A stretch of DNA of 64,000 bases from Muricea muricata (Eukaryota > Cnidaria > Anthozoa > Malacalcyonacea > Plexauridae), in assembly GCA_963855995.1 (NCBI GenBank), contig OY979717.1, forward strand, positions 65,729,855 to 65,793,854. Direction: 5' to 3'. Position numbers and translations under genes: made by a program. Numbering within the stretch: position 1 is the stretch's first letter; every line of letters starts with the position of its first letter. The notes beneath the pieces are model-generated. The model had not been told where the DNA came from, searched no databases, and saw nothing but the letters and a program-made list of their open reading frames with translations. Shown here piece after piece: positions 1 through 64,000 of the stretch.

Positions 1-480
1 AAGATCTTTGTTTTGAAGATCTTGGGTTTCTCACCAATGTTTCGCACGGAACTACATACTCGCGTTCAACTTGACATATTGTGGCTAATAATTGCATGAA
101 TATTTGGATTTGGTTAATTTACTATTACTACAAGATCACTATTTCACGTACATTGATAAATACGCGCTGTGTCGAATAGGCTGATAGAGAAACATACATT
201 TCAAGGACAAAATTACCAATTTTTAATACACCATGCGAACTACTGTATTAATACACTACGCTATACTACAATATTTATTACAAAGTGAATTTATCGCGAT
301 TAATTTGACTATTTACGATCACGTGATATAAAATAAGTGTAAGGTTTACTAGCTAGGAAAGCAAGGAGATAAGTTTGTCATTACGCCAATTACATCTAAC
401 TGACTTATAAATGAAATCATTCAACCATACCTGGTGTGTTTGTTATTCTGCACAACAGTATCGGTTAAAAGCTTAGGGAA
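1..480. other. intergenic AT-rich sequence, no gene seen
   Basis: I see no coding potential here. From about position 414 the sequence is the first copy (A) of a ~150-bp module that recurs in the inverted-repeat block immediately downstream. Confidence 0.5.
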
Positions 481-1660
481 TTCTTTTTTAATGGTTTATA
501 CAGATTAATACTGAAATAACCATGTTGCAAAAATCAATTACGATGCAGGGTTTGCCAGCAAGGAATGCTAATATCCGTGGCTTGTGGCTTATGCTAATAT
601 CTGTGCACAATCGATTTCCGCATTCGTTTAATTAAACGTGGCTTATGGCCACTACCGTAACGTCTGTTGTTACAAAAATTGTCAAATTTGACCCATCACA
701 TATTAATTTAACATCGGTTATCCTGTTCAAACGCTTTGTATAATCTTTAGATTAACATCCAATGTTTGAGACTTGAGATCATTCAACCTACCTTGTGTTT
801 TTGTTTTATTCTGCACAACAGTATATTGGTTAAAGGTTTAGAAAATGTCGTTTTTAATGTTTTACACAGATCAATACTGAAATGACCATGTTGCAATAAT
901 CAATTACGGTGTTAGGTTTGCTACCGAGGAAAGCAAGATAATAAGTTTATCATTTGATTCTATGCCAAAGTGTACAAAATTGATTAGTGTACCTTAACAG
1001 ACGAAGAACCAAAGAAATTTAATACAATCAGAGGAAATCGGTGTTTGTGTTCACTTATCCTTGAAGAATGTTTCGTAACAAAAGTTACAGCAGTTACCTA
1101 AGTCGTGTCTAGTTAAGCAAATCTTGCCGCGAAAATCAATTGTGTACACTTTGGCATAGAACCAAATGATAAACTTATTATCTTGCTTTCCTTGGAGCAA
1201 ATCTCACTAATTAATTATTGCAACATGGTCATTTCAGTACTAAACTGCATAAACCATTAGAAAAGACATTTCCTAAACCTTTAACCGATATACTGTTGTG
1301 CAGAATAAAACAAACACATAAGGTACCCTTGAATGATCTCAAGTCTCAAATAGACAAAATAAATCCTAAAGGCTAAAACAATTGCAACATGGTCATTTCG
1401 ACATTAATCTAACAATTATACATAGCGTTGGAACAGGAAAACCGATGTTAAATTAATATGTGATGAGTCATATTTAAAAATTTTTGTAACAACGAACGTT
1501 ACAATAGTTACCACAAGCCACCTTTAGTTAAACGAATCTTGCCACAGATATCAGTTGTGCACAAATATTGGCATAATACTAAACGAAAGGCGTTAGACTT
1601 AAAAACACCTTACTTTTCTTGCTAGCAAACCCTGCATCGCAATTGATTATTGATTATTGC
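414..1660. repeat. composite inverted-repeat (foldback) block
   Basis: A ~150-bp module containing TTCTGCACAACAGTAT and CCATGTTGCAA occurs three times: about 414-560 and 776-925 in direct orientation and about 1186-1340 inverted. The outer sequence GATGCAGGGTTTGC near 540 returns in reverse complement (AGCAAACCCTGCATC) near 1624. Further matching blocks (CCAAAGTGTACA near 965 against TGTACACTTTGG near 1142; TATTAATTTAACATCGG near 702 against its reverse complement near 1442) make most of the interval an imperfect palindrome. No coding capacity was found. It is probably a non-autonomous foldback element with internal duplication. The superfamily is unknown. Confidence 0.65.
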
Positions 1661-1994
1661 GGGCATCGGAGCTTGAACATCATATGGGGAGCTGTGCAAA
1701 CAAATTTTGTAGAAAGTGTAATGTAAGTTTATTTCCAGACTTTTTAAAATGTACTTTGATAAAATGTTCGTACATATTTGTTGACCTGGCATACTATCCA
1801 CGTAAAGGTTTAGATGCATGTTTACAACGAGTGTAAAGAATACAGACTTGCTTTCCTATTCCTTCGCATTGTTACTTACTTAATAACAAAAAAGAAATAG
1901 TATGTGGACTGTAATTGCTCAATTTCATTGCAGTTAATCCCGAATAGGATCCCGTTTATCCTGATGGAACATGAATATGTGAACATAGTTACAC

Positions 1995-2155
1995 TCTCCA
2001 ATCAGGGTTGCCAGATCACTGCATTTGTGAGGCCAAATCGTCATTAGTGTAGTCAAGTAAACAAAGAAAACAAAAGCCAAGTACAAAGAAAAACAAAGAG
2101 CATTGTTGAAGATTTGGCCTCAAAAATGCAGTGATCTGACAACCCTGTCTCCAAT
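1995..2155. mobile_element. hAT-type MITE, 145 bp, with 8-bp target duplication
   Basis: Terminal inverted repeats start CAGGGTTG at 2003 and end CAACCCTG at 2147, and the inverted homology continues inward about 38 bp with few mismatches (GATCACTGCATTT, GAGGCCAAATC). The flanks are the identical octamer TCTCCAAT at 1995-2002 and 2148-2155. An 8-bp target duplication with CA...TG termini is the signature of the hAT superfamily. The element carries no gene, so it is non-autonomous. Confidence 0.85.
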
Positions 2156-2159
2156 TAAA

Positions 2160-3090
2160 GCTCTATAAGTATATGAATATACGTCAATAAACTCCAATCC
2201 CATCCTAAAACTAAACTTATGGTAATAGGCTCTAAACAAAATTTGATTAATAAAACCGGAGACTTGCACACAAGCATCTTTATGAATAACAATTCAGTAT
2301 CCGTGGTGTATCAAATAAATGTCTCGGAGTCGATCTTGATCATAGGTCAACTTTTCATACTTATATTGAAGAAACTTGAGAAAAGATTTGTTCGGATATA
2401 AGAGTATTGAGGAGAATTCGACAATTCGTCCCTCAAGGTTCCCTTGTTACTCCGCCTGCCGTAGGCGAGGCGGAGTTTTAAATTCGCCCCGTTTCTGGGT
2501 TTTTTTGGTGTCGCAAGTTGGCGCAGCGCTCATGGGTGATACCGCTGGGCACAGGCCGCGTGGCCGACCTAAACACGGCGTTTAAACTCAATTTCTAGCA
2601 GAATATGCCAACAAAACACACATTTTAACATGTATGCTTGAACATCTAAACCGCAAGAAGGTTCTACGTGCAAAGATTCTCATGTAAAATGTTTTAAAAC
2701 GACAAATTCCACCGCGAAACTTTACCGAGGAGCGATGTATCGCGGTGAAGTTTTGAAAGCTTGTTTCCGTCATTTTCTGTTGTGTTCCTACTTTTAAGGA
2801 AATTTAGAAATGTCTACACAAGAATCAAACGCAAATCCTAGTGAAATATCTATATACAAAACACAATTTTTAACATGTAATAGTTAACAAAAAGGGACAG
2901 GAAGGTTCTTTATGAAAATATTGCTCCAGAAATGTGTTAAAACGGCAAATTTTGATAAACTCCATCATTCCCTGATCAAGGAGTGAGTTTAGGAAATGTG
3001 TTCCTAATTCCAATCACGAAGTATTCGTTGCGATTTCTTTCCTCGGTTTTCTGTACCTATGTTGAGATGCTGATATTTCGTGCAAAATGA
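2160..3090. other. intergenic sequence with a GC-rich patch
   Basis: No gene was recognised. The stretch 2430-2590 is clearly more GC-rich than its surroundings and contains a short hairpin with arms ACTCCGCC/GGCGGAGT. It may be an old repeat; I could not assign it. Confidence 0.4.
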
Positions 3091-3097
3091 TTTATTT

Positions 3098-4252
3098 GCT
3101 TGTGGGATCTCAGACAATTATAAAAGGTAAGAGACATTTAACATTCCAGTTCCAGAAATACATATGTTAGTCTAAAGTTCCCAACAAATTATATCGTGGA
3201 GACTTCAGGCAGTGTGTTGCAGAATTGATTTAAATGATGCTATCAGGTTAATATATTTATGTATTGTATACACTTTTAGTAAAATTTTCTTTACTTGTAA
3301 CTACCCAAAAATAAAACAGCCATAAGTTGGTGGTATTATGACAAAAGAGTCTTGTTTATTATAATTATGTACTATGAAAGTCTTTAATTTAAATTAAATT
3401 CTGAAAAATGCAATCTTACTAGGACTCTGGGCAGAGTGCCTGGTAAGCCACTCAGACATTGATTTTTGGTTATCTTAGTGATTACATAAGATGTGCTAGC
3501 AATGTCTTAAAATGCCTTGGAAGGTACCCTAATAATAACTGTTGGGCAGAACAAAAATAATTCGCTGGGCAGAACAGAAATAAGTGAATATACCACAACC
3601 CCAATGAACGCTCCAGTTACAGCCCTGCCTGGCCTTGTGATCATTTTCGTTTTGACAGGCGGAGTGAACGCCTTAGCAGGCGTCTTGTTTGCTTGTGGGA
3701 TCTCATGTAATTATAAAAGGTAAGAGACATTTTACATCCCAATTCCAGAAATACATATGTTAGCCTAAAGTTCCCAACAAATTATATCATGGAGACTTCA
3801 GGCAGTGTGCTACAGAATAGATTTAAATGATGCTATCAGGTTAATATGTTGATGTATTGTATACACTTTTAGTAAAATGTTCTTTACTTGCAAAATAAAA
3901 CATGTTGGTGGTATTATGACAAAAGAATCTTGTTTAACATATGTACTATGAAAGTCTTTAATTTAAATTGAATTCTAAAAAATGCAATCCTGCTAGAACT
4001 CTGGACAGAGTGCCTGGCAAGTCACCCAGACATTGATTTTTGGTTATCTTAGTGATTACATAAGATGTGCTAGCAATGTCTTACTTGTAAAATGCCTTGG
4101 AAGGTACCCTAAAAATAATTGATTTATAAAGGAGTTATTGGGCAAAACAAAAATAAGTGAATATACCCCACCCCCAATGAACTCTCTAGTTCCATTTTTG
4201 TGCCCATTTTTGTTTCGGCAAGCGGAGTGAACGCCTTAGCAGGCGTCTTGTT
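3098..4252 (+). repeat. tandem duplication of a ~590-bp unit
   Basis: Unit 1 begins GCTTGTGGGATCTCA at 3098 and unit 2 at 3691. The two run in parallel (AATTATAAAAGGTAAGAGACA, GGAGACTTCAGGCAGTGTG, TGCTATCAGGTTAATAT, GATTTTTGGTTATCTTAGTG, AATGCCTTGGAAGGTACCCT) with small indels, and both end in GCCTTAGCAGGCGTCTTG. The second ends at 4252, where a LINE fragment starts. The units look noncoding. The second copy is slightly shorter than the first. Confidence 0.8.
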
Positions 4253-4850
4253 ACATTATACAATTCTCTAATTCAGCCATATTTTGATTACTGTTCACCC
4301 TTATGGGACACTTGTGATAAAACGTTAAGAAATAAGTTGCAATTATTACAAAATCACGGATATATAGGAACTAGATATGATGATAGGATTAGATCCGAGG
4401 ATCTTTTGCAAAGCTTGGAGTAGGATACTCTACATGTTAGGTGGGCAAAGTTAAAGAGTGTCTTACTGTATAAAATCCTGAATGAAAATTATTTAAGGGA
4501 TACGTTCGTAAGGCTTAGAGAACTTAATAGACAATATAATTTACGAAACCATGATATGGACCTAGCACTTCCAAAACTCAAAACCAACTTTTTAAAACGA
4601 AGCTTTAAATATAATGTATCACTGCTGTGGAATAATTTTCTCTTGGAGGCGAAGACAGCCACTTCACTTCATCAATTTAAGCGTAGTATTGCGAACTGCC
4701 GTTTTTTAGAATCATGTTGATTTAAATGTGACTTATAATTTTATACTTCTAGTTATTTTTCTTTGCACATGCCCCCCCCCCCTGTAAACCAGCATATTGT
4801 TGTGTGGGGCTAGCGTGCCTTTTAAATAAATTTGATAATTAATAATAATG
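4253..4850 (+). pseudogene. LINE (CR1/L2-like) 3' end, RT C-terminal fragment
   Basis: Conceptual translation gives the region after the RT core of CR1/L2-like LINEs: LYNSLIQPYFDYCSPLWDTC, then NKLQLLQN, and near the end LKRSFKY and LLWNN. The frame ends at a stop near 4720. A short 3' untranslated stretch runs into an AATTAATAATAATG tail near 4840, as expected of a target-primed insertion. One in-frame stop near 4420 and the missing 5' part make it a dead, 5'-truncated copy. Related tails lie at 12.6-13.6 kb and 33.8-34.5 kb. Confidence 0.75.
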
Positions 4851-6105
4851 AGGGGAAATTGAAGCTGACTTTGTGTTCACTTTGCAGATGGACCCAGTCC
4901 TTTCAAAGAATTTCGTTAAAAAGATATCATTTTTGTATCAGTAAAATTCTTTATTTAAATCTACTAACAGATCTCTAACATTCATAAATATTTAAACAAT
5001 GACAGTTGAATATATATAATATGTTATAAAATTTAACAAAAATCGTACTATCACGGAAAAATGTTGAAGCAAAGATGAAAATTACGAAAAATCCACCATA
5101 TTTTGGCTACTTTTTCTGAGTTTTTGAAAGTTCAAGTAAGAACTAAAACGTGAAACCACAGGAATTATTTAACTCCATGCAAAATACATCCGTATGCGAA
5201 GTTTCAAAAAGATTGAACGTTTTAGGGTCGAAAAAAAAGCATTTAAAAAATGTTGTTTATACTACAGCCGGTCGGTTTGCGAAGCCGAAAATAACACCAC
5301 TCAAAAAACATCAATTTCTTTATGTTTTGAAATGGTAAAGCAAGGATCAAAGGTTCAGGATAAAGAAGAATACCTGGCGTTCACTGCAAAATAAGTTTGG
5401 GACTGTCTAAAGATTTCATTAAATATTTTTATTAGCTCAAGAGCAAAGTTTTCTTTAACACGTGCAAACATTTATAATTTTTTCAAAATATTAAAGTCAA
5501 AATGCTCCCTTTTTGCTGCAGATAGGTGTAAGAAAGTTGGAACTAAACAGGAAACCTGGTCTGAATCCTGGACAATGATGTCTTCCGACAAAACCGTGTA
5601 TTTCTTCCGAATTTTTGCTCGAAAACAAACTTGTGAAAAAATTCGAAACAAATCCGAGCTTTACCCAGTCTTTTTAAATGTTGATTTTACAGCGCGCCGG
5701 CTTCAGCCAATCATAGGTTTAAAAGACTGAAGTTATCCTTCCAGATCTATTATAGTTCAACGCTCGAGCCTGGCTAACGCCACACGATTTTATTCGTCAG
5801 TCATTAATGGAAACGTCCTTGTTAGGGAAAGAGTTAATAAACATGTATCAAAGAAGCTGTTTTCACTAGTACCGGATTCGTTTTATTCATTTAAGTGAAT
5901 GTAGAGTAAATAAGGTGGAGCGTTCGACATCCTGAAGAGCTTTCGTGGAAATAAGTATGCAGATAAGATATCACGTGATTAGTGTCTACATAACACGATT
6001 ACTGTTAAACGAATTGTAATCATTGGCCCCATGTACTGTAGTATAAGGCCTCGTGGGGTAGGCAAGATACAATTGCGGGTTTTTTAATGTACTGTATAAG
6101 GTGTA
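4851..6105. other. intergenic sequence, no gene recognised
   Basis: Short open frames at 5150-5394 show no recognisable domain and sit in low-complexity AT-rich DNA. I see nothing else that I can name. Confidence 0.4.
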
Positions 6106-6337
6106 AGCACCATGGAAAGATAATATAGTGGACGTGAAAAGAGTTAGTGACAGATTGATGGGCATCAAAGTGAAAGAAGGACAGGAAATGATTATGATAA
6201 TATCGGCATATGGACCACAAGTTGGGTGTGCAGAGGAGGAAAAAGAAGCGTTCCTAGATTATCTAGAAGTATGGTTGAGGAAGTAAAGGAGAGTGAGGTG
6301 CTAGTAATTGGAGGTTATTTAAATGGTGGGCATGTTG

Positions 6338-6611
6338 GTAAAGACCATTGAGATATATACATCTGGACTGCCAGCTCGGCTTTGAAAAGCGTTATCAAAG
6401 ATGGTCGAAATATGAGAGTGTTTGCTGATGAAGTTGACTGCTGACCAGTATTTTTTGTATTATTTAAGAGCCAGCGATGTTCAATCACTCTCATATTCGT
6501 CATTTTTCGTCAGTATTCGTCAGCCTTCGTGATTTTGAACTGATAACGCAAAATTCAAGCGAAAATATTGCGAGCAGGCAGTCCAGATGTATTTATGTCA
6601 ATGGTAAAGAC
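6338..6611. mobile_element. hAT-type MITE, 258 bp, inside the RTE LINE
   Basis: Terminal inverted repeats of 27 bp with two mismatches run 6346-6372 (begins CATTGAGATATATACATCTG) and 6577-6603 (ends TTTATGTCAATG); the inner 14 bp ACATCTGGACTGCC are a perfect match. The element is flanked by the identical octamer GTAAAGAC at 6338-6345 and 6604-6611. The LINE endonuclease frame (NGHVGK before, DGYDGVHGGQGY after) resumes directly across it. An 8-bp target duplication and CA termini place it in the hAT superfamily. It has no coding capacity. Confidence 0.9.
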
Positions 6612-6686
6612 TGTGATGGTTATGATGGAGTGCATGGGGGGCAAGGTTACTGAAAGAGAAATGAAGAAGGAGAGAAAATCCTAGAC

Positions 6687-7649
6687 ATGGCCCAGAGAGA
6701 GGAGTTATTAGTTTGTAATACAAGGTACCGTAAAAAGGAAGAGCCTCTTATCACATTTAGCAACGGTGGAAGAACCAGTCAGCTAGACTATATCTTCATA
6801 AAGCAAAGCAAGGTAAAAAATCTGAAGGATTGTAAAGTAATCCCAAGAAGTGAGATCGTGAGCCAACACAGAATGGTTGTGCTTGACATGTGGAAGAGCA
6901 AAGAACATAAACTAAAGGTCAGAAAGGTAGGAAGATTTAAAATATGGAAATTAAAGATGGGGGAAACAAGGTTAAAGTTGAGAGATGTGGTGAAAATGGC
7001 AAATGTGAACAAGAGTAAAGAAGGTGAGGTGGAGGAAATTTGGCAAGAGCTAAAAGAGACTTTAAGAAAGGCGAGTGATGAGGTATTAGGAAGAACGAAT
7101 CCTGGTAGAAAAGAACAGAGAGAATCATGGTGGTTGAATGTGAGACAAGTACTCAAGCAAAAGAAACTAGCGTTTAAGAAATGGCAGAAGTCAAAGCTTG
7201 AACGAGATATGGATAAATACAAGTTAAAGAAAAGAGAAGCCAAAAAGATTGTGGCAATGGCCAGAAAGCAGGGTACGCAGGAGTTGTATGACAAATTAAA
7301 AACCCAAGAAGGGGAGAAAGGAATCTACAGGATCGCAAAGGCAAGGCAGAGAGAGCGGAGAGAGACTAGGAACATTGACATTATAAAAGATAAGGAAGGG
7401 AAAATGTTATTCGATGAAGATAAGATCAGCTTAAGGTGGGCGAAATATTTTGAAGAGCTTCTTAATGTAAAAAATAAGCGGGAAGATTTAATAGAAATAT
7501 ATAAAGCGGAAGGACCAGAAAAGGGGATTGAAGTGGAAGAAGTGAGAGGGGCAATGAGCGGAATGACAAGTAATAAAGCACCAGGAGTCAGCGAAGTTAA
7601 TATTGATATGTTAAGAGCAGGTGGTGAGAAATGCTTATTTTGGATGTAG
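6687..7649 (+). pseudogene. RTE-like LINE endonuclease end, linker and start of RT
   Basis: This is the longest surviving frame of the RTE-like LINE, about 320 codons. The N-terminal part resembles the end of an apurinic endonuclease domain (SQLDYIFIKQ, then SEIVSQHRMVVLDM, where SQHR stands at the family's S-D-H-R position). A long Lys/Glu-rich linker follows, then the start of the RT domain (SNKAPGVSEVNIDMLRAGG). The frame ends in a stop at 7649, where an intact element would continue into the fingers of the RT. It lies directly downstream of the hAT MITE that cuts off the endonuclease N-terminus. Confidence 0.75.
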
Positions 7650-7705
7650 GACTTACTGAAAGCAGTGTGGGATAAAAAAAGATCCTGGAGGACCGGAGGA
7701 AAAGT

Positions 7706-7914
7706 TTGATAGTGCCCATTTTTAAGAAAAAGGGGGACAGTCTGGAGTGTGGAAACTATCGAGCAATTAAGTTATTGGAACATGTATTAACAATTTTGAA
7801 AAGGATATTGGACAAGCGCATTCGAAAAGTGGTTAAAATTGACCCAAAGCAATTCGGCTTTATGCCGGGAAACAGTATGGTAGATGCGATATTCATTGTC
7901 AGGCAATTGGTATA
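7706..7914 (+). pseudogene. RTE-like reverse transcriptase fragment, 5' half
   Basis: The translation reads IVPIFKKKGD, CGNYRAIKLLEHVLTILKRI and QFGFMPGNSMVDAIFIVRQL. These match RT motifs 1-2 of RTE-type LINEs (family pattern P-I-x-K-x-G-D ... NYR-x-I-x-L ... Q-x-G-F-x-P-x-x-S-T). The homology stops at 7912 where the foldback element begins, and continues at 9490 on the other side. It is a fragment of one dead gene. Confidence 0.75.
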
Positions 7915-9488
7915 CACTGCGACCCATGATATTAGTGATATAAGACATTTATGCCGTACGTATTCAAAATGAGCATTGCTATTCATTAAAACTTACGAAC
8001 ATCAAAACAAAGTTGTGACAAGATCTTTACGATGTTGATATTTGATATTAGTCACATGACTGAAAAAATATGGCGTTGTTCCATATTTGAGGCGGACCAC
8101 GCTATTAGTTTTAAAAATATGATAACACGACAGGACGTCGTTTTTAACTTAATTGGAAGTGTAAACGACATTCTTTAACCAAAAACAGCATAGGTAACAA
8201 CAAGAGAATGTTTTAGCTAGAAAATAAGCGAACTTGGTTCATAGTTGAAGGATTTTTCAAAGAATACGTGGAACGGTGGAAAAGAGGGATTCCGGACTTC
8301 TAAAATGGATAAGAATGGGAGGTATTAGGCGTTTGAAGGAGAACTGTTCGTAAATTATCATGATGAACGTCTATCAGCATTTTGAGAAAGTTTGCTTTGC
8401 CATATATCTTCAAATTCCTGGTAATTGGATTCCTGGTAAGCAATAATAATTCTAAAAGTACCTCCACTGGTGTCGTGGAATAAACGTTTGGCACTGGATT
8501 GAGGCAAAAAAATGCTTGAGAGCACAACAGAAGTTTGTCCTTTTGACGGGCAGACGAAATCAGCCTGATAAAGCTTGGAAAATGTATGCATGGGTTAGAT
8601 TATTGATATTCAATGATGGTATGTGACCAGCGAGGCTAAGGAGTCAACAAAAAAGTGGAAGAGTAAACGAGTTCTGCTGGTAACAGCAAAAATAGGGATC
8701 AGAGGTCTCTTTTGCACATTTAGGCACATATGAAGACATGTTGGTTGCTAATAATACGGATCTAAATGATTGTTCTACCACTTCTTTGGCAGGTACCTAA
8801 AACCTTTCATCACAAGTTCCTTTTCCAGCATCAGGAAATAATCATGTTGATCTCGACTTGTCTGTCTCGACTTGTTGTGCTCTCAAGCACTTTTTTGCCT
8901 CAATCCAGTGCCAAACGTTTATTCCACGACACCAGTGGAGGTACTTTTAGAATTATTATTGCTTACCAGGAATCCATCATTGCTAGTTTTGAAGATATAT
9001 GGCAAAGCAAACTTTCTCAAAATGTTGATAGACGTTAATCATGATAATTTACAAACAGTTCTCCTTCAAACGCCTAATACCTCCCATTCTTATCCATTTT
9101 AGAAGTCCAGAATCCCTCTTTTCCACCGTTCCACGTAATCTTTGAAAAATCCTTCAACTATGACACCAAGTTCGTTTATTTTCTAGCTAAAACATTCTCT
9201 TGTTGTTACCTATGCTGTTTTTGGTTAAAGAATGTCGTTTACACTTCCAATTAAGTTAAAAACGACGTCCTGTCGCGTTATCATATTTTTACAACTAATA
9301 GCGTGGTCCACCTCAAATATGGAACATCGCCATATTTTTTCAGTCATGTGACTAACATCAAATATCAACATGGTAAAGATCTTCTCACAACTTTGTTTTG
9401 ATGTTCGTAAGTTTTAATGAATAGCAATGCTCATTTTGAATACGTACGGCATAAATATCTCATACAAGTAATATCGTGAGTCGCACTG
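7915..9488. mobile_element. TA-flanked foldback element, 1574 bp, Tc1/mariner-type MITE
   Basis: Two arms of about 615 bp (7915-8529 and 8873-9488) are inverted copies at about 95% identity by eye, separated by a 343-bp unique loop. The outer ends are CACTGCGAC and GTCGCACTG, flanked by TA at 7913-7914 and 9489-9490. The host LINE reading frame is kept when the element plus one TA is removed. A TA target duplication and CAGT/CACT-type termini fit Tc1/mariner-like elements; that assignment is inference because no transposase is present. Confidence 0.8.
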
Positions 9489-10068
9489 TAGAAAAGGATA
9501 GAAGGAAATTTGGCAGAGTTTTGCGGTTTTGTTGACCTGGAGAAAGCGCATGATCATGTACCAAGAGAAGTATTGTACTCGTGTCTGCGACGAAAAGGAG
9601 TATCAGAGAAGCTAGTGAGAATGGTCATGGAGACATACCAGGATTGTATAAGACAGCGGTGAGAACAATTGGAGTGGGTCTACATCAAGGATCATCAAGG
9701 ATCCCCTCTTGTTTGCGGTCATCATCGACGTTCTGTCAGAGCATCTGAGACCAGAAAATATGTGGGAGTTGCTAATTGCGGACGACCTAGCAATTATGGC
9801 AGACAGCAAAGAACAACTGCAAGAGAGACTCTTCAAGTGGCAAGAGTGCCTAGAGAAGTATGGGTTAAAGATGAATGTTAAAAAGACGGAGACGATGGTA
9901 TTCAGTAAGAATGGAGAAGAGCAGGTGAACATTAGAGACATGCATGGAGAGGAACTGAAACAGGTAAAAAGTTTCAAGTATCTAGAATCACTGGTGAAGA
10001 ATAAAGGAGGATGTGAAAAGGAGGTACATGCAAGAGTGAGTGCTAGTTGGATGAAATGGAGAGAATAA
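9489..10068 (+). pseudogene. RTE-like reverse transcriptase fragment, 3' half
   Basis: After the foldback insertion the RT continues with FCGFVDLEKAHDHVPREVLY (motif A region). Motif C is preserved as IADDLAIMAD near 9772, followed by YGLKMNVKKTETMVF and a thumb-like region ending KWRE. A stop and frameshift lie near 9660, between motifs A and C. The usual C-terminal region is missing after 10,068. Confidence 0.75.
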
Positions 10069-10480
10069 TGAATAATGCTGAATGCTGCTGAATAATGTTC
10101 GGTTTCTGGGTGTAATTGTCGTTTTCTGGGTTTTCGTTTCACAGTTTTCAATCCTTAAAAATCTTCGTGAAATATTAGCCATCATATCTCAAGATTATTG
10201 TCTCAAGATTAGTGTCACGACTGTTTCCCTACAGAATAAATCACAAAAAAATATCATGCAGAATGGCAATAATTACCGACTTTGTCCCAGTTGTGGGCAG
10301 ATCGCAATATGTTTAACAAATAAATACGGTATATAAAATATCAGCGTTTACAAGTCACAACCATCCTTCGAGAATAAACAATCCTGTAAAAGGTTGCGTA
10401 AGTCGGAAGAACTGGCATAAGTGCCACTATCATGGCTTCCCTAAATTGTTCGAGCTATCAATTTACACTAAGCTCCCCGA
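10069..10480. other. spacer between RTE and Pao remnants, no gene seen
   Basis: AT-rich sequence with no recognisable domain. It may contain the degraded 3' LTR of the Pao element to its right, but I could not match it to the element's other end. Confidence 0.4.
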
Positions 10481-10489
10481 TGGGGAATC

Positions 10490-11552
10490 CTTATCACAGT
10501 TCTCTGCGTTGAGCAGCAATATCAGCTTCTGTATGGGTCGTTCTAATACAGATTGATTGCGTATTCTTTGATCTTTCTTGTCTAAGTATATATCGCCCAC
10601 GACAACCTTCACATTTCTCACCAATCCATCGTCGTCCTGACGTGCCTCTTCTACCCTCGCAGTTCTCCAACGATTTAAGCGGGCTTGTCAGCCTTTAATA
10701 AAACGATAGTGCCAACTTCTAAGTTGCGACGGGATTTATTCAATTTCTGCCTTTCTTGCAACGCCATCAAGTAGCTCTTCTTCCATCACTCCCAGAAGCA
10801 GTTAGAGACGTACTCCACTTGCCTCCATCGAGATACATGTCGTTCCTTTGGAACTCACCAGGGGGTGGCATTAATACCCGCGTCTTCATGGTTAACAAAT
10901 GATTTAAAGTTAGCAGCTCTTCATTCACAGAATTTGTTCCTGCTATAGGACGACTGTTTACGATACACTCAACTTCGCAGAGCAGTGTACGCAATGATTC
11001 TTCGTCTAGTTGGGTCCCGTGCTGTTCGAGTAGTCCATCAAGCGTGTTACGCGCAGTTCGAATCATTCGCTCCCAAACGCCGCCAGCGTGACTTGCAGTG
11101 GGCGTGTTTAGTTTGAAATTAAACCAGTCGCATTCTCGTTTGAGCAAAAACTGTCGTACTTCGTCCTGGTCCATTTGTTTCAACATCTCGCGTAGTTCTG
11201 TTCGTGCGCTTGCTAGGTCGGAGCGTAGCTGACAAATCGGACCTCGTCTAGCGAGGAAGCATCGAAGTACATTGATAAATGAGCTAGTTTCCAGAGTTTT
11301 CGCCACTTCAAGATGGATGGAGTGGGATGAAAGACACGTAAATAGTACCCCGTAGCGCTTTAACTGCTTTCGATTCTTCCCTCTTTGATATGCCACGGAC
11401 CAAAACAGTCTACGCCGCAGTAGGTAAATGAGCTTCTGATTTTGTTCTGTCCGTAGGTAGACTCGCCATTTTTTGCTCTTGAACGTTGCCTCGGAACTTC
11501 TGGCATGCAACACAGTTGGTAATGTGATGTCCAACCGCGGAACTTTCGCCAA
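10490..11552 (-). pseudogene. Pao integrase catalytic core and DUF5641-like tail
   Basis: The translation contains the integrase core of BEL/Pao elements: VLFTCLSSHSIHLEVAKTLE, LRSDLASARTELREML (at the family's S-D-N/D-G position), then AGGVWERMIRTARNTLDGLL with the catalytic glutamate, and VECIVNSRPI. Downstream, in other frames, 10,560-10,680 encodes a DUF5641-like piece (VRNVKVVVGDIYL). The N-terminal zinc-binding part lies in the next frame upstream. Frameshifts separate the pieces. Confidence 0.8.
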
Positions 11553-12072
11553 TTATGTAGTAGCCGTTAGCTCTCAACTCGTTTAATGTCATGCCGCATC
11601 CTTGATGAGCAATCTTCTGGTGGCGGTGTCGTATTATCAAGGTCGTCACATGTTTTTTTCCGGGAATGAAGGCGGGATGCTTCACGTGAAAAGGGAGATT
11701 CGATCGTTTTAACCGTCCTCCAACGCGTAGAATACCTTGAGAGACAAGGAAGGGTTCCAAACGATAGAGACAGCTAGTCTTCTTTAGTGAGGTCTTGATC
11801 TTAACTTTATCTTCGCGTTTAGGGTCCTTCTTCTGAAGTGAGCCCAATGTTTTAATCTTTTCGGCAAATTCCCTTTCTTGTACCATCCGTGTAATCTGTA
11901 GCTCAGCCTTCTGAAGATCCTCAACGTTGATATTTACCGCGTTCTTCGCTCGTTTATCGGAGGAGCTGGGATCTGAAATACGACATTTCAGACGATTCTT
12001 GAGATTTGTACAATTAGCAATCGCACGTTTTGCTTGATACCAGCAGGAAAAATAGTTTAGGCGGTCGAGCAT
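11410..12072 (-). pseudogene. Pao integrase zinc-binding (H2C2) region and linker
   Basis: The frame carries ILRVGGRLKRSNLPFHVKHP, typical of the linker before the integrase in BEL/Pao polyproteins. An H2C2 zinc-binding motif follows (HRHQKIAHQGCGMTLNELR ... CVACQKFRG), although the histidine spacing is slightly irregular. It overlaps the downstream core frame by about 140 bp, which shows a frameshift rather than two genes. Confidence 0.8.
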
Positions 12073-12207
12073 CGATGAACATGTGGCTCCACCATTCCGG
12101 GCGCTAACGATTTCACCTTCGCCTTCGGCAGGTACTTATTCTTCCTGTGTTGGTAATTGAAATTCCGGATCCCAGAGAAAGGACGGATCGCAACCATCGA
12201 GCGTTCT

Positions 12208-12561
12208 CTAGAAGCTGTTTGCGGTGAGTCCTCTTGACGCGTCGTCGGCTGGGTTATCTTCACTTTCCTCGTAGATCCATTGCTCTGGTGACGCTACGTT
12301 CCGAATTTGCTGCATGCGATTTGCTACGAACACTTGAAATCGTTTCGAGTCATTGGAGATGTATCCAAATACTACCTTACTGTCAGTCCAGAATATGCGG
12401 ACGATGTTCGCGTAACTCAGCTCGATGTTAAGCATGGCACTAACCTTAAATGCGACAAGGACGGCTGACAGTTCGAGGCGCGGAATCGTGATATGCTTGA
12501 GTGGTGCAACTCTGGATTTCCCCATGATGAAGGCACGATGAACTTTCTGATCTGTATTCAT
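12208..12561 (-). pseudogene. Pao RNase H region
   Basis: The frame contains MGKSRVAPLKHITIPRLELS, then FWTDSKVVFGYI with the RNase H aspartate, QVFVANRMQQIRN and NPADDASRG. These are the conserved stretches of the RNase H domain and connection in BEL/Pao polyproteins. The 5' side is cut off by the LINE insertion that ends at about 12,592. Confidence 0.85.
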
Positions 12562-12591
12562 TAGACGAATGTACGAGTTGCGTCTGAGAAA

Positions 12592-13628
12592 TGTATGTAT
12601 GTATGTAAAACTTTATTTAAACACTCTAGCCTCGACAACTATTTACAGCTGTTTTCCACGAGGGGCGTCACACAGATATAATATATAGAATACTTATAAA
12701 ATACAACAAAAATAACATAAGCCAATATAAAAAGTTAAAAACTACAGATGCACAAACGTAGATAAGGTGACATATCTAGGTGTAGTTCAGTTCAAAATCG
12801 GCAATCGTATTTTTAAAAGAGGAAATAGAGGCAGCTACCTTCGAATGCTGCGGCAAGCTATTCCATAACTTTGCGCCGTTGTACCCTAGGGTTCGTTTAA
12901 AATATTCAGTTTTTGGGTTAGGCAAAGTTATATCTGTTTGATTGTTTCGCAAATTACATGAAGTTTGGATTTCATTTCTCTTGTTAAACAGTTTTTTTAG
13001 ATTTGGGGCGGAGTGGTCATTGAGAATTTTATGCATCAAAATAGCATTACTTCGAAGACGTCTTTTTTCAAGTGTCTCCCACCCTAAACTTTCCAAGATG
13101 TCTGTAGATCGAGTCTCATAGCTAGCTCCACTGATGACCCTGGCTGCCCTGTTATGACATTTTTTGTAATTTATCTTGCAGCCCTTTGCTACACGTGTCC
13201 CATAATGGGGAACAATAATCAAAATATGGCACTACTAGTCCATTATATATATCTAGTAAAGTTTTTCTGGGAACATAGGGTTTTATTCTCCTCATTATCC
13301 CAATTCCAGCGCTGACCTTCTGGCAAATAGAGTCGATATGGTTATCCCAATTCAGTTTCCCATCCAGTTTAATCCCCAGACAAGTGAACGTTTCGGTGCG
13401 AGGAACTGGAGCATTATTGATTAATACTGGTTTGTCTTCTATCTTACTACTTAAGTTACGCGGAGAACCAATAAACATTATTTTGCACTTTTTTAAATGA
13501 TGTTGCAACTTGTTGCCAGACAGCCAATTGTGAATGTTGTGTAAATCACAATTCAGATTTTCAACCAAAGTATCATAATTGTCTGAAAATGAGGAGATTT
13601 GTGTGTCGTCCGCATAGAGAAAGAGAGT
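12592..13628 (-). mobile_element. 5'-truncated LINE (CR1/L2-like) inside the Pao pol gene
   Basis: The RT catalytic strand (LFLYADDTQISSF, near 13,615) is directly at the 5' truncation point. It is followed by the thumb and the typical C-terminal region (ETFTCLGIKLDGKLNWDNHI, NGLVVPYFDYCSPLWDTC, NCHNRAARVI-type block, LRNNQTDITLP, GAKLWNSLP). Two overlapping frames (13,652-13,152 and 13,222-12,776) show one frameshift near 13,190. The 3' end has AATAAA on the minus strand and a short (ACAT)n tail at 12,593-12,606, as in CR1/L2-type LINEs. The RT tail resembles those at 4.3 and 33.9 kb. Confidence 0.8.
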
Positions 13629-14330
13629 AAATCGCTTCGGAACTTCTCCCATCTCTGACGCATTCTGCCTTGTCTAGGCATAGGTCTTGAAGGATCTGTC
13701 TTCCAGTCAGCAAGAAGGGAGCTGCAAATCCAAGGGGATCGTATATGGAACTTATAGTAGACAAAATGCCACGACGTGTACACGGTTTCAGATGCAGGAT
13801 TATTCGTAGCTTGAAAGAGTCGGACTCAATACACCACTCAGTGCCCAATGTTCGCTCAATAGGAGGGGCGTTGTCATTGGAATCTAGATTCTTCAGATTG
13901 GTTGCTCGATCATCAGGTGATATGGCAGTCAGGACATCTCTTGAATTGGACACGAACTTGTGTAACCTGAGACCACCTCGAGAAAGCATATTCTTTGTCT
14001 TCTGGATCACTGATACAGCTTCTGGCGCAGATCTTAAGGACTTCAACCCGTCGTCAACGTAAGAATCTCGTTTGACGAAATTCGCAATTTCTTCACCGAA
14101 CTCTTGCTTGTTGTCTTCCGCGATAAGCTTCAACCCGTAGTTTGCACAACCTGGTGATGACGTGGCGCCGAAAAGGTGGACAGTCATTCTGTACTCCTTT
14201 GGGTCCTTGGAAACATCTCCGTTTTCCCACCACAAGAACCTCAAGTAATTTCGATGCTCTACATTTACGTGGAACTGGTGGAACCTGGCACGGCAGTCAA
14301 CACGGGGACTACGCGGGGACAGTTTGCGCC
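13629..14330 (-). pseudogene. Pao reverse transcriptase fragment
   Basis: The translation includes MRFLWWENGD, VHLFGATSSPGCANYGLK (motif B region) and the catalytic strand SYVDDGLKS. The downstream block RRGILSTISSIYDPLGFAAP is highly characteristic of BEL/Pao RTs. A block RWEKFRSDLL in another frame just before the LINE junction shows the host frame had already shifted. The segment between here and the RNase H region is missing. Confidence 0.85.
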
Positions 14331-14667
14331 TATCAACAAAGTTAACAAACCGACTTCGACGTTGCTGTGATACGGTATCAATTCAGTCTTAATCCTTTCT
14401 ATTTTCTTTCTTTCTTTAAGGGCGTGGAATCTGCGATCTCTTCGTTGGGATGTCCTTGCAGGAGAACGTTTGCAGAAGTCGAATTTGAGTGCTACGATCA
14501 AAGTCGCTTACCACGAGGCCGTTGACTTTACTGGTCTGAATGATCTCGTTTGCTGCGTTCATAGTAGAAAGGAAAATTTGCGTCGCCTGTCCGTCGACTC
14601 CGAGATTGCTAAGGGTGTTCAAGGAAACAGGTTTAAGTCTTCTTAGATTCACGCTTGAGGTCCCCAT
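14265..14667 (-). pseudogene. Pao gag-pol junction / protease-flanking region
   Basis: Two overlapping frames share a block typical of BEL/Pao polyproteins around the protease: NGLVVSDFDRSTQIRLLQTF, CKDIPTKRSQIPRP, LIPYHSNVEVGLL and LIGANCPR. The Asp-Thr/Ser-Gly protease triad itself is not recognisable. The two frames overlap, which indicates frameshift decay. Confidence 0.7.
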
Positions 14668-15202
14668 GTAAGGATGTTAGATGACTTCTTTTACAGGTTT
14701 CGCATTTCTTTTGCCTTTTGCACTCTCTCGACATGTATTCCTGTACAAGGCATCCAAAGCAGAGCCCCTTCGTTTTGGCGAGGTCCTTCCTTGCCTTGAC
14801 ATCTATAGCCATATAGAGTCGACAAGATTCCAATTTGTGAGCCTTCCCGCACATCGTACAAGAAATTTCTTCGGGTTTTTCCTTATTGGCATTTTCACCG
14901 TCGATCTTGGTGGCCAAAGATCTGGCAGACGCATCGCTGTTCGGTCTTCGAGACGTATTTCTGGAATTTCCGTAGTCCCCATGTTTTCGAAGTACTCTTG
15001 GAATGTTCTCTATCTTTCGTTGGCTTGAGGTAATGGGATCACACACAATGTCTGCTTCGACCACGACATATTGCACAAACTCAGCATAGAGAGGGGATCT
15101 CGTCTTCTCGTTTCTCCCGGTGTACACCTTTCTGCCCCACCTTGTGAGAGCGCACTTCGGCAGTTTGGAAGCCAATTTATGTATCTCTTGATCATCGTTC
15201 AA
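14633..15202 (-). pseudogene. Pao gag C-terminus with zinc knuckles
   Basis: The frame begins like the end of a DUF1759 gag domain and ends with Cys/His-rich knuckles: CTMCGKAHKLESC, CFGCLVQEYMSREC and CETCKRSHLTSLH. The middle knuckle has lost its histidine (CLVQEYMSREC). It is continuous in order with the gag block to its right (15,199-15,540), separated by a frame change. Confidence 0.8.
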
Positions 15203-15540
15203 GAACTCAAGTTTTTGACTCTTTCCATTGCTTTCTCACTGTGTAACAAGAAATCTGCATATTTACGCATTGCCAGTGCATCTTGTGGTGCTACTTGAGG
15301 CCAGGATTCCAATTTTTTGCGAAAAACCGAGGCGACTACGAATGGATCTTCATATCGTTTCAACAACATGTTCTTGGCACTTTGGTAGGCATTTTCACCA
15401 TCCATCAGCATGTATCCCTTTATGACTTCTTTAGCCCCATCTCCGACATTTCTACCAAGAAAATGTAATCTTTCAGTCAGATTAACTGCCCGTATCTCGA
15501 TCAATATTTCAAAGACCTTAAGCCATATTGGGAACTTCAA
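15199..15540 (-). pseudogene. Pao gag DUF1759-like domain
   Basis: KFPIWLKVFEILIE, LTERLHFLGRNVGDGAKEVI, GENAYQSAKNMLLKRYEDPF and VFRKKLESWP follow the DUF1759 gag pattern of BEL/Pao elements. It lies between the coiled-coil N-terminal part and the zinc knuckles. Confidence 0.75.
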
Positions 15541-15669
15541 TGGATCACCATTGAAGACGTCGGGTTTCAGAAGAGGGAGACGGCTTTGGGCATGACTTTC
15601 TACTAGCTGTGATAGAGCTGTGAGATGGGCTTGAAGAATGCTTGGGTTCTCTACATCAGAAGTGGAATT

Positions 15670-16518
15670 TTAAGCCACATTTGCGCTTGTTACGTTAGGT
15701 TGAGTCTGTCCACGCTGACGTAAATCGTTCGCAGCGGGTGATACATATGGATGGACGTCAGGGTTCAACTGTGTGAGAAGTAGTGCATCGGTTGTTTGGT
15801 TTCCCATTACAATAGTAGGTCTAGTCTCTTGGTTGAAAGAAGAGTTGTTATCACGCAAAGGTGTTGCATCTTGTATTGGCTGACACTGGAGGAAATGCTC
15901 CGCACGATCGTGTGTACTATCACAAGGGATTTCTTCAACGATTCTGAATGTCTGTTCTTCGCCTTCAAATCTTGTACAAACCTCCATACGAGCCTCCGCC
16001 TCTACGAGTTCTTCTCTGATCTTAAATCTCTCATCGAAAAGAAGAATGTGTTCCTTAACTCTTCGCTTCTTTATTCTGAATAGCTTGCCGTTTTCCTTTA
16101 ATTTCTTCTAAGACCAACCGATTTTCTTGATCAAATTTATCTCTTTCTTGGGCGACACGCATTTTAGCTTTAAGCACCGCAGTATTTTCTTCCAGTTCCT
16201 GTCTTCTCTGCCTGGTTGAGGAAGTAGTAATACTCTTTGGGGATCGGGAAGAGTAGCTTCGATATGACTTTTGCTGGATCTTCGAGATATCATGGACCGA
16301 TTGTCTTCAGCATCCAATTTTATGTCTCTCATAAGTTGGTATACTTGTTGTACGACCACGTTGTTCTCCTTACTCATGTCTTCACATTTTCCAAACAACG
16401 CAATTTGCTCAACAGGAGATTCAAGTGCGCCCTCCAGTTCTTCATGAGCCATGGTTAGATCTTTCATACATTTTTCCAAGTAGTTTAGGACATGTATATG
16501 AGTTTGTATGCATTTCAT
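15670..16518 (-). pseudogene. Pao gag N-terminal coiled-coil region
   Basis: Two frames (16,518-16,108 and 15,987-15,670) are rich in Glu, Lys and Leu with heptad-like spacing (AHEELEGALESPVEQIALF; MEVCTRFEGEEQTFRIVEEI). This is the usual start of BEL/Pao gag proteins. The assignment rests mainly on position next to the DUF1759 block, so it is weaker than the pol pieces. Confidence 0.55.
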
Positions 16519-16620
16519 TCAGGACAGATAATCTCAACTGCTTTAGGGTAAGTTGACCATGTCGGTCAACATGGTAACGCTGCTTGGACACCAATCCGGG
16601 GCGAAACATCCCAAACTGAC

Positions 16621-16835
16621 CACACCCAAAAACGACGCTTTTACCATAGTGCTATCTACTAAACCATAAAAGCTAAGGTTATTCTGAGGTGCTTATGTGG
16701 TTCAGAGATGGTGCTTATAGGGGTGGTCATTAGTAAGTGTGAAATGTCTAGACATCATATTTCACAAGAAAATGAGCATGCAATAATTGTCATTTATTTA
16801 TCATCTTATTTTCTTCCAGAAAATCATTTCAGCGT
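16621..16835. other. possible degenerate 5' LTR region of the Pao element
   Basis: The sequence lies just outside the possible primer-binding site of the Pao element, where a 5' LTR would be expected. I could not find a second copy near 10.4 kb, so this remains a positional guess. Confidence 0.25.
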
Positions 16836-16839
16836 GAAT

Positions 16840-17400
16840 TCATTCGGAAACAAATCCCTCTACAATTATTCGGGTCACTAGCGTCACCAGATTTATATAT
16901 TGGTACAATAAAACTTTCAGTCCATGAAAGGGGAATTTTCCCTGGCTTAAAATAGTATTGAAAAGACTAGTAAAATAGGAGGGTAACGTTTTGACAGCTA
17001 GTTTAATAATTTTATTTGATAGGGAGTCGTTAGCTGTAGGTTTTTTGTTCTTTAGTTTTTTTATTGTGTAGAGATCTCTTGATGTGTAATTGGCCTATCA
17101 AGTATCGTTCTTTGGAATTGCCCATCGATTATAATCGTGGATAATTTGAGCTTCATGGCTATCCTTATCTGTTTTGAGATTACGTTTAAATTTTCAAAGT
17201 AGTTAAACTATTCAGAAGCTTGTATTTCATTTGTTTAATTTTTGACGATGATTGGTGTAATTTTATCGAGTTCACTAATTTCCAAAACTCCTTGGGGTTT
17301 TTATCAGATAGGTACGTTTTCAATTCTGTCTAACATTGCATTTTCAAATTGTCTTTTTAGTTTTCTAGTTTTTTGTATTCCTTTTTTTTTATAAAAAATA
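16840..17400 (-). pseudogene. LINE fragment: linker and start of RT
   Basis: In broken minus-strand frames the translation reads KNPKEFWKLVNSIK (linker), then pieces equivalent to a K-L-K-x-x-K-A-x-x-x-D block, FVFS-like LFNTILS-like sequence, and VPIYKSGDASDPNNCRGIC, the first RT motif of LINEs. Several stops and frameshifts are present. It belongs to a different LINE from those at 12.6 and 53-56 kb. Neither end could be placed. Confidence 0.6.
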
Positions 17401-17776
17401 TTGACGTTTAAAGGGATCTGTCGGGTACTGTACCAGCAAACTAGCCCAAAACCGCACATTTTTTTAATGCTGAATGAACTTGAATGACTGGTACATATGT
17501 TTGTTGCATATCATGACCATGGTATTGTCAACGTAGGTGATGAAACTCACATTGCATGGATTGCACTCGGCATATGAAATTAACATGACCGAACAAGCCC
17601 CCTTATTCACTCTAAAACTCTACATTTCTCAATCAAGTAGTAGGCTTAGATCAAGCAAAATCTGTTCAATAATTTATACAAGACACTGCAGGGGCTAGTG
17701 CCAGAAATATTCGCCTTACAATTTAATATATGTTTCAATGGTCAACGTGAAGAAACTTAATCAATTTACATGTGCT
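17401..17776. other. spacer left of the Kolobok-like transposon, no gene recognised
   Basis: No domain was recognised on either strand. It may hold the upstream part of the Penelope-like element that resumes at 20,588, but I could not show this. Confidence 0.35.
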
Positions 17777-17780
17777 TTAA

Positions 17781-20583
17781 GGTGGTCATTCCCCTTTAAA
17801 GCATTTTTTTTTATTTTACAAGGTACAGACTCAGCAAAAACATTTTTTTAAGGGGCACAGTGATAAAAATCAAAATCTAAAAAAAATTTTCAGGTTACTC
17901 ATTAATTACACTAATTATCCAATATGGCCGCCCGCTAATTAGCCAAAAAATGGCGTCGCATGAAACATGATACCACACACACCGTTAATCAGAAGAACAT
18001 AAATGACATATATTTTGAAAGCTTATAACATGATCTAGTAACTGACCATCTTTATTTTCACTTTAAAACATTTTTGCAAAAAATTTGGTAAAAAATCTGC
18101 ACATTAGGAAAAAACAGGGATTTTTTACAGCTAATTAGGTAATTAAACCTCATTTATACATTACTAATGAAAAATATGAAAAATTAAAAATGGTCAGTTA
18201 CTAGATAATGTTAAAAGCCATAAACATACCAAGTTTCAACCTTTTACACTAAATATTCAGAAAGATATGCTGTCACAAAGATTAACTGAAATGAGAAAAC
18301 TGTGAAATTGAGAAAATAGTACTTTAATGTTTTGTTCTGGTTTATATAGTCTCTAGAAAGCACCTGCTTCATAGGTAACACCTTCTTGGTCTTCTGTAGT
18401 GTCTATATAGTGTTTTCTTTGGTGCCTCAGTATCTTTCTTCTCTTCTTCACTTGTTCTGAGCTCTTTTTTGCCGACAGTTTTATCCTCGAGTTGTCACAT
18501 TCCTCCGAGGCTTTACCAGTGAAAATACCAGGAGTTACATCAAGGTCCTGAAATAACTTCAAGAAGGAAATGTCACCATCATTAAACTTAAGAATAGCCA
18601 GGTAGGTGGCAAGAGCCACAGTTTCTTGCTCAACATAAGTAGACTTAGGGCATCTGTCCCAGATGAGCCTGTTCAGACACTCGTTAACATTTTGTGTCAA
18701 GCCATGAGTACATTTACTTAGCAGTTCAGATTTGCTAAGGTCTTTGTATACTGGCTTGATCATATCAACAATACAGCTTGGTATTCCATTTTTATGTTTA
18801 TATTCTTCCTTGTCTCTCTTATATCCACACCAACTGTCCTTTCCTTCTGGGCAGAGATGATGCTGTGGATTCTCGGCAGTTGATGCAACATGGTAAAGAG
18901 ACGCTTCTATGGACTTGGCCATTTTACCAACATCATCAAGGTTTTCCCTGATTGCCAAGCCATAATAGTTTTGCAACACATCAATTTTACTGTCAGTCAG
19001 CCTACCTTTACCAGCCAAACCTTTCCCATCAGCCAATTTCACTCCTTTGTTCGAACTCTTCAGTTTGCGTAGACGACTTCCAACCCTTTTTTGAACATGG
19101 CCGATACACTCTAATTTGTTTGGAATAGAATCCTCTCCATATGGCTGGCTTTCAACAATACTGTTATAGGTTGAGGAGTCCCCATCTCCAAGCATGTCCA
19201 TATATTTCAGCCCTCTCGTAGCCACCGACCTTTTAAAAAACCGAACGGCACCAGTTGTCTCCATACTGCCAGCGCTTCCTTCATGATTGATCTTGCATTC
19301 ATGGGATGCTTTCCATGCATTGTAGCCTGGGTCATTAATCTTTTCCCCCCACTTTTGGCATTCTTGGCACTTGTCTGACAACACTTCCACATCCAGGCAT
19401 TTCTTCGTATCCAAGGAGATCACAGTAACAATCCCATTATGGGACGAATATCCTCGCTTCTGCCAAGTACCGTCGATCGACACTCCACATTCACCATCAT
19501 CATTTGCTATTTCATCTCTGACTTGATAGGCATTGTTGATCATACTATCAGAAGCCAACTTCTTTACAGCAGGCAAAACCTTTTCATTTTGGATCTTTGT
19601 GAAGACACGACGGGTTAGTGGAGGAGGCATGTTCATGACCTTGTTGAAGGTAGTCATGGCATTATGCCCTTTGCCAATTTCCCTGAAAGCTAAGACTGTT
19701 CTTACATTCATTTCATAAGAATGACCTTGTTTCTTTGAAGTATTAAAAGAATACTCCCAATCACACTCCATACTTTCACATTGTAACACGAGGTAATTGG
19801 AATATCCACATTTCTTTTTCATGTCAGCATGTGACTTTATATCACATCCACAATCAGGGCACTTCAAAACATTGTCAAATACATTGCATAGTATGGATAA
19901 GTCCATTAAAATAGTTCTTTCTTTTACAGTACTATCAATGTTTTCCGTCATACCACGAAGCAATTCTGTATTCTGGCTGATTTTTTTCGCAGAAGGTCCA
20001 CGATCTTTGTAGCTTGGGCCGCCATCTTGGATTATATTCTTCTTCCTTGACGGTGGTATCTTCTTCTTTTTTCTTGCTCTATTTTTCGAGTTCCCCATCT
20101 ATTCACTCTGAATTACACTCAGAACAACCTTAGGAATGTAATTCTACACTGTAACAACAATATTTCAACTTATAAACGCGAAAAAAACAGCAATTTTCTG
20201 ACACAATTTTTTACACAGCTCGCCACAAATCGACCTCGAGTTTGAGAAGTCAGCGCGTTGCTATGCCTACGAAAATGAACCAATCACAAAGAGATCTACT
20301 GGCATAGCTTTAAATAACATACATCAAAAGTTTAATTCAAAAAAATACGCTTTGTCAGTGAAATAATCAAGCAAATTTGGAAGGAAAACGCGTTGCTATG
20401 GCGTTGCTATGGGGAAATTTTTTAAATAGGGCTTCTTAAACACCTATTTTCTCACAAATATGCATTTTTTCAACAAAACAAGCCATGTTATCTTAAAGTA
20501 TAATACTTAAAGTACCTAAATATATAAATTTTAAAAATTTGATTTTTTTTTCAAAAATTACATTTTAAAGGGGAATGACTACC
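17781..20583 (-). mobile_element. TTAA-flanked DNA transposon (Kolobok/Mutator-like), 2.8 kb, apparently intact
   Basis: The termini are GGTGGTCATTCCCCTTTAAA at 17,781 and, inverted at 20,564-20,583, the same 20 bp with one mismatch. Both sides carry TTAA (17,777-17,780 and 20,584-20,587). A single uninterrupted 581-codon transposase frame lies inside on the minus strand. TTAA duplication with a MULE-like DDE transposase is the combination described for the Kolobok superfamily; piggyBac also uses TTAA but has a different transposase. An internal inverted repeat (TCTAGTAACTGACCAT near 18,034 against ATGGTCAGTTACTAGA near 18,190) lies in the 3' untranslated part. Confidence 0.85.
18353..20098 (-). 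CDS. transposase, Mutator-like DDE fold (Kolobok-type element), 581 aa
   Basis: This single-exon frame starts at ATG 20,098 with a very basic N-terminus (SKNRARKKKKIPPSRKK) that may bind DNA or target the nucleus. A Cys cluster follows (CPDCGCDIKSH, CGYSNYLVLQC). The catalytic region has a first Asp in GVSIDGTWQKRGYSSHNG, a second in DMLGDGDSSTYNSI, a C-x2-H in ECIGHVQKR, and a candidate catalytic Glu in TQNVNECLNRLIWDRCPK. The C-x2-H after the second Asp is known for the MULE/hAT/P/Kolobok group of transposases. The C-terminus is Lys/Arg-rich. No stop or frameshift is present, so the protein could be functional. It matches the uncharacterised Mutator-like transposase family as I recall it; no search was run. 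Confidence 0.85.
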   Translation of the reverse strand: MGNSKNRARKKKKIPPSRKKNIIQDGGPSYKDRGPSAKKISQNTELLRGMTENIDSTVKERTILMDLSILCNVFDNVLKCPDCGCDIKSHADMKKKCGYSNYLVLQCESMECDWEYSFNTSKKQGHSYEMNVRTVLAFREIGKGHNAMTTFNKVMNMPPPLTRRVFTKIQNEKVLPAVKKLASDSMINNAYQVRDEIANDDGECGVSIDGTWQKRGYSSHNGIVTVISLDTKKCLDVEVLSDKCQECQKWGEKINDPGYNAWKASHECKINHEGSAGSMETTGAVRFFKRSVATRGLKYMDMLGDGDSSTYNSIVESQPYGEDSIPNKLECIGHVQKRVGSRLRKLKSSNKGVKLADGKGLAGKGRLTDSKIDVLQNYYGLAIRENLDDVGKMAKSIEASLYHVASTAENPQHHLCPEGKDSWCGYKRDKEEYKHKNGIPSCIVDMIKPVYKDLSKSELLSKCTHGLTQNVNECLNRLIWDRCPKSTYVEQETVALATYLAILKFNDGDISFLKLFQDLDVTPGIFTGKASEECDNSRIKLSAKKSSEQVKKRRKILRHQRKHYIDTTEDQEGVTYEAGAF

Positions 20584-20587
20584 TTAA

Positions 20588-21380
20588 TTTTGATTGCAAC
20601 GTTTTGGCGCAAAAATCCGAATGCTATTATTCACTAAGACACTGTACATTGAAAATCGTTCAAACCACCCACCATCAATAATTAAACAGATTTCCAGATC
20701 TGTTAGCAGGCGAATCTCCTCCTTTTCGTCAGACCAACAATCCTTTGATAATTGTTAACTTCCCTATAAAGGCGCACTCAAGCATAACAACTATGACTCA
20801 CAGTTGAATTATTCCGACAGCTCCTCTACGAAACCACCATCTTCAAAGCGAAGGCGTGCCAAAAATATCATCTGGTACAACCCGCCCTATAGTAAATCAT
20901 CGCTCGCGATTACCTACAACTTGACAAACACTTCCTGAAATCTTGTCTATTGCATAAACTGTTCAACTGAAACACAGTGAAAGTAAGCTACAGATGTATG
21001 CCTAATGTAAAGAGCACCATATCATCCCACAATCAGCAGGTTTTAAATAGGTCAAGAGACAAGGACTACATTGCACTCAAAAAGCTGTAATTGCAGAAAA
21101 AGAATCGAGTGTCCTTTTTATGGCCACCGGCACTTTCTATCCAAAAGTATCGTGTATAAGCTAAAGTTAGTTCAGTTGATGATGGTAGCATGAAAGAATA
21201 CATTGGTATGACGTCGAGTGAATTTAAAGATATAGGTAAAGGAACCACCAGAAATCCTCCTAGTATGAAAGAGAAACGGAGATATCGAAATACATGTGGG
21301 ATCTTAAGAGAAAGCAACAACCTTCAGAATCAAGTGGACGGTTTTAAAACATGTATCTGCGTACAGATCTGGCAGTAATG
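20588..21380 (+). pseudogene. Penelope-like element fragment, RT tail and GIY-YIG endonuclease, left part
   Basis: Broken frames read NRSNHPPSIIKQI, then RRAKNIIWYNPPYSKS, VKVSYRCMP-like sequence, a CNCRKRIECPFYGH zinc-knuckle linker, SIVYKLKL and EYIGMTSSEFK (the GIY-YIG core), then EISKYMWDLKRK. The same order is seen in the better preserved copies at 52.3-57.2 kb. The homology begins at the right edge of the Kolobok-like element and stops at 21,380, at the CACAG terminus of the large transposon; its continuation lies at 30,736. Confidence 0.75.
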
Positions 21381-21850
21381 CACAGCAAAAAGTCGTTTTC
21401 TTATTTCAAGAAAAAAAAAACTTGTTTCAAGAATGTTTTTCTTGAAACAAGAAATTTCGAACTAGGGAGAATAGCGAGAAAAAATTTCTAAGCAAGAAAA
21501 TTTCTAAGAAAATATTTCTCAAAATAAGAAAATATATTTTCTTGTTTTTAGAAAAATATATCTTATTTCAAGAAATTTTAAATTCCTAAAATAAGAAATT
21601 TTATTCTAAACTAGAAAGCGTGAGAAAATTTTTCTTAAAGTGAGAAAACTTTTTACTAATTAACAAGAAATTTAATCTTATTTTGAGAAAAAATAACTTG
21701 CTACAAGTATTTTTTTCTCAAAACAAGAAAATTTTGACAAGGGAGAATAGCAAGAAAAAAAATCTATTTAAGAAAATATTTCTGGATGCAATATTTTCTT
21801 ATTTTAAGAAAAAATAACTTATTTCAAGATTAATTTTCCAAAAATAAGAT
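21381..21850. repeat. left subterminal repeat array of the large transposon
   Basis: Many imperfect copies of AAGAAAAT/ATTTTCTT-type palindromes occur (CTTGTTTCAAGAA, TTCTTGAAACAAG, AAGAAAATATTTCT, ATTTTGAGAAAAAATAACTTG). The same vocabulary fills the right end in inverted sense. In CACTA elements such arrays bind the regulatory transposon protein; that role here is inference. Confidence 0.75.
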
Positions 21851-21953
21851 AATTATGACTGAGCATACAAAACTGATTGATGTTAAAAATATATATAATG
21901 TCAAAGTTCTGGCTTCTACTATACATGTTTACACAATGCAGTACTTATCAAAG

Positions 21954-24900
21954 TCACTTGGCCTCACTCTTGTACTTGCGGTATTGCTTCTCCATGATGT
22001 CGAAATGGTGGGCGATGTCGGCAGGAATTTGTTTATCTCCAAGCACCAACACCTGCAGCATTAACAACCCTAATTCGTGCTGTTTCATGTAATCAAAGTC
22101 CAGCAAATAAAATGATGCTAGGAATGCCACAACGGCCTTTGCCATGTCATCCAATTCAGTTTGGCATAGTATGGTTTTCCCAACAATGATATATACTGTG
22201 TCGTGATCCAGAAGTAGAACAGGAAGGTTGCCAACACGCTTTAGGCAAAAGGAATCTGGATCCTCATGATCCTAAAACAAGAGAAATGTCAGTATATTTA
22301 CTTCAAAATGACACTTTGGCCTGCATACAAACCTACCAATAAGCCCTCCCATCTGATTTACTTTTCAGAAGGGCAAGGTTTTTGTCTTTGTAGTTTTAAT
22401 CCTACCTAAAAACTGGAGACTTGCACTCATCTTCTATAGATTGCACCTGTCCTCTGGATTTATTCTATTTTAATAGCTTTCAAAATACCCACTCGCTCCT
22501 GTTTTGCTAAATTTCACTCAAAATCTACTGTTAACTACATGTATAACTTTAAAAATATATATCCTATTATGCACATCTTGATGTGGATCTACTGATAAGC
22601 CTAGAATAGCAAGCACATTTCACCTAACATGGCATCTTAGTCTGTATCATAACAATGGGCAATAAAAAGTGGAATAGAGATGATTACCTGCAATTCATGT
22701 AATAATTCAGTCGTCTTTTTTACACTCTTCAGTCTTGGAAAGATCGCCGAAAGTTTCTTCAGCACGTGTACAATTTTTGCACCTGTAATATACAATATAT
22801 AACTTAATGTTAATTTTTTATTTTAATTTCCAATCCCCTTTGTGAGCAAGAAATGGATGTTTCTCAAAGGACTCAATCAACAATTGCTTAATCACTCTAA
22901 GGAAGACTCCTAAAGTCCAAACAGTGTAAAACTATATCTTATGTGCAGTAATAATATATTGCAAGTACAGACGTTTTTGAAGTACATACACAGCTTAGGG
23001 CTTCTGGGAGGATTAACTCCCTTACTAATTCCATAAAACACTAAAAAGTCCAACTCTTCAGTTAGTCGACCAACACATTCATTAGCAAACCGGGTGCGTT
23101 CAGTTGATGGAACATTCATGATCCTCCGAGCTTCTTCTATTACCTAAAATAATTCCAAAGCAACCACTTTGAGTGACCACTCACTTTTAATACCATAATT
23201 ATGTAGTTCTAAAGATTAATATCAAGTTCAGGTAATTATTCTATAGCCTGGAAGACAAAGCAGAAAGTTTTTCGTTGTCATTATATCACACTTCGCACTA
23301 TCACCCACTTTTTCTGTACATTTGTTAGGTTACACTTACAGTAATCATATTTTAGTAATCACCTTTAGACAATTTCTTTGTCAAAGGCTGTTAAATAAAC
23401 TACATTAGTTGAGAGGTATTTCATGAACTCCACATATATATAGGAACTTAACCAAAACACATGGAATTTACCAAGATTTAGATTTTGATGTTAAATTTTA
23501 TACTGTACCTCCACATGATCTGTGAAACATGGGTAGTCTTTTAGGATTTTCTGGCATCTTTCCTCTGCTGGAATGATTTTCAGCCATTCCCTTCTCGCGT
23601 TAAACTGTTTGTTGAGATACGCATTCACAATCTCAACATTTGGCTTTTTCTTGTTCATCTCTCTGTCAAGGAGCTTGTAATGTCGTTTCATAATCTCTAC
23701 ATTGTCATTGAGATTGCATGGATTATCAGGTTCTGCAAAACCAATGAAACCAGAAATCAATGCAAATATAAAACATGTGCATTACATGGAAAATAGCAAT
23801 AACAAGAGATGTTCTTGTATCAAATCTGTTGTAGACAACAGTCCAATGGTTTGAAAAGTTATCATAATAAGATTATTTTTGGTCAGAGAACATCTCTTTT
23901 TATTAATGTACCATACCTTTGCCCATAGATAACCTAGTCTCAACCCATAAATACACTGCTGTACACGCATAACTTAGTTCAAACAAGGACATACTAACCA
24001 TCATCAGTAGCATCTTCCTGCTGTGTTTTAGAGGATTCAGCTTGCTCCTCTTGTTCCAAAAACAAGGTTTTCTTTCCGCTTTGGCTTTCTGTCTTCCTCC
24101 TTTTGCTTGGACATGGTCCCTGAGGCTTCTTAGTTGGCTTGCTGTTGCTCAGTTTCCTTTTCAATTTTTTGAACAAATCATTCTAAAATTAAGATTTTTA
24201 AAATTAAAAAACGCATTACAATGAATCTTATTTTTCCCACATTTTTCTCGACTGGTACAATCTGTATGGCCAGGCCAGTTTCACAAATTGGTAAAGAGAA
24301 AGTTAGTATTCAAAATAGAATTTTAGTATTCCCTTGATATTAGGATACTGTACAGTACATCTCAGACCTAGTGTCCCCTGTCATACAAAATTAAAAAGAA
24401 GTACCACATACATGACCAGTATCAGGATCTCTAAGGCATGGATAGGCAATGGTGAGTGACTTTGCCATTTCTTCAAGCTCCATTGTCAAAGGATACCTGG
24501 AGAAGGGTGGATGGGCTGCAGCAGACATCATATTATGAATTGTCCCCCTGACCAGTCTACACTTCAGTTCATTAGACATTTTTCCTGACTTTGAGGCAGC
24601 ACATATTTCTGCATCAACATAAACCGAGTACTCTGGGTGTTCGACTTTTATAGCCTTGAGCTTGGCAGGTTTTGGGGTTGATGCAACAACATTCCTCTTA
24701 ACAATTGATGAACCATCCGAATTATCATCAGACTCAATTAGATCCACATCTACAGATGTTGAAGTACTTGACAGAGAACTTGCCTCTTCAGCCTGTGAAT
24801 AGATATAGGAATGATAACTGATAGTGTACTACACTATACTATACTTACCATTACATTGTTTAATTACAAAGCCATAACTGGAGGGGGGGTTATACATGGA

Positions 24901-26336
24901 GAACATTTTGGTTAAGTAAGTAACCAAGCACTTATTGTTAATTATAAACCAGTATAGTGGTAGAAGACCTGTAAAGTGGGTATAAACGTGCATTAACAAA
25001 CTTCAATACATGGTCAATATGTGACATCAGGTTTAGGTGTTCCATAGGTAACACAAGATATCGATGCAAAATTATTCAGCATTTCAGCCAATTTCAAATT
25101 TAAATCAACAATACGGGGCAGACCTACAAAAATTTGGTGATGTGGTCAGAAACTTTTTAACCTAGAATTTAATTATGGCATCTCACAATCTCAGTCGGCT
25201 GAGTTGTTTGTAGAAAGGCTTTTGAAGTGATTAAAAATTGAATACCTATAAATTGTAAATCTTTGATGGAATTGTGTAGTAGCTCTTTCTTTAGCTCTCA
25301 TTGCTTCAGCTAATCAAGATATACAACTACGGAATCAAGCTGATGAGATGCGTATGATAAATAAAACTTTCACTAACGGTGGTACTGTGCGATTATTCTG
25401 GCAGCTGCAGACTGAGTGCTCTCAACCAAGATTCAAACTCACAGTTCTGAGTTTAAACAGTAAACAAGTCCAAAATATCAAACAAGAAAATGCAGCCATT
25501 GAATAATGAAATTAAAATGTTTCAAAACCGAAAGTGAACAGGCTTCGAGCAATCTAATCCTGTTTGACTTCCACTCTCACTACCGCTACCTTTTCCTGGC
25601 TTACAAGAAACCTGATTGGTTATTTGGGAGGATGAAATGCATCTGATTGGCTAAAAGATAGATTGAGGTCCTGGCAGTAGGACTCAAATCCAAACCTTGC
25701 CAAAATTCAATCAAGTTTTACAGGTAGAATAAGATTGAAATCGTGTTATCGTATATGACATAAAATGTTACTTACTTTTAAATATTTTTTAATAACTTTC
25801 CACACTTTTGAACGTTGGACAATTTTTTTCCCAAACCCAGGGAATATATCCTTCAAGGATTCATAACATAAGGCTTTCCGGTCCTCATCTTCCACAATTC
25901 CAACATCTATATTTCGTCAAGAAACAATTTAAATAATTGAAATATTGGTGAAAAATTGAAATATCAAATACAATCTAAAACTAGATCCCAGTCCCTGTAT
26001 CATAAAACATTTCGCTCAGAATGTAAATTCATACACTCATACTTTTTTATACACTTTTAATAGTATAAACGATTTCATCATGATATTCAAGTATTAGAAC
26101 TGTTATATCCATGCCTTTTACCATGTTTTATCCCCCCTAAACCGATTCTGCACAGAAATACTAACATTTAACGGCTTGAATACTAACTGCGTCGGTTAAT
26201 TTTTAGGCCATGTGAAAAATTTTCAAAGCGCGACCACTTATTTTTAAGCGTGTAAAACATTACCTTTTAATATCTGACCACATTCGACGTCTTCATTGCT
26301 TATTTCGTGAAATAATGAGTCGATTTGGGAAGCCAT
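21954..26336 (-). CDS. eight-exon gene for a 519-aa SAMD3-like uncharacterised protein, inside the large transposon
   Basis: Eight exons with GT-AG introns join in phase: 26336-26264, 25906-25776, 24792-24412, 24182-23999, 23732-23509, 23143-22990, 22782-22688 and 22271-21954. They sum to 1560 nt, or 519 codons plus TGA. Translation starts MASQIDSLFHEISNED. Exon 2 (DVGIVEDEDRKALCYESLKD) may be a SAM-like helical piece. Exon 3 has an acidic, Ser-rich stretch and the block CRLVRGTIHNMMSAAAHPP ... MAKSLTIAYPCLRDPDTG. Exon 4 is basic and nuclear-signal-like (KKLKRKLSNSKPTKK, PSKRRKTE). Exon 5 holds IMKRHYKLLDREMNKKKPN and FNARREWLKIIP. From memory, this block order occurs in metazoan proteins annotated as SAMD3-like; the function is unknown. 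No stop interrupts the frame, unlike almost every other element in the window. Confidence 0.8.
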
Positions 26337-26846
26337 TCTACCGTTTCTGCGTACTTTAAAGTAAAATTTCGGAACTGTCGAATACAAGACAAATGTTGGC
26401 GGTTTCGAACACGCTAAGAAAGAACGCGCTGTAACTTCTCCCAGAATTCCTAGCACTACTGCGTGACCAGTGCGCGTGTCTCGCGTGACCCTGATCTCAA
26501 TACAACACGGTCAACAAAGTAAAACCAGCGTCTTTGTAATGCTTTCACAACTACATCTGCTAGATTGAGATGTCTATTTATGCACAATGTAAATCATAAT
26601 ATCATTAATAAATCCGTTGATTATTCTCTACAGTTACTCAGTTACTCTACATTTATGATTTTTTAAATAAGAGAGGCTAAACTTCTGTGTCAGCGGTAAG
26701 CTTCACACCGCATATTGTCTAGCCTAGCGCATAGGCATTTAGTGATTAGCTTTTGCGCGCCTGGATTGATTCAATATTGTTTACGATCGTGTCTCTGTAT
26801 GCAAAAGCAGAGTGCCACGGTCACAGAAATTCGTAAAATATCATTT
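26337..26846. promoter_or_regulatory. divergent (bidirectional) promoter region of the transposon's two genes
   Basis: The two genes inside the large transposon start back to back. The minus-strand gene starts at ATG 26,336, and the best start of the plus-strand zinc-finger gene is ATG 26,847 (an upstream in-frame ATG lies at about 26,799). About 500 bp separate them, so the promoters must overlap or sit adjacent. The interval is locally more GC-rich than the introns around it. No specific factor site is claimed. Confidence 0.5.
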
Positions 26847-27263
26847 ATGGAAAGTCATATCTCTCAAAATGGGCAAAACACGATTTGGAAATGCTCTCTT
26901 TGTGCTGCTTTTGTCGCCATAACGCTCCGTGTCCTGATGAACCACTATTATACCGTTCACAGCAACGAAGTAAATTTCTCAGTTCGATTGGTTCGATGCG
27001 GTATCAACGAATGCCCTGCGACGTTTAAGCGATACCACTCATTCTACAAACACATAAGAAAAAAACACCACCACGAGTATGAAGGCAAACTGAAGGAAGA
27101 TGTTAACTATAGTCAGTGTGAATCAGATTCCCAATCCCAAATCAACCACGATGATACTGTGGATGATCATGGCTGTAACCCCTCGGAAGCTAGCACGAGA
27201 CATTGCTTATCCACAAATGAAGGGTCGAGTGACAGCAGTTCAGACGACGAAGTACCCCATCAG
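26799..27263 (+). CDS. first exon of a C2H2 zinc-finger gene (transposase-associated type), partial
   Basis: An open frame contains two C2H2-like fingers: CSLCAAFVAITLRVLMNHYY followed by TVH, and CGINECPATFKRYHSFYKHI followed by RKKH. An acidic Ser/Asp-rich stretch follows (STNEGSSDSSSDDEVPHQ) and the exon ends at a GT donor (CAG|GTATAT) at 27,263. The most likely start is ATG 26,847 (MESHISQNGQNTIWKC); 26,799 is an alternative. In metazoan genomes I recall this N-terminal arrangement from large proteins with a CACTA-type transposase core. Here no core exon is seen downstream, only the C-terminal exon at 29.3 kb. It is transcribed divergently from the 519-aa gene. Confidence 0.65.
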
Positions 27264-29284
27264 GTATATATTTTAATGAATCAAATTCACTATATAGTAA
27301 TAACTGTAAAATGTAAACTATTTTGATATAACATATGTTATTTTTATATATGATAGCCAAAATAGACCCTAATAGTCATTATTAGTCCCGAGGACAAGTT
27401 ATTATAATCATAATATTATTGTATATATATAATAAGTATCAAATGTATAATTTGCCTCACTTTCAATTGCCAGATTTACTAGTTTTCAGTGTGCAATGTG
27501 ATTGATTTTTAGTGCAAAGTTTCAAAGAAACTTTGCAGTATTGTGATGAGTGGCGAAAATTCAAATCAGTCAGGCAGTCAGTCAGTCAGTCAGTCAGTCA
27601 TAGTGTAAACTCCGGGGGGTGGTGAAAATTTTGAATATGCCACCTGATTGCTTGAATGTTACTATTGCAATGTTTTAGTTAAAATTATAAGGATTATTTA
27701 TAAAACATTGTATGCTGTTATTCATACAAATGAAAAACATAGGTAAATGAGCCATATGGCAACTAATGAGCGTAGTAATTTTATTGCAGACATGTATATA
27801 CAGTGCTCTCAAACTCCCCCGGAATTTAAAATATTCAACTAAGCACGTGTATATTGCGTAGCGCCCGCTTCCGTTGCTAAGCAGAGGTCTAGGAGTGGGA
27901 TAATAAACATGAGTTAAACATGTATTTCCACGGCTTAAAAGCACCATTTTAACTGGCAGGACAAGATTTTTTAATCTTCAGACTATTATGCTTTCGTTTA
28001 TTATGCATAGAGAGCGATTTTTCGCCTTAAAACGAGCTCAAATGGACAGCATAAATTGACCTATATGGTATGAATATATATGGCTAACAAGAGATATGAG
28101 CTATAGTCTGAATACATAGCAATAAATACACCGCAATATTTTCGCTATTCTACGTCTTATATTCCTAAATATACACCACATGAATTGCAGGAGTTTTGTT
28201 CTACATTTCGGCAAGGCTTCATCAGAAAATGATGAAAAACAAGCTAGATGAAGCGAAATCGGCATATTTGATAATGTTGCGTGCGTGCGAAATCAGTTTC
28301 TGCAAGGTTGTAATGTGATGACTGATGATTGTGTTCATAAAATTTCCAATAATACAAGTAGACCTAAAGTAAACCGTACATAAGTATACTAAGTGAAGAT
28401 ATTGGCCTAATATTGTGATAGTTTTTTATTAACACACAGAAGCAGCGCACAGTTTGTATGTTTACAATCTTAGTTCACGTTCAGTATTAATTGCGCGTTC
28501 ATTCCGTTTTGTTTATATGAGTCTAAGGTCAGAGGTCAGAGATTCAGCAAACGCGAAACCGAATATGCTCGCTAAACATGAAAATTATAAAATTATTTAT
28601 CAGAGTATCTAAAAACATCCCACGCAAACAAAACGCTTTTAGACCACATCATTTTAACATTTTATTTCCAAAGCTATCATTAAATTTTTCTTAGTTTTTC
28701 GAGCTTAAGTGTGTAAGTCTTTTCAGAAACTTTGCACTATCCTTGGATCCCTAGTTGTTGTCTAAGTGGCCCCACTCAGTAGATGCACTGTTAAAATATA
28801 GTTGTTCTTGGATTTATTTTATTTTTTATCTAATTTTGTGGGGGAATGAAGATCTACAAAGGGTAGGGGCCAACTACATTCTAAAGGTGAAAGAACGAAA
28901 CAAAATTACACAGGTACGGTAATAAAATTAATATAATACCGGTACACATGTATGGCTTGCATATGGATATAGTGCTCATCCAGATGCTTTCACTTACAAC
29001 CCAACAATCTTTGTTGTAAAATCTTGCTTTGGTTTGTTAACTCAGTTAAACATGCTGGAAAACCCTGATTGCCCTATATAATTTCAGAATCAGTAAAATT
29101 TGACAAAAATGAGTACCCGGTACTTTGGCAGTGTTCAGCACAGTACAGTTATTAGAGATCCTGTATTTCTTTTCCAGTTAGTTTAGAGTTTCAGACATAA
29201 GAGAGAATAACCTGTGAGTTGAAGTCCCCTCTTTTCATCAGAGCGAAAATATGGTGTCCTGAACTGTGCAAATGAGCTTTCCAG
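27264..29284. other. interior of the large transposon lacking a transposase core
   Basis: Between the zinc-finger exon and the C-terminal exon I see no frame that resembles a CACTA/EnSpm transposase. A (CAGT)n microsatellite lies at 27,568-27,600. A possible exon remnant after an AG near 28,190 (LRACEISFCK in one frame) is too short and broken to call. The simplest reading is an internal deletion or strong decay of the core. Confidence 0.5.
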
Positions 29285-29720
29285 AAAATCACTTAGATCG
29301 AAACTGGACATGTTTGGAATGATTCCTGGAGTAGAACTTCAGAATGTGTACCGTACCAGCTGGGTAATATGCCACGAAACAAAATTTTGTAAAGGGGGTT
29401 TTATTATGTACAGTGTTAACGAACTATTAATGTTACCCATTTTTGCATCAATTAGGGAAATCTGGGTTATCGGTGACTTTATCTATTTTGAATGTCTGCC
29501 ATTCGAGACCCAATGTTTCAGTAATACATACCAAGCATATCAAATTAAAGAAAATTCAACTGAATCTGGACACATCATCTCTGCTTACGAACACCTGGTT
29601 GACTACAACATATTTCACGTACATAAAGACTGTTTAAAGGATCTGTACATTTCAGTGAAGTATGACATTAAAGATTTGATGATACAGCATCTCAAAGGAT
29701 GTAACCCATTGAAATCCTAG
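29285..29720 (+). CDS. C-terminal exon of the zinc-finger/transposase-type gene, partial
   Basis: The open frame ends at a stop at 29,720. A candidate splice acceptor (CTTCAG) lies at 29,338, just before NVYRTSWVICHETKFCKGGF; another lies near 29,284. The sequence continues IREIWVIGDFIYFECLPFET and NTYQAYQI. This resembles the C-terminal segment of the large metazoan proteins that begin with the C2H2 block seen at 26.8 kb: a short pattern of tryptophan and valine strands followed by a Tyr/Phe-rich end. The match is from memory. If correct, exons 1 and last of one gene survive while the middle is gone. Confidence 0.55.
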
Positions 29721-30302
29721 ATTGGTGACTGTGAGTACAATGGATATATGACAATTTTACATACTTTTCTAACTTAATAAACATATAGTTTCTATGTATT
29801 TTATTAAAATTTACATGATGTGATTTGTACTAATTTGTGCTTTATAATTTTCACTGTTATCTAACTATCCACTGTTATCTAATTACGTCACAACTACGTG
29901 GGGACGAGCGAATGGCCCCTCAGCCTCACTTCTACGTAGTTCTGACTTAATTACCGGAAAGGTCTATTTGTCTTGTTATATATACAGTAGCAAGTATCAA
30001 AGTTCAATTTTCCTGTTTTGCAATTGGACAAAAGCGTATCACGTGTCGGTTTTCAAAATTCCATGTTTATACTGCGTGCTTTATAGCAAGGATGCAACCA
30101 TATATAGTCAATGAGTCGTTTATTCGCCGGTCAACAATAAAAAAGCGATGAAGTGCGTATGCGACGACTGAAAATTCCAAAATTCTAGTTAAAACTTTCG
30201 AGATGCAAAAACCAGCAAGTGGAATGCTTTTCAATTGTAGACCGATGCTTTTCGATTGCTTTTATAGATTGTTCACTTGTATATCAATGCCTACATTATC
30301 AG

Positions 30303-30735
30303 TATAGAATTTTATTTCTAGAAAATGTTGCATATTTCTTATTGTAAGAAAAAGTATTGCCAAGAAAACTTATTTATATTTTCTTATAATGAGAAATATA
30401 CGTGTATGTTTTCTAGAATTTTTTTTCTTGTATGTAAGTTTTTTTTCTTAAAATGAAGAATTTATTTTCTTGTTTCAAAATATCACAATTCTAAAAATGT
30501 GTTTTCTTGTTTCAAGAAAAAATATTCTTATCAAGAAGGAATGTTTTCTTATTTCAAGACATTTTTTTCTTGTCTAGAAAAGGCTATTTTTCAGACCAAG
30601 AAAAATTTCTTATTTTAAGAAATTGACGTCTTGGGAAGTGTTTTTTTCTTATAATAAGAATTATTTTCTTATCATAAGAAATTATTTCTCAAATCAAGTT
30701 TTTTTTTCTCAATAAGAAAATGACTTTTTGCTGTG
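30303..30735. repeat. right subterminal repeat array of the large transposon
   Basis: Dense short inverted repeats such as TTTCTTATTGTAAGAAA, TTCTTGTTTCAAGAAA, TTCTTATTTCAAGA and TTCTTATAATAAGAA. These mirror the array at the left end. They stop at the terminal CTTTTTGCTGTG. Confidence 0.75.
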
Positions 30736-30900
30736 TGGTGCAACATGTGCATCGAGGAGAAGCTTTAAATAATGCTGAAACACAAGAAAATCCTGCTGAA
30801 TAGAAGGTCTGAGATATTTGCGAAGTGCAGACTTGGCTGAACGATTTAAACGCATGCACGAACAGTAAACTGCTCGTCAGCAAACTGTAGATCACGAAAT
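30736..30900 (+). pseudogene. Penelope-like element fragment, GIY-YIG C-terminus, right part
   Basis: The frame starting at the transposon edge reads CNMCIEEKL, then MLKHKKILLNRRSEIFAKC. In the copies at 52.4 and 57.1 kb the equivalent blocks are CNLCLEEKLLIM and LLNKRSELFTLC. The left part ends (RSGSN) at exactly the matching position, so this fragment was continuous with 20,588-21,380 before the 9.36-kb insertion. One stop follows the EEKL block. Confidence 0.75.
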
Positions 30901-31009
30901 AATGTAACGAGTTGAGCTATAATTAATCGTTTGATGATCGCCCATGTACAGCCGTGAAACTCTGAGTAGCGACTATATTTGTAATTTTAAATATATATAT
31001 ACATATATA

Positions 31010-31813
31010 CAGGGTGTATCAAAAAAAACGGAGCCCATCTTTTGTGTCAAATTATTTCGAAATTACTGAAGCTTATAGCACAGTTTTGGACTTGTTTTAA
31101 ACCACGTTCTTTTCTCTTTCGAACAAGCCGTAATTCGTATTTTTACTCCCAGTAACGTATGTGCTATGACAAATTTAGTAAAAGCTATCGATTTGAGATG
31201 CCTTCCAATTATGCAAATTCACTATGTCTTTCATGGTAGTCAGTTAAATTTTTATTTTTTCGCTTATTACATAAATGGTATTTCTGTTAAACTTAATAAA
31301 ACTTGTTATAAAGCTTTACAGAAGATAACGGACCGTTAACGTGCACTACGAACGGATAGTTCAAGCTTGTATCGACTTCATGAATATTAACATTATGCAA
31401 TTTCGACAACATTGTGCACGCGCGGATAAACAAAACGCTATTTTCGAGCATTATTTTGGCATAAATCTAAGGTTTTTGTTGATGTAAACGGTCCGTTATC
31501 TTCTGTAAGGCTTTATAACAAGTGTTATTAACTTTAACAGAAATACCATTTGTGTAATAAGCGAAAAAATTAAAAATTTAACTGGCGACCATGAAAGACA
31601 GTGAATTTGCATAATTGGAGGGCATCTCAAATCGACAGCTTTTACTAAATTTGTCATAGCACATACGTTACTCGGAGTAAAAATACAAATTACGGCTTGT
31701 TCGAAAGAGAAAAGAACGTGGTTTAAAACAAATTCAAAATTGTGCTATAAGCTTCAGTAATTTAGAAATAACTAGACACAAAACATGGACTCCGTTTTTT
31801 TTGATACACCCTG
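31010..31813. mobile_element. mariner-type foldback MITE, 804 bp
   Basis: The ends are CAGGGTGTATCAAAA at 31,010 and TTTTGATACACCCTG at 31,813, flanked by TA on both sides. Inverted arms of about 330 bp (31,010-31,339 and 31,487-31,813) enclose a 147-bp loop; the inner ends include GATAACGGACCGTT and AACGGTCCGTTATC. CAGGGTGT... termini at a TA are typical of mariner-like MITEs. It has no coding capacity. Its right end abuts a long (TA)n tract. Confidence 0.85.
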
Positions 31814-32912
<1,099 letters not shown>

Positions 32913-32921
32913 TATATATAG

Positions 32922-33401
32922 AGGATATTACACGGCGGTGCGAAGATATGAATTTTATCTTCGAGTGGTTAAAACAATATTTTACGAACGAGCGCAGCGA
33001 GTGAGTAAAATATTGTTTTCACCACGAGAAGATAAAATTCATATCTTCAAACCGCCGTGTAATGTTCTGTTTATTATATAGTTGTAAACAATTTAAGACC
33101 CAAGTCAGTAATATTAATTTTCGATCAATAATAATAATGCTAAGAACGTGGTTTTATTTCAATATTATTTAAACTAAAACAATACCTGTTCATCATTTTA
33201 GTGTTTTCTTGTATTATTTCCATTTTTTTCGGCACAAACATGTAGTTTTTTTCTTCAAACATAGGTGAAAATTGGTTCGCTGCTCTTACAAACATCGCCA
33301 TTTTGAAAATACAAAAATGATCACGTGATCGATATCTTCACTAGTGAAGATATGGAAAATATCTTACGGTGTTTTTTCAGTATCTTACTGTCAACTATAT
33401 A

Positions 33402-33405
<4 letters not shown>
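32922..33405. repeat. hairpin repeats with GAAGATAT/ATATCTTC arms
   Basis: About 60-bp inverted arms begin ATTACACGGCGG near 32,929 and end CCGCCGTGTAAT near 33,062, with a GC-rich loop around GAACGAGCGCAGCGAGTGAG. A perfect 22-bp palindrome of the form ATATCTTCACT|AGTGAAGATAT lies at 33,332-33,353, next to GATCACGTGATC. TTATTATATAGTTG at 33,073 is inverted at 33,392, which may mark the ends of a second small element. No coding sequence was seen. Confidence 0.6.
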
Positions 33406-33407
<2 letters not shown>

Positions 33408-33441
<34 letters not shown>

Positions 33442-33770
33442 TAACTCCTGAGCCATAATCATATGGTGAATTGCGTTAATCCTTGACCCATTCTCATGTA
33501 AAAAATGTCAATATTTCGGCAAGTTGTCTTATGTACGAAAACGATGGAGGGGATCTTGTTTTGTTGGCAACAGATGATAATAGCTTGTCTATAGCAGTAA
33601 AGTCTTCCCGAAAGATACCGGGATACGCGAAGTTTTACTCACGAACACTGTGAATCTGTATTTTCCTGCGGTGAGGAAAAGCTACATGTTGGTGAACTTA
33701 ATGTAAAAGAATTGAGCAATAATATACGAAAAAAGGAAGCTCCAATAAAGCAACTTTAAGCTGAACTTGA
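33408..33770. other. (TA)n tract and unassigned sequence
   Basis: A (TA)n tract occupies about 33,408-33,438. The rest up to 33,770 has no domain that I recognise; it may be the 5' side of the LINE fragment that follows. Confidence 0.4.
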
Positions 33771-34495
33771 AAACAAAAAGGCTGCGTCCAATTCAACAAA
33801 ATCTTTCCAAGCGATAATCAAAATTGGTAGTGAAACTGTAAACAGGGTTCATACATCAAAGAGTCTTGGCGTGATCATTGACGATAAGTTGAAGTGGGAA
33901 AATCAAATTGATAGCATAAGCAAAAAAGTTTCACACGGAATTGGAGCGATAAAATTAATCAAACCTTATCTCCCTAAGAAGTGCCTAACCCAGGTTTATA
34001 ACGCTCTTGTTCAACCATATTTTGATTACTGCTCCCTGGTATGGCAAAATTGCAAACTAGAGTTACAGTCGAAACTTCAAAAACTTCAAAATAGGGCAGC
34101 AAGAATCATCACCGGAGATAATTGGGAAATTCGTTCTAAGGATGTTCTGAAAAAACTAAACTGGCTACCACTTAATCAGTTACGATTGACTGATACGCTA
34201 TTGTATATGCGCAAAATATTAAAAGATGAAGTTCCAATATCAATCTCTGACCAGTTCCAATTATCAGTAAATAACCAATACAATTTACGTAGTAATTGCG
34301 CTATAAAACTTGCAAAACCTAGAACAAACACATTGAAACGAAGTTTTAGCTACCATGCTGCTAAAACCTGGAATAAACTGCCAACTGATCTGAAGAATCT
34401 AAATATATCTGATAAGTTATTCAAACATAACTTACAAGATTTCATCAATGAAAATCCTTCATTTGTAAGTAACTTTTCAAGTTATTTATAGCCGC
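33771..34495 (+). pseudogene. LINE (CR1/L2-like) 3' end, RT C-terminal fragment
   Basis: An open frame from 33,871 to a stop at 34,491 gives SLGVIIDDKLKWENQIDSIS, YNALVQPYFDYCSLVWQNC, KLQNRAARIITGDNWEIRSK, PISISDQF, NNQYNLRSN, and YHAAKTWNKLPTDLKNL. This is the region downstream of the RT palm in CR1/L2-type LINEs; the catalytic motifs are absent, so the copy is strongly 5'-truncated. It has no in-frame stop over 206 codons and is the best preserved of the small LINE tails here. Confidence 0.8.
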
Positions 34496-35640
34496 GGCTT
34501 CCTCGGCTCCCCCTCCCCCCTGGCTACGTCCCTGAAACCGCCTGAGGTTCGATCAAATCAAAGCACGCTGAAAATCCTGCAAAACCTGTCCTAGAGAAAT
34601 ATGGCGTTGAATTTCCTACATCTTCCCTTCAACCGGAGCAGCTCATGTCATATGGTTTTATTACGACTTGCATTTGATTGTATTCTACTTGTTCTGTCAC
34701 ATGTGCGTCGTAAAATATAATAGTTAGCATGTCATGTAAGTTATCTTGAGAACGAAGCAAGCGTATTGTTAGTGTTATATGATTGTGACTATGTCCGTCG
34801 TAAAATATAAGAGTCAGCATGCCATTGGTTTTATTACGACTTGCATTTGATTGTATTCACCCTATTCTTTTCAAGTCCTAAGCCTTGTTCACATTTCTGA
34901 CTTCAGCAATTTTTAACGAACAAAGCGATATTTTTGTTCTGAGTAGATTAGAATATATTCCATCGGTAAAAATTGTCCGACCGTATGCAGCTTTGTCCGA
35001 TGGATCCGATCGATCGGACCATCTCACTGACCATGCACATGCACAGCAGGTTCGAGCTAGGGCGGAAACCAGCAAGACAGAAGCGCTAGTGCTGTATGAC
35101 GCACTTCCTGCATGTCACGACATTGTACCAACTGTAAAATATTGTCCAACCGTAAATAACAACTGTCCGACCGCAAGTAACAACTGACCGATGGATCGAA
35201 ACGTACCGACGGTAAAATTGATTTGTCGATCGGATACAGATTGTCAGTATTGGACATGTATGAACTCGTGCAGCAAATACCAGCGGCTGACGTGTCCAGT
35301 TTGTACTATCGATGTAAGGAGGAGGCACAGTTCCAAACAAATTGATCGAAAGCCGTGCTCTTTCAAGAAATGAGAACCAAACACACCAGCCTAGGTCTGA
35401 GACATTATCTTCATGTTCAGATGATCTCTCAAGAAATGCTGCTTGCAACTCACACAAGTCAGAAGAATCCAAACTCAGCCGAAATGCGAGTGTTAGTATG
35501 GCACTTCGAGAGATTTTGGCGTCTGATAACAGTCAACGTGACAGTACAACCGACGACGACACAACAGAGGCGGCAAGTATTCTCCTTTCTCTTCTACGGT
35601 AATAATACACACGGAAATTAAAGTATAAAAACTTATCCCA
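34496..35640. other. unassigned region with short direct repeats
   Basis: The block GGTTTTATTACGACTTGCAT occurs at about 34,653 and again at 34,827, and GTCGTAAAATATAA occurs twice between them. Around 34,975-35,220 variants of TGTCCGACCGTA and GACCGATGGATC recur. A Ser/Asp/Thr-rich open frame at 35,342-35,602 ends near a possible splice donor (CTACG|GTAATA), but I recognise no domain and do not call a gene. Confidence 0.4.
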
Positions 35641-35669
35641 AGTTTGAGATTCTAAAAATAACGTTGTAA

Positions 35670-36076
35670 ACAATACTACTTTCCTGACGGCATTCTTGTC
35701 TTAATCGCACGAGATATGGCGCTAATCGAAGCAGTATTCCCCATTTCAATCAAAACATCGCTAATTTCAGCGAACGAGATGGAAGGGCGTTCATTCTTTT
35801 AAACTTCGATCAATTCCAAATCGTCGTTGGTCAAACTGCTATTTTGCATGCCTCCTGACGAATATGGTTTCTCAGTAAAGCCATCGCAAAATCTCTCCCA
35901 AATTTTGTTCAGAGTGAAAACAGAAATACGTAGACTTTCAGATAAGTGATTTCTGCTTACCGGAATGTAACCAGTTAACCTCTTACCTCGAGAATTTTTT
36001 CTATTATTGTTCTTCTGAAGTCATCTGCTATAGGTTTTCCAGAAATGTATGAGCGGCCAAACTTGTTTACATTCAT
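35670..36076 (-). pseudogene. remnant of a transposase N-terminal paired-like DNA-binding domain
   Basis: Starting at ATG 36,076 the frame reads MNVNKFGRSYISGKPIADDF and RRTIIEKILEV. After a frame change it continues LTGYIPVSRNHLSESLRISV, LNKIWERFCDGFTEKP and a GG. This follows the paired-like helix-turn-helix layout (G-x-x-x-x-GKP-x-x-D-x-R-x-x-I ... VS-x-x-x-V-x-KI-x-x-R-F) used by Tc1/mariner-type transposases and Pax proteins. A second part (SFAEISDVLIEMGNTASISA) matches the second helix-turn-helix. A frameshift and a stop make it dead. No DDE catalytic domain follows. Confidence 0.55.
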
Positions 36077-36391
36077 GCTTACGGTATTTACGATGGCAAA
36101 GCCCAAAATGTAAGTATGACTAATTGCCAAAAAAGCTCGTGCTCTTCGCACACTAAACACATCACGCGGGCGGTTCGTGCACTTCCGTTTCCACGAGCAA
36201 GTGCACAGCTTTCAAACGACAAACAACACGAGAAAACGTTTGCGGTTTGTGCTTGATTGCAAATAGCTGTATATGTTGGTCGATGTAGACTCGTGTTCAC
36301 TTGCGTATGTCACAGGTGTCCATACGCTGTTCACTCGCGTTACTTAGATCATATCGTAATGAAGTGCATTTACTTTTTCACGTCACCATTA

Positions 36392-38327
36392 TGGGCGGCC
36401 GTTACCACCAAAAATACAACGCATGTAAAATGAATCGGCATAAAGTGAAATGACTCATAAAAATGACAATTGATTCGATATGTTTTGAAATGGCTTAACG
36501 TAAGTTGGTGACATGATTGGGCTAGATCAGAAATGACCTGTCTTTATGTGAAATCAATCATTAAATTGCGTAGTAAATCAATATGTGCCGAGCTAACTCG
36601 TGCAAACCAAGAAGATTGGTTTAACACGTTGTGCAATGACTAAATAAGTTATAGAGAAATGATTCGTTCAGATCTGAAACGAATTATTCCGTATTGAAAC
36701 CATTGAATGTGTTCCGCAACGGTGCAATATAATATGAAATGGCTTAACTAAACTTGATATCACTTGGCAAAACATGAAATCATTTAATCGAATTCGATAT
36801 GATTCAGCTAAACGTGAAATGATTCGACCACATTCAATGCGACGTAATCTGAAACGACAAGACGTGAAGTGAATCATCATGATGTGAAGTGAATCGATAA
36901 GATGTCTGCACTTCATGTTAGCAATTTCCTTTTAATAAACGTAAACAGAAAAAAACTTCAGCGGGAATAAATTTGCATATATTATCATATGTAAAGAAAG
37001 CGCGAGAAATGCAATACCTTCGCTGTCCTCGACTCGAGTCGTTCACACACAACACGCGCTTAACATTTTGTTCACAAAACTAAAGGTATGTATGTTTTAA
37101 CTGTTTATTCAGCGTTTAATCTATAAAATCCCAATTTAAGCGCACTCATTCAAGTTATTTATTCATGAAACAATATAAAATTCGAAGGAAAATATCAAAG
37201 CATGATGAACATTTGCAACAGTGCAGTCTAAAGTTCAAGTGAGCACATTCTATAGAAATTATAAAGCAAAGTGTTGCAAAGCATTTTTGATGGCTAAAAG
37301 TTGAGCCAGCACTGAGCTGGCTGAGTTGTACATACCTAGGGCCATTCTATTTACAGCCCACACCCCTCTGTAGACAAGTTTAGAGTAAATTTTAACCGTT
37401 AAAAAAAGATTAAAGTCAACTTTTAGCCATCAAAAATGCTTTACAACCCTTTGCTTTATAATTTCAATAGAATGTGCTCACTTGAACTTTGGACTGCACT
37501 GTTTCAAATGTTCATGCTTTGATATTTTCCTTCGAATTTTATATTATTTCATGAATAAATAACTTGAATGAGTGCACTTAAATTGGGATTTTATAGATTA
37601 AATGCTGAATAAACAGTTAAAACATACATACCTTTAGTTTTGTGAACAAAATGTTAAGCGCGTGTTGGGTGTGAACGACTCAAGTCGAGGACAGCGAAGG
37701 TATTGCACTTCTCGCGCTTTACTTTACATATGATAATATATGCAAATTTATTCCCGCTGAAGTTTTTTTTCTGTCTACGTTTATTAAAAGGAAATTGCTA
37801 ACATGAAGTGCAGACATCTTATCGATTCACTTCACATCATGATGATTCACTTCACGTCTTGTCGTTTCAGATTACGTCGCATTGAATGTGATCGAATCAT
37901 TTCACGTTTAGCTGAATCATATCGAATTCGATTAAATGATTTCATGTTTTGCCACGTGATATCAAGTTTAGTTAAGCCATTTCATATTATATTGCACCGT
38001 TGCGGAACACATTCAATGGTTTCAATACGGAATAATTCGTTTCAGATCTGAACGAATCATTTCTCTATAACTTATTTAGTCATTGCACAACGTGTTAAAC
38101 CAATCTTCTTGGTTTGCACGAATTAGCTCGGCACATATTGATTTACTACGCAATTTAATGATTCATTTCACATAAAGACAGGTCATTTCTGATCTAGTCC
38201 AATCATGTCACCAACTTACGTTAAGCCATTTCAAAGCATATCGAATCAATTGTCATTTTTATGAGTCATTTCACTTTATGACGATTCATTTTACATGCGT
38301 TGTATCTTTGGTGGTAACGGCCGCCCA
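36392..38327. repeat. 1.94-kb near-perfect palindrome (foldback element)
   Basis: Two arms of about 912 bp (36,392-37,304 and 37,416-38,327) are inverted copies at about 97% identity by eye, around a 111-bp loop. The outer ends are TGGGCGGCCGTTACCACC and its complement, each flanked by TA (36,390-36,391 and 38,328-38,329). Identical 82-codon open frames in opposite directions are a by-product of the symmetry. Each arm is full of variants of GAAATGATTCG. The TA duplication is compatible with a Tc1/mariner-like MITE but the long GC-rich start is unusual; the class is uncertain. Confidence 0.85.
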
Positions 38328-38329
38328 TA

Positions 38330-40640
38330 CACTATATGGACGTTTTCGCACCAACCACATTATTTCCCGACAGTCCGTGGGATACGCGGTCTTAATAAAG
38401 TAATACAATATAAAATTATATTCTGCACAATCTTTCAAATCAGTTAATAATTTAATGTATTAAATTTGATTTCCCTCCAGAAATGCCGATATACGGATCA
38501 GAAATCCTGCTTATCATGGGATTCTACCGCATCATCTCTCCGGATTTAGTAATTCCACGCGGGATTTTGAATTAAAATAGGCAAATTTTTGAACCAAATT
38601 TAGCGTGTATCAGTTCTAAAGGTTCAGCACCAAATTTTCGCCAAGAAAATGACCGGTGAATATCATACGATTTTCAGGATTCCTGAGCCATAAACGGCTA
38701 ACTTCGCTGATAATTCGTTACATTATTAAAGAATTACATTGAACTTACTCTACAAAATATATATAAAAACAATGAAGATTAATTAATAACCATGAAAACA
38801 CCAGGTGTACTTGGTACGCCTTTACATTTTGCATGGTTTACATTAAAGTTAGATTTAAAGTGAATTAAAGGGTCCTGAAGGGGTAAAATAGTAGCTGATA
38901 AGATCCAGCTGGAAGGCAACTGTTTTCTTTTCTCCAACAAAATGAAATTCGAATTCATCCAATAGGACTGGGATTCATTGGTCAAAAAGAATGGAAAATG
39001 GGATTGAGATATGAGCAAGAATGGACTATGGGATTTGTGCATTTGGACAATGAGATTTGGTGAAATTTTGTGCTGTGAAGCCGGAATAGGAACAGGACTG
39101 CCCGCCCCCTTCAGGACTCTGACAAGTAAAGATAAAACTATACTAACAATTAATAATTTTATAAAATACGTGATTCTATGTTTTATTAAGTAGGTACGAA
39201 TAACTACACAGCTTGCTATATAAGCAATAACTTGAGTACTTTCCAGCAAAGCAAACTTATGGTTTTAGCGTCGTCAGCTTCACAAAGGGCTGTAAGTCAA
39301 AAAAGAAGAAAAAGAAAATAGGTTATTAGTTTAACGAAACGATCGGCGTGCAACTGCATATTGAAGGCGAGGTAGCCGATAGATCTTGATTATTACGTGA
39401 AATTTACAAGTTAAGTGGCCCCGCAATAAGCAACTGAAATTTTTAACAACGCTTTTTGGTTTTCTTTGTACTTGCCCTTCTTTGTACAGCACTAATGACG
39501 ATTCGGCTTGCTTACTCAAGAATACTGGCAAGCCTGTATGAAATGTATGTATAATCGCAAGTAGCAAAAACGATTGTTATTCGGACTATTCAAGGAATGA
39601 GTCAAAATTGTTTCGATTTTCAAAACATTTACTATGCATGATAAAGTATTGAGAAACTTTTTGTTGTTGACTATATGCATGTTAAAAAATTTGCTTTGTG
39701 GAGATATTTCAGTAGAATATTATTTTTAAGTGATGTGTTGATCGACTTTTATTCATAAATATTTGAGTGGAAACACAACGAAAACAGTTGCGTGATTGCA
39801 AAACTTTATCGACGTGCCCGCGATCACTTCGCTCCTTGATTCCAAACGACTTGTTGGTCTGGATCACTGAACAAGATTAGGAAGCTTCTATTGGTTAAAA
39901 AGGGCAATTGACTGCAGGGCAATGGTCAGAATCCCATGCATGCATGTTTAGTTATGTTTGAGCCTTAACATTTCTTTTCATTTGTGATATGTTCCTTTTT
40001 CCGAGTTCGAAAAAATCTTCCTAGCTTCGCATTTCCACACGCGTTTTAGTAATATATTCCGCTTAATTAAGCCTGTCGAAGACTACAGTTAGCCGAAATA
40101 AGATATTTAGTCCGAGACGTCGAGTATTAATTGAGTGTCTAAAACTAGCTACGCTATCTCCATACTGCCTTAATATGCCCGCATGCAATATATCTTCTCC
40201 GGCCAATTTGCCCTAAAAAGGACTTGCGAAGGAGTTAAACCTCATATAACAAAAATCCATTGAATGGTTTGATCATAGGCCGCAGAAGTACTTGAAAAGT
40301 AGGGGGAGGGGCACTAAAAAAGGGCATGAACCTGCCACAACGGGTTGTATCTATGTTCTTTGCCCCCTCCCCCTTCATCGCAATGCATTAAAGCCTGTTC
40401 ATTATCAGCGAATCATGTATGAAAGAAATATTGGATGCAATGAACAGTGTAGTTTTCAATTATATTTTTGTTAGCACTTAACAGATGAATCAGGAACAGA
40501 TGTAAACTATTATCGTATGTATAATGTACATTTGTGTCATATTCTGACATGCATGTTAAAACTTTCCAAAAAACCTAATCCTACGTTCGTTTTTCTGAAT
40601 GAATTGTTTCGCAATAAGGTTTAGGTCTATTTGGTCAGTT
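38330..40640. other. unassigned region
   Basis: An inverted repeat GGTCCTGAAGGGG (about 38,870) / CCCCCTTCAGGAC (about 39,103) may bound a ~250-bp MITE. The 156-codon open frame overlapping it (39,249-38,779, minus) has no recognisable domain. I see nothing else that I can name. Confidence 0.35.
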
Positions 40641-40649
40641 TTGTACTTG

Positions 40650-42063
40650 TTGGCATGTAGAGCCATAAGGCTATTCTAACGTAGCAGTCATTGTGCTACG
40701 CAAATATGTCTTGACACGACTTTGACTTGAAAATGTTCGTTTTTCTATGTTTCCTTGGTCAAAATATAAGGCATTTGCAGCAGCAATCAGTACCGTCTCG
40801 ATTTTCGACAGCACTAAAAATGCTTCTTGATCAAACCGCTCATTTATGATACTAAACAAGAATCGATATCGTCAACGCACTGAACTCTCTGTGAGTCTTC
40901 TGCCGTTTGGAAGCGATGCTGTTCACCATTTCCATGTTGCAGTCGCCCTGGGACTGGTGTTTATCTCGGAAGTACAAAATCATGTATGATTCCAGAGAGT
41001 TTACTTGCAGCAGCGACTTGTTTGTAGAACTGACCGAAGCTAATTCGCTGGTCTTGTAAGTTGTCCTTTAAGGCGTTGATACACGTGATAGTTGTTTGCG
41101 CTGTCACTGCACGCTTTTGTAAGGTGATTGCACCTTGCTCGCATACACTAAAAATGTTGATTGCAAATTGTAACCATAAATACGTGCTAAGCTTCTCTAA
41201 CTTCGTAGCAAAACCTGCGGCGGTACTACGAAGAGACGTAACGGTTGCCTCTTTGGCGATGCTGAGAATCGTAGTTTATAGCACCTTGCAATTAATGATT
41301 ATAGCAAAAATGGCTTTAGTTCTTACTGTACATCGGGTGGGGCAGAGCAGATGGGGATTCTCGATATGTGTGCTGTTGTCCAACTTCTCGCCTAAATCTC
41401 AGGCGTTGTTTTGGTATTGCGCCATTCGCGTTGGCGAAGAACGGATAAAAACTGCTAAATCTTGTACCAAATCCCATCTACCACGAATCATTTTACTTGC
41501 TTTCACACAGTCCTTTAAAGCCAAATCGAGACTATGTTAGCACAGTGAACGTAAAGTGCTGGAGAGTTCTGACAATATGTGCAACTCTGTTTAAGCACTC
41601 AGCCATATTTGCAGCACCGTCATATGCCTGCCATCTAAGATTGTCCATCTTCAAGCTGCATCGCATCAAAATATCTTCCAGAGAAGATTGTACTGTTTCA
41701 ACGTCAGTTTTTCCAACTGGTGCATGCCAAGAAAATCTTCATGAATTGAAAAATCTGTTGTGGATACCCAACGCAAAACGCGTGTCAACTCGTCTTTGTT
41801 GATTATCTCTCTTGATTCATCTGAAATTATGCTGAACAGTTTTTAGACTGCTGATTTATGTCTGCAACAATAGATCTCAACACTTCATTTCCAATCATAT
41901 TGATCAATTCATTTGATAATATCATGCGATTGTACCGTTCGTCATGCAGTATGTTGCCCACGGATATTTTGCGAAAGTCGATGGCGAACAAGTATGTTCT
42001 CTTAATCACTTTGCGTCTCCAGTATGTTACTGATGTGCGTCTAATTTTGAATGTTGGATGAAG
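40650..42063 (-). pseudogene. hAT/DUF4371-type transposase, decayed C-terminal part
   Basis: Minus-strand frames, with several shifts and stops, give YNRMILSNELINMIGNEVLR, FSIISDESREIINKDELT (DUF4371/hAT pattern FSII-x-DE-x-x-D-x-x-x-x-E), VLRWVSTTDFSIHEDFLGMH, AYDGAANMA and SSPTRMAQY, then FDQEAFLVLSKIETVLIAAANA. Order and spacing match hAT-related transposases of the ZMYM/52-kDa-repressor group. The sequence stops at 42,063, exactly at the LTR of the BEL element; the N-terminal side probably lies at 47,884-48,125. Confidence 0.75.
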
Positions 42064-42227
42064 TGTCGAAAACGCTGGGACTGATTTCCGCTACGTTTCC
42101 TAGTAAATATAACTCACATTCTCCGTATATTTTAACTATTTTATTGCTTGCCGTTCAATCACTACAACACCTTTTCGAACATGTGTTCTAAGGACCCTTT
42201 GTGTCTTATAACATGAAGTTTTCCACA
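42064..42227 (-). repeat. 3' LTR of the BEL/Pao element
   Basis: It begins TGTCGAAAACGC and ends TTTTCCACA on the plus strand, thus TGTGG...CGACA in element sense. It differs from the other LTR by one transition near 42,119, one single-base indel near 42,196 and one transition at the end. The polypurine tract lies immediately inside, at 42,230-42,236. Confidence 0.9.
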
Positions 42228-42294
42228 CACTCCCCCATATGAATTGATAACGATTCATATGTCTTATAACTAAAACTGAATGTTAATAAAGTGT

Positions 42295-45200
42295 TTATGT
42301 CTCCGTAAAGTCATTTTCCTCTTCTTGATCAGCTAAAGCTAGTCGAATCCGCTCTGTCGCATCGATTCCTGCCTTTCGCTTCGGAACAAACGCTCTTGCT
42401 TTCGGGTCTAGATGGGTTGGGTTCACCTGCTCAGCTTCCTCGTCTCTGGTAATATCGCAACTAAGTTCAAGCGGATACAAATGTTGTATCGCTCGTTCCA
42501 ATCGATTCCGTCCGCTCCTGAGTCGTACAGCACGAACCACTCCATCCTTGCCTTCAATCAATCTTTCCACGATCCCCAATGGCCAGTGGTTTCTGTTTCT
42601 ATCGTCCGACTTGATTATCACTACATCACCCACCGTAATGTTGTTATCCTTCGCCTGATGCTTTAGCCTGTGGCGTTCTTGTAGAGCTCGCATGTAATCG
42701 TTGGTCCATCTCCGCCACATCTGGTCTTTCGTACGCTTCAGGAACTTCGTGCGCTTTCGCAAGTCGAGATCTTCTTCATAATGAGCCTTTAATTCCGGTA
42801 AATAGGTTGGAGGGGTGAACAACATCGAATTTGGGGTAAGAGTAGGCAGTTCCACATCTTCCTCCATGTAATTCAAAGGGCGGTTATTCATCGCAATTTC
42901 AATGTCAAGCAAGATTTCCGATAGTTCCTCCCAAGTTATTAATCCACTTCCGACAGTTTTGTAGAAAACTCCCTTCATCACACCAATTAAGCGTTCGAAT
43001 TGACCGCCCCACCACGGTGCTCTGCTTAAATTAAACCTCCAGGATATTGTAAGACCGCGAAGAAGATTGTTGAGCTCTTCGTCTTTTCGGACGTATCTTA
43101 ACCATTTCGAAGCTGCCACAAACGTCGAAGCGTTGTCGGAATAAATGATGGAAGGTCTTCCTCGGCGGGCGATCAGGCGTTTTAAACTCTTGATGAATTC
43201 CTTGGTCTCGAGACTCGGCAGTAAGTCAAGGAATACAGCACGTGTTAAACTACAGGAGAAAAGAACTATGTACGACTTGGCTTCTGTTCTCTTGTTACGA
43301 TATTTCACGGGCCCTGCGAAATCGACCCCGATCACTTGAAATGGGGCTGACTGCTCGGTCCGACACTTTGGTACTAAACCAGGTGGTGGGGGATTAGCAG
43401 GTCGAGCTCGAAATTTCTTGCAACCATAGCAACCCGAAATCACTTTCTTCGCCAGTTTACGCAACCTGGGAATCCAGTATTTCTCCCTCACCTTAGCCAT
43501 CACCATAGCAACCCCACCGGGCAGCGTAGACAAGTGCGCTCTTTGCACGATCTTCGTTGTAAATAGTGCGGTGTCCGGCAAATATATAGGACATTCACCC
43601 TGGATACGCCCGTGACACTCCCAAATGCCATCTTCGTTCAATGCTAATCCTAATTGTTCCTTGTCTTCTAAGAACTTCACGTCACTCACCGCTCGTTCTT
43701 GCGTTTGCTTCACCAGAACCATTTCTTGTTTCATGATTTCATCTGTCGTGATCGTTCCAGAGGCGTTCGTTGATACCTTTCGACAATTGTTGATAAAACG
43801 TGTTACCCACCCGAGAATTCTTAAGGCTTTGCACAGTTCGAATTTTTCAATAATGTTGTCTGAGGTGGAGGCTTCGACAGCTACCGCAGCCATTTCCCGT
43901 AGAACTCTTTTCTCTGCATCACTTACATCACTGGCTTTCGTTACGAGCTTAGGAGGCCACCTGCTTTCATCTGATAACCAATCTGGACCCTGGCACCACA
44001 ATCTGGCTCCGTCTACACTACCTCCTCTACTCCCCAAATCAGCTGGATTTTCGGCAGTAGGCACGTGACGCCACAACACGTTTGGATGGCTTCGAATCTT
44101 ATTGACTCTATTTGCAACGAACTGACGATACTGTCCGTCATCATTTAACCAATGTAAGGCCACGCTACTATCTAACAAGCAATGAATATTTTCTGCCATC
44201 TTGAATCCCTCCAAAGCATTTCTTACGTTAACGGCTAAATTCACCGCCATGTGCCCAGCAACGAGTTCGAGTCTAGGGATAGTCAAGTTAGTCTTCGCAA
44301 GTCGTGATTTTGCGGTCACCAGACGTTTCACTTTACCAGATTCTTGTTGGACAACAGCGTATACCACTGCGCATAGACCCTTCTTGCTGGCATCGCCGAA
44401 GGAATGCAGTTGCACTTCTTCGATCGGCTCTCGATAGGTTGGGATGCTACGTGGAAACGATAAATATCTCGGTAGTGCACTTTCCCATTTCCGCCAGCGT
44501 TTGCTAAGATCGTCTGGAATAATTCCGTCCCATCGAACTTTGGCTTCACAGACTTCTCGATATAGAATCTTCTCCTCTAGTAACATAGGTGATAGTAGAC
44601 CTAGAGGGTCGTAGACTTTGGCCAAGTACGCCAGGATACCACGCTTCGTTAACACTGCCGGCGTACTAGGGAAATAGACTTGTAGGGAATTCTCGACTTT
44701 ATTCCACTTCAAACCCAAAAGCTTGCTACCGTTCTCCTTAGGACTGACACGAAGTTGTTGCTTAGCAAAAGTTAGTGCACCGTCATTCATGTTCGATTCA
44801 AGTTCCGGGGCATTTGAATGCCACTTGTGCAAACGGAATTTGGCGTCGTCGAAAATCTCAATCGCGTCTTGTTTCAGCTCGGCTGCTTCGTTCGTAGTAG
44901 GTGCTCCCGATATCAAGTCGTCTACGTATAAGCTCTTGCGTATTTCCGCCACTGTTTCGGGGTGACGAGGTTCAATCAATTCTAAATGTCTCGCGATAAC
45001 GCCGTTTAACAGAAAAGGCGACGATGTTAGGCCAAAGACGACTCGAGTAAAGCGTAGTATTTCTACTTCGGTCGAATGAACGTCCTTGATCCAGTGAAAC
45101 CTTAAGACATCAGGCTCTCGGACTCGAACTTGTAGAAAGGCCTTTTCGATGTCGCCAGCTACAGCTATGGGGTGGAATCGGTTTCTCACTAACACGGACC

Positions 45201-46527
45201 ACAGTTGGTTGTGTAATGGTGGACCGGTAAGAAGGCAATCGTTTAGCAATGAGGTGTCCTCAAGCTCACGTGCGGAGGCGTCATAAACAATTCGGGTTTT
45301 CGTCGTTTCTGCATCTTCTCTAACGACGGCGCGGTGTGGTAGGTAGAATTCTTTACCAGTGACTACGTTGGGGGCTCTCTCCACGATTCCCTTGTCGATT
45401 TGCTCTCTGATCACGGCGTCGTACTCTAGAAGCATGTCCGTTCGCTTCAATTTCCGCAGAGGTGCGTTGAGGCGACGTAAACTACCGTCCATATTGGATA
45501 ACAGGGGTTTATTGGTCGGTCTCCAAGGTAACGCTGTCTCGTACCAGCCTTCTTTCGATCTTGTCAGCTGTTCTTTAAATTCGTTGAAAACATCAGCGTC
45601 GGCTCCGACATTATCGGCTAAACCCAGCACGTCGAGCGCAAACAAATTGTCGTAATCTGAGGTTGAATTCACTGCAAGACAACCAAGTGTTACGTCTTGT
45701 TCTGCTCCTGGTGACATAATCGACCAACCAAATTTAGTGTGCTCAGCAACCGGATCTCCACTGCGACCAACACGTAAGCTCTCTCGTGTACGTATCTTAG
45801 CAAAGTCATTTGCTCCGAGAATAAGGTGAATGGGTAGGTGGTCTTTCTGGTCATCATCATCATCCATTTCAACTCCTCGTAAGTGCGAGTATCTTGACAG
45901 AACTTCTTTATATTTGGGATTATCTAAGGATAGCAGCTCCTTCTTCTCGATTTTTGTAATGTTCACATCCAGGTCAAAATCTCCAGGTAACGACTGTATT
46001 TTCACTTCATACACTTGCATGGTTCTTGTAGTAACTCCGGTTAACATCGCGATCTGTCGAAGGCTCGTAGACTTCAACTTGGCATGGGTTAAGTTGATGG
46101 CTGTAGAAGAGGCATATGAGTGACTTGCTCCGCTGTCAAGTAAGGCACGGAATTTATAACCGTTAATTCGAACAACAACTACCGGATGTATGACTGCGCT
46201 TAGACCGATATGATTTGACGTCATTCCAGGTTCACCAGGTCTTGGACTCTTGTCGCATATTGAAGTGTGGTGTCTTGCTTGACAGATTTGACACTTGCCC
46301 TTGCTCTTACACTCTGCCGCTCTGTGTTTTGCTCCTGCGCAGTTGAAACATAAATGCTTCTCAGCTAAGATTTTCTTCCTGTCCTCAGGTTTAATGATCT
46401 TGTCACAGTTTATCGTCCTGTGTGCATCACTAGAACAGTACAAACAGCCCTTGAATCCAACACTTGGAGAGTCGTTTCGATTAGCTAAGAATGATCGTCC
46501 TTTACGGTATTTCTCCGAGTTCTCCAA
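42295..46527 (-). CDS. pol: BEL/Pao gag C-terminus and pol polyprotein, 1410-codon open frame
   Basis: Domains in order: three Cys/His zinc knuckles (about residues 28-91; CLYCSSDAHRTINC, CFNCAGAKHRAAEC, CQICQARHHTSIC); an aspartic protease with DSG at about 131; the reverse transcriptase with the catalytic strand LYVDDLISG near 540; the BEL/Pao-typical ILAYLAKVYDPLGLLSP block; RNase H (FGDASKKGLC, LLDSSVALHWL, NPADLGSRG); an H2C2 integrase zinc-binding domain (CYGCKKFRA); the integrase core with D in GVDFAGPV, D in YSDNAST and E in GGQFERLIGVMK; and a C-terminal DUF5641-like domain. All catalytic residues that I can check are present. The frame has no natural ATG near its start because it continues gag through a frameshift near 46,515. 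Confidence 0.9.
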   Translation of the reverse strand: MENSEKYRKGRSFLANRNDSPSVGFKGCLYCSSDAHRTINCDKIIKPEDRKKILAEKHLCFNCAGAKHRAAECKSKGKCQICQARHHTSICDKSPRPGEPGMTSNHIGLSAVIHPVVVVRINGYKFRALLDSGASHSYASSTAINLTHAKLKSTSLRQIAMLTGVTTRTMQVYEVKIQSLPGDFDLDVNITKIEKKELLSLDNPKYKEVLSRYSHLRGVEMDDDDDQKDHLPIHLILGANDFAKIRTRESLRVGRSGDPVAEHTKFGWSIMSPGAEQDVTLGCLAVNSTSDYDNLFALDVLGLADNVGADADVFNEFKEQLTRSKEGWYETALPWRPTNKPLLSNMDGSLRRLNAPLRKLKRTDMLLEYDAVIREQIDKGIVERAPNVVTGKEFYLPHRAVVREDAETTKTRIVYDASARELEDTSLLNDCLLTGPPLHNQLWSVLVRNRFHPIAVAGDIEKAFLQVRVREPDVLRFHWIKDVHSTEVEILRFTRVVFGLTSSPFLLNGVIARHLELIEPRHPETVAEIRKSLYVDDLISGAPTTNEAAELKQDAIEIFDDAKFRLHKWHSNAPELESNMNDGALTFAKQQLRVSPKENGSKLLGLKWNKVENSLQVYFPSTPAVLTKRGILAYLAKVYDPLGLLSPMLLEEKILYREVCEAKVRWDGIIPDDLSKRWRKWESALPRYLSFPRSIPTYREPIEEVQLHSFGDASKKGLCAVVYAVVQQESGKVKRLVTAKSRLAKTNLTIPRLELVAGHMAVNLAVNVRNALEGFKMAENIHCLLDSSVALHWLNDDGQYRQFVANRVNKIRSHPNVLWRHVPTAENPADLGSRGGSVDGARLWCQGPDWLSDESRWPPKLVTKASDVSDAEKRVLREMAAVAVEASTSDNIIEKFELCKALRILGWVTRFINNCRKVSTNASGTITTDEIMKQEMVLVKQTQERAVSDVKFLEDKEQLGLALNEDGIWECHGRIQGECPIYLPDTALFTTKIVQRAHLSTLPGGVAMVMAKVREKYWIPRLRKLAKKVISGCYGCKKFRARPANPPPPGLVPKCRTEQSAPFQVIGVDFAGPVKYRNKRTEAKSYIVLFSCSLTRAVFLDLLPSLETKEFIKSLKRLIARRGRPSIIYSDNASTFVAASKWLRYVRKDEELNNLLRGLTISWRFNLSRAPWWGGQFERLIGVMKGVFYKTVGSGLITWEELSEILLDIEIAMNNRPLNYMEEDVELPTLTPNSMLFTPPTYLPELKAHYEEDLDLRKRTKFLKRTKDQMWRRWTNDYMRALQERHRLKHQAKDNNITVGDVVIIKSDDRNRNHWPLGIVERLIEGKDGVVRAVRLRSGRNRLERAIQHLYPLELSCDITRDEEAEQVNPTHLDPKARAFVPKRKAGIDATERIRLALADQEEENDFTET

Positions 46528-46876
46528 CCACTAATGCTCCAACCACTTCACTAGTTTGGCCATATCGCTTTCCTAAGATGTTCTTCGCTTTATTATACCC
46601 TTCCTCAGTAAAGGGCAGCCCGTCGATTAACTTTCGTACTTTGACTTCCACCAGCTCCTTTAAGTAAGAAAATTTTGTAACAGGATCAACTGCCGACTTG
46701 TCGATTTGTGCCTCAAACTGTCCCCAAAATCGAATCCAATCTTGAGGTGTTCCTTGAAATTTAGAAATGACCAATTTGGGCATTTTTATAACGGCAGATA
46801 ATTGTGACTTTTCAGAACTTGATTCAGTTTGTTGAAATTCTTTCAATCTTTTTTGGTACTCCAGATCAATCTCCAT
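46502..46876 (-). pseudogene. gag: BEL/Pao gag, middle segment (DUF1759-like)
   Basis: The frame reads MPKLVISKFQGTPQDWIRFW, GQFEAQID, KFSYLKELVEVKVRKLIDGL and GYNKAKNILGKRYGQTSEVV, the DUF1759 capsid-like pattern. It overlaps the N-terminal frame by 34 bp and the pol frame by 26 bp; conserved context continues across both overlaps in a different frame. This indicates two small indels or programmed shifts in a gene that is normally one frame in this family. Confidence 0.8.
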
Positions 46877-47358
46877 CTTTCCTTTGCTGCTTCCTGTTCT
46901 TGCTTTATTTTCTGTTCCATCAACAGCTTCTCAAACTCTAATTTCTTTTCTCGCTCTTTTAAAGTAATAGCTTTTTGGGTAGCCGCTTCCATATCGTTTA
47001 GCTCTTTGGTAATTTGTCGAATACATTGGTCAGCTTCGCTCAGTAGGGTTTCACTCTCCACCGCCCATGTTTTGATATCTTCTTCACTGTCTCCTTTTGC
47101 AAACATCATTTCTTCGATAGTTTCCTTGGAAACGTTGACCATTGTGGAACTAGTTGTTACTGATAACCGTTGCCTCTCCAGGGCCTCTTTATCATGTTTG
47201 GCAATGACGTCATTTGTCTTGCCCATGCGGAATTTTAATGTTTTTCGCTTTTTAGCAAGTTCTTCCAAAGCCTTTTCCATGTTACTTTGCAACCGATTTC
47301 GCTCAACACAGCATAAAACTAATAAAACAACTGTCAAATTGTCAAGAATACAAGTCAC
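46843..47358 (-). CDS. gag: BEL/Pao gag N-terminal coiled coil
   Basis: The 171-codon frame is predicted to be largely helical, with a Lys/Glu-rich repeat (EREKKLEFEKLLMEQKIKQE). This is the usual N-terminus of BEL/Pao gag. It runs out of frame near 46,870, in a purine-rich stretch (GCAAAGGAAAGATGG in element sense). The first Met may be further inside (MEKALEELAKKRKTLKFRMG). Confidence 0.7.
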   Translation of the reverse strand: MTCILDNLTVVLLVLCCVERNRLQSNMEKALEELAKKRKTLKFRMGKTNDVIAKHDKEALERQRLSVTTSSTMVNVSKETIEEMMFAKGDSEEDIKTWAVESETLLSEADQCIRQITKELNDMEAATQKAITLKEREKKLEFEKLLMEQKIKQEQEAAKERWRLIWSTKKD

Positions 47359-47718
47359 CCGTTTTTATACTTCTTTAGATAAAGTATTGCCAATGTCTCG
47401 AGCTCAGTTCCCAGTCATCAACTCCCGCGCGGTCACGATATTATTTTTCCCGAGTCACCAAACAAAAGTACGGATTTTTGCAAATTTTCCCCGAATAAAA
47501 TAACAAAATAAGCTCTAGTTAACCACAATAATTAAGACAAGCGACTGTTAATAAAATAGTTGAAAACGATTCACAAACTCACGAGGTATCACCGTATAAA
47601 TTGTCCTTTCACTTTGACAGCTTGAACACGCGTTGTACTCACGACAAAATTTAGAACCTTTTAAAATCGTTTGAATTTACTCACGAAGTCCGTTAATCCT
47701 GCCGGTAGGTCGCCACTG

Positions 47719-47883
47719 TGTCGAAAACGCTGGGACTGATTTCCGCTACGTTTCCTAGTAAATATAACTCACACTCTCCGTATATTTTAACTATTTTATT
47801 GCTTGCCGTTCAATCACTACAACACCTTTTCGAACATGTGTTCTAAGGACACCTTTGTGTCTTATAACATGAAGTTTTCCGCA
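47719..47883 (-). repeat. 5' LTR of the BEL/Pao element
   Basis: It is a direct copy of the LTR at 42,064 and about 98% identical. In element sense its 3' end is followed, after three bases, by TGGCGACCTACCGGCAGG (47,715-47,698), which sits where the tRNA primer-binding site is expected. I did not identify the tRNA. Confidence 0.9.
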
Positions 47884-48125
47884 GAAGGTTTTTTATTTAT
47901 TTCAGAACAACAAAAATAAAGACATCTTGGGGGTGTGTCAGTTGTAGCTAATGTTTCATTTGACATAATTGGCAAAAAATATAAGGATGTTTGGTCATCA
48001 CTGTTTGTAGAAGTAGGCGTAGGCGATGCTGCGGCTAATTCTATGGGAATGGCATTAGACTCGTCTTTCGCATCCACACCATGTGCTAACACTATTTCCT
48101 TTTTTGAAACGGCAGTTTGAGACAA
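47884..48125 (-). pseudogene. probable N-terminal part of the hAT-type pseudogene
   Basis: A low-complexity Ser/Thr/Pro frame (AAASPTPTSTNSDDQTSLYF) lies directly outside the 5' LTR and in the same orientation as the hAT remnant on the other side of the BEL element. Variable Ser/Thr-rich N-termini are usual in these proteins. The link is positional, supported by the shared GAAG duplication; sequence identity to a known N-terminus is not shown. Confidence 0.4.
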
Positions 48126-48129
48126 TGTG

Positions 48130-49855
48130 AATTCTAGATAGATATATACTAGATAGATTTATTAAGAAAAACACTTTGCAGCCAGAAGCGGCTGAATCGC
48201 GTGTTATTTTACATCACAGTTAATACAAGATGGTTAGGCTAGCTGTGCCACGTGACAAATTATGTTATTCAACCGTGCTTTGACGGGTCACGTGGTCCGG
48301 TCCCTGCATCAAGTTTCAATCGCTTAATTAGATTATATAAAAATATGCGCTCGAAAGTTCAAATATAAAGAGGTTCCTTTTTATTTTATTCTTCTATTTT
48401 CGCTGGGATTGTGGTTGAATGCCATGTCTTGCGAATGCTATCTATTACATGGTTATTCTAGCAGTTAAAAGATCAGGTTTTTGGTTTTTGAAACTGGCTT
48501 CAGCGCATCCCGACGACAGTAAACACACATTAAAATTAGAAAAAAACGCAAGAAAAGAGCGACTAAATTAAACAACGAAGACATAAGAGTTGTCGACGAA
48601 CAATAAGAAACCAAGAAATGCGTTGAACGAGGCAATATGTATCTTTGCGAAATGCGAGCATCATTTCAAGGCAGAATGCATGTTTGATGCGCGTGTGACA
48701 TGTAATGTATTTTCTATAATCTTCAGCGAACTGTACATTCACTGCATGTTATTACTGCAAAAAATTAGCTACCCGATTCACAATGTCTATTTGATATTTA
48801 CATCGCATATTCGTCTCCTTCAAAGCGTCAAGTCTGGTCACGGAGAGCAACAAAAATCGATCGCTCGTTGATCCGACGAAATTGTGCCATATACTGTATA
48901 TCCATAGCATGGTCATAGAAAGCTTATTAAGTATTTAAAAACATCGTAATATATCATAAAACAATCTAACCAGAAATCGTTAGATTATAAGACCTGCAGT
49001 AAGCTAGCAATGCAGTATGTAACTATGCAGATGCAATATATATTAGTTCACTGAACTTCTGCAACATTCCCGAACTACTCAATCCTGCATATAACATAAA
49101 ATTTTTTTTTACATTTCGTCTTTAAAGTTTCAATTATCCGGTTTTAAAATAATAAATGTTCTGGAATTACATATAACCTGAGTTTTGAGAACCGATGCAG
49201 GCTTGATCCACACTATTGTTCAGTCCAGTCTCGTAAACAAATTTTCGCCATTGACGCACATTTAATACTATACTGTCCCATAGCAGATATAACTGTCGTT
49301 GCGTTTGTTTTGCAAGGACCACATTCTCTGTACTTCTAGCCCGTGTATCTCATTTTGAGTGGTTTGACTATCAATACAGAGTCACAGTCATATCTTATGA
49401 CAAACATCACACCGTGAATTTCCCTCGACGCGTCAGCGAATTCTATCCTTATATAGTCTCTTTCAGCTTTGCTCATATCCACGGCAACTTGTGCATGATA
49501 AACTCATCATTTCAAACAATCTTTCAATTAGCCATTCGTCTGTCATACCTGACCTCAGGGCTTTACACTCAAACAACTGTAATTTGATCTCCTAGGCTGT
49601 TCTTGGTGCCCGAAATCCCAGCGGGATATCCGTACAAACCGTGATAATAAAAAACTATACATTTTACCAACGAAAAAGGTTAAAAGATCGCTTAAATTTA
49701 ACAAAATACTCTACATCCTCTATTATTTTCGTAGTATCACTCCTTCGCTGATGCAGGTTCGGGACCACGTGACCTTTATTTTAGCGGGTTTCAACATCAT
49801 TTTAGAATCCCTCTGAAGTTTGACATAATAAGTGCTACTCTGGTTTTTGTTAAAT
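48130..49855. other. unassigned intergenic region
   Basis: No domain was recognised on either strand. The short open frames do not resemble known proteins. Confidence 0.4.
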
Positions 49856-49859
49856 GAAT

Positions 49860-50773
49860 GAAATCACCGAACAAAGATTACATTCACGACCCAACGTTTC
49901 GACACTCCGGTCTAGTGTCTTCATCAGGGGTGGTTGAAACTCACGATCTTATATGCTGTCAAGGTGACGTCATTTACCAACAAGATGTAAATACTCTTGT
50001 GGTAAATGACTTCCGTCATCCCTATTTAAGGCACAAGGGCTCGCATTGATATGCCAGGCTTCCAAACAAAGCCTTTGACCATAACGATTGTTAGTGGTAA
50101 TGACTTTAGAATCTTCCCACGCAATGTTATGGCTTGTTTCACACACGTGTTCAGCCAAAGCTGATTTTGAGCTGTTAAAATTAGAAACAGCCCTTTGATG
50201 TTCTTTCAGACGTGTGCAAAACTGGCGTTTTGTTTGACCCAGATATACTTTCTCGCAATCACCGCATGGTATAGAGTATACAGCATGTGTTTTCTGACCA
50301 GTCGGAACGCGATCCTTGGGTTTCGCAAAAATATGTCCCAATGTCTGAAAGGGTTTCAGGGAAACCTTAATACCACAATTATTAAGAACTCTCCTGATTG
50401 GTTCCGCAATTCCTTGAATGTACGGGACTATTGCAAAACCTTTCACAGCGGAACCACCCTCTGGAGGGTTGCAATGAGTCAAGGTTGGACGCCTTAAACA
50501 ATCGTAGAGAAAGCTCTTAGGATAATTGTTTTCTTTCAGAATATTGGTTACATATTGACACTCATTTTCCCTAGCATCGTTGTTCGATGTTAAATTCTCC
50601 GCTCTCTGAAACAAAGTTGCAACAACAGACCTTTTATGGCTTCTCGGGTGATGCGAGTTAAATGACAGATATTTATCAGTATGAGTTGGTTTACGATAAA
50701 CAACAGTTTCCAACTTCCCATCAGTTGTTCTCTGAACACGAGAAAGGGCAAGTTTGCCGGCTAGCCTAACCAT
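49860..50773 (-). mobile_element. 5'-truncated Penelope-like element with GIY-YIG endonuclease
   Basis: A 267-codon open frame (50,773-49,970) starts inside the RT thumb (YRKPTHTDKYLSFNSHHPRS) and runs to a GIY-YIG endonuclease (HAVYSIPCGDCEKVYLGQTK, FCTRLKEHQRAV, ALAEHVCETSHNIAWEDSKV). RT plus C-terminal GIY-YIG is the definition of Penelope-like elements. It lacks the zinc-knuckle linker of the copies at 52-57 kb, so it belongs to another lineage (Poseidon/Penelope-type by memory). The 3' side has the sequence around the hammerhead-like motif at 49,888. Confidence 0.85.
49888..49927 (-). ncRNA. hammerhead-like core motif at the 3' end of the Penelope-like element
   Basis: On the minus strand CTGATGA is followed by a 6-bp stem (GACACT/AGTGTC) with a 7-base loop, then GAAAC and, 8 bases later, GTC. 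This is the catalytic-core layout of a hammerhead, but the bases outside CTGATGA do not pair with those after GTC, so helix I is missing here. It may be a relic, or chance conservation of the element end. Confidence 0.35.
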
Positions 50774-50799
50774 CTTCTTCTATTAACTGTGTTTACATC

Positions 50800-51870
50800 A
50801 ATGAATAATATAGATAGAAAGAGAATATAGTTAAGTACATAATATAGTATAAAATAGTTAAAAAGACAAAGATTATGACTATATTACAAAACATGGTATA
50901 GTATATGAAGTTGTTAATAAATATATTTACAAGTTACAAACTGCAAAGTCAACCTTATTTTTACGAAAATTCTTTAATACAGGAAGGAATAAATGTTTTT
51001 AAGAATCTGTCAGTTTTAATGACATGTGCCTGAAAGTCGCGTATAAAACGTAAGTCAATGGTAATGGCAGACCGAGCTGGGAACAAACTTGACAACTTGT
51101 GCGCAGGGTCCTTTGTTATCTGGTTAAAAAGCTTCAAGCAGGCATGCCCTCGACGATCACTTAAAAGTGTTAAGTTCAGTTAGCTTTTTCCAGACGCTCG
51201 CTGTAAGGCAAACCGGGAAAACTATAGATGTAATTCTTCTTTGGATTGGTTCGATGTTATCACTTAGATACTGGCAGAGCAAAATGAAATACCTCGCCGG
51301 CGTATTCCAGAACAGGTCTGACGCAGCAACAATAAAAGTTTATAATTTCTTTAGCTGGTATTTTTGCACGTTTCAATTGAACAAAAAGACTCTCTTGTTG
51401 GCTTTCTTAATTATTTTGAAGATATGCGTGGAGCATCTCAAATCATCACGAACGGTAACGCCAAGGATTTTAGCTTGGCGAACTAAGTTTGGACATCCTG
51501 TGGAAAGATTTATCTTATTAAAGGGTATTCTATTTCTATGAAATTGGAAAAATAACTCATTACACTTTGAACATTTAACTGGAATTTATTTTATGTGTTC
51601 CATCTTTCCAATTCGTTAGCTCCAAACTGGATTTGGCTAATTTACATGTTGAAATTGATGAGCCAGTTTATAACAAAATTCGGGATAGACAGTAGGCGAA
51701 TTTCATTGATCAGGATTGAATGATCAATAAGAGCAAAAGCCTTCCTATAATCCACAAGGAGAACTCGCACAGAATTTCCAGAGCCGATAGCTCGCCCCAG
51801 GCTATGCACAAATACGTCGTCCTTCTTCAATGTCAATGCCAATGTCATCTTCGGCTTCACCAGAAACGCT
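50800..51870 (-). pseudogene. LINE fragment: RT and C-terminal region
   Basis: Near 51,640-51,800 the frame reads VRVLLVDYRKAFALIDHSIL (RT motif A with its Asp), then IPNFVINWLINF. Further left, broken frames give AKILGVTVRDDLRCSTHIFK, IIKKANKRVF and ARYFILLCQYLSDNIEPIQR, the region after the RT in a LINE family common in cnidarians. Several stops interrupt it and the catalytic YADD segment is missing. Confidence 0.65.
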
Positions 51871-51984
51871 ACGTTCGGTTTTAAAAAGCTAGTAAGCTTC
51901 GGTATTTTTTTGCGGACTCAGTCAATACTTTGCTTGTGTTATTGTACCTATTTGTTATATTTAAATTTTAGTGCATATTAAGTA

Positions 51985-52150
<166 letters not shown>

Positions 52151-52249
52151 TAGATATGTTACGAAAAGTAGCATATATATGACTGGAACTAAAAGAGCGC
52201 TCAATACCGGAGAAAGTAGAGCGTAAAACACAAGAAACAGACAAGTTTT

Positions 52250-52783
52250 TGCTGCTGTCGCTACCCTGGGTTTCACGCACTAGGCGATCATCAGGCGACT
52301 GACAGATAAGTTTAATTCATTCATTGTATAGGACACTGGAAATGTATCAGGTATTATGTTACGTTACATGACTATTGGTTATATGTTTACATAAAGTGAA
52401 AAGTTCTGAACGTTTATTCAGGAGGTTGTTCACTTTGTTTCCTTTCATGATCAAAAGCTTTTCTTCAAGACAGAGATTGCATTTTCGGGAACCAGCTTTG
52501 CATGAGGGTACGCGTTTGACGATCGACCATTTTATGTCATATGAGCGTTTCGCGCGTTTGAGCTTCCAAATGTACTTTGACAATTCTGTTTCGTTGCCAT
52601 GGCGTTCGTTCTTAATGGACTTTGTGTGATTTCTGAATCTTTCTTTAAACGAGTTAGCCGTCACCCCGATATACACTTTGGCATTATCTTTGTCAGTGGA
52701 GACTTCAGCTTTGTACACTAAGCTCTTTGCCAGGCATGTGTTGCTCACAGGACATTCGTCGGGTTTTCTGCAGTTGCATGTCT
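52250..52783 (-). mobile_element. Penelope-like element copy B, GIY-YIG part and 3' end
   Basis: The open frame 52,748-52,359 reads CLAKSLVYKAEVSTDKDNAK, YIGVTANSFKERFRNHTKSI, ELSKYIWKLKRAKRSYDIKW, KCNLCLEEKLLIM and LLNKRSELFTLC, ending at a stop. This is the GIY-YIG endonuclease of a Penelope-like element, with the hammerhead in its 3' terminal region. The sequence is interrupted at 52,784 by the 3' end of a LINE and continues at 56,258. Compared with copy C on the plus strand the junction falls between ACACAAAG and ACATGCAAC. Confidence 0.85.
52255..52305 (-). ncRNA. hammerhead ribozyme (Penelope-type), minus strand
   Basis: On the minus strand: CTGTCAGTCGC, CTGATGA, a CGC/GCG helix II with loop, GAAA, a very short helix III (CC-CAG-GG closed by an A-U pair) and the cleavage triplet GTA followed by GCGACAG. 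Helix I is GTCGC/GCGAC, five perfect pairs. All core positions (CUGAUGA, GAAA, UH) are present. The helix III of two or three pairs is the known signature of hammerheads in Penelope-like element termini. The U-U closing of helix II is a weakness. An identical 51-nt copy is at 57,289. Confidence 0.75.
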
Positions 52784-53016
52784 ATTATTATTATTATTAT
52801 TATTATTATTACAATTATTTTAAAACGGTAGCTCTTCAGCCAAAATCTGATTTTCAAGAGGCCGTTTCAATTTACTAAAATATTAAATCTAAAAATATAC
52901 TATAAAAAATATAAAAAAATATACACAGGCAGGTGTACACAAGACATATACACAAGTCCAACTCCACAAAAGTCAAACAAGTGTCATGAAATGACTAATA
53001 TTGTCTTGAGATATTC

Positions 53017-53778
53017 TCAATTGCCATCTTCCAAAATCTTGAAATAGTTATTAATTAAATTTTTAAATCTTGCAATAGAGAGAGACTCATAATCAGAAAC
53101 TACATCACAAGGTAAATTGTTCCATGCAAACGCTGCCCTATATGAGAAGGATTTTTTCATGAAATCAGTATTGGGTTTATTTAAGTGAAGTTTACGGTCG
53201 TTGCTTCTAAGACTATAGGTGGCGTTGTTTATAAAAGTAAACATGTCTGATATATATTCTGGTAGTTGTCTTTTTAATGCTTTAAACGTCATGCTTATTT
53301 CCCTTTTCTTAAGAATGTTTTCTATCGGTTCCCATTCTAAATGATCAAAGATCTCCTTTGACCTAATATCATAACTAGAGCCTGTTATAATACGAGCAGC
53401 CCTCTTTTGTCGTTTATAGAGTTAATTCAGATGTGAGCGACTACCATCATTCCATACATTTGAACAATAAGTAAAATGGGGTAAGACTAGTGAATTATAG
53501 ATATTTATCAGTGCATTTTGATTTACATATTGTTTTGACTTTCTTAATAAACAAATGGATTCAGATATCTTTTTGCACTGCTCATCATTGTGTTCGTGCC
53601 ATTTTAATTCATCGTCAAGTGTAATCCCTAACACTTTCTTATTAATTACTTGCTTAATTGATTGCCTTCCGATTACAATATCCGGAGTTTCAGTAAATTG
53701 CTTCAGCTTCCTTTTTGATGCTATAAGCATAAACTCTGTTTTCTTAATGTTTAAAGTCAGCTTATTTGTTACCAACAT
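53017..53778 (-). pseudogene. LINE RT thumb and C-terminal region
   Basis: Two frames (53,778-53,422 and 53,292-53,017) carry NKLTLNIKKTEFMLIASKRK, VLGITLDDELKWHEHNDEQC, YNSLVLPHFTYCSNVWNDG, and then YSLRSNDRKLHLNKPNTDFM and AAFAWNNLPCDVV. They are separated by a stop near 53,420 and a frame change. The arrangement matches the tails at 4.3, 12.8 and 33.9 kb. Confidence 0.8.
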
Positions 53779-54698
53779 TTAGTGTTGACATTAAGTAGAT
53801 CATCATTAATTTTGTTCTCAATCTCCGCTGGTGAAATGCCCGAAGTGGACAAGTTAGTATCATCAGCAAACATGGAAGCCTGAGTGTTTAGCAGGCAGTT
53901 AGGAAGATCATTTATGTAGAGGGAAAACAACAAGGGTCCTAAATTTGATCCCTGTGGAACACCACATATAACTTTTTTTAGCTCTGATTCTATTCCCTCT
54001 ACTACACAGATTTGAATTCTGTTATCTAAATATGATTTAAAAAGACTAAGAGCCTGGTTCCTTATGCCATATACTTCAAGCTTAGATAAAAGAATTTGAT
54101 GGTCTACCGTATCAAACGCCTTCTTGAGATCAAGTAATAGTACACCGTTAATTAAACCTTTATCGATATTCATCAACCACTTGTCTGTTGTTTGCAGTAA
54201 AGACGTTTCCGTTGAATGAAGCTTACGGAATCCTGATTGTTGTTTTGAAATGATATTGTTTTCATTTAGAAATTCTCGTAATTGGTCACAAATAAGTTTT
54301 TCCAAAATTTTGGCAACAACTGGCAGAACCGAAATAGGTCTATAATTTCCACAGTTACTTTTATCCCCTTCTTTATAGATAGGGGTTACTTTAGCCATTT
54401 TTAACTCATCAGGAAATATACCAGTAGCTAAGACTAAGTTAAATATGTATAGTAAAGATTCATTTATAGTATATCCAGCTGCTTTTAGTAATTTGTTAGA
54501 AATTTTATCAAGGCCAGAAGCTTTAGATAGTTTTAAGCTCTGTAGCACCTTATTTAGTTCGCTTTCATAAATTGCTCTAAAAGAAAATTCACTTTTACTA
54601 GGAGTAAAATACTGCAACGGATCCGGAACATTATTCGTTAATTGGTATGTCTTTGCAGAGTCTGGGTCCAATCTCACAAAAAAAATTATTAAATTCAT
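53769..54698 (-). pseudogene. LINE reverse transcriptase domain
   Basis: Motifs in order: LKLSKASGLDKISNKLLK, KVTPIYKEGDKSNCGNYRPI, ISKQQSGFRKLHSTETSLLQ, GVLLLDLKKAFDTVDHQIL (motif A), GVPQGSNLGPLLFSLYINDL (motif B) and FADDTNLS (motif C, catalytic Asp pair). The frame ends at 53,769 and continues in another frame at 53,778 (TNKLTLNIKKTEFMLI). Catalytic residues are intact but the gene is not. Confidence 0.9.
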
Positions 54699-54879
54699 TA
54701 GCTATGTTCTGATTTCCTGTAATAGTTCTTTCACCAGCTTTAAGTTCATTTATAGTCGTGGTATGTGATTTCCTATTAAGTAGTTCGTTGATATATTTCC
54801 AGCCATCTTTATTATTTGTGCAATTTTCTAAGTTTGTTTTGTAAAATGATGCTTTTGTTTCCCTTATGAGTGCAGTTAC

Positions 54880-55854
54880 TTAATTTTTACATCTTTTATA
54901 AGCTTTATGGTAGGCTGTGGAATTCAGTCGCACTGCTTTCTTTTTAAGAAAATCCCTGTGGTGGCTTAGTTTCTTAATATTTTCATTTAGCCATGGGCTA
55001 CATTCACTTTTAACTTTCCTAATGCGACACGGAGCATGTATATCCGCAACCCTAAGAAAGATTGATTTCCACTCGTTCCACGCTATATTTGGATCACAAT
55101 TATAATTGAAACATCTAAGAGCTTGCTCTAAATCATTTTGAAATTGAACAGTATTAAAGTTTTTGAATCGCCTTGTTTCTACTATTTTAGGTTTCTGTCT
55201 AGGAACACTAACTTTTCTACTGCAGATATAAGCCATACTGTGGTCACTTATTCCTATCTCAATTACACCAGATTCACTTATTTTAGTATCGTTACTTTTT
55301 GTGATTATAATATCTAATAGTGTTTTAGTTGATGGTGTTATTCTTGTGGGCATCTTTATATGTTGTTGTAGTTGATAAATATCAATGATGTCATTAAGCC
55401 TTTTCGAGTTATTATTATTGTAATCGGTCGTTTTAAGTAAGTCACAGTTGAAGTCCCCCGTTTTTACGATTTCATTGTTTTCATCATCTATTTTCTTTAA
55501 GAAATTTTCAAAATGGGAGAAAAATTCGCAATTTGCATTTGGAGGACGATACCAAGTAGAAACTAATAAAGGTTTAACTTTCGGTTTTCTAATTTCTAAG
55601 CAAACAGCTTCTGCATTGTCAGTGTTGAGGTCAGTTCTAATTATGTATGGAATACAGCTTCTTATATAAATAGCTACCCCACCACCCATTCGATTTCTAT
55701 CTCGTCTAATAATTTCATATCCAGGTAATTTAACCTGGGAATCATTAAAAGATTCATCAAGTCTTGTCTCATTAATACAAAGTATATCGAATTGTAATTT
55801 TAAAATTAATATATTCAGTTCTTCAATGTGTTTGACCAAACTGGCAATATTCAA
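54880..55854 (-). pseudogene. LINE apurinic-type endonuclease domain
   Basis: The frame shows FDILCINETRLDESFND (catalytic Glu), GYEIIRRDRNRMGGGVAIYI, STWYRPPNANCEFFSHFENF, GDFNCDLL, LDIIITKS and GISDHSMAYI (catalytic Asp-His), the full set of AP-endonuclease motifs. It ends in an in-frame stop at 54,880, beyond which homologous linker sequence continues, so the stop is a mutation. These proteins nick the target DNA for reverse transcription. Confidence 0.85.
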
Positions 55855-55977
55855 GTGGCCAATTTTAAATCCCTTAAGTTTTGGATATACTCTTTTATTC
55901 TCGGATCTATCATGATCACTTGTTTGATTGAGTGGGCCTGTGCAATTTCTATTGACATCATTGTTAACTTTTACTAG

Positions 55978-56250
55978 TCAATTACTATTTAAGTATGTTT
56001 TAATATTCATAGCTAATTGCGCGGAACCATTTTTGTTAAGATGTAAACCATAATCATTTAAATGATCTTCGGCTAAATTGTTGTTATTAATCAACCCCCA
56101 CCGTTGTTCTGAGCATATTTTTTCAAGCAGACTATTATAACGATCTATTTTCGCTTTTAAGCTCAGGACATCAGTTCTTATTATGATAATTGAGAAAATT
56201 AATTCTACATTACCACAGTTCTGCTTAATATCTTTCCCAAGATCCAGCAT
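55978..56250 (-). pseudogene. LINE ORF1 C-terminus, SGNH-hydrolase-like
   Basis: The frame ends YGLHLNKNGSAQLAMNIKTY, preceded by an Asn-rich stretch and SLLEKICSEQRWGLINNNNL. D-G/Y-x-HLN-x-x-G is the last block of the SGNH esterase found in ORF1 of CR1-like LINEs. The catalytic Ser and Gly blocks lie upstream of the truncation and are missing. Confidence 0.6.
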
Positions 56251-56257
56251 CGATTCC

Positions 56258-56665
56258 GCTACTTTTTCTTTGTGTCATTGTTCGTCTTAGTATTTTTGGC
56301 CTTGTCGTTATGCTTCTTTAGCACGTATTTGTTATGCTTAGATAGGAAAGATTCCATGTTATCGCTACAACTGTAGCTAACACGGACGGTATGTCTGTTG
56401 AATATAGAGTGTAGTCTGTGGTGCGGTGGAAAATGTTTGTCGAGGAGCAGTAGGAAATTTCGTGCAATGTTTGTCGTAACGTTCTTACTAAATGGTGGGT
56501 TATACCAAATAGTGTTTCGTTGCCGTGTGCGTCGTTTGCTAATAGAGTTAGTGTTAGCACTGGGTTCGTAACTAATTTCAGCGTGAAAGTTGCTGCGTTT
56601 AAGAGCGTCATTGTGGATAGGCGCAGCAGTATCAAAGACTGTCAATTCCCTCTCGCACAATCAAC
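56258..56665 (-). mobile_element. Penelope-like element copy B, RT end
   Basis: The frame 56,660-56,259 reads ELTVFDTAAPIHNDALKRSN, RQRNTIWYNPPFSKNVTTNI, FLLLLDKHFPPHHRLHSIFN, HTVRVSYSCSDNMESFLSKH and NKYVLKKHN. This is the region between the RT and the zinc-knuckle linker. It is the upstream half of the copy whose 3' half lies at 52,250-52,783. Its 5' end at about 56,665 meets the 5' end of copy C head to head. Confidence 0.8.
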
Positions 56666-57360
56666 GTCACAAACATTTTCCACCGCACCACAGACTACAC
56701 TCTATATTCAACAGACATACCGTCCGTGTTAGCTATAGTTGTAGCGATAACATGGAATCTTTCCTATCTAAGCATAACAAATACGTGCTAAAGAAGCATA
56801 ACGACAAGGCCAAAAATACTAAGACGAGCAATGACACAAAGACATGCAACTGCAGAAAACCCGACGAATGTCCTGTGAGCAACACATGCCTGGCAAAGAG
56901 CTTAGTGTACAAAGCTGAAGTCTCCACTGACAAAGATAATGCCAAAGTGTATATCGGGGTGACGGCTAACTCGTTTAAAGAAAGATTCAGAAATCACACA
57001 AAGTCCATTAAGAACGAACGCCATGGCAACGAAACAGAATTGTCAAAGTACATTTGGAAGCTCAAACGCGCGAAACGCTCATATGACATAAAATGGTCGA
57101 TCGTCAAAGGTCGATCGTCTCTGTCTTGAAGAAAAGCTTTTAATCATGAAAGGAAACAAAGTGAACAACCTCCTGAATAAACGTTCAGAACTTTTCACTT
57201 TATGTAAACATATAACCAATAGTCATGTAACGTAACATAATACCTGATACATTTCCAGTGTCCCATACAATGAATAAATTAAACTTATCTGTCAGTCGCC
57301 TGATGATCGCCTAGTGCGTGAAACCCAGGGTAGCGACAGCAGCAAAACTTGTCTGTTTCT
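56666..57360 (+). mobile_element. Penelope-like element copy C, 5'-truncated, head-to-head with copy B
   Basis: From KHFPPHHRLHSIFNRHTVRV onward this copy parallels copy B without the LINE: SYSCSDNMESFLSKHNKYVL, the zinc-knuckle linker CNCRKPDECPVSNTC, YIGVTANSFKERFRNHTKSI and ELSKYIWKLKRAKRSYDIKW. A change near 57,110 (SIVKGRSSLS then stop) replaces the segment before CLEEKLLIM, and the remaining C-terminus is read in another frame to about 57,235. The element ends in the hammerhead at 57,289 and runs into (TA)n. The Cys-rich linker is a feature of Neptune-type Penelope-like elements as I recall. Confidence 0.85.
57289..57339 (+). ncRNA. hammerhead ribozyme (Penelope-type), plus strand
   Basis: The sequence is the same 51 nt as the copy at 52,255, in the opposite orientation. 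Helix I is GTCGC/GCGAC, core CTGATGA, helix II CGC/GCG, core GAAA, helix III CC-CAG-GG with an A-U pair, and cleavage after GTA. The motif lies in the 3' terminal region of Penelope-like copy C, where hammerheads are known in these elements; self-cleavage of the transcript there is expected from the family. Confidence 0.75.
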
Positions 57361-57363
57361 TGT

Positions 57364-57376
57364 GTATATATATATA

Positions 57377-57466
<90 letters not shown>

Positions 57467-57482
57467 TACATATATACATATA

Positions 57483-57571
<89 letters not shown>

Positions 57572-57653
57572 GTAAATATTTTATATATTATATATAAATA
57601 TATATATAAATATATATATTTATATTATATATATATATATAAATACATATATT

Positions 57654-57711
<58 letters not shown>

Positions 57712-57839
57712 CTTTTTTGTCATATATGAAGTCTTGTCGGCTGAGCAGAGTGCTGGCATTTGTCACATATATGTATAAACACACATATTTATATTTATAT
57801 ATATATTTTATTTATATATATATTTTATATATATATATA

Positions 57840-57895
<56 letters not shown>
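57364..57895. repeat. (TA)n-rich microsatellite tract
   Basis: Several long TA runs (57,364-57,460; 57,490-57,565; 57,660-57,705; 57,845-57,895) are separated by short variants (TATATTTATA, ATACATATATAC). The Ile-Tyr open frames here are not genes. Confidence 0.95.
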
Positions 57896-57896
<1 letters not shown>

Positions 57897-57942
57897 ACAT
57901 CTGAAACCATTAGATAAGACATCTAAAAAAATGGTAAAAAAC

Positions 57943-60900
57943 TTACAGTCCAGGAGGAGGTATATGATCTGCGGCTTCGTTGTCGTCTTCATCAATATCA
58001 TCAACTGCTCTTGGTGACGAAGCTGATTTCCGAAACAACTGGACGTCCACTAGTACTTCAACCAACAAATTGTCCAAAGCTGAGTCTGTGAAAGTTTTAC
58101 AAACATACGCCGTTTGTGGTGCAATTAAACATAACTACACACTTGAACACACACATAAAATCCCTATTCGCATGCAAATATCTTATATATGCGTCCATGT
58201 CGTTGATCATATTCCGGCTAATGATGCAAGAATAGCTTGTCAACTTACCGGAAGTGTCGGAAAAAAAAGGATGGCGGAGCAGTTCCTCAGCAGTTGGCCG
58301 CTCTTTGTAATCAGGGTGCAGCATACGTTCCAATACCCTGAACATTTGCTCGGAGCAATCTGTTGGTATTGCTGGAACTTTACCAGAACCAACCTATAAA
58401 ATCAAATTCAATCAAAATATTGTTTGGTTGCAAGTCCACGTGCATGTAAGGATGAACAGTTAATTCATGCTCAGACAATTTAAAGCAAGCATGGTAAAAT
58501 CACTACTTTATTACTTCACTAATCACTACTTCATGGCCATTATTGCATGTACAGTTATTATACATACTTGCAATATTAAACAATATAATTATGTATATGT
58601 ACGTCGTTTATTTACCGATTGCGTTGTCATCTCAAGGCTGCTGATCCTGAGACCAACCAACAAACATTTTATTTATTTATTTAACTTCGCTATTCCTATG
58701 CATGAATGGCTGGGCCACTACAACAGTATAAAAACCAATTACTATGGACCCTTAGCAAATGTACATCGGTGCATTTTCTGGGGAACACATACTAAATCAT
58801 CACATATTTGTTCCTTTGCTGTAGAGCGATTTATAATCAGGCGACAAAAAAGAATATGTCGCTAAAATATTGTCTTTGTTGTTACTGATATCGTTTTTTG
58901 TCCTGCTCTACGATTAATAGTCTAAGATTAGTCAAGTGATTAACGGGTTAACACAACAATGACGAGGCGATGTCGCTTTCAAGGCGACATCATAAAGGTA
59001 TTATACCTCAAGAATATGGTCCCAACACTTGTCACACGATGCAATTTCTTTTGCAACTTGCAATGCAATTCTACTCTTGGGAGATGTAAAATTGGCAAAT
59101 ACATGTTTTCATGACAGTTTGCTAATATATTTTTGACATACCAAGCATTTGTCACAAATTTACACCTCTTATAAGTAGAATTGCATTGCAAGTTGCAACA
59201 AAAATTGCACCGTGTGACAGGGCCTTTGTTTGATAACCTAAGTATATAACATATGGTTTTTTGTATCACACTATCTATTAGAAAGTTCTGTTTTGCCATA
59301 TCAAATGTCAAAGAGGCCAAAATGACGAAATGTAGCCTGTGTAACCGGTGCTTTAGGAGAGGGTTATGAACGAGAGAAGCTAAAAACGGGGAAACCTTAC
59401 AACGGAAGCAACAAGCACGCGAGGAAAAGCACACGCGAGAAAAGCACACGCGAGGTTTCCCGTTCTTAGCTTCTCCAGTTCATAATCCTCCAGGTGCACG
59501 CGGTTGGTTCGGTTCGTGGTATACTAGCGGGTGGCGCGGAAAATGTTCCCCTTCTTGATGTGCTGAAATTAAAGAACTAAAGAAGCTATTTTGCCTAGAT
59601 ACAGTGAGCTAATGTATATATACCTTAAAAGTTTCTATAAAATATTAACCCAGATATAGACGCTTAATGTTCTAAACCACCGTGTTTGTGGCATGTCTTA
59701 AGGTATTTTGATAACAGTAGTACAGTACACAATAAATACACATTGATTTTGGGGTTATGGCAATGCGGAACAATTGCTCAATTATTAGATTGTGGATAAA
59801 TCTGCAAAAAGCTGAGTACTTAGTGGCTCCCAGGGCATGTACTCGTTGAAAGCTGAATCTTAGGGAAAGTCGATAAGGACATATACTGATTAACAGCTGG
59901 GTCCAAATCTGCCAAAGACATATATACTTTTACCGCGTGGATTTAGAGCTGGCTCCTGAGCTGACTAGAACGCTTAAAAGAGGTTTCTACGTTCAGAACT
60001 ATTGTATCAGTGCTCAAAAATTCTCATCAGTAATTTGAAAAAAATCTAGGAACGTTTGCGCTAGAGTCTCTCGCGAAAGTTTACAATATACTAGAGTCTC
60101 TCGCGAAAGTTTACAATATACTAGAGTCTCTCGCGAAAGTTTACAATATAAAATATAACATAACACAAAGCATAAAGCTAGGAATGATTAGAAAGTATTA
60201 AAGGCCATTTTCATCGCAAACGTAGCGTCGAAACGTAGTGTACTTGATCTATTGTGTATTTGTGCTCGTATGATTAGCTGAGTGTTTATAAAACAATAAA
60301 ATACGCTACGTTTCGCAACGACACGGTTAAAGCCGAAACTCAAGCGTCTAAATGTATCTTAAATATTATTACGGAACATTATTGAAAGAGAAGCAGATAT
60401 AGATGTGTAAATCATTGAATATTAATTGGCCATCTGTTGTCTGTCCGCTTAAAAAGGGTTGATTTTTTTATTGGAACCTTGTGCAAGGTGCACGCTTCCG
60501 CTAAAAAGGAGTGCCCGCCTAATAATAGAGATTATATTACTAGTATTTTATCAATGAAACGTTTGGGATTTGAATTTAGTGCCCGCCAAAAGGGGTGTCC
60601 GCTTAAAAGAGGTGTCCGCTATTAGCGGGTTCAACTGTATTTAGATAGGCGATTCGGTTTTATTTAGTGCAAATTGTATGAGAGTTGTTGACAAAGTATT
60701 AAAAATACAGTTGGTTTTCTTCATTACTCAGCCGTCAAATGTTTAAAGAGTGGAAACCATTTTAATGTCTTTCAAAGATAGCAATAATACTGTTCAAAGG
60801 GTGTTTTTCCACATAATATAATATTTGCCTTTTAAATAAAATTCTACCTTGAATTTACGCTTTTACATCTCGGGTAATATTTTACAGAAATGTGTAAGGC

Positions 60901-63702
60901 GTGTATAAAAATTCAAGTTAGACATTATTGCGTGCACTGAAGGTTGTGGAAATATGATGGCTTCCTTCCTTTTGGCACAACAACACGAAAAGGGAAACAT
61001 TTTTTGCACCACCAGGTAGAAAAATTGCACAAGGACACACTAAAGGATCCAGTGTTATGATTAATTCGTGAATTTATTCCAATCTTACACTCTTCTACCC
61101 TCTACAACAAATATGAATGGTGCTGGGCTTTTGCAATTAATTCAACTCTTAGAAAATATTCAAGCAAGCTATGCAAAAATTACTCTTTGCAAACCTTGAA
61201 AATAATTGTATTGCTTTGATTTATTCCTGCCCAAGGACGTTCACCGCTAAGCAAATATAGCATTACGCCGCCAAGCTCATAAATGTCAACACTTGGCCGG
61301 TATTCTCCACCTCGACAAAATAACTCCTTAGGCATGTAGGGCACAGTACCGCAATACCCAACATTCGAAGTCTTTTCTCCAATATCAACCACTAAACCAA
61401 AATCACAGAACTTGACATAGTCAGGGCCAATCAAGATGTTTTCAGCTACAAAAAAAGTCAATAGTACTGCTAAGATGACATAAAAGTTTTCCTTTTTTGA
61501 ACACACTGAACGTAAAAGCACAAAGAACGGGTGCAATAAATGATTACAATGTCACAATTATAATATTTCCTGCTTGAACTGGGCAAACATTGCATGGATA
61601 TATTGAATTCAAATTGGACTTTAAAAACAAAATCAAAATATTCCATAAAAAAATGTACAAAACGATTATTATTATAGAAAAAACTTACGTTTACAGTCAG
61701 CGTAGACAAATCCTTGGCGATGAAAATTGGCGAGACATTTCAAAACTGGCTTTATCAGGGCGGCAACTTTCCGCTCAGTAATAGCCAATGCTCTACAGTT
61801 ATCAGCTACGTATTTGAGTGTACCTGTAAAAAAAGCATATTTTCATTACAGCTAGGGTTAACGCGAAGAGTGGTTATTTCATAAAACCAAATCAAATCAT
61901 GAACACAAAAGTGGTTATATTTCAAATAACCAAATTAAATCCTGACATCAAACTTGGTTATTTGATATAACGAAAACGCGCCAAGTTTATTATTTCATAT
62001 GCAAGACAAAACGCAAATTGGTTATTTGATATAATAGAGTTCATTCCGCAAACGAGAATGCTGTTATTTTAAATAACCAAAACACATATTTTGGTTATAT
62101 GATATAATAAAATATATCATCCAAAATATCTTTGTAATTTATCTAAATACTAAAAATACATTTGGCGCCCCATAAGAGAAACCGAAACCAATGTCGACTC
62201 GCAATTACGCATAAATTAACTAAATAAAAAAAACTATTTCTGTCATGTTATTGAAAACCACAGATGAACATTCATTTTTTTTCTTGCCTAAGTTTGTGTT
62301 GTCATGAACAAGCTGACCCAATTTTGCAGTTTCGTGTTAATTACCAAGATGATCCAGGTCACTGCAGAACAACGAATATTTGTTTTCAAAAACGTGTAAT
62401 GAAACTGGAATGAAACTTAATACTTAGCAATTATCAACAAATGCAGTTTTGATACGTTCGTGATAGTTAGAAATTAACTGAAATTCACTATGGTCAACCC
62501 GAATTCACTAATTCACGCCAAATTAATCGCGTTTGAAATTGAATTGTTTTTTAGACAGTGTGTAGTTAAAGGGAAATGGCAATAAAATTTTTTATTGTCT
62601 CATTTGAAAGATACTTTAAAACAATAGATAGAAGTCTGTTACAACATTTTTATATCTGTTTTACTTCGGGAGATATTGTCACCTAAATAATCGAACTGTC
62701 CGCCATCTTGGATTAATTTTTAACCTCATTAACAATGTTTTGATGACGTCACAACATATATTTCTCCGAAATATCTACCATCAATAAAATATTTGTAAAA
62801 CCTTTTCAGTCCGTGCTGAAATCCGAAACTCTTGCCATGTGTGTGGTTATTGGAGAAGATTAATCATTTTGATGTCAGAAAAAATTGCGTGACCCCAGTT
62901 GTGACGTACCATGCATATCTACAAATATCCAAGATGGCGGAAAACTAAAGATTTCAAGTTAAAATATCTCACCAAAGAAGGCAAATGTAAAAATTCTGTA
63001 ATACACTTCCATATATTGTTTTGCAGTCTCTTTCAAATAAGACAATAAATTTTTTGTTGCCATTTCCATTTAACTGTAAAGATGAAAAAAACCCGGAAAA
63101 TGTAAGGAGAGATTGACAATGATTTAGGAATATTAGAACGTACTGTAAGTGTTTAGAGTCAATAGACTCATGTCTTAGAATATCTGTGAATCTTTCGCAG
63201 ACCTTTCCAAAAAATATACTTTTTTCAACGTACCTGTATTAAATCGTTCAATTTAAAATGTAAATGACCTTCGTTGTATGTAAGTTTAAAGAATTTTAGT
63301 GCTATATTTTACAAAACATTGTTCACAAGTTTTTCAAGCTACTTAAATTATGCTCAAAATAACAGAAGTGCATTTTATGTTATTATCGCGTTTTTAATTC
63401 ACTTAGAAAAAAATACGCATCAGGCTCGGTGACAAATTGTCAAATAAGATTTACTTAAAAGGTTTTCACTTCTTCGCGAGTGTACGTATACAGGTAAACC
63501 GCGCTAGGTAAAACAGCCCTTACACCTTGAATATGGCGGTAAAGACAGTTGCCTTTTAATACATACCATCCATCAGTTCCATAAATAAGTAAACATGTTC
63601 TTCATTTTCACAAGCACCCAGGAGCTTCACTATATTACAGTTCGACAACCTTGTATTTGACCATATCTTGAGTTCGTTGCGGTTAAAATTCCTCCTCGCA
63701 AT
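57943..63702 (-). CDS. host serine/threonine protein kinase gene, five exons visible, 5' end outside window
   Basis: Exons with GT-AG borders on the minus strand: 63702-63567 (N-lobe, NCNIVKLLGACENEEHVYLF and the MELMDG hinge), 61823-61689 (GTLKYVADN, then catalytic loop GFVYADCK), 61445 to about 61184 (PENILIG, KFCDFGLVVDIG with the DFG motif, GTVPYMPKELF, PSVDIYELGGVMLYLLSGER), 58393-58249 (VGSGKVPAIP, MLHPDYKERPTAEELLRHPF) and 58085-57943 (acidic tail ending PPPGL). Phases agree across the first three junctions and the last; the 61184/58393 junction is uncertain. The HRD motif is YAD but the catalytic Asp, Lys and Asn remain, so it should be active. It looks like a STE/MAP3K-type kinase. 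The P-loop exon lies beyond 64,000. The last exon's stop overlaps a perfect donor, so a further exon is possible. Confidence 0.75.
58400..59015. other. kinase intron, left part
   Basis: No second gene was recognised. A copy of the motif GATATCGTTTTTTGTCC occurs at about 58,889, linking this intron to the palindromic element at 31.9-32.9 kb. Confidence 0.45.
59018..59224. repeat. MITE-like inverted repeat, about 207 bp, in the kinase intron
   Basis: TGTCACACGATGCAATTT near 59,030 and the block TTGCAATGCAATTCTACT just inside it are matched in inverted sense near 59,174-59,219 (AGTAGAATTGCATTGCAA, CGGTGTGACA-type end, GGGCC outside). It is a noncoding element of unknown superfamily; no clear target duplication was found. 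Confidence 0.6.
59347..59497. repeat. MITE-like inverted repeat, about 140 bp
   Basis: GGTTATGAAC and AGAAGCTAAAAACGGGGAAA on the left are matched by TTTCCCGTTCTTAGCTTCT and GTTCATAATCC on the right, enclosing three short GCACACGCGAG-type tandem units. GGTGC flanks both sides (59,347-59,351; 59,493-59,497) and could be a 5-bp target duplication. Confidence 0.5.
60061..60150 (+). repeat. three perfect 30-bp tandem repeats
   Basis: Three identical units beginning CTAGAGTCTCTCGCGAAAGT follow each other without spacers at 60,061, 60,091 and 60,121. Perfect identity suggests recent slippage or amplification. Confidence 0.95.
60420..60650. repeat. short repeat with GTGTCCGCTTAAAAG units
   Basis: Variants of TCCGCTTAAAAGAGGTGTCC, GTGCCCGCC and CTGTCCGCTTAAAAAGGG recur, and the block ends GCTATTAGCGGGTTCAACTG. 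It looks like the end of a dispersed noncoding repeat in the kinase intron; the class is unknown. Confidence 0.45.
61868..62110. repeat. array of GGTTATTTGATATAA-like motifs
   Basis: About seven variants in both orientations (GGTTATTTCATAAAACC, GGTTATATTTCAAATAACC, GGTTATTTGATATAACG, GGTTATTTGATATAATAG, TTATTTTAAATAACC, GGTTATATGATATAATA) occur at irregular spacing. Many are themselves palindromic. The array lies in the intron between the second and first visible kinase exons. Confidence 0.65.
62566..63073. mobile_element. TTAA-flanked MITE, 500 bp
   Basis: TTAA at 62,566-62,569 and 63,070-63,073 flanks inverted termini AGGGAAATGGCAATAAAA / ...GTTGCCATTTCCAT. The inverted homology extends about 45 bp (TTTATTGTCTCATTTGAAAG), and an inner pair CCGCCATCTTGGAT / ATCCAAGATGGCGG occurs. 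A TTAA duplication points to the piggyBac or Kolobok superfamily. Its termini do not match those of the transposon at 17.8-20.6 kb. Confidence 0.75.
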
Positions 63703-63794
63703 CTGAAAAAGTCAATCGTACATGTTATCATCATATTCAGAACAGCTACATTAAAGTTTTTCAGAACCATCCTCAGAGATATGAAAAACTAGAT

Positions 63795-64000
63795 TCACAG
63801 TAACCTTGGAATTACAATCAAACAAACATGACATGGAGCGATCATATTAAATCACTAGTGGCAAAGGCAAACCAGCGCATCAGCCTTTTGAAAAGTGTTA
63901 AACATCTTTTACCACGGCATGCCAGGATTACTCTGTATAGCGCTCTGACATTACCAATTTTAGATTATGCAGATATTGTCTGGGGCGATAAAAATAACGT
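63795..64000 (+). pseudogene. LINE RT C-terminal fragment running off the window
   Basis: The translation reads LGITI, then TWSDHIKSLVAKANQRISLL, KHLLPRHARITLYSALTLPI and LDYADIVWGDKNN. This is the region downstream of the RT palm in CR1/L2-like LINEs. One base-scale frameshift separates LGITI from TWSDHI. It lies in the kinase gene's intron, or upstream of it, in the opposite orientation. Confidence 0.75.

Follow-up and report, generated by a model that had tools for sequence, protein, structure and literature searches.

What kind of mobile element interrupts a Penelope-like element (PLE) at this locus, and do sites lacking the insertion exist? The window, i.e., the whole 64,000-nucleotide stretch analysed, contains a 9355-bp block with CACAG...CTGTG termini, formed by a 14-bp exact inverted repeat (CACAGCAAAAAGTC) with TG immediately outside each end (Table 1; the element is placed on the plus strand by taking its transposase gene as plus). 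The outer 900 bp contain 20 occurrences of TTTCTTRT, whereas 300 dinucleotide shuffles average 0.73 and never exceed 5; the 8455-bp interior has four. In Spm, too, a short motif forms subterminal arrays in both orientations. Thus, the CACAG ends, the TG on both sides, and the repeat-packed subterminal regions that a preliminary description had read from the letters alone are all present.

Table 1. Coordinates of the element, its genes, and its insertion site in the window.
Feature	Position	Strand	Basis
Whole element, non-autonomous CACTA/EnSpm copy, 9355 bp	21381..30735	+	ends, target-site duplication, genome matches of ends
Left terminal inverted repeat CACAGCAAAAAGTC	21381..21394	+	
Right terminal inverted repeat	30722..30735	-	
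Target-site duplication TG, left copy	21379..21380	.	ends and base-by-base empty-site alignment
Target-site duplication TG, right copy	30736..30737	.	ends and base-by-base empty-site alignment
Left subterminal region, TTTCTTRT/AYAAGAAA-rich	21381..21840	.	motif count
Right subterminal region, TTTCTTRT/AYAAGAAA-rich	30296..30735	.	motif count
Host PLE relic, left part (GIY-YIG region, frameshifted)	20917..21378	+	tblastx, empty-site matches
Host PLE relic, right part	30738..30897	+	joined-flank reading, empty-site matches
Partner gene E1, earliest exon found	24412..24792	-	splice signals, dN/dS, 40 genome rows
Partner gene E2	23999..24182	-	splice signals
Partner gene E3	23509..23732	-	splicing, 41 genome rows
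Partner gene E4, donor picked among three in-frame options	23026..23143	-	splicing
Partner gene E5	22688..22782	-	splicing
Partner gene E6, last exon with stop	21954..22271	-	splice signals
Transposase first exon, C2H2-like zinc-finger motif, then GT donor	26847..27263	+	74% amino acid identity over 68 residues to C1b exon; Met position
Insert private to window copy, within transposase intron	27510..28754	.	missing at same point in C14, C1a, C65
Internal deletion junction, catalytic core gone	29225..29227	+	comparison with C14, C1a
Transposase C-terminal remnant, 165 aa	29223..29720	+	63% amino acid identity to residues 557-731 of C1b transposase

The 400-bp left and right ends match 76 and 50 rows in the genome, respectively (one locus can yield several rows). 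The preliminary description was to fall if no other locus carried both ends; five further loci have the pair, in elements whose lengths range from about 1.05 to 25.9 kb, one of these loci being known from search rows only. A sixth element, C65, is bounded by two left-type ends; it was rejected as a carrier of both window ends, its right terminus being a left-type end turned round. CACAG..CTGTG termini are found in the window copy and in six more elements read (C3a, C3b, C65, C14, C1b, and C8). Matching 2-bp target-site duplications (TSDs) are seen at six of the seven loci with two complete readable termini: TG in the window, CA at C3a and C3b, TA at C65 and C14, and AT at C1b; C8 has none, and C1a, whose final 3 bp are gone, is excluded from the count. 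At 1/16 per locus, the chance of at least six matches in seven is ~4e-7 (hand arithmetic). Over shared stretches, divergence from the window copy is 0.54–0.84% for four copies and 3.6% for C14. The insert private to the window copy has TIR-like ends (TAGTGCAAAGTTTC / GAAACTTTGCACTA) spanning 27510–28739, its last 15 bp being unexplained. Elements nested inside C1a and C14 (9.3 kb with TACGG ends; a 15.3-kb foldback) were considered as cargo and rejected, since they have their own ends and duplications and are separate insertions.

The left flank matches PLE in short pieces (tblastx). When the two flanks are joined, the translation runs ...RSGSN / CNMCIEEKL..., the frame slipping by one base. 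A 320-bp query made of the joined flanks gives 20 rows in the genome: two correspond to the flanks in the window itself, 14 extend across the junction, and four do not. The empty site is real, because the joined flanks match PLE paralogues across the junction in these 14 of 20 rows; three of them are nearly full length at 79–80%, and five, aligned base by base, all run through the site. The preliminary description was also to fall if the left and right flanks belonged to two unrelated copies; they are one PLE unit, and its GIY-YIG region is continuous across the empty site both in the joined flanks and in the paralogue alignments. The relic's GIY-YIG assignment is made via a related copy at 56.6–57.1 kb (PF01541, E 0.00031, just under the curated cut-off). 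The nesting and the RSGSN/CNMCIEEKL continuity stand as first described; the PLE copies at 52–57 kb, which had been offered as the empty-site test and which flank a non-LTR element on both sides, are too distant to be decisive (about 36–73% amino acid identity in short tblastx pieces), and were replaced by paralogues elsewhere in the genome, which give convincing empty sites at 74–82% nucleotide identity. For a second insertion, C1b, four of seven rows cross the junction, in one case for just 14 bases, and two span all 320 bp at 93–95%. The frameshifted relic and the one-base slip at the junction could also be produced by a rearrangement or assembly join, with ends matching by chance and unrelated PLE pieces on either side; however, the paralogues are continuous through the junction and show the slip to be ordinary single-base divergence next to the site, and the same ends recur at other loci with their own TSDs, which leaves this explanation a practically negligible probability. 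The target was already a frameshifted relic before the insertion; therefore, no gene was disrupted.

The window copy itself gives little direct indication of its class: a six-frame Pfam scan of the element yields only two matches, to a C2H2 finger at E 0.22 and to an unrelated family at E 0.4, both far below the cut-offs; the zinc-finger first exon reaches zf-C2H2_4 only below the cut-off; and 12 Transposase_21 proteins from the same genome do not match the window. These missing matches were taken at first as evidence against CACTA, a reading overturned by the relative C1b, in comparison with which the loss of the core is seen: the window copy has no Transposase_21 match because its transposase core, and with it the CMC catalytic residues, is deleted. 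The deletion amounts to about 1.77 kb relative to C14 and about 1.24 kb relative to C1a, with 3 bases common to both sides of the junction. The window copy is hence non-autonomous, lacking its own supply of transposase.

A genome search with the C1b transposase gives 70 rows, six of which were picked for open frames and aligned. The relatives' proteins are 723–731 aa long with D, D, E, C(2)C, and H(3)H; D, D, and E, with C(2)C and H(3–4)H between the second D and E, are present in all six, C280-x2-C283 and H499-x3-H503 being invariant. Comparison of their profile with that of five Transposase_21 proteins from the same genome, where such elements give 57 rows, yields a probability of 98.2 and E 4e-14 over 400 columns and aligns D166, D259, and E523 with D203, D294, and the glutamate of FSFERY, respectively. 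As counter-evidence, none of the six reaches the Pfam Transposase_21 model (no match at E <= 1 for five relatives or at E <= 5 for C1b); sub-threshold signals are to DUF4218 (6/6) and Plavaka (3/6). A search of PDB sequences with the C1b transposase gave no match. The search for a Transposase_21 core in fuller copies, advised in the preliminary description, thus succeeds by profile comparison and fails with the Pfam model. The C14 transposase exon is open, another element being inserted just upstream of the transposase start; C8 has stops in this frame.

The ends agree with the 5'-CA(C)..(G)TG-3' termini of CACTA/EnSpm elements (CMC group), as do the short TSD, also seen against paralogous empty sites, and the TTTCTTRT arrays in both orientations. 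TSDs of 2 bp are given for animal TRCs (PMC1636069, in part), and of 3 bp for fungal EnSpm and 2–5 bp for the wider clade (PMC12730594, in part). EnSpm was set apart from ESTA, PlavakaA, and PlavakaB by published descriptions of ends and TSDs. Another CMC-group lineage (Mirage, Chapaev, Plavaka, ESTA) rather than EnSpm proper would fit the direct Pfam signals, limited to DUF4218 and, in half of the six relatives, Plavaka, all below threshold, and the D, D, E, C(2)C, H(3–4)H signature is common to all these lineages (available text of PMC12730594). Against it, ESTA is defined by TA TSDs in the same source, while the present family has CAC..GTG ends with mixed TSDs (TG, CA, TA, AT); Plavaka ends, described there as TGT..ACA for PlavakaA and CATCA..TGATG for PlavakaB, differ from CACAG..CTGTG; and the profile match to Transposase_21 proteins extends over 400 columns. 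We consider such a lineage unlikely and assign the element, on its ends and its relatives' motifs, to a probable new family of the known CACTA/EnSpm superfamily (CMC group), as had been suggested from the window.

The two divergent multi-exon genes predicted at the outset are also recovered: the plus-strand gene is the transposase in relatives, and six exons of the minus-strand partner gene splice in frame, leaving the reading frame open in the window copy. The partner gene is under purifying selection (dN/dS 0.113 against C14, dS 0.073), with zero stops in the compared codons of four copies; selection is seen on both genes. The three youngest pairs, with 6–7 changes each, have dN/dS of 0.49–1.56, i.e., not low. 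In C8, all six partner exons are found in the same order at 37–67% amino acid identity. Among 39 exon-3 loci, 25 lie within 25 kb of a transposase locus, compared to 0.56% per locus expected from random placement, and 23 are divergent, head-to-head; these 23 share the layout by descent and are not independent events. The other 14 loci have no transposase match within 25 kb; one of them, C3b, is a core-deleted copy. The partner protein has no match in Pfam and a single one among PDB sequences (E 0.23), giving no usable relative; vertebrate and cnidarian proteins annotated as SAMD3-like presumably resemble it. That both genes are captured host genes, i.e., transduplicated cargo, could be suggested by the lack of a Pfam match for the partner and its absence from C1b, but the head-to-head pair recurs at many loci in strongly diverged elements, the order of six exons is kept in C8, the sole divergent element read whole, and the plus-strand gene is a CMC transposase in relatives; we regard capture as very improbable. 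As C1b lacks the partner gene, an element can have moved without it.

We are thus highly confident that the block is an internally deleted copy of the CACTA/EnSpm superfamily that recently moved into a decayed PLE, duplicating a 2-bp TG, and that has two-gene relatives. Fuller relatives carry two head-to-head genes, a CMC-type transposase and the six-exon partner. The transposase, combining a zinc-finger first exon with a 723–731-aa exon with D, D, and E, would bind and cut the ends, probably by cut-and-paste; the subterminal repeats may be binding sites; and the partner protein may be an end-binding or regulatory factor, working by analogy like plant TNPA. The core was possibly lost by faulty gap repair, upon which the copy would be movable only with transposase made elsewhere, e.g., by a C14-like copy with an open transposase exon.

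A wider interpretation is tentative, and we hold it to be possible rather than probable: animal CACTA elements of this clade may be two-component systems, in which a conserved, separately transcribed head-to-head partner of the transposase binds TTTCTTRT, controls transposition, and persists without the transposase; the partner would then belong, with the same reservation, to an undescribed protein family. If so, copies keeping the partner and not the transposase could regulate or repress the family. The family described here is young and multi-copy and comes from an animal; its members are full-length, deleted, or short, its ends are exact, and it offers natural empty sites and a conserved partner gene. 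It is well suited to the question of whether CACTA transposons in animals, like Spm in plants, depend on a second protein. Transposase-less copies with an open partner gene, such as that in the window, would further allow one to ask whether the partner alone regulates the family.

Among known systems, SmTRC1 is an animal CACTA element that yields several proteins (SmTRC-PrA, PrA2, and PrC, from alternatively spliced transcripts; PMC1636069, in part). Hence, additional proteins have already been published for an animal CACTA element, and the initial view of an animal two-gene CACTA element as poorly described holds only for the opposite-strand partner, of which we found no case in the literature searched, partly available as excerpts, which is weak evidence. 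The present family and SmTRC1, as far as described in that part of PMC1636069, both have a CMC-type transposase, short TIRs, 2-bp end repeats, and multiple protein products; truncated copies of various sizes and reported insertion into other repeats are likewise common to both. Unlike SmTRC1, the present family has a transposase that diverges too far to be recognised by the Transposase_21 model, and its second protein has its own opposite-strand gene and does not arise by splicing of one transcript; its ends are CACAG, while CCC is suggested for the animal TRCs of that paper. With Transposase_21 elements of the same genome, the family shares the catalytic motifs over the 400 profile columns, whereas at about 20% identity it forms a separate group. 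TnpA of En/Spm binds element ends. Like TnpA, the partner would be a second element-encoded protein beside the transposase, with subterminal motif arrays as candidate binding targets. TnpA is one of four alternatively spliced products, TnpA–D (PMC1636069, in part). Unlike TnpA, the partner is encoded by its own opposite-strand gene. The dSpm derivatives of maize Spm are non-autonomous, an internal deletion having taken the transposase and kept the ends and subterminal repeats. The deletion in the window copy has the same outcome; unlike dSpm, the copy is large (9.4 kb) and retains an open partner gene.

The window lies on contig C2, one of 74 in an assembly of 453 Mb. Matching ends, a TG directly outside each of them, and repeat-packed subterminal regions, as reported in the preliminary description of the CACTA/EnSpm-like transposon, are borne out: the inverted repeat at its borders is exact over 14 bp, and TTTCTTRT, in both orientations, crowds the outer 460 bp and 440 bp, with 20 occurrences vs 0.73 in shuffles (maximum 5, n = 300 shuffles); four more are found in the 8455-bp interior.

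Searched against the genome, as had been proposed, the 400-bp left end gives at least 76 rows (99–100% over the full 400 bp in five, the window included) and the right end at least 50, these counts being lower bounds; one locus may yield several rows. Both ends occur together at five further loci, four named here by contig (C3a, C3b, C1a, C14) and a small copy on C2, while the C65 element is a chimaeric copy. Divergence from the window copy over common stretches is 0.59% (C1a), 0.63% (C3a), 0.54% (C3b), 0.84% (C65), and 3.6% (C14), so the family probably moved recently.

Coordinates and sizes of the element, its parts, its relatives, and its neighbours (positions in the window unless a contig is named)
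Feature	Location	Strand	Size	Remarks
Window element	21381-30735		9355 bp	exact inverted repeat CACAGCAAAAAGTC at both borders
Partner gene, six exons	24792 to 21954	minus		fitting splice signals, joined in frame
Transposase zinc-finger exon	26847-27263			retained
Transposase C-terminal remnant	29223-29720		~165 residues	retained
Internal deletion junction	29225-29227			~1.77 kb missing vs C14, ~1.24 kb vs C1a
C3a copy			2812 bp	both window-type ends
C3b copy			9073 bp	both window-type ends
C1a copy			~18.3 kb	both window-type ends; final 3 bp missing
C14 copy			25,884 bp	both window-type ends
Small copy	C2:3192076-3193122		~1.05 kb	both ends, from search rows only
C65 element			8572 bp	two left-type ends, inverted, face to face; right end absent
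C1b relative	C1		7566 bp	72-77% relative
C8 relative			~10.0 kb	more distant than C1b
Mutator-like transposase ORF	18353-20098	minus	581 aa	uninterrupted; E 6e-70 to PF20700 (Pfam); close by Penelope-like relic, on its left
Foldback pair	30974-31851		arms ~350-370 bp	92-93% identity; directly right of Penelope-like relic
BEL/Pao-like retrotransposon ORF	42295-46530	minus		long; by eye
Non-LTR reverse transcriptase	53769-55977	minus		RVT_1, E 1.2e-32

The 2-bp duplications agree at six of the seven loci with complete readable termini (TG, CA, CA, TA, TA, and AT). The 2 bp flanking the C8 element do not match. Three CTGTGATCGAT sites at an exact 323-bp spacing lie beside it (oriented 1–1000); the element may therefore be embedded in satellite repeats, and this could account for the lack of a duplication.

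A frameshifted Penelope-like relic flanks the window element on both sides, and an empty-site test had been based on it. The genome contains empty sites: the joined flanks, with the element and one TG removed, give 20 rows, i.e., the two own flanks, 14 across the junction, and four not across it. Five of the 14 were aligned; all are continuous through the insertion site and show the one-base frame slip at the joined flanks to be ordinary divergence next to it. For C1b, four of seven rows span the junction, two over the whole 320 bp at 93–95%, a third to position 292, and the fourth past it by only 14 bases. The Penelope-like copies at 52.2–52.8 and 56.3–57.1 kb are interrupted or rearranged too, since the non-LTR reverse transcriptase lies between them.

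A six-frame Pfam scan of the window element yields nothing above noise, and tblastn with 12 Transposase_21 proteins from this genome (57 rows of the family elsewhere in it) finds nothing there, because the core found in C1b is gone. C1b has a zinc-finger exon followed by an open 731-aa exon, and C14 has the zinc-finger exon and a transposase exon of 731 aa without interruption; compared with C1b, the window copy keeps no transposase sequence between the zinc-finger exon and the C-terminal remnant. The deletion junction has three bases common to both sides, and loss of the core with so few would fit faulty repair after excision.

The transposase clade comprises 70 rows, merged to 49 loci. Six transposases (C1b and five at 50–73% to it, picked for open frames among the 70 rows) share invariant D166, D259, E523, C280-x2-C283, and H499-x3-H503. 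The Transposase_21 core that was to be sought in longer copies is supported by profile comparison of these six with five Transposase_21 proteins (probability 98.2, E 4e-14, 400 columns, three acidic residues of both profiles in register), but not by direct Pfam search, where the signals of note are all sub-threshold (DUF4218 in six of six, Plavaka in three of six). Transposase dN/dS for C1b vs C14 is 0.084, at a dS of 1.9, near saturation. Contig C53 carries three near-identical relics of the clade (39722–41881, 81843–84002, and 117304–119463), ~42 and ~35 kb apart, possibly a segmental repeat.

The element is best read as a CACTA transposon of the cut-and-paste type, with a transposase that would act on the CACAG ends and duplicate 2 bp. 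The window copy, if still mobile, would have to use transposase from other copies, since its catalytic core is lost.

The two divergent multi-exon genes first described are confirmed as a transposase gene and an opposite, minus-strand partner gene, whose product is open over 439 residues with a stop at the end (for exons 3 and 4, other donors would also keep the frame); no start exon was found. Between the window copy and C14, 19.5 changes are silent and 8.5 replace a residue (dN/dS 0.113); three young pairs, with 6–7 changes each and ratios of 0.49–1.56, are uninformative alone. The codons compared are stop-free in C14, C1a (71 skipped), C3b (2 skipped), and C65 (81 skipped). C8 retains all six partner exons in order at 37–67% identity and the zinc-finger exon, its transposase frame being interrupted by stops; C1b lacks the partner gene. 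Exon 3 gives 41 rows, or 39 loci. A transposase locus is found no more than 25 kb away at 25 of the 39, in head-to-head arrangement at 23 (random expectation 0.56% per locus), and 14 have no transposase nearby. Copies of the family itself are among these loci, and the layout is common by descent, so the excess reflects an arrangement maintained, not repeated origin. Exon 1 gives 40 rows, by eye mostly at the same places. The partner protein matches no Pfam family; our most likely guess, a tentative one, is a putative TnpA-like end-binding or regulatory function, given that the gene is under constraint and adjoins the transposase, and that the ends bear motif arrays.

Several copies carry further insertions. 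Only the window copy has an insert at 27510–28739, with ends TAGTGCAAAGTTTC / GAAACTTTGCACTA, likely a MITE. C1a contains a nested 9.26-kb element (oriented 9206–18464 of the joined stretch) with TACGGTGGCCCACAACGGC inverted ends, a 6-bp duplication AAAAGC, and several ORFs, one of 389 residues, which we take to resemble an IS3EU transposase. C14 contains a 15.3-kb foldback element (oriented 9186–24499) with a 7-bp duplication ACTTGAT, its own ORF twice in opposite orientations, and two ~5.5-kb arms (95% identity) of short tandem repeats coding for IGFIGT/KPIVPI runs in several frames. These independent insertions lie at most ~50 bp apart at element positions 5381–5428 (window ~26761–26808), 40–90 bp upstream of the transposase start (26847); this intergenic zone may be an open promoter region.

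Within a known superfamily, EnSpm derivatives of which are described in zebrafish (PMC3485254), the element is a new family. PMC12730594 gives fungal EnSpm CAC..GTG ends with 3-bp TSDs, the wider clade CA..TG with 2–5 bp, and names a C(2)C and an H(3-4)H motif, both present in all six aligned transposases. Two-base-pair repeats at the ends, truncated copies, and insertions into other repeats are known for animal CACTA elements from the SmTRC1 paper (PMC1636069), which also suggests CCC ends for animals; this does not hold for the CACAG ends here. In animal CACTA elements a second protein has precedent, since several SmTRC1 products are reported; no description of a conserved head-to-head partner gene was found in the literature searched, Repbase lying outside that search. 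In SmTRC1, the extra proteins come from alternatively spliced transcripts, whereas the present family has a separate gene on the opposite strand.
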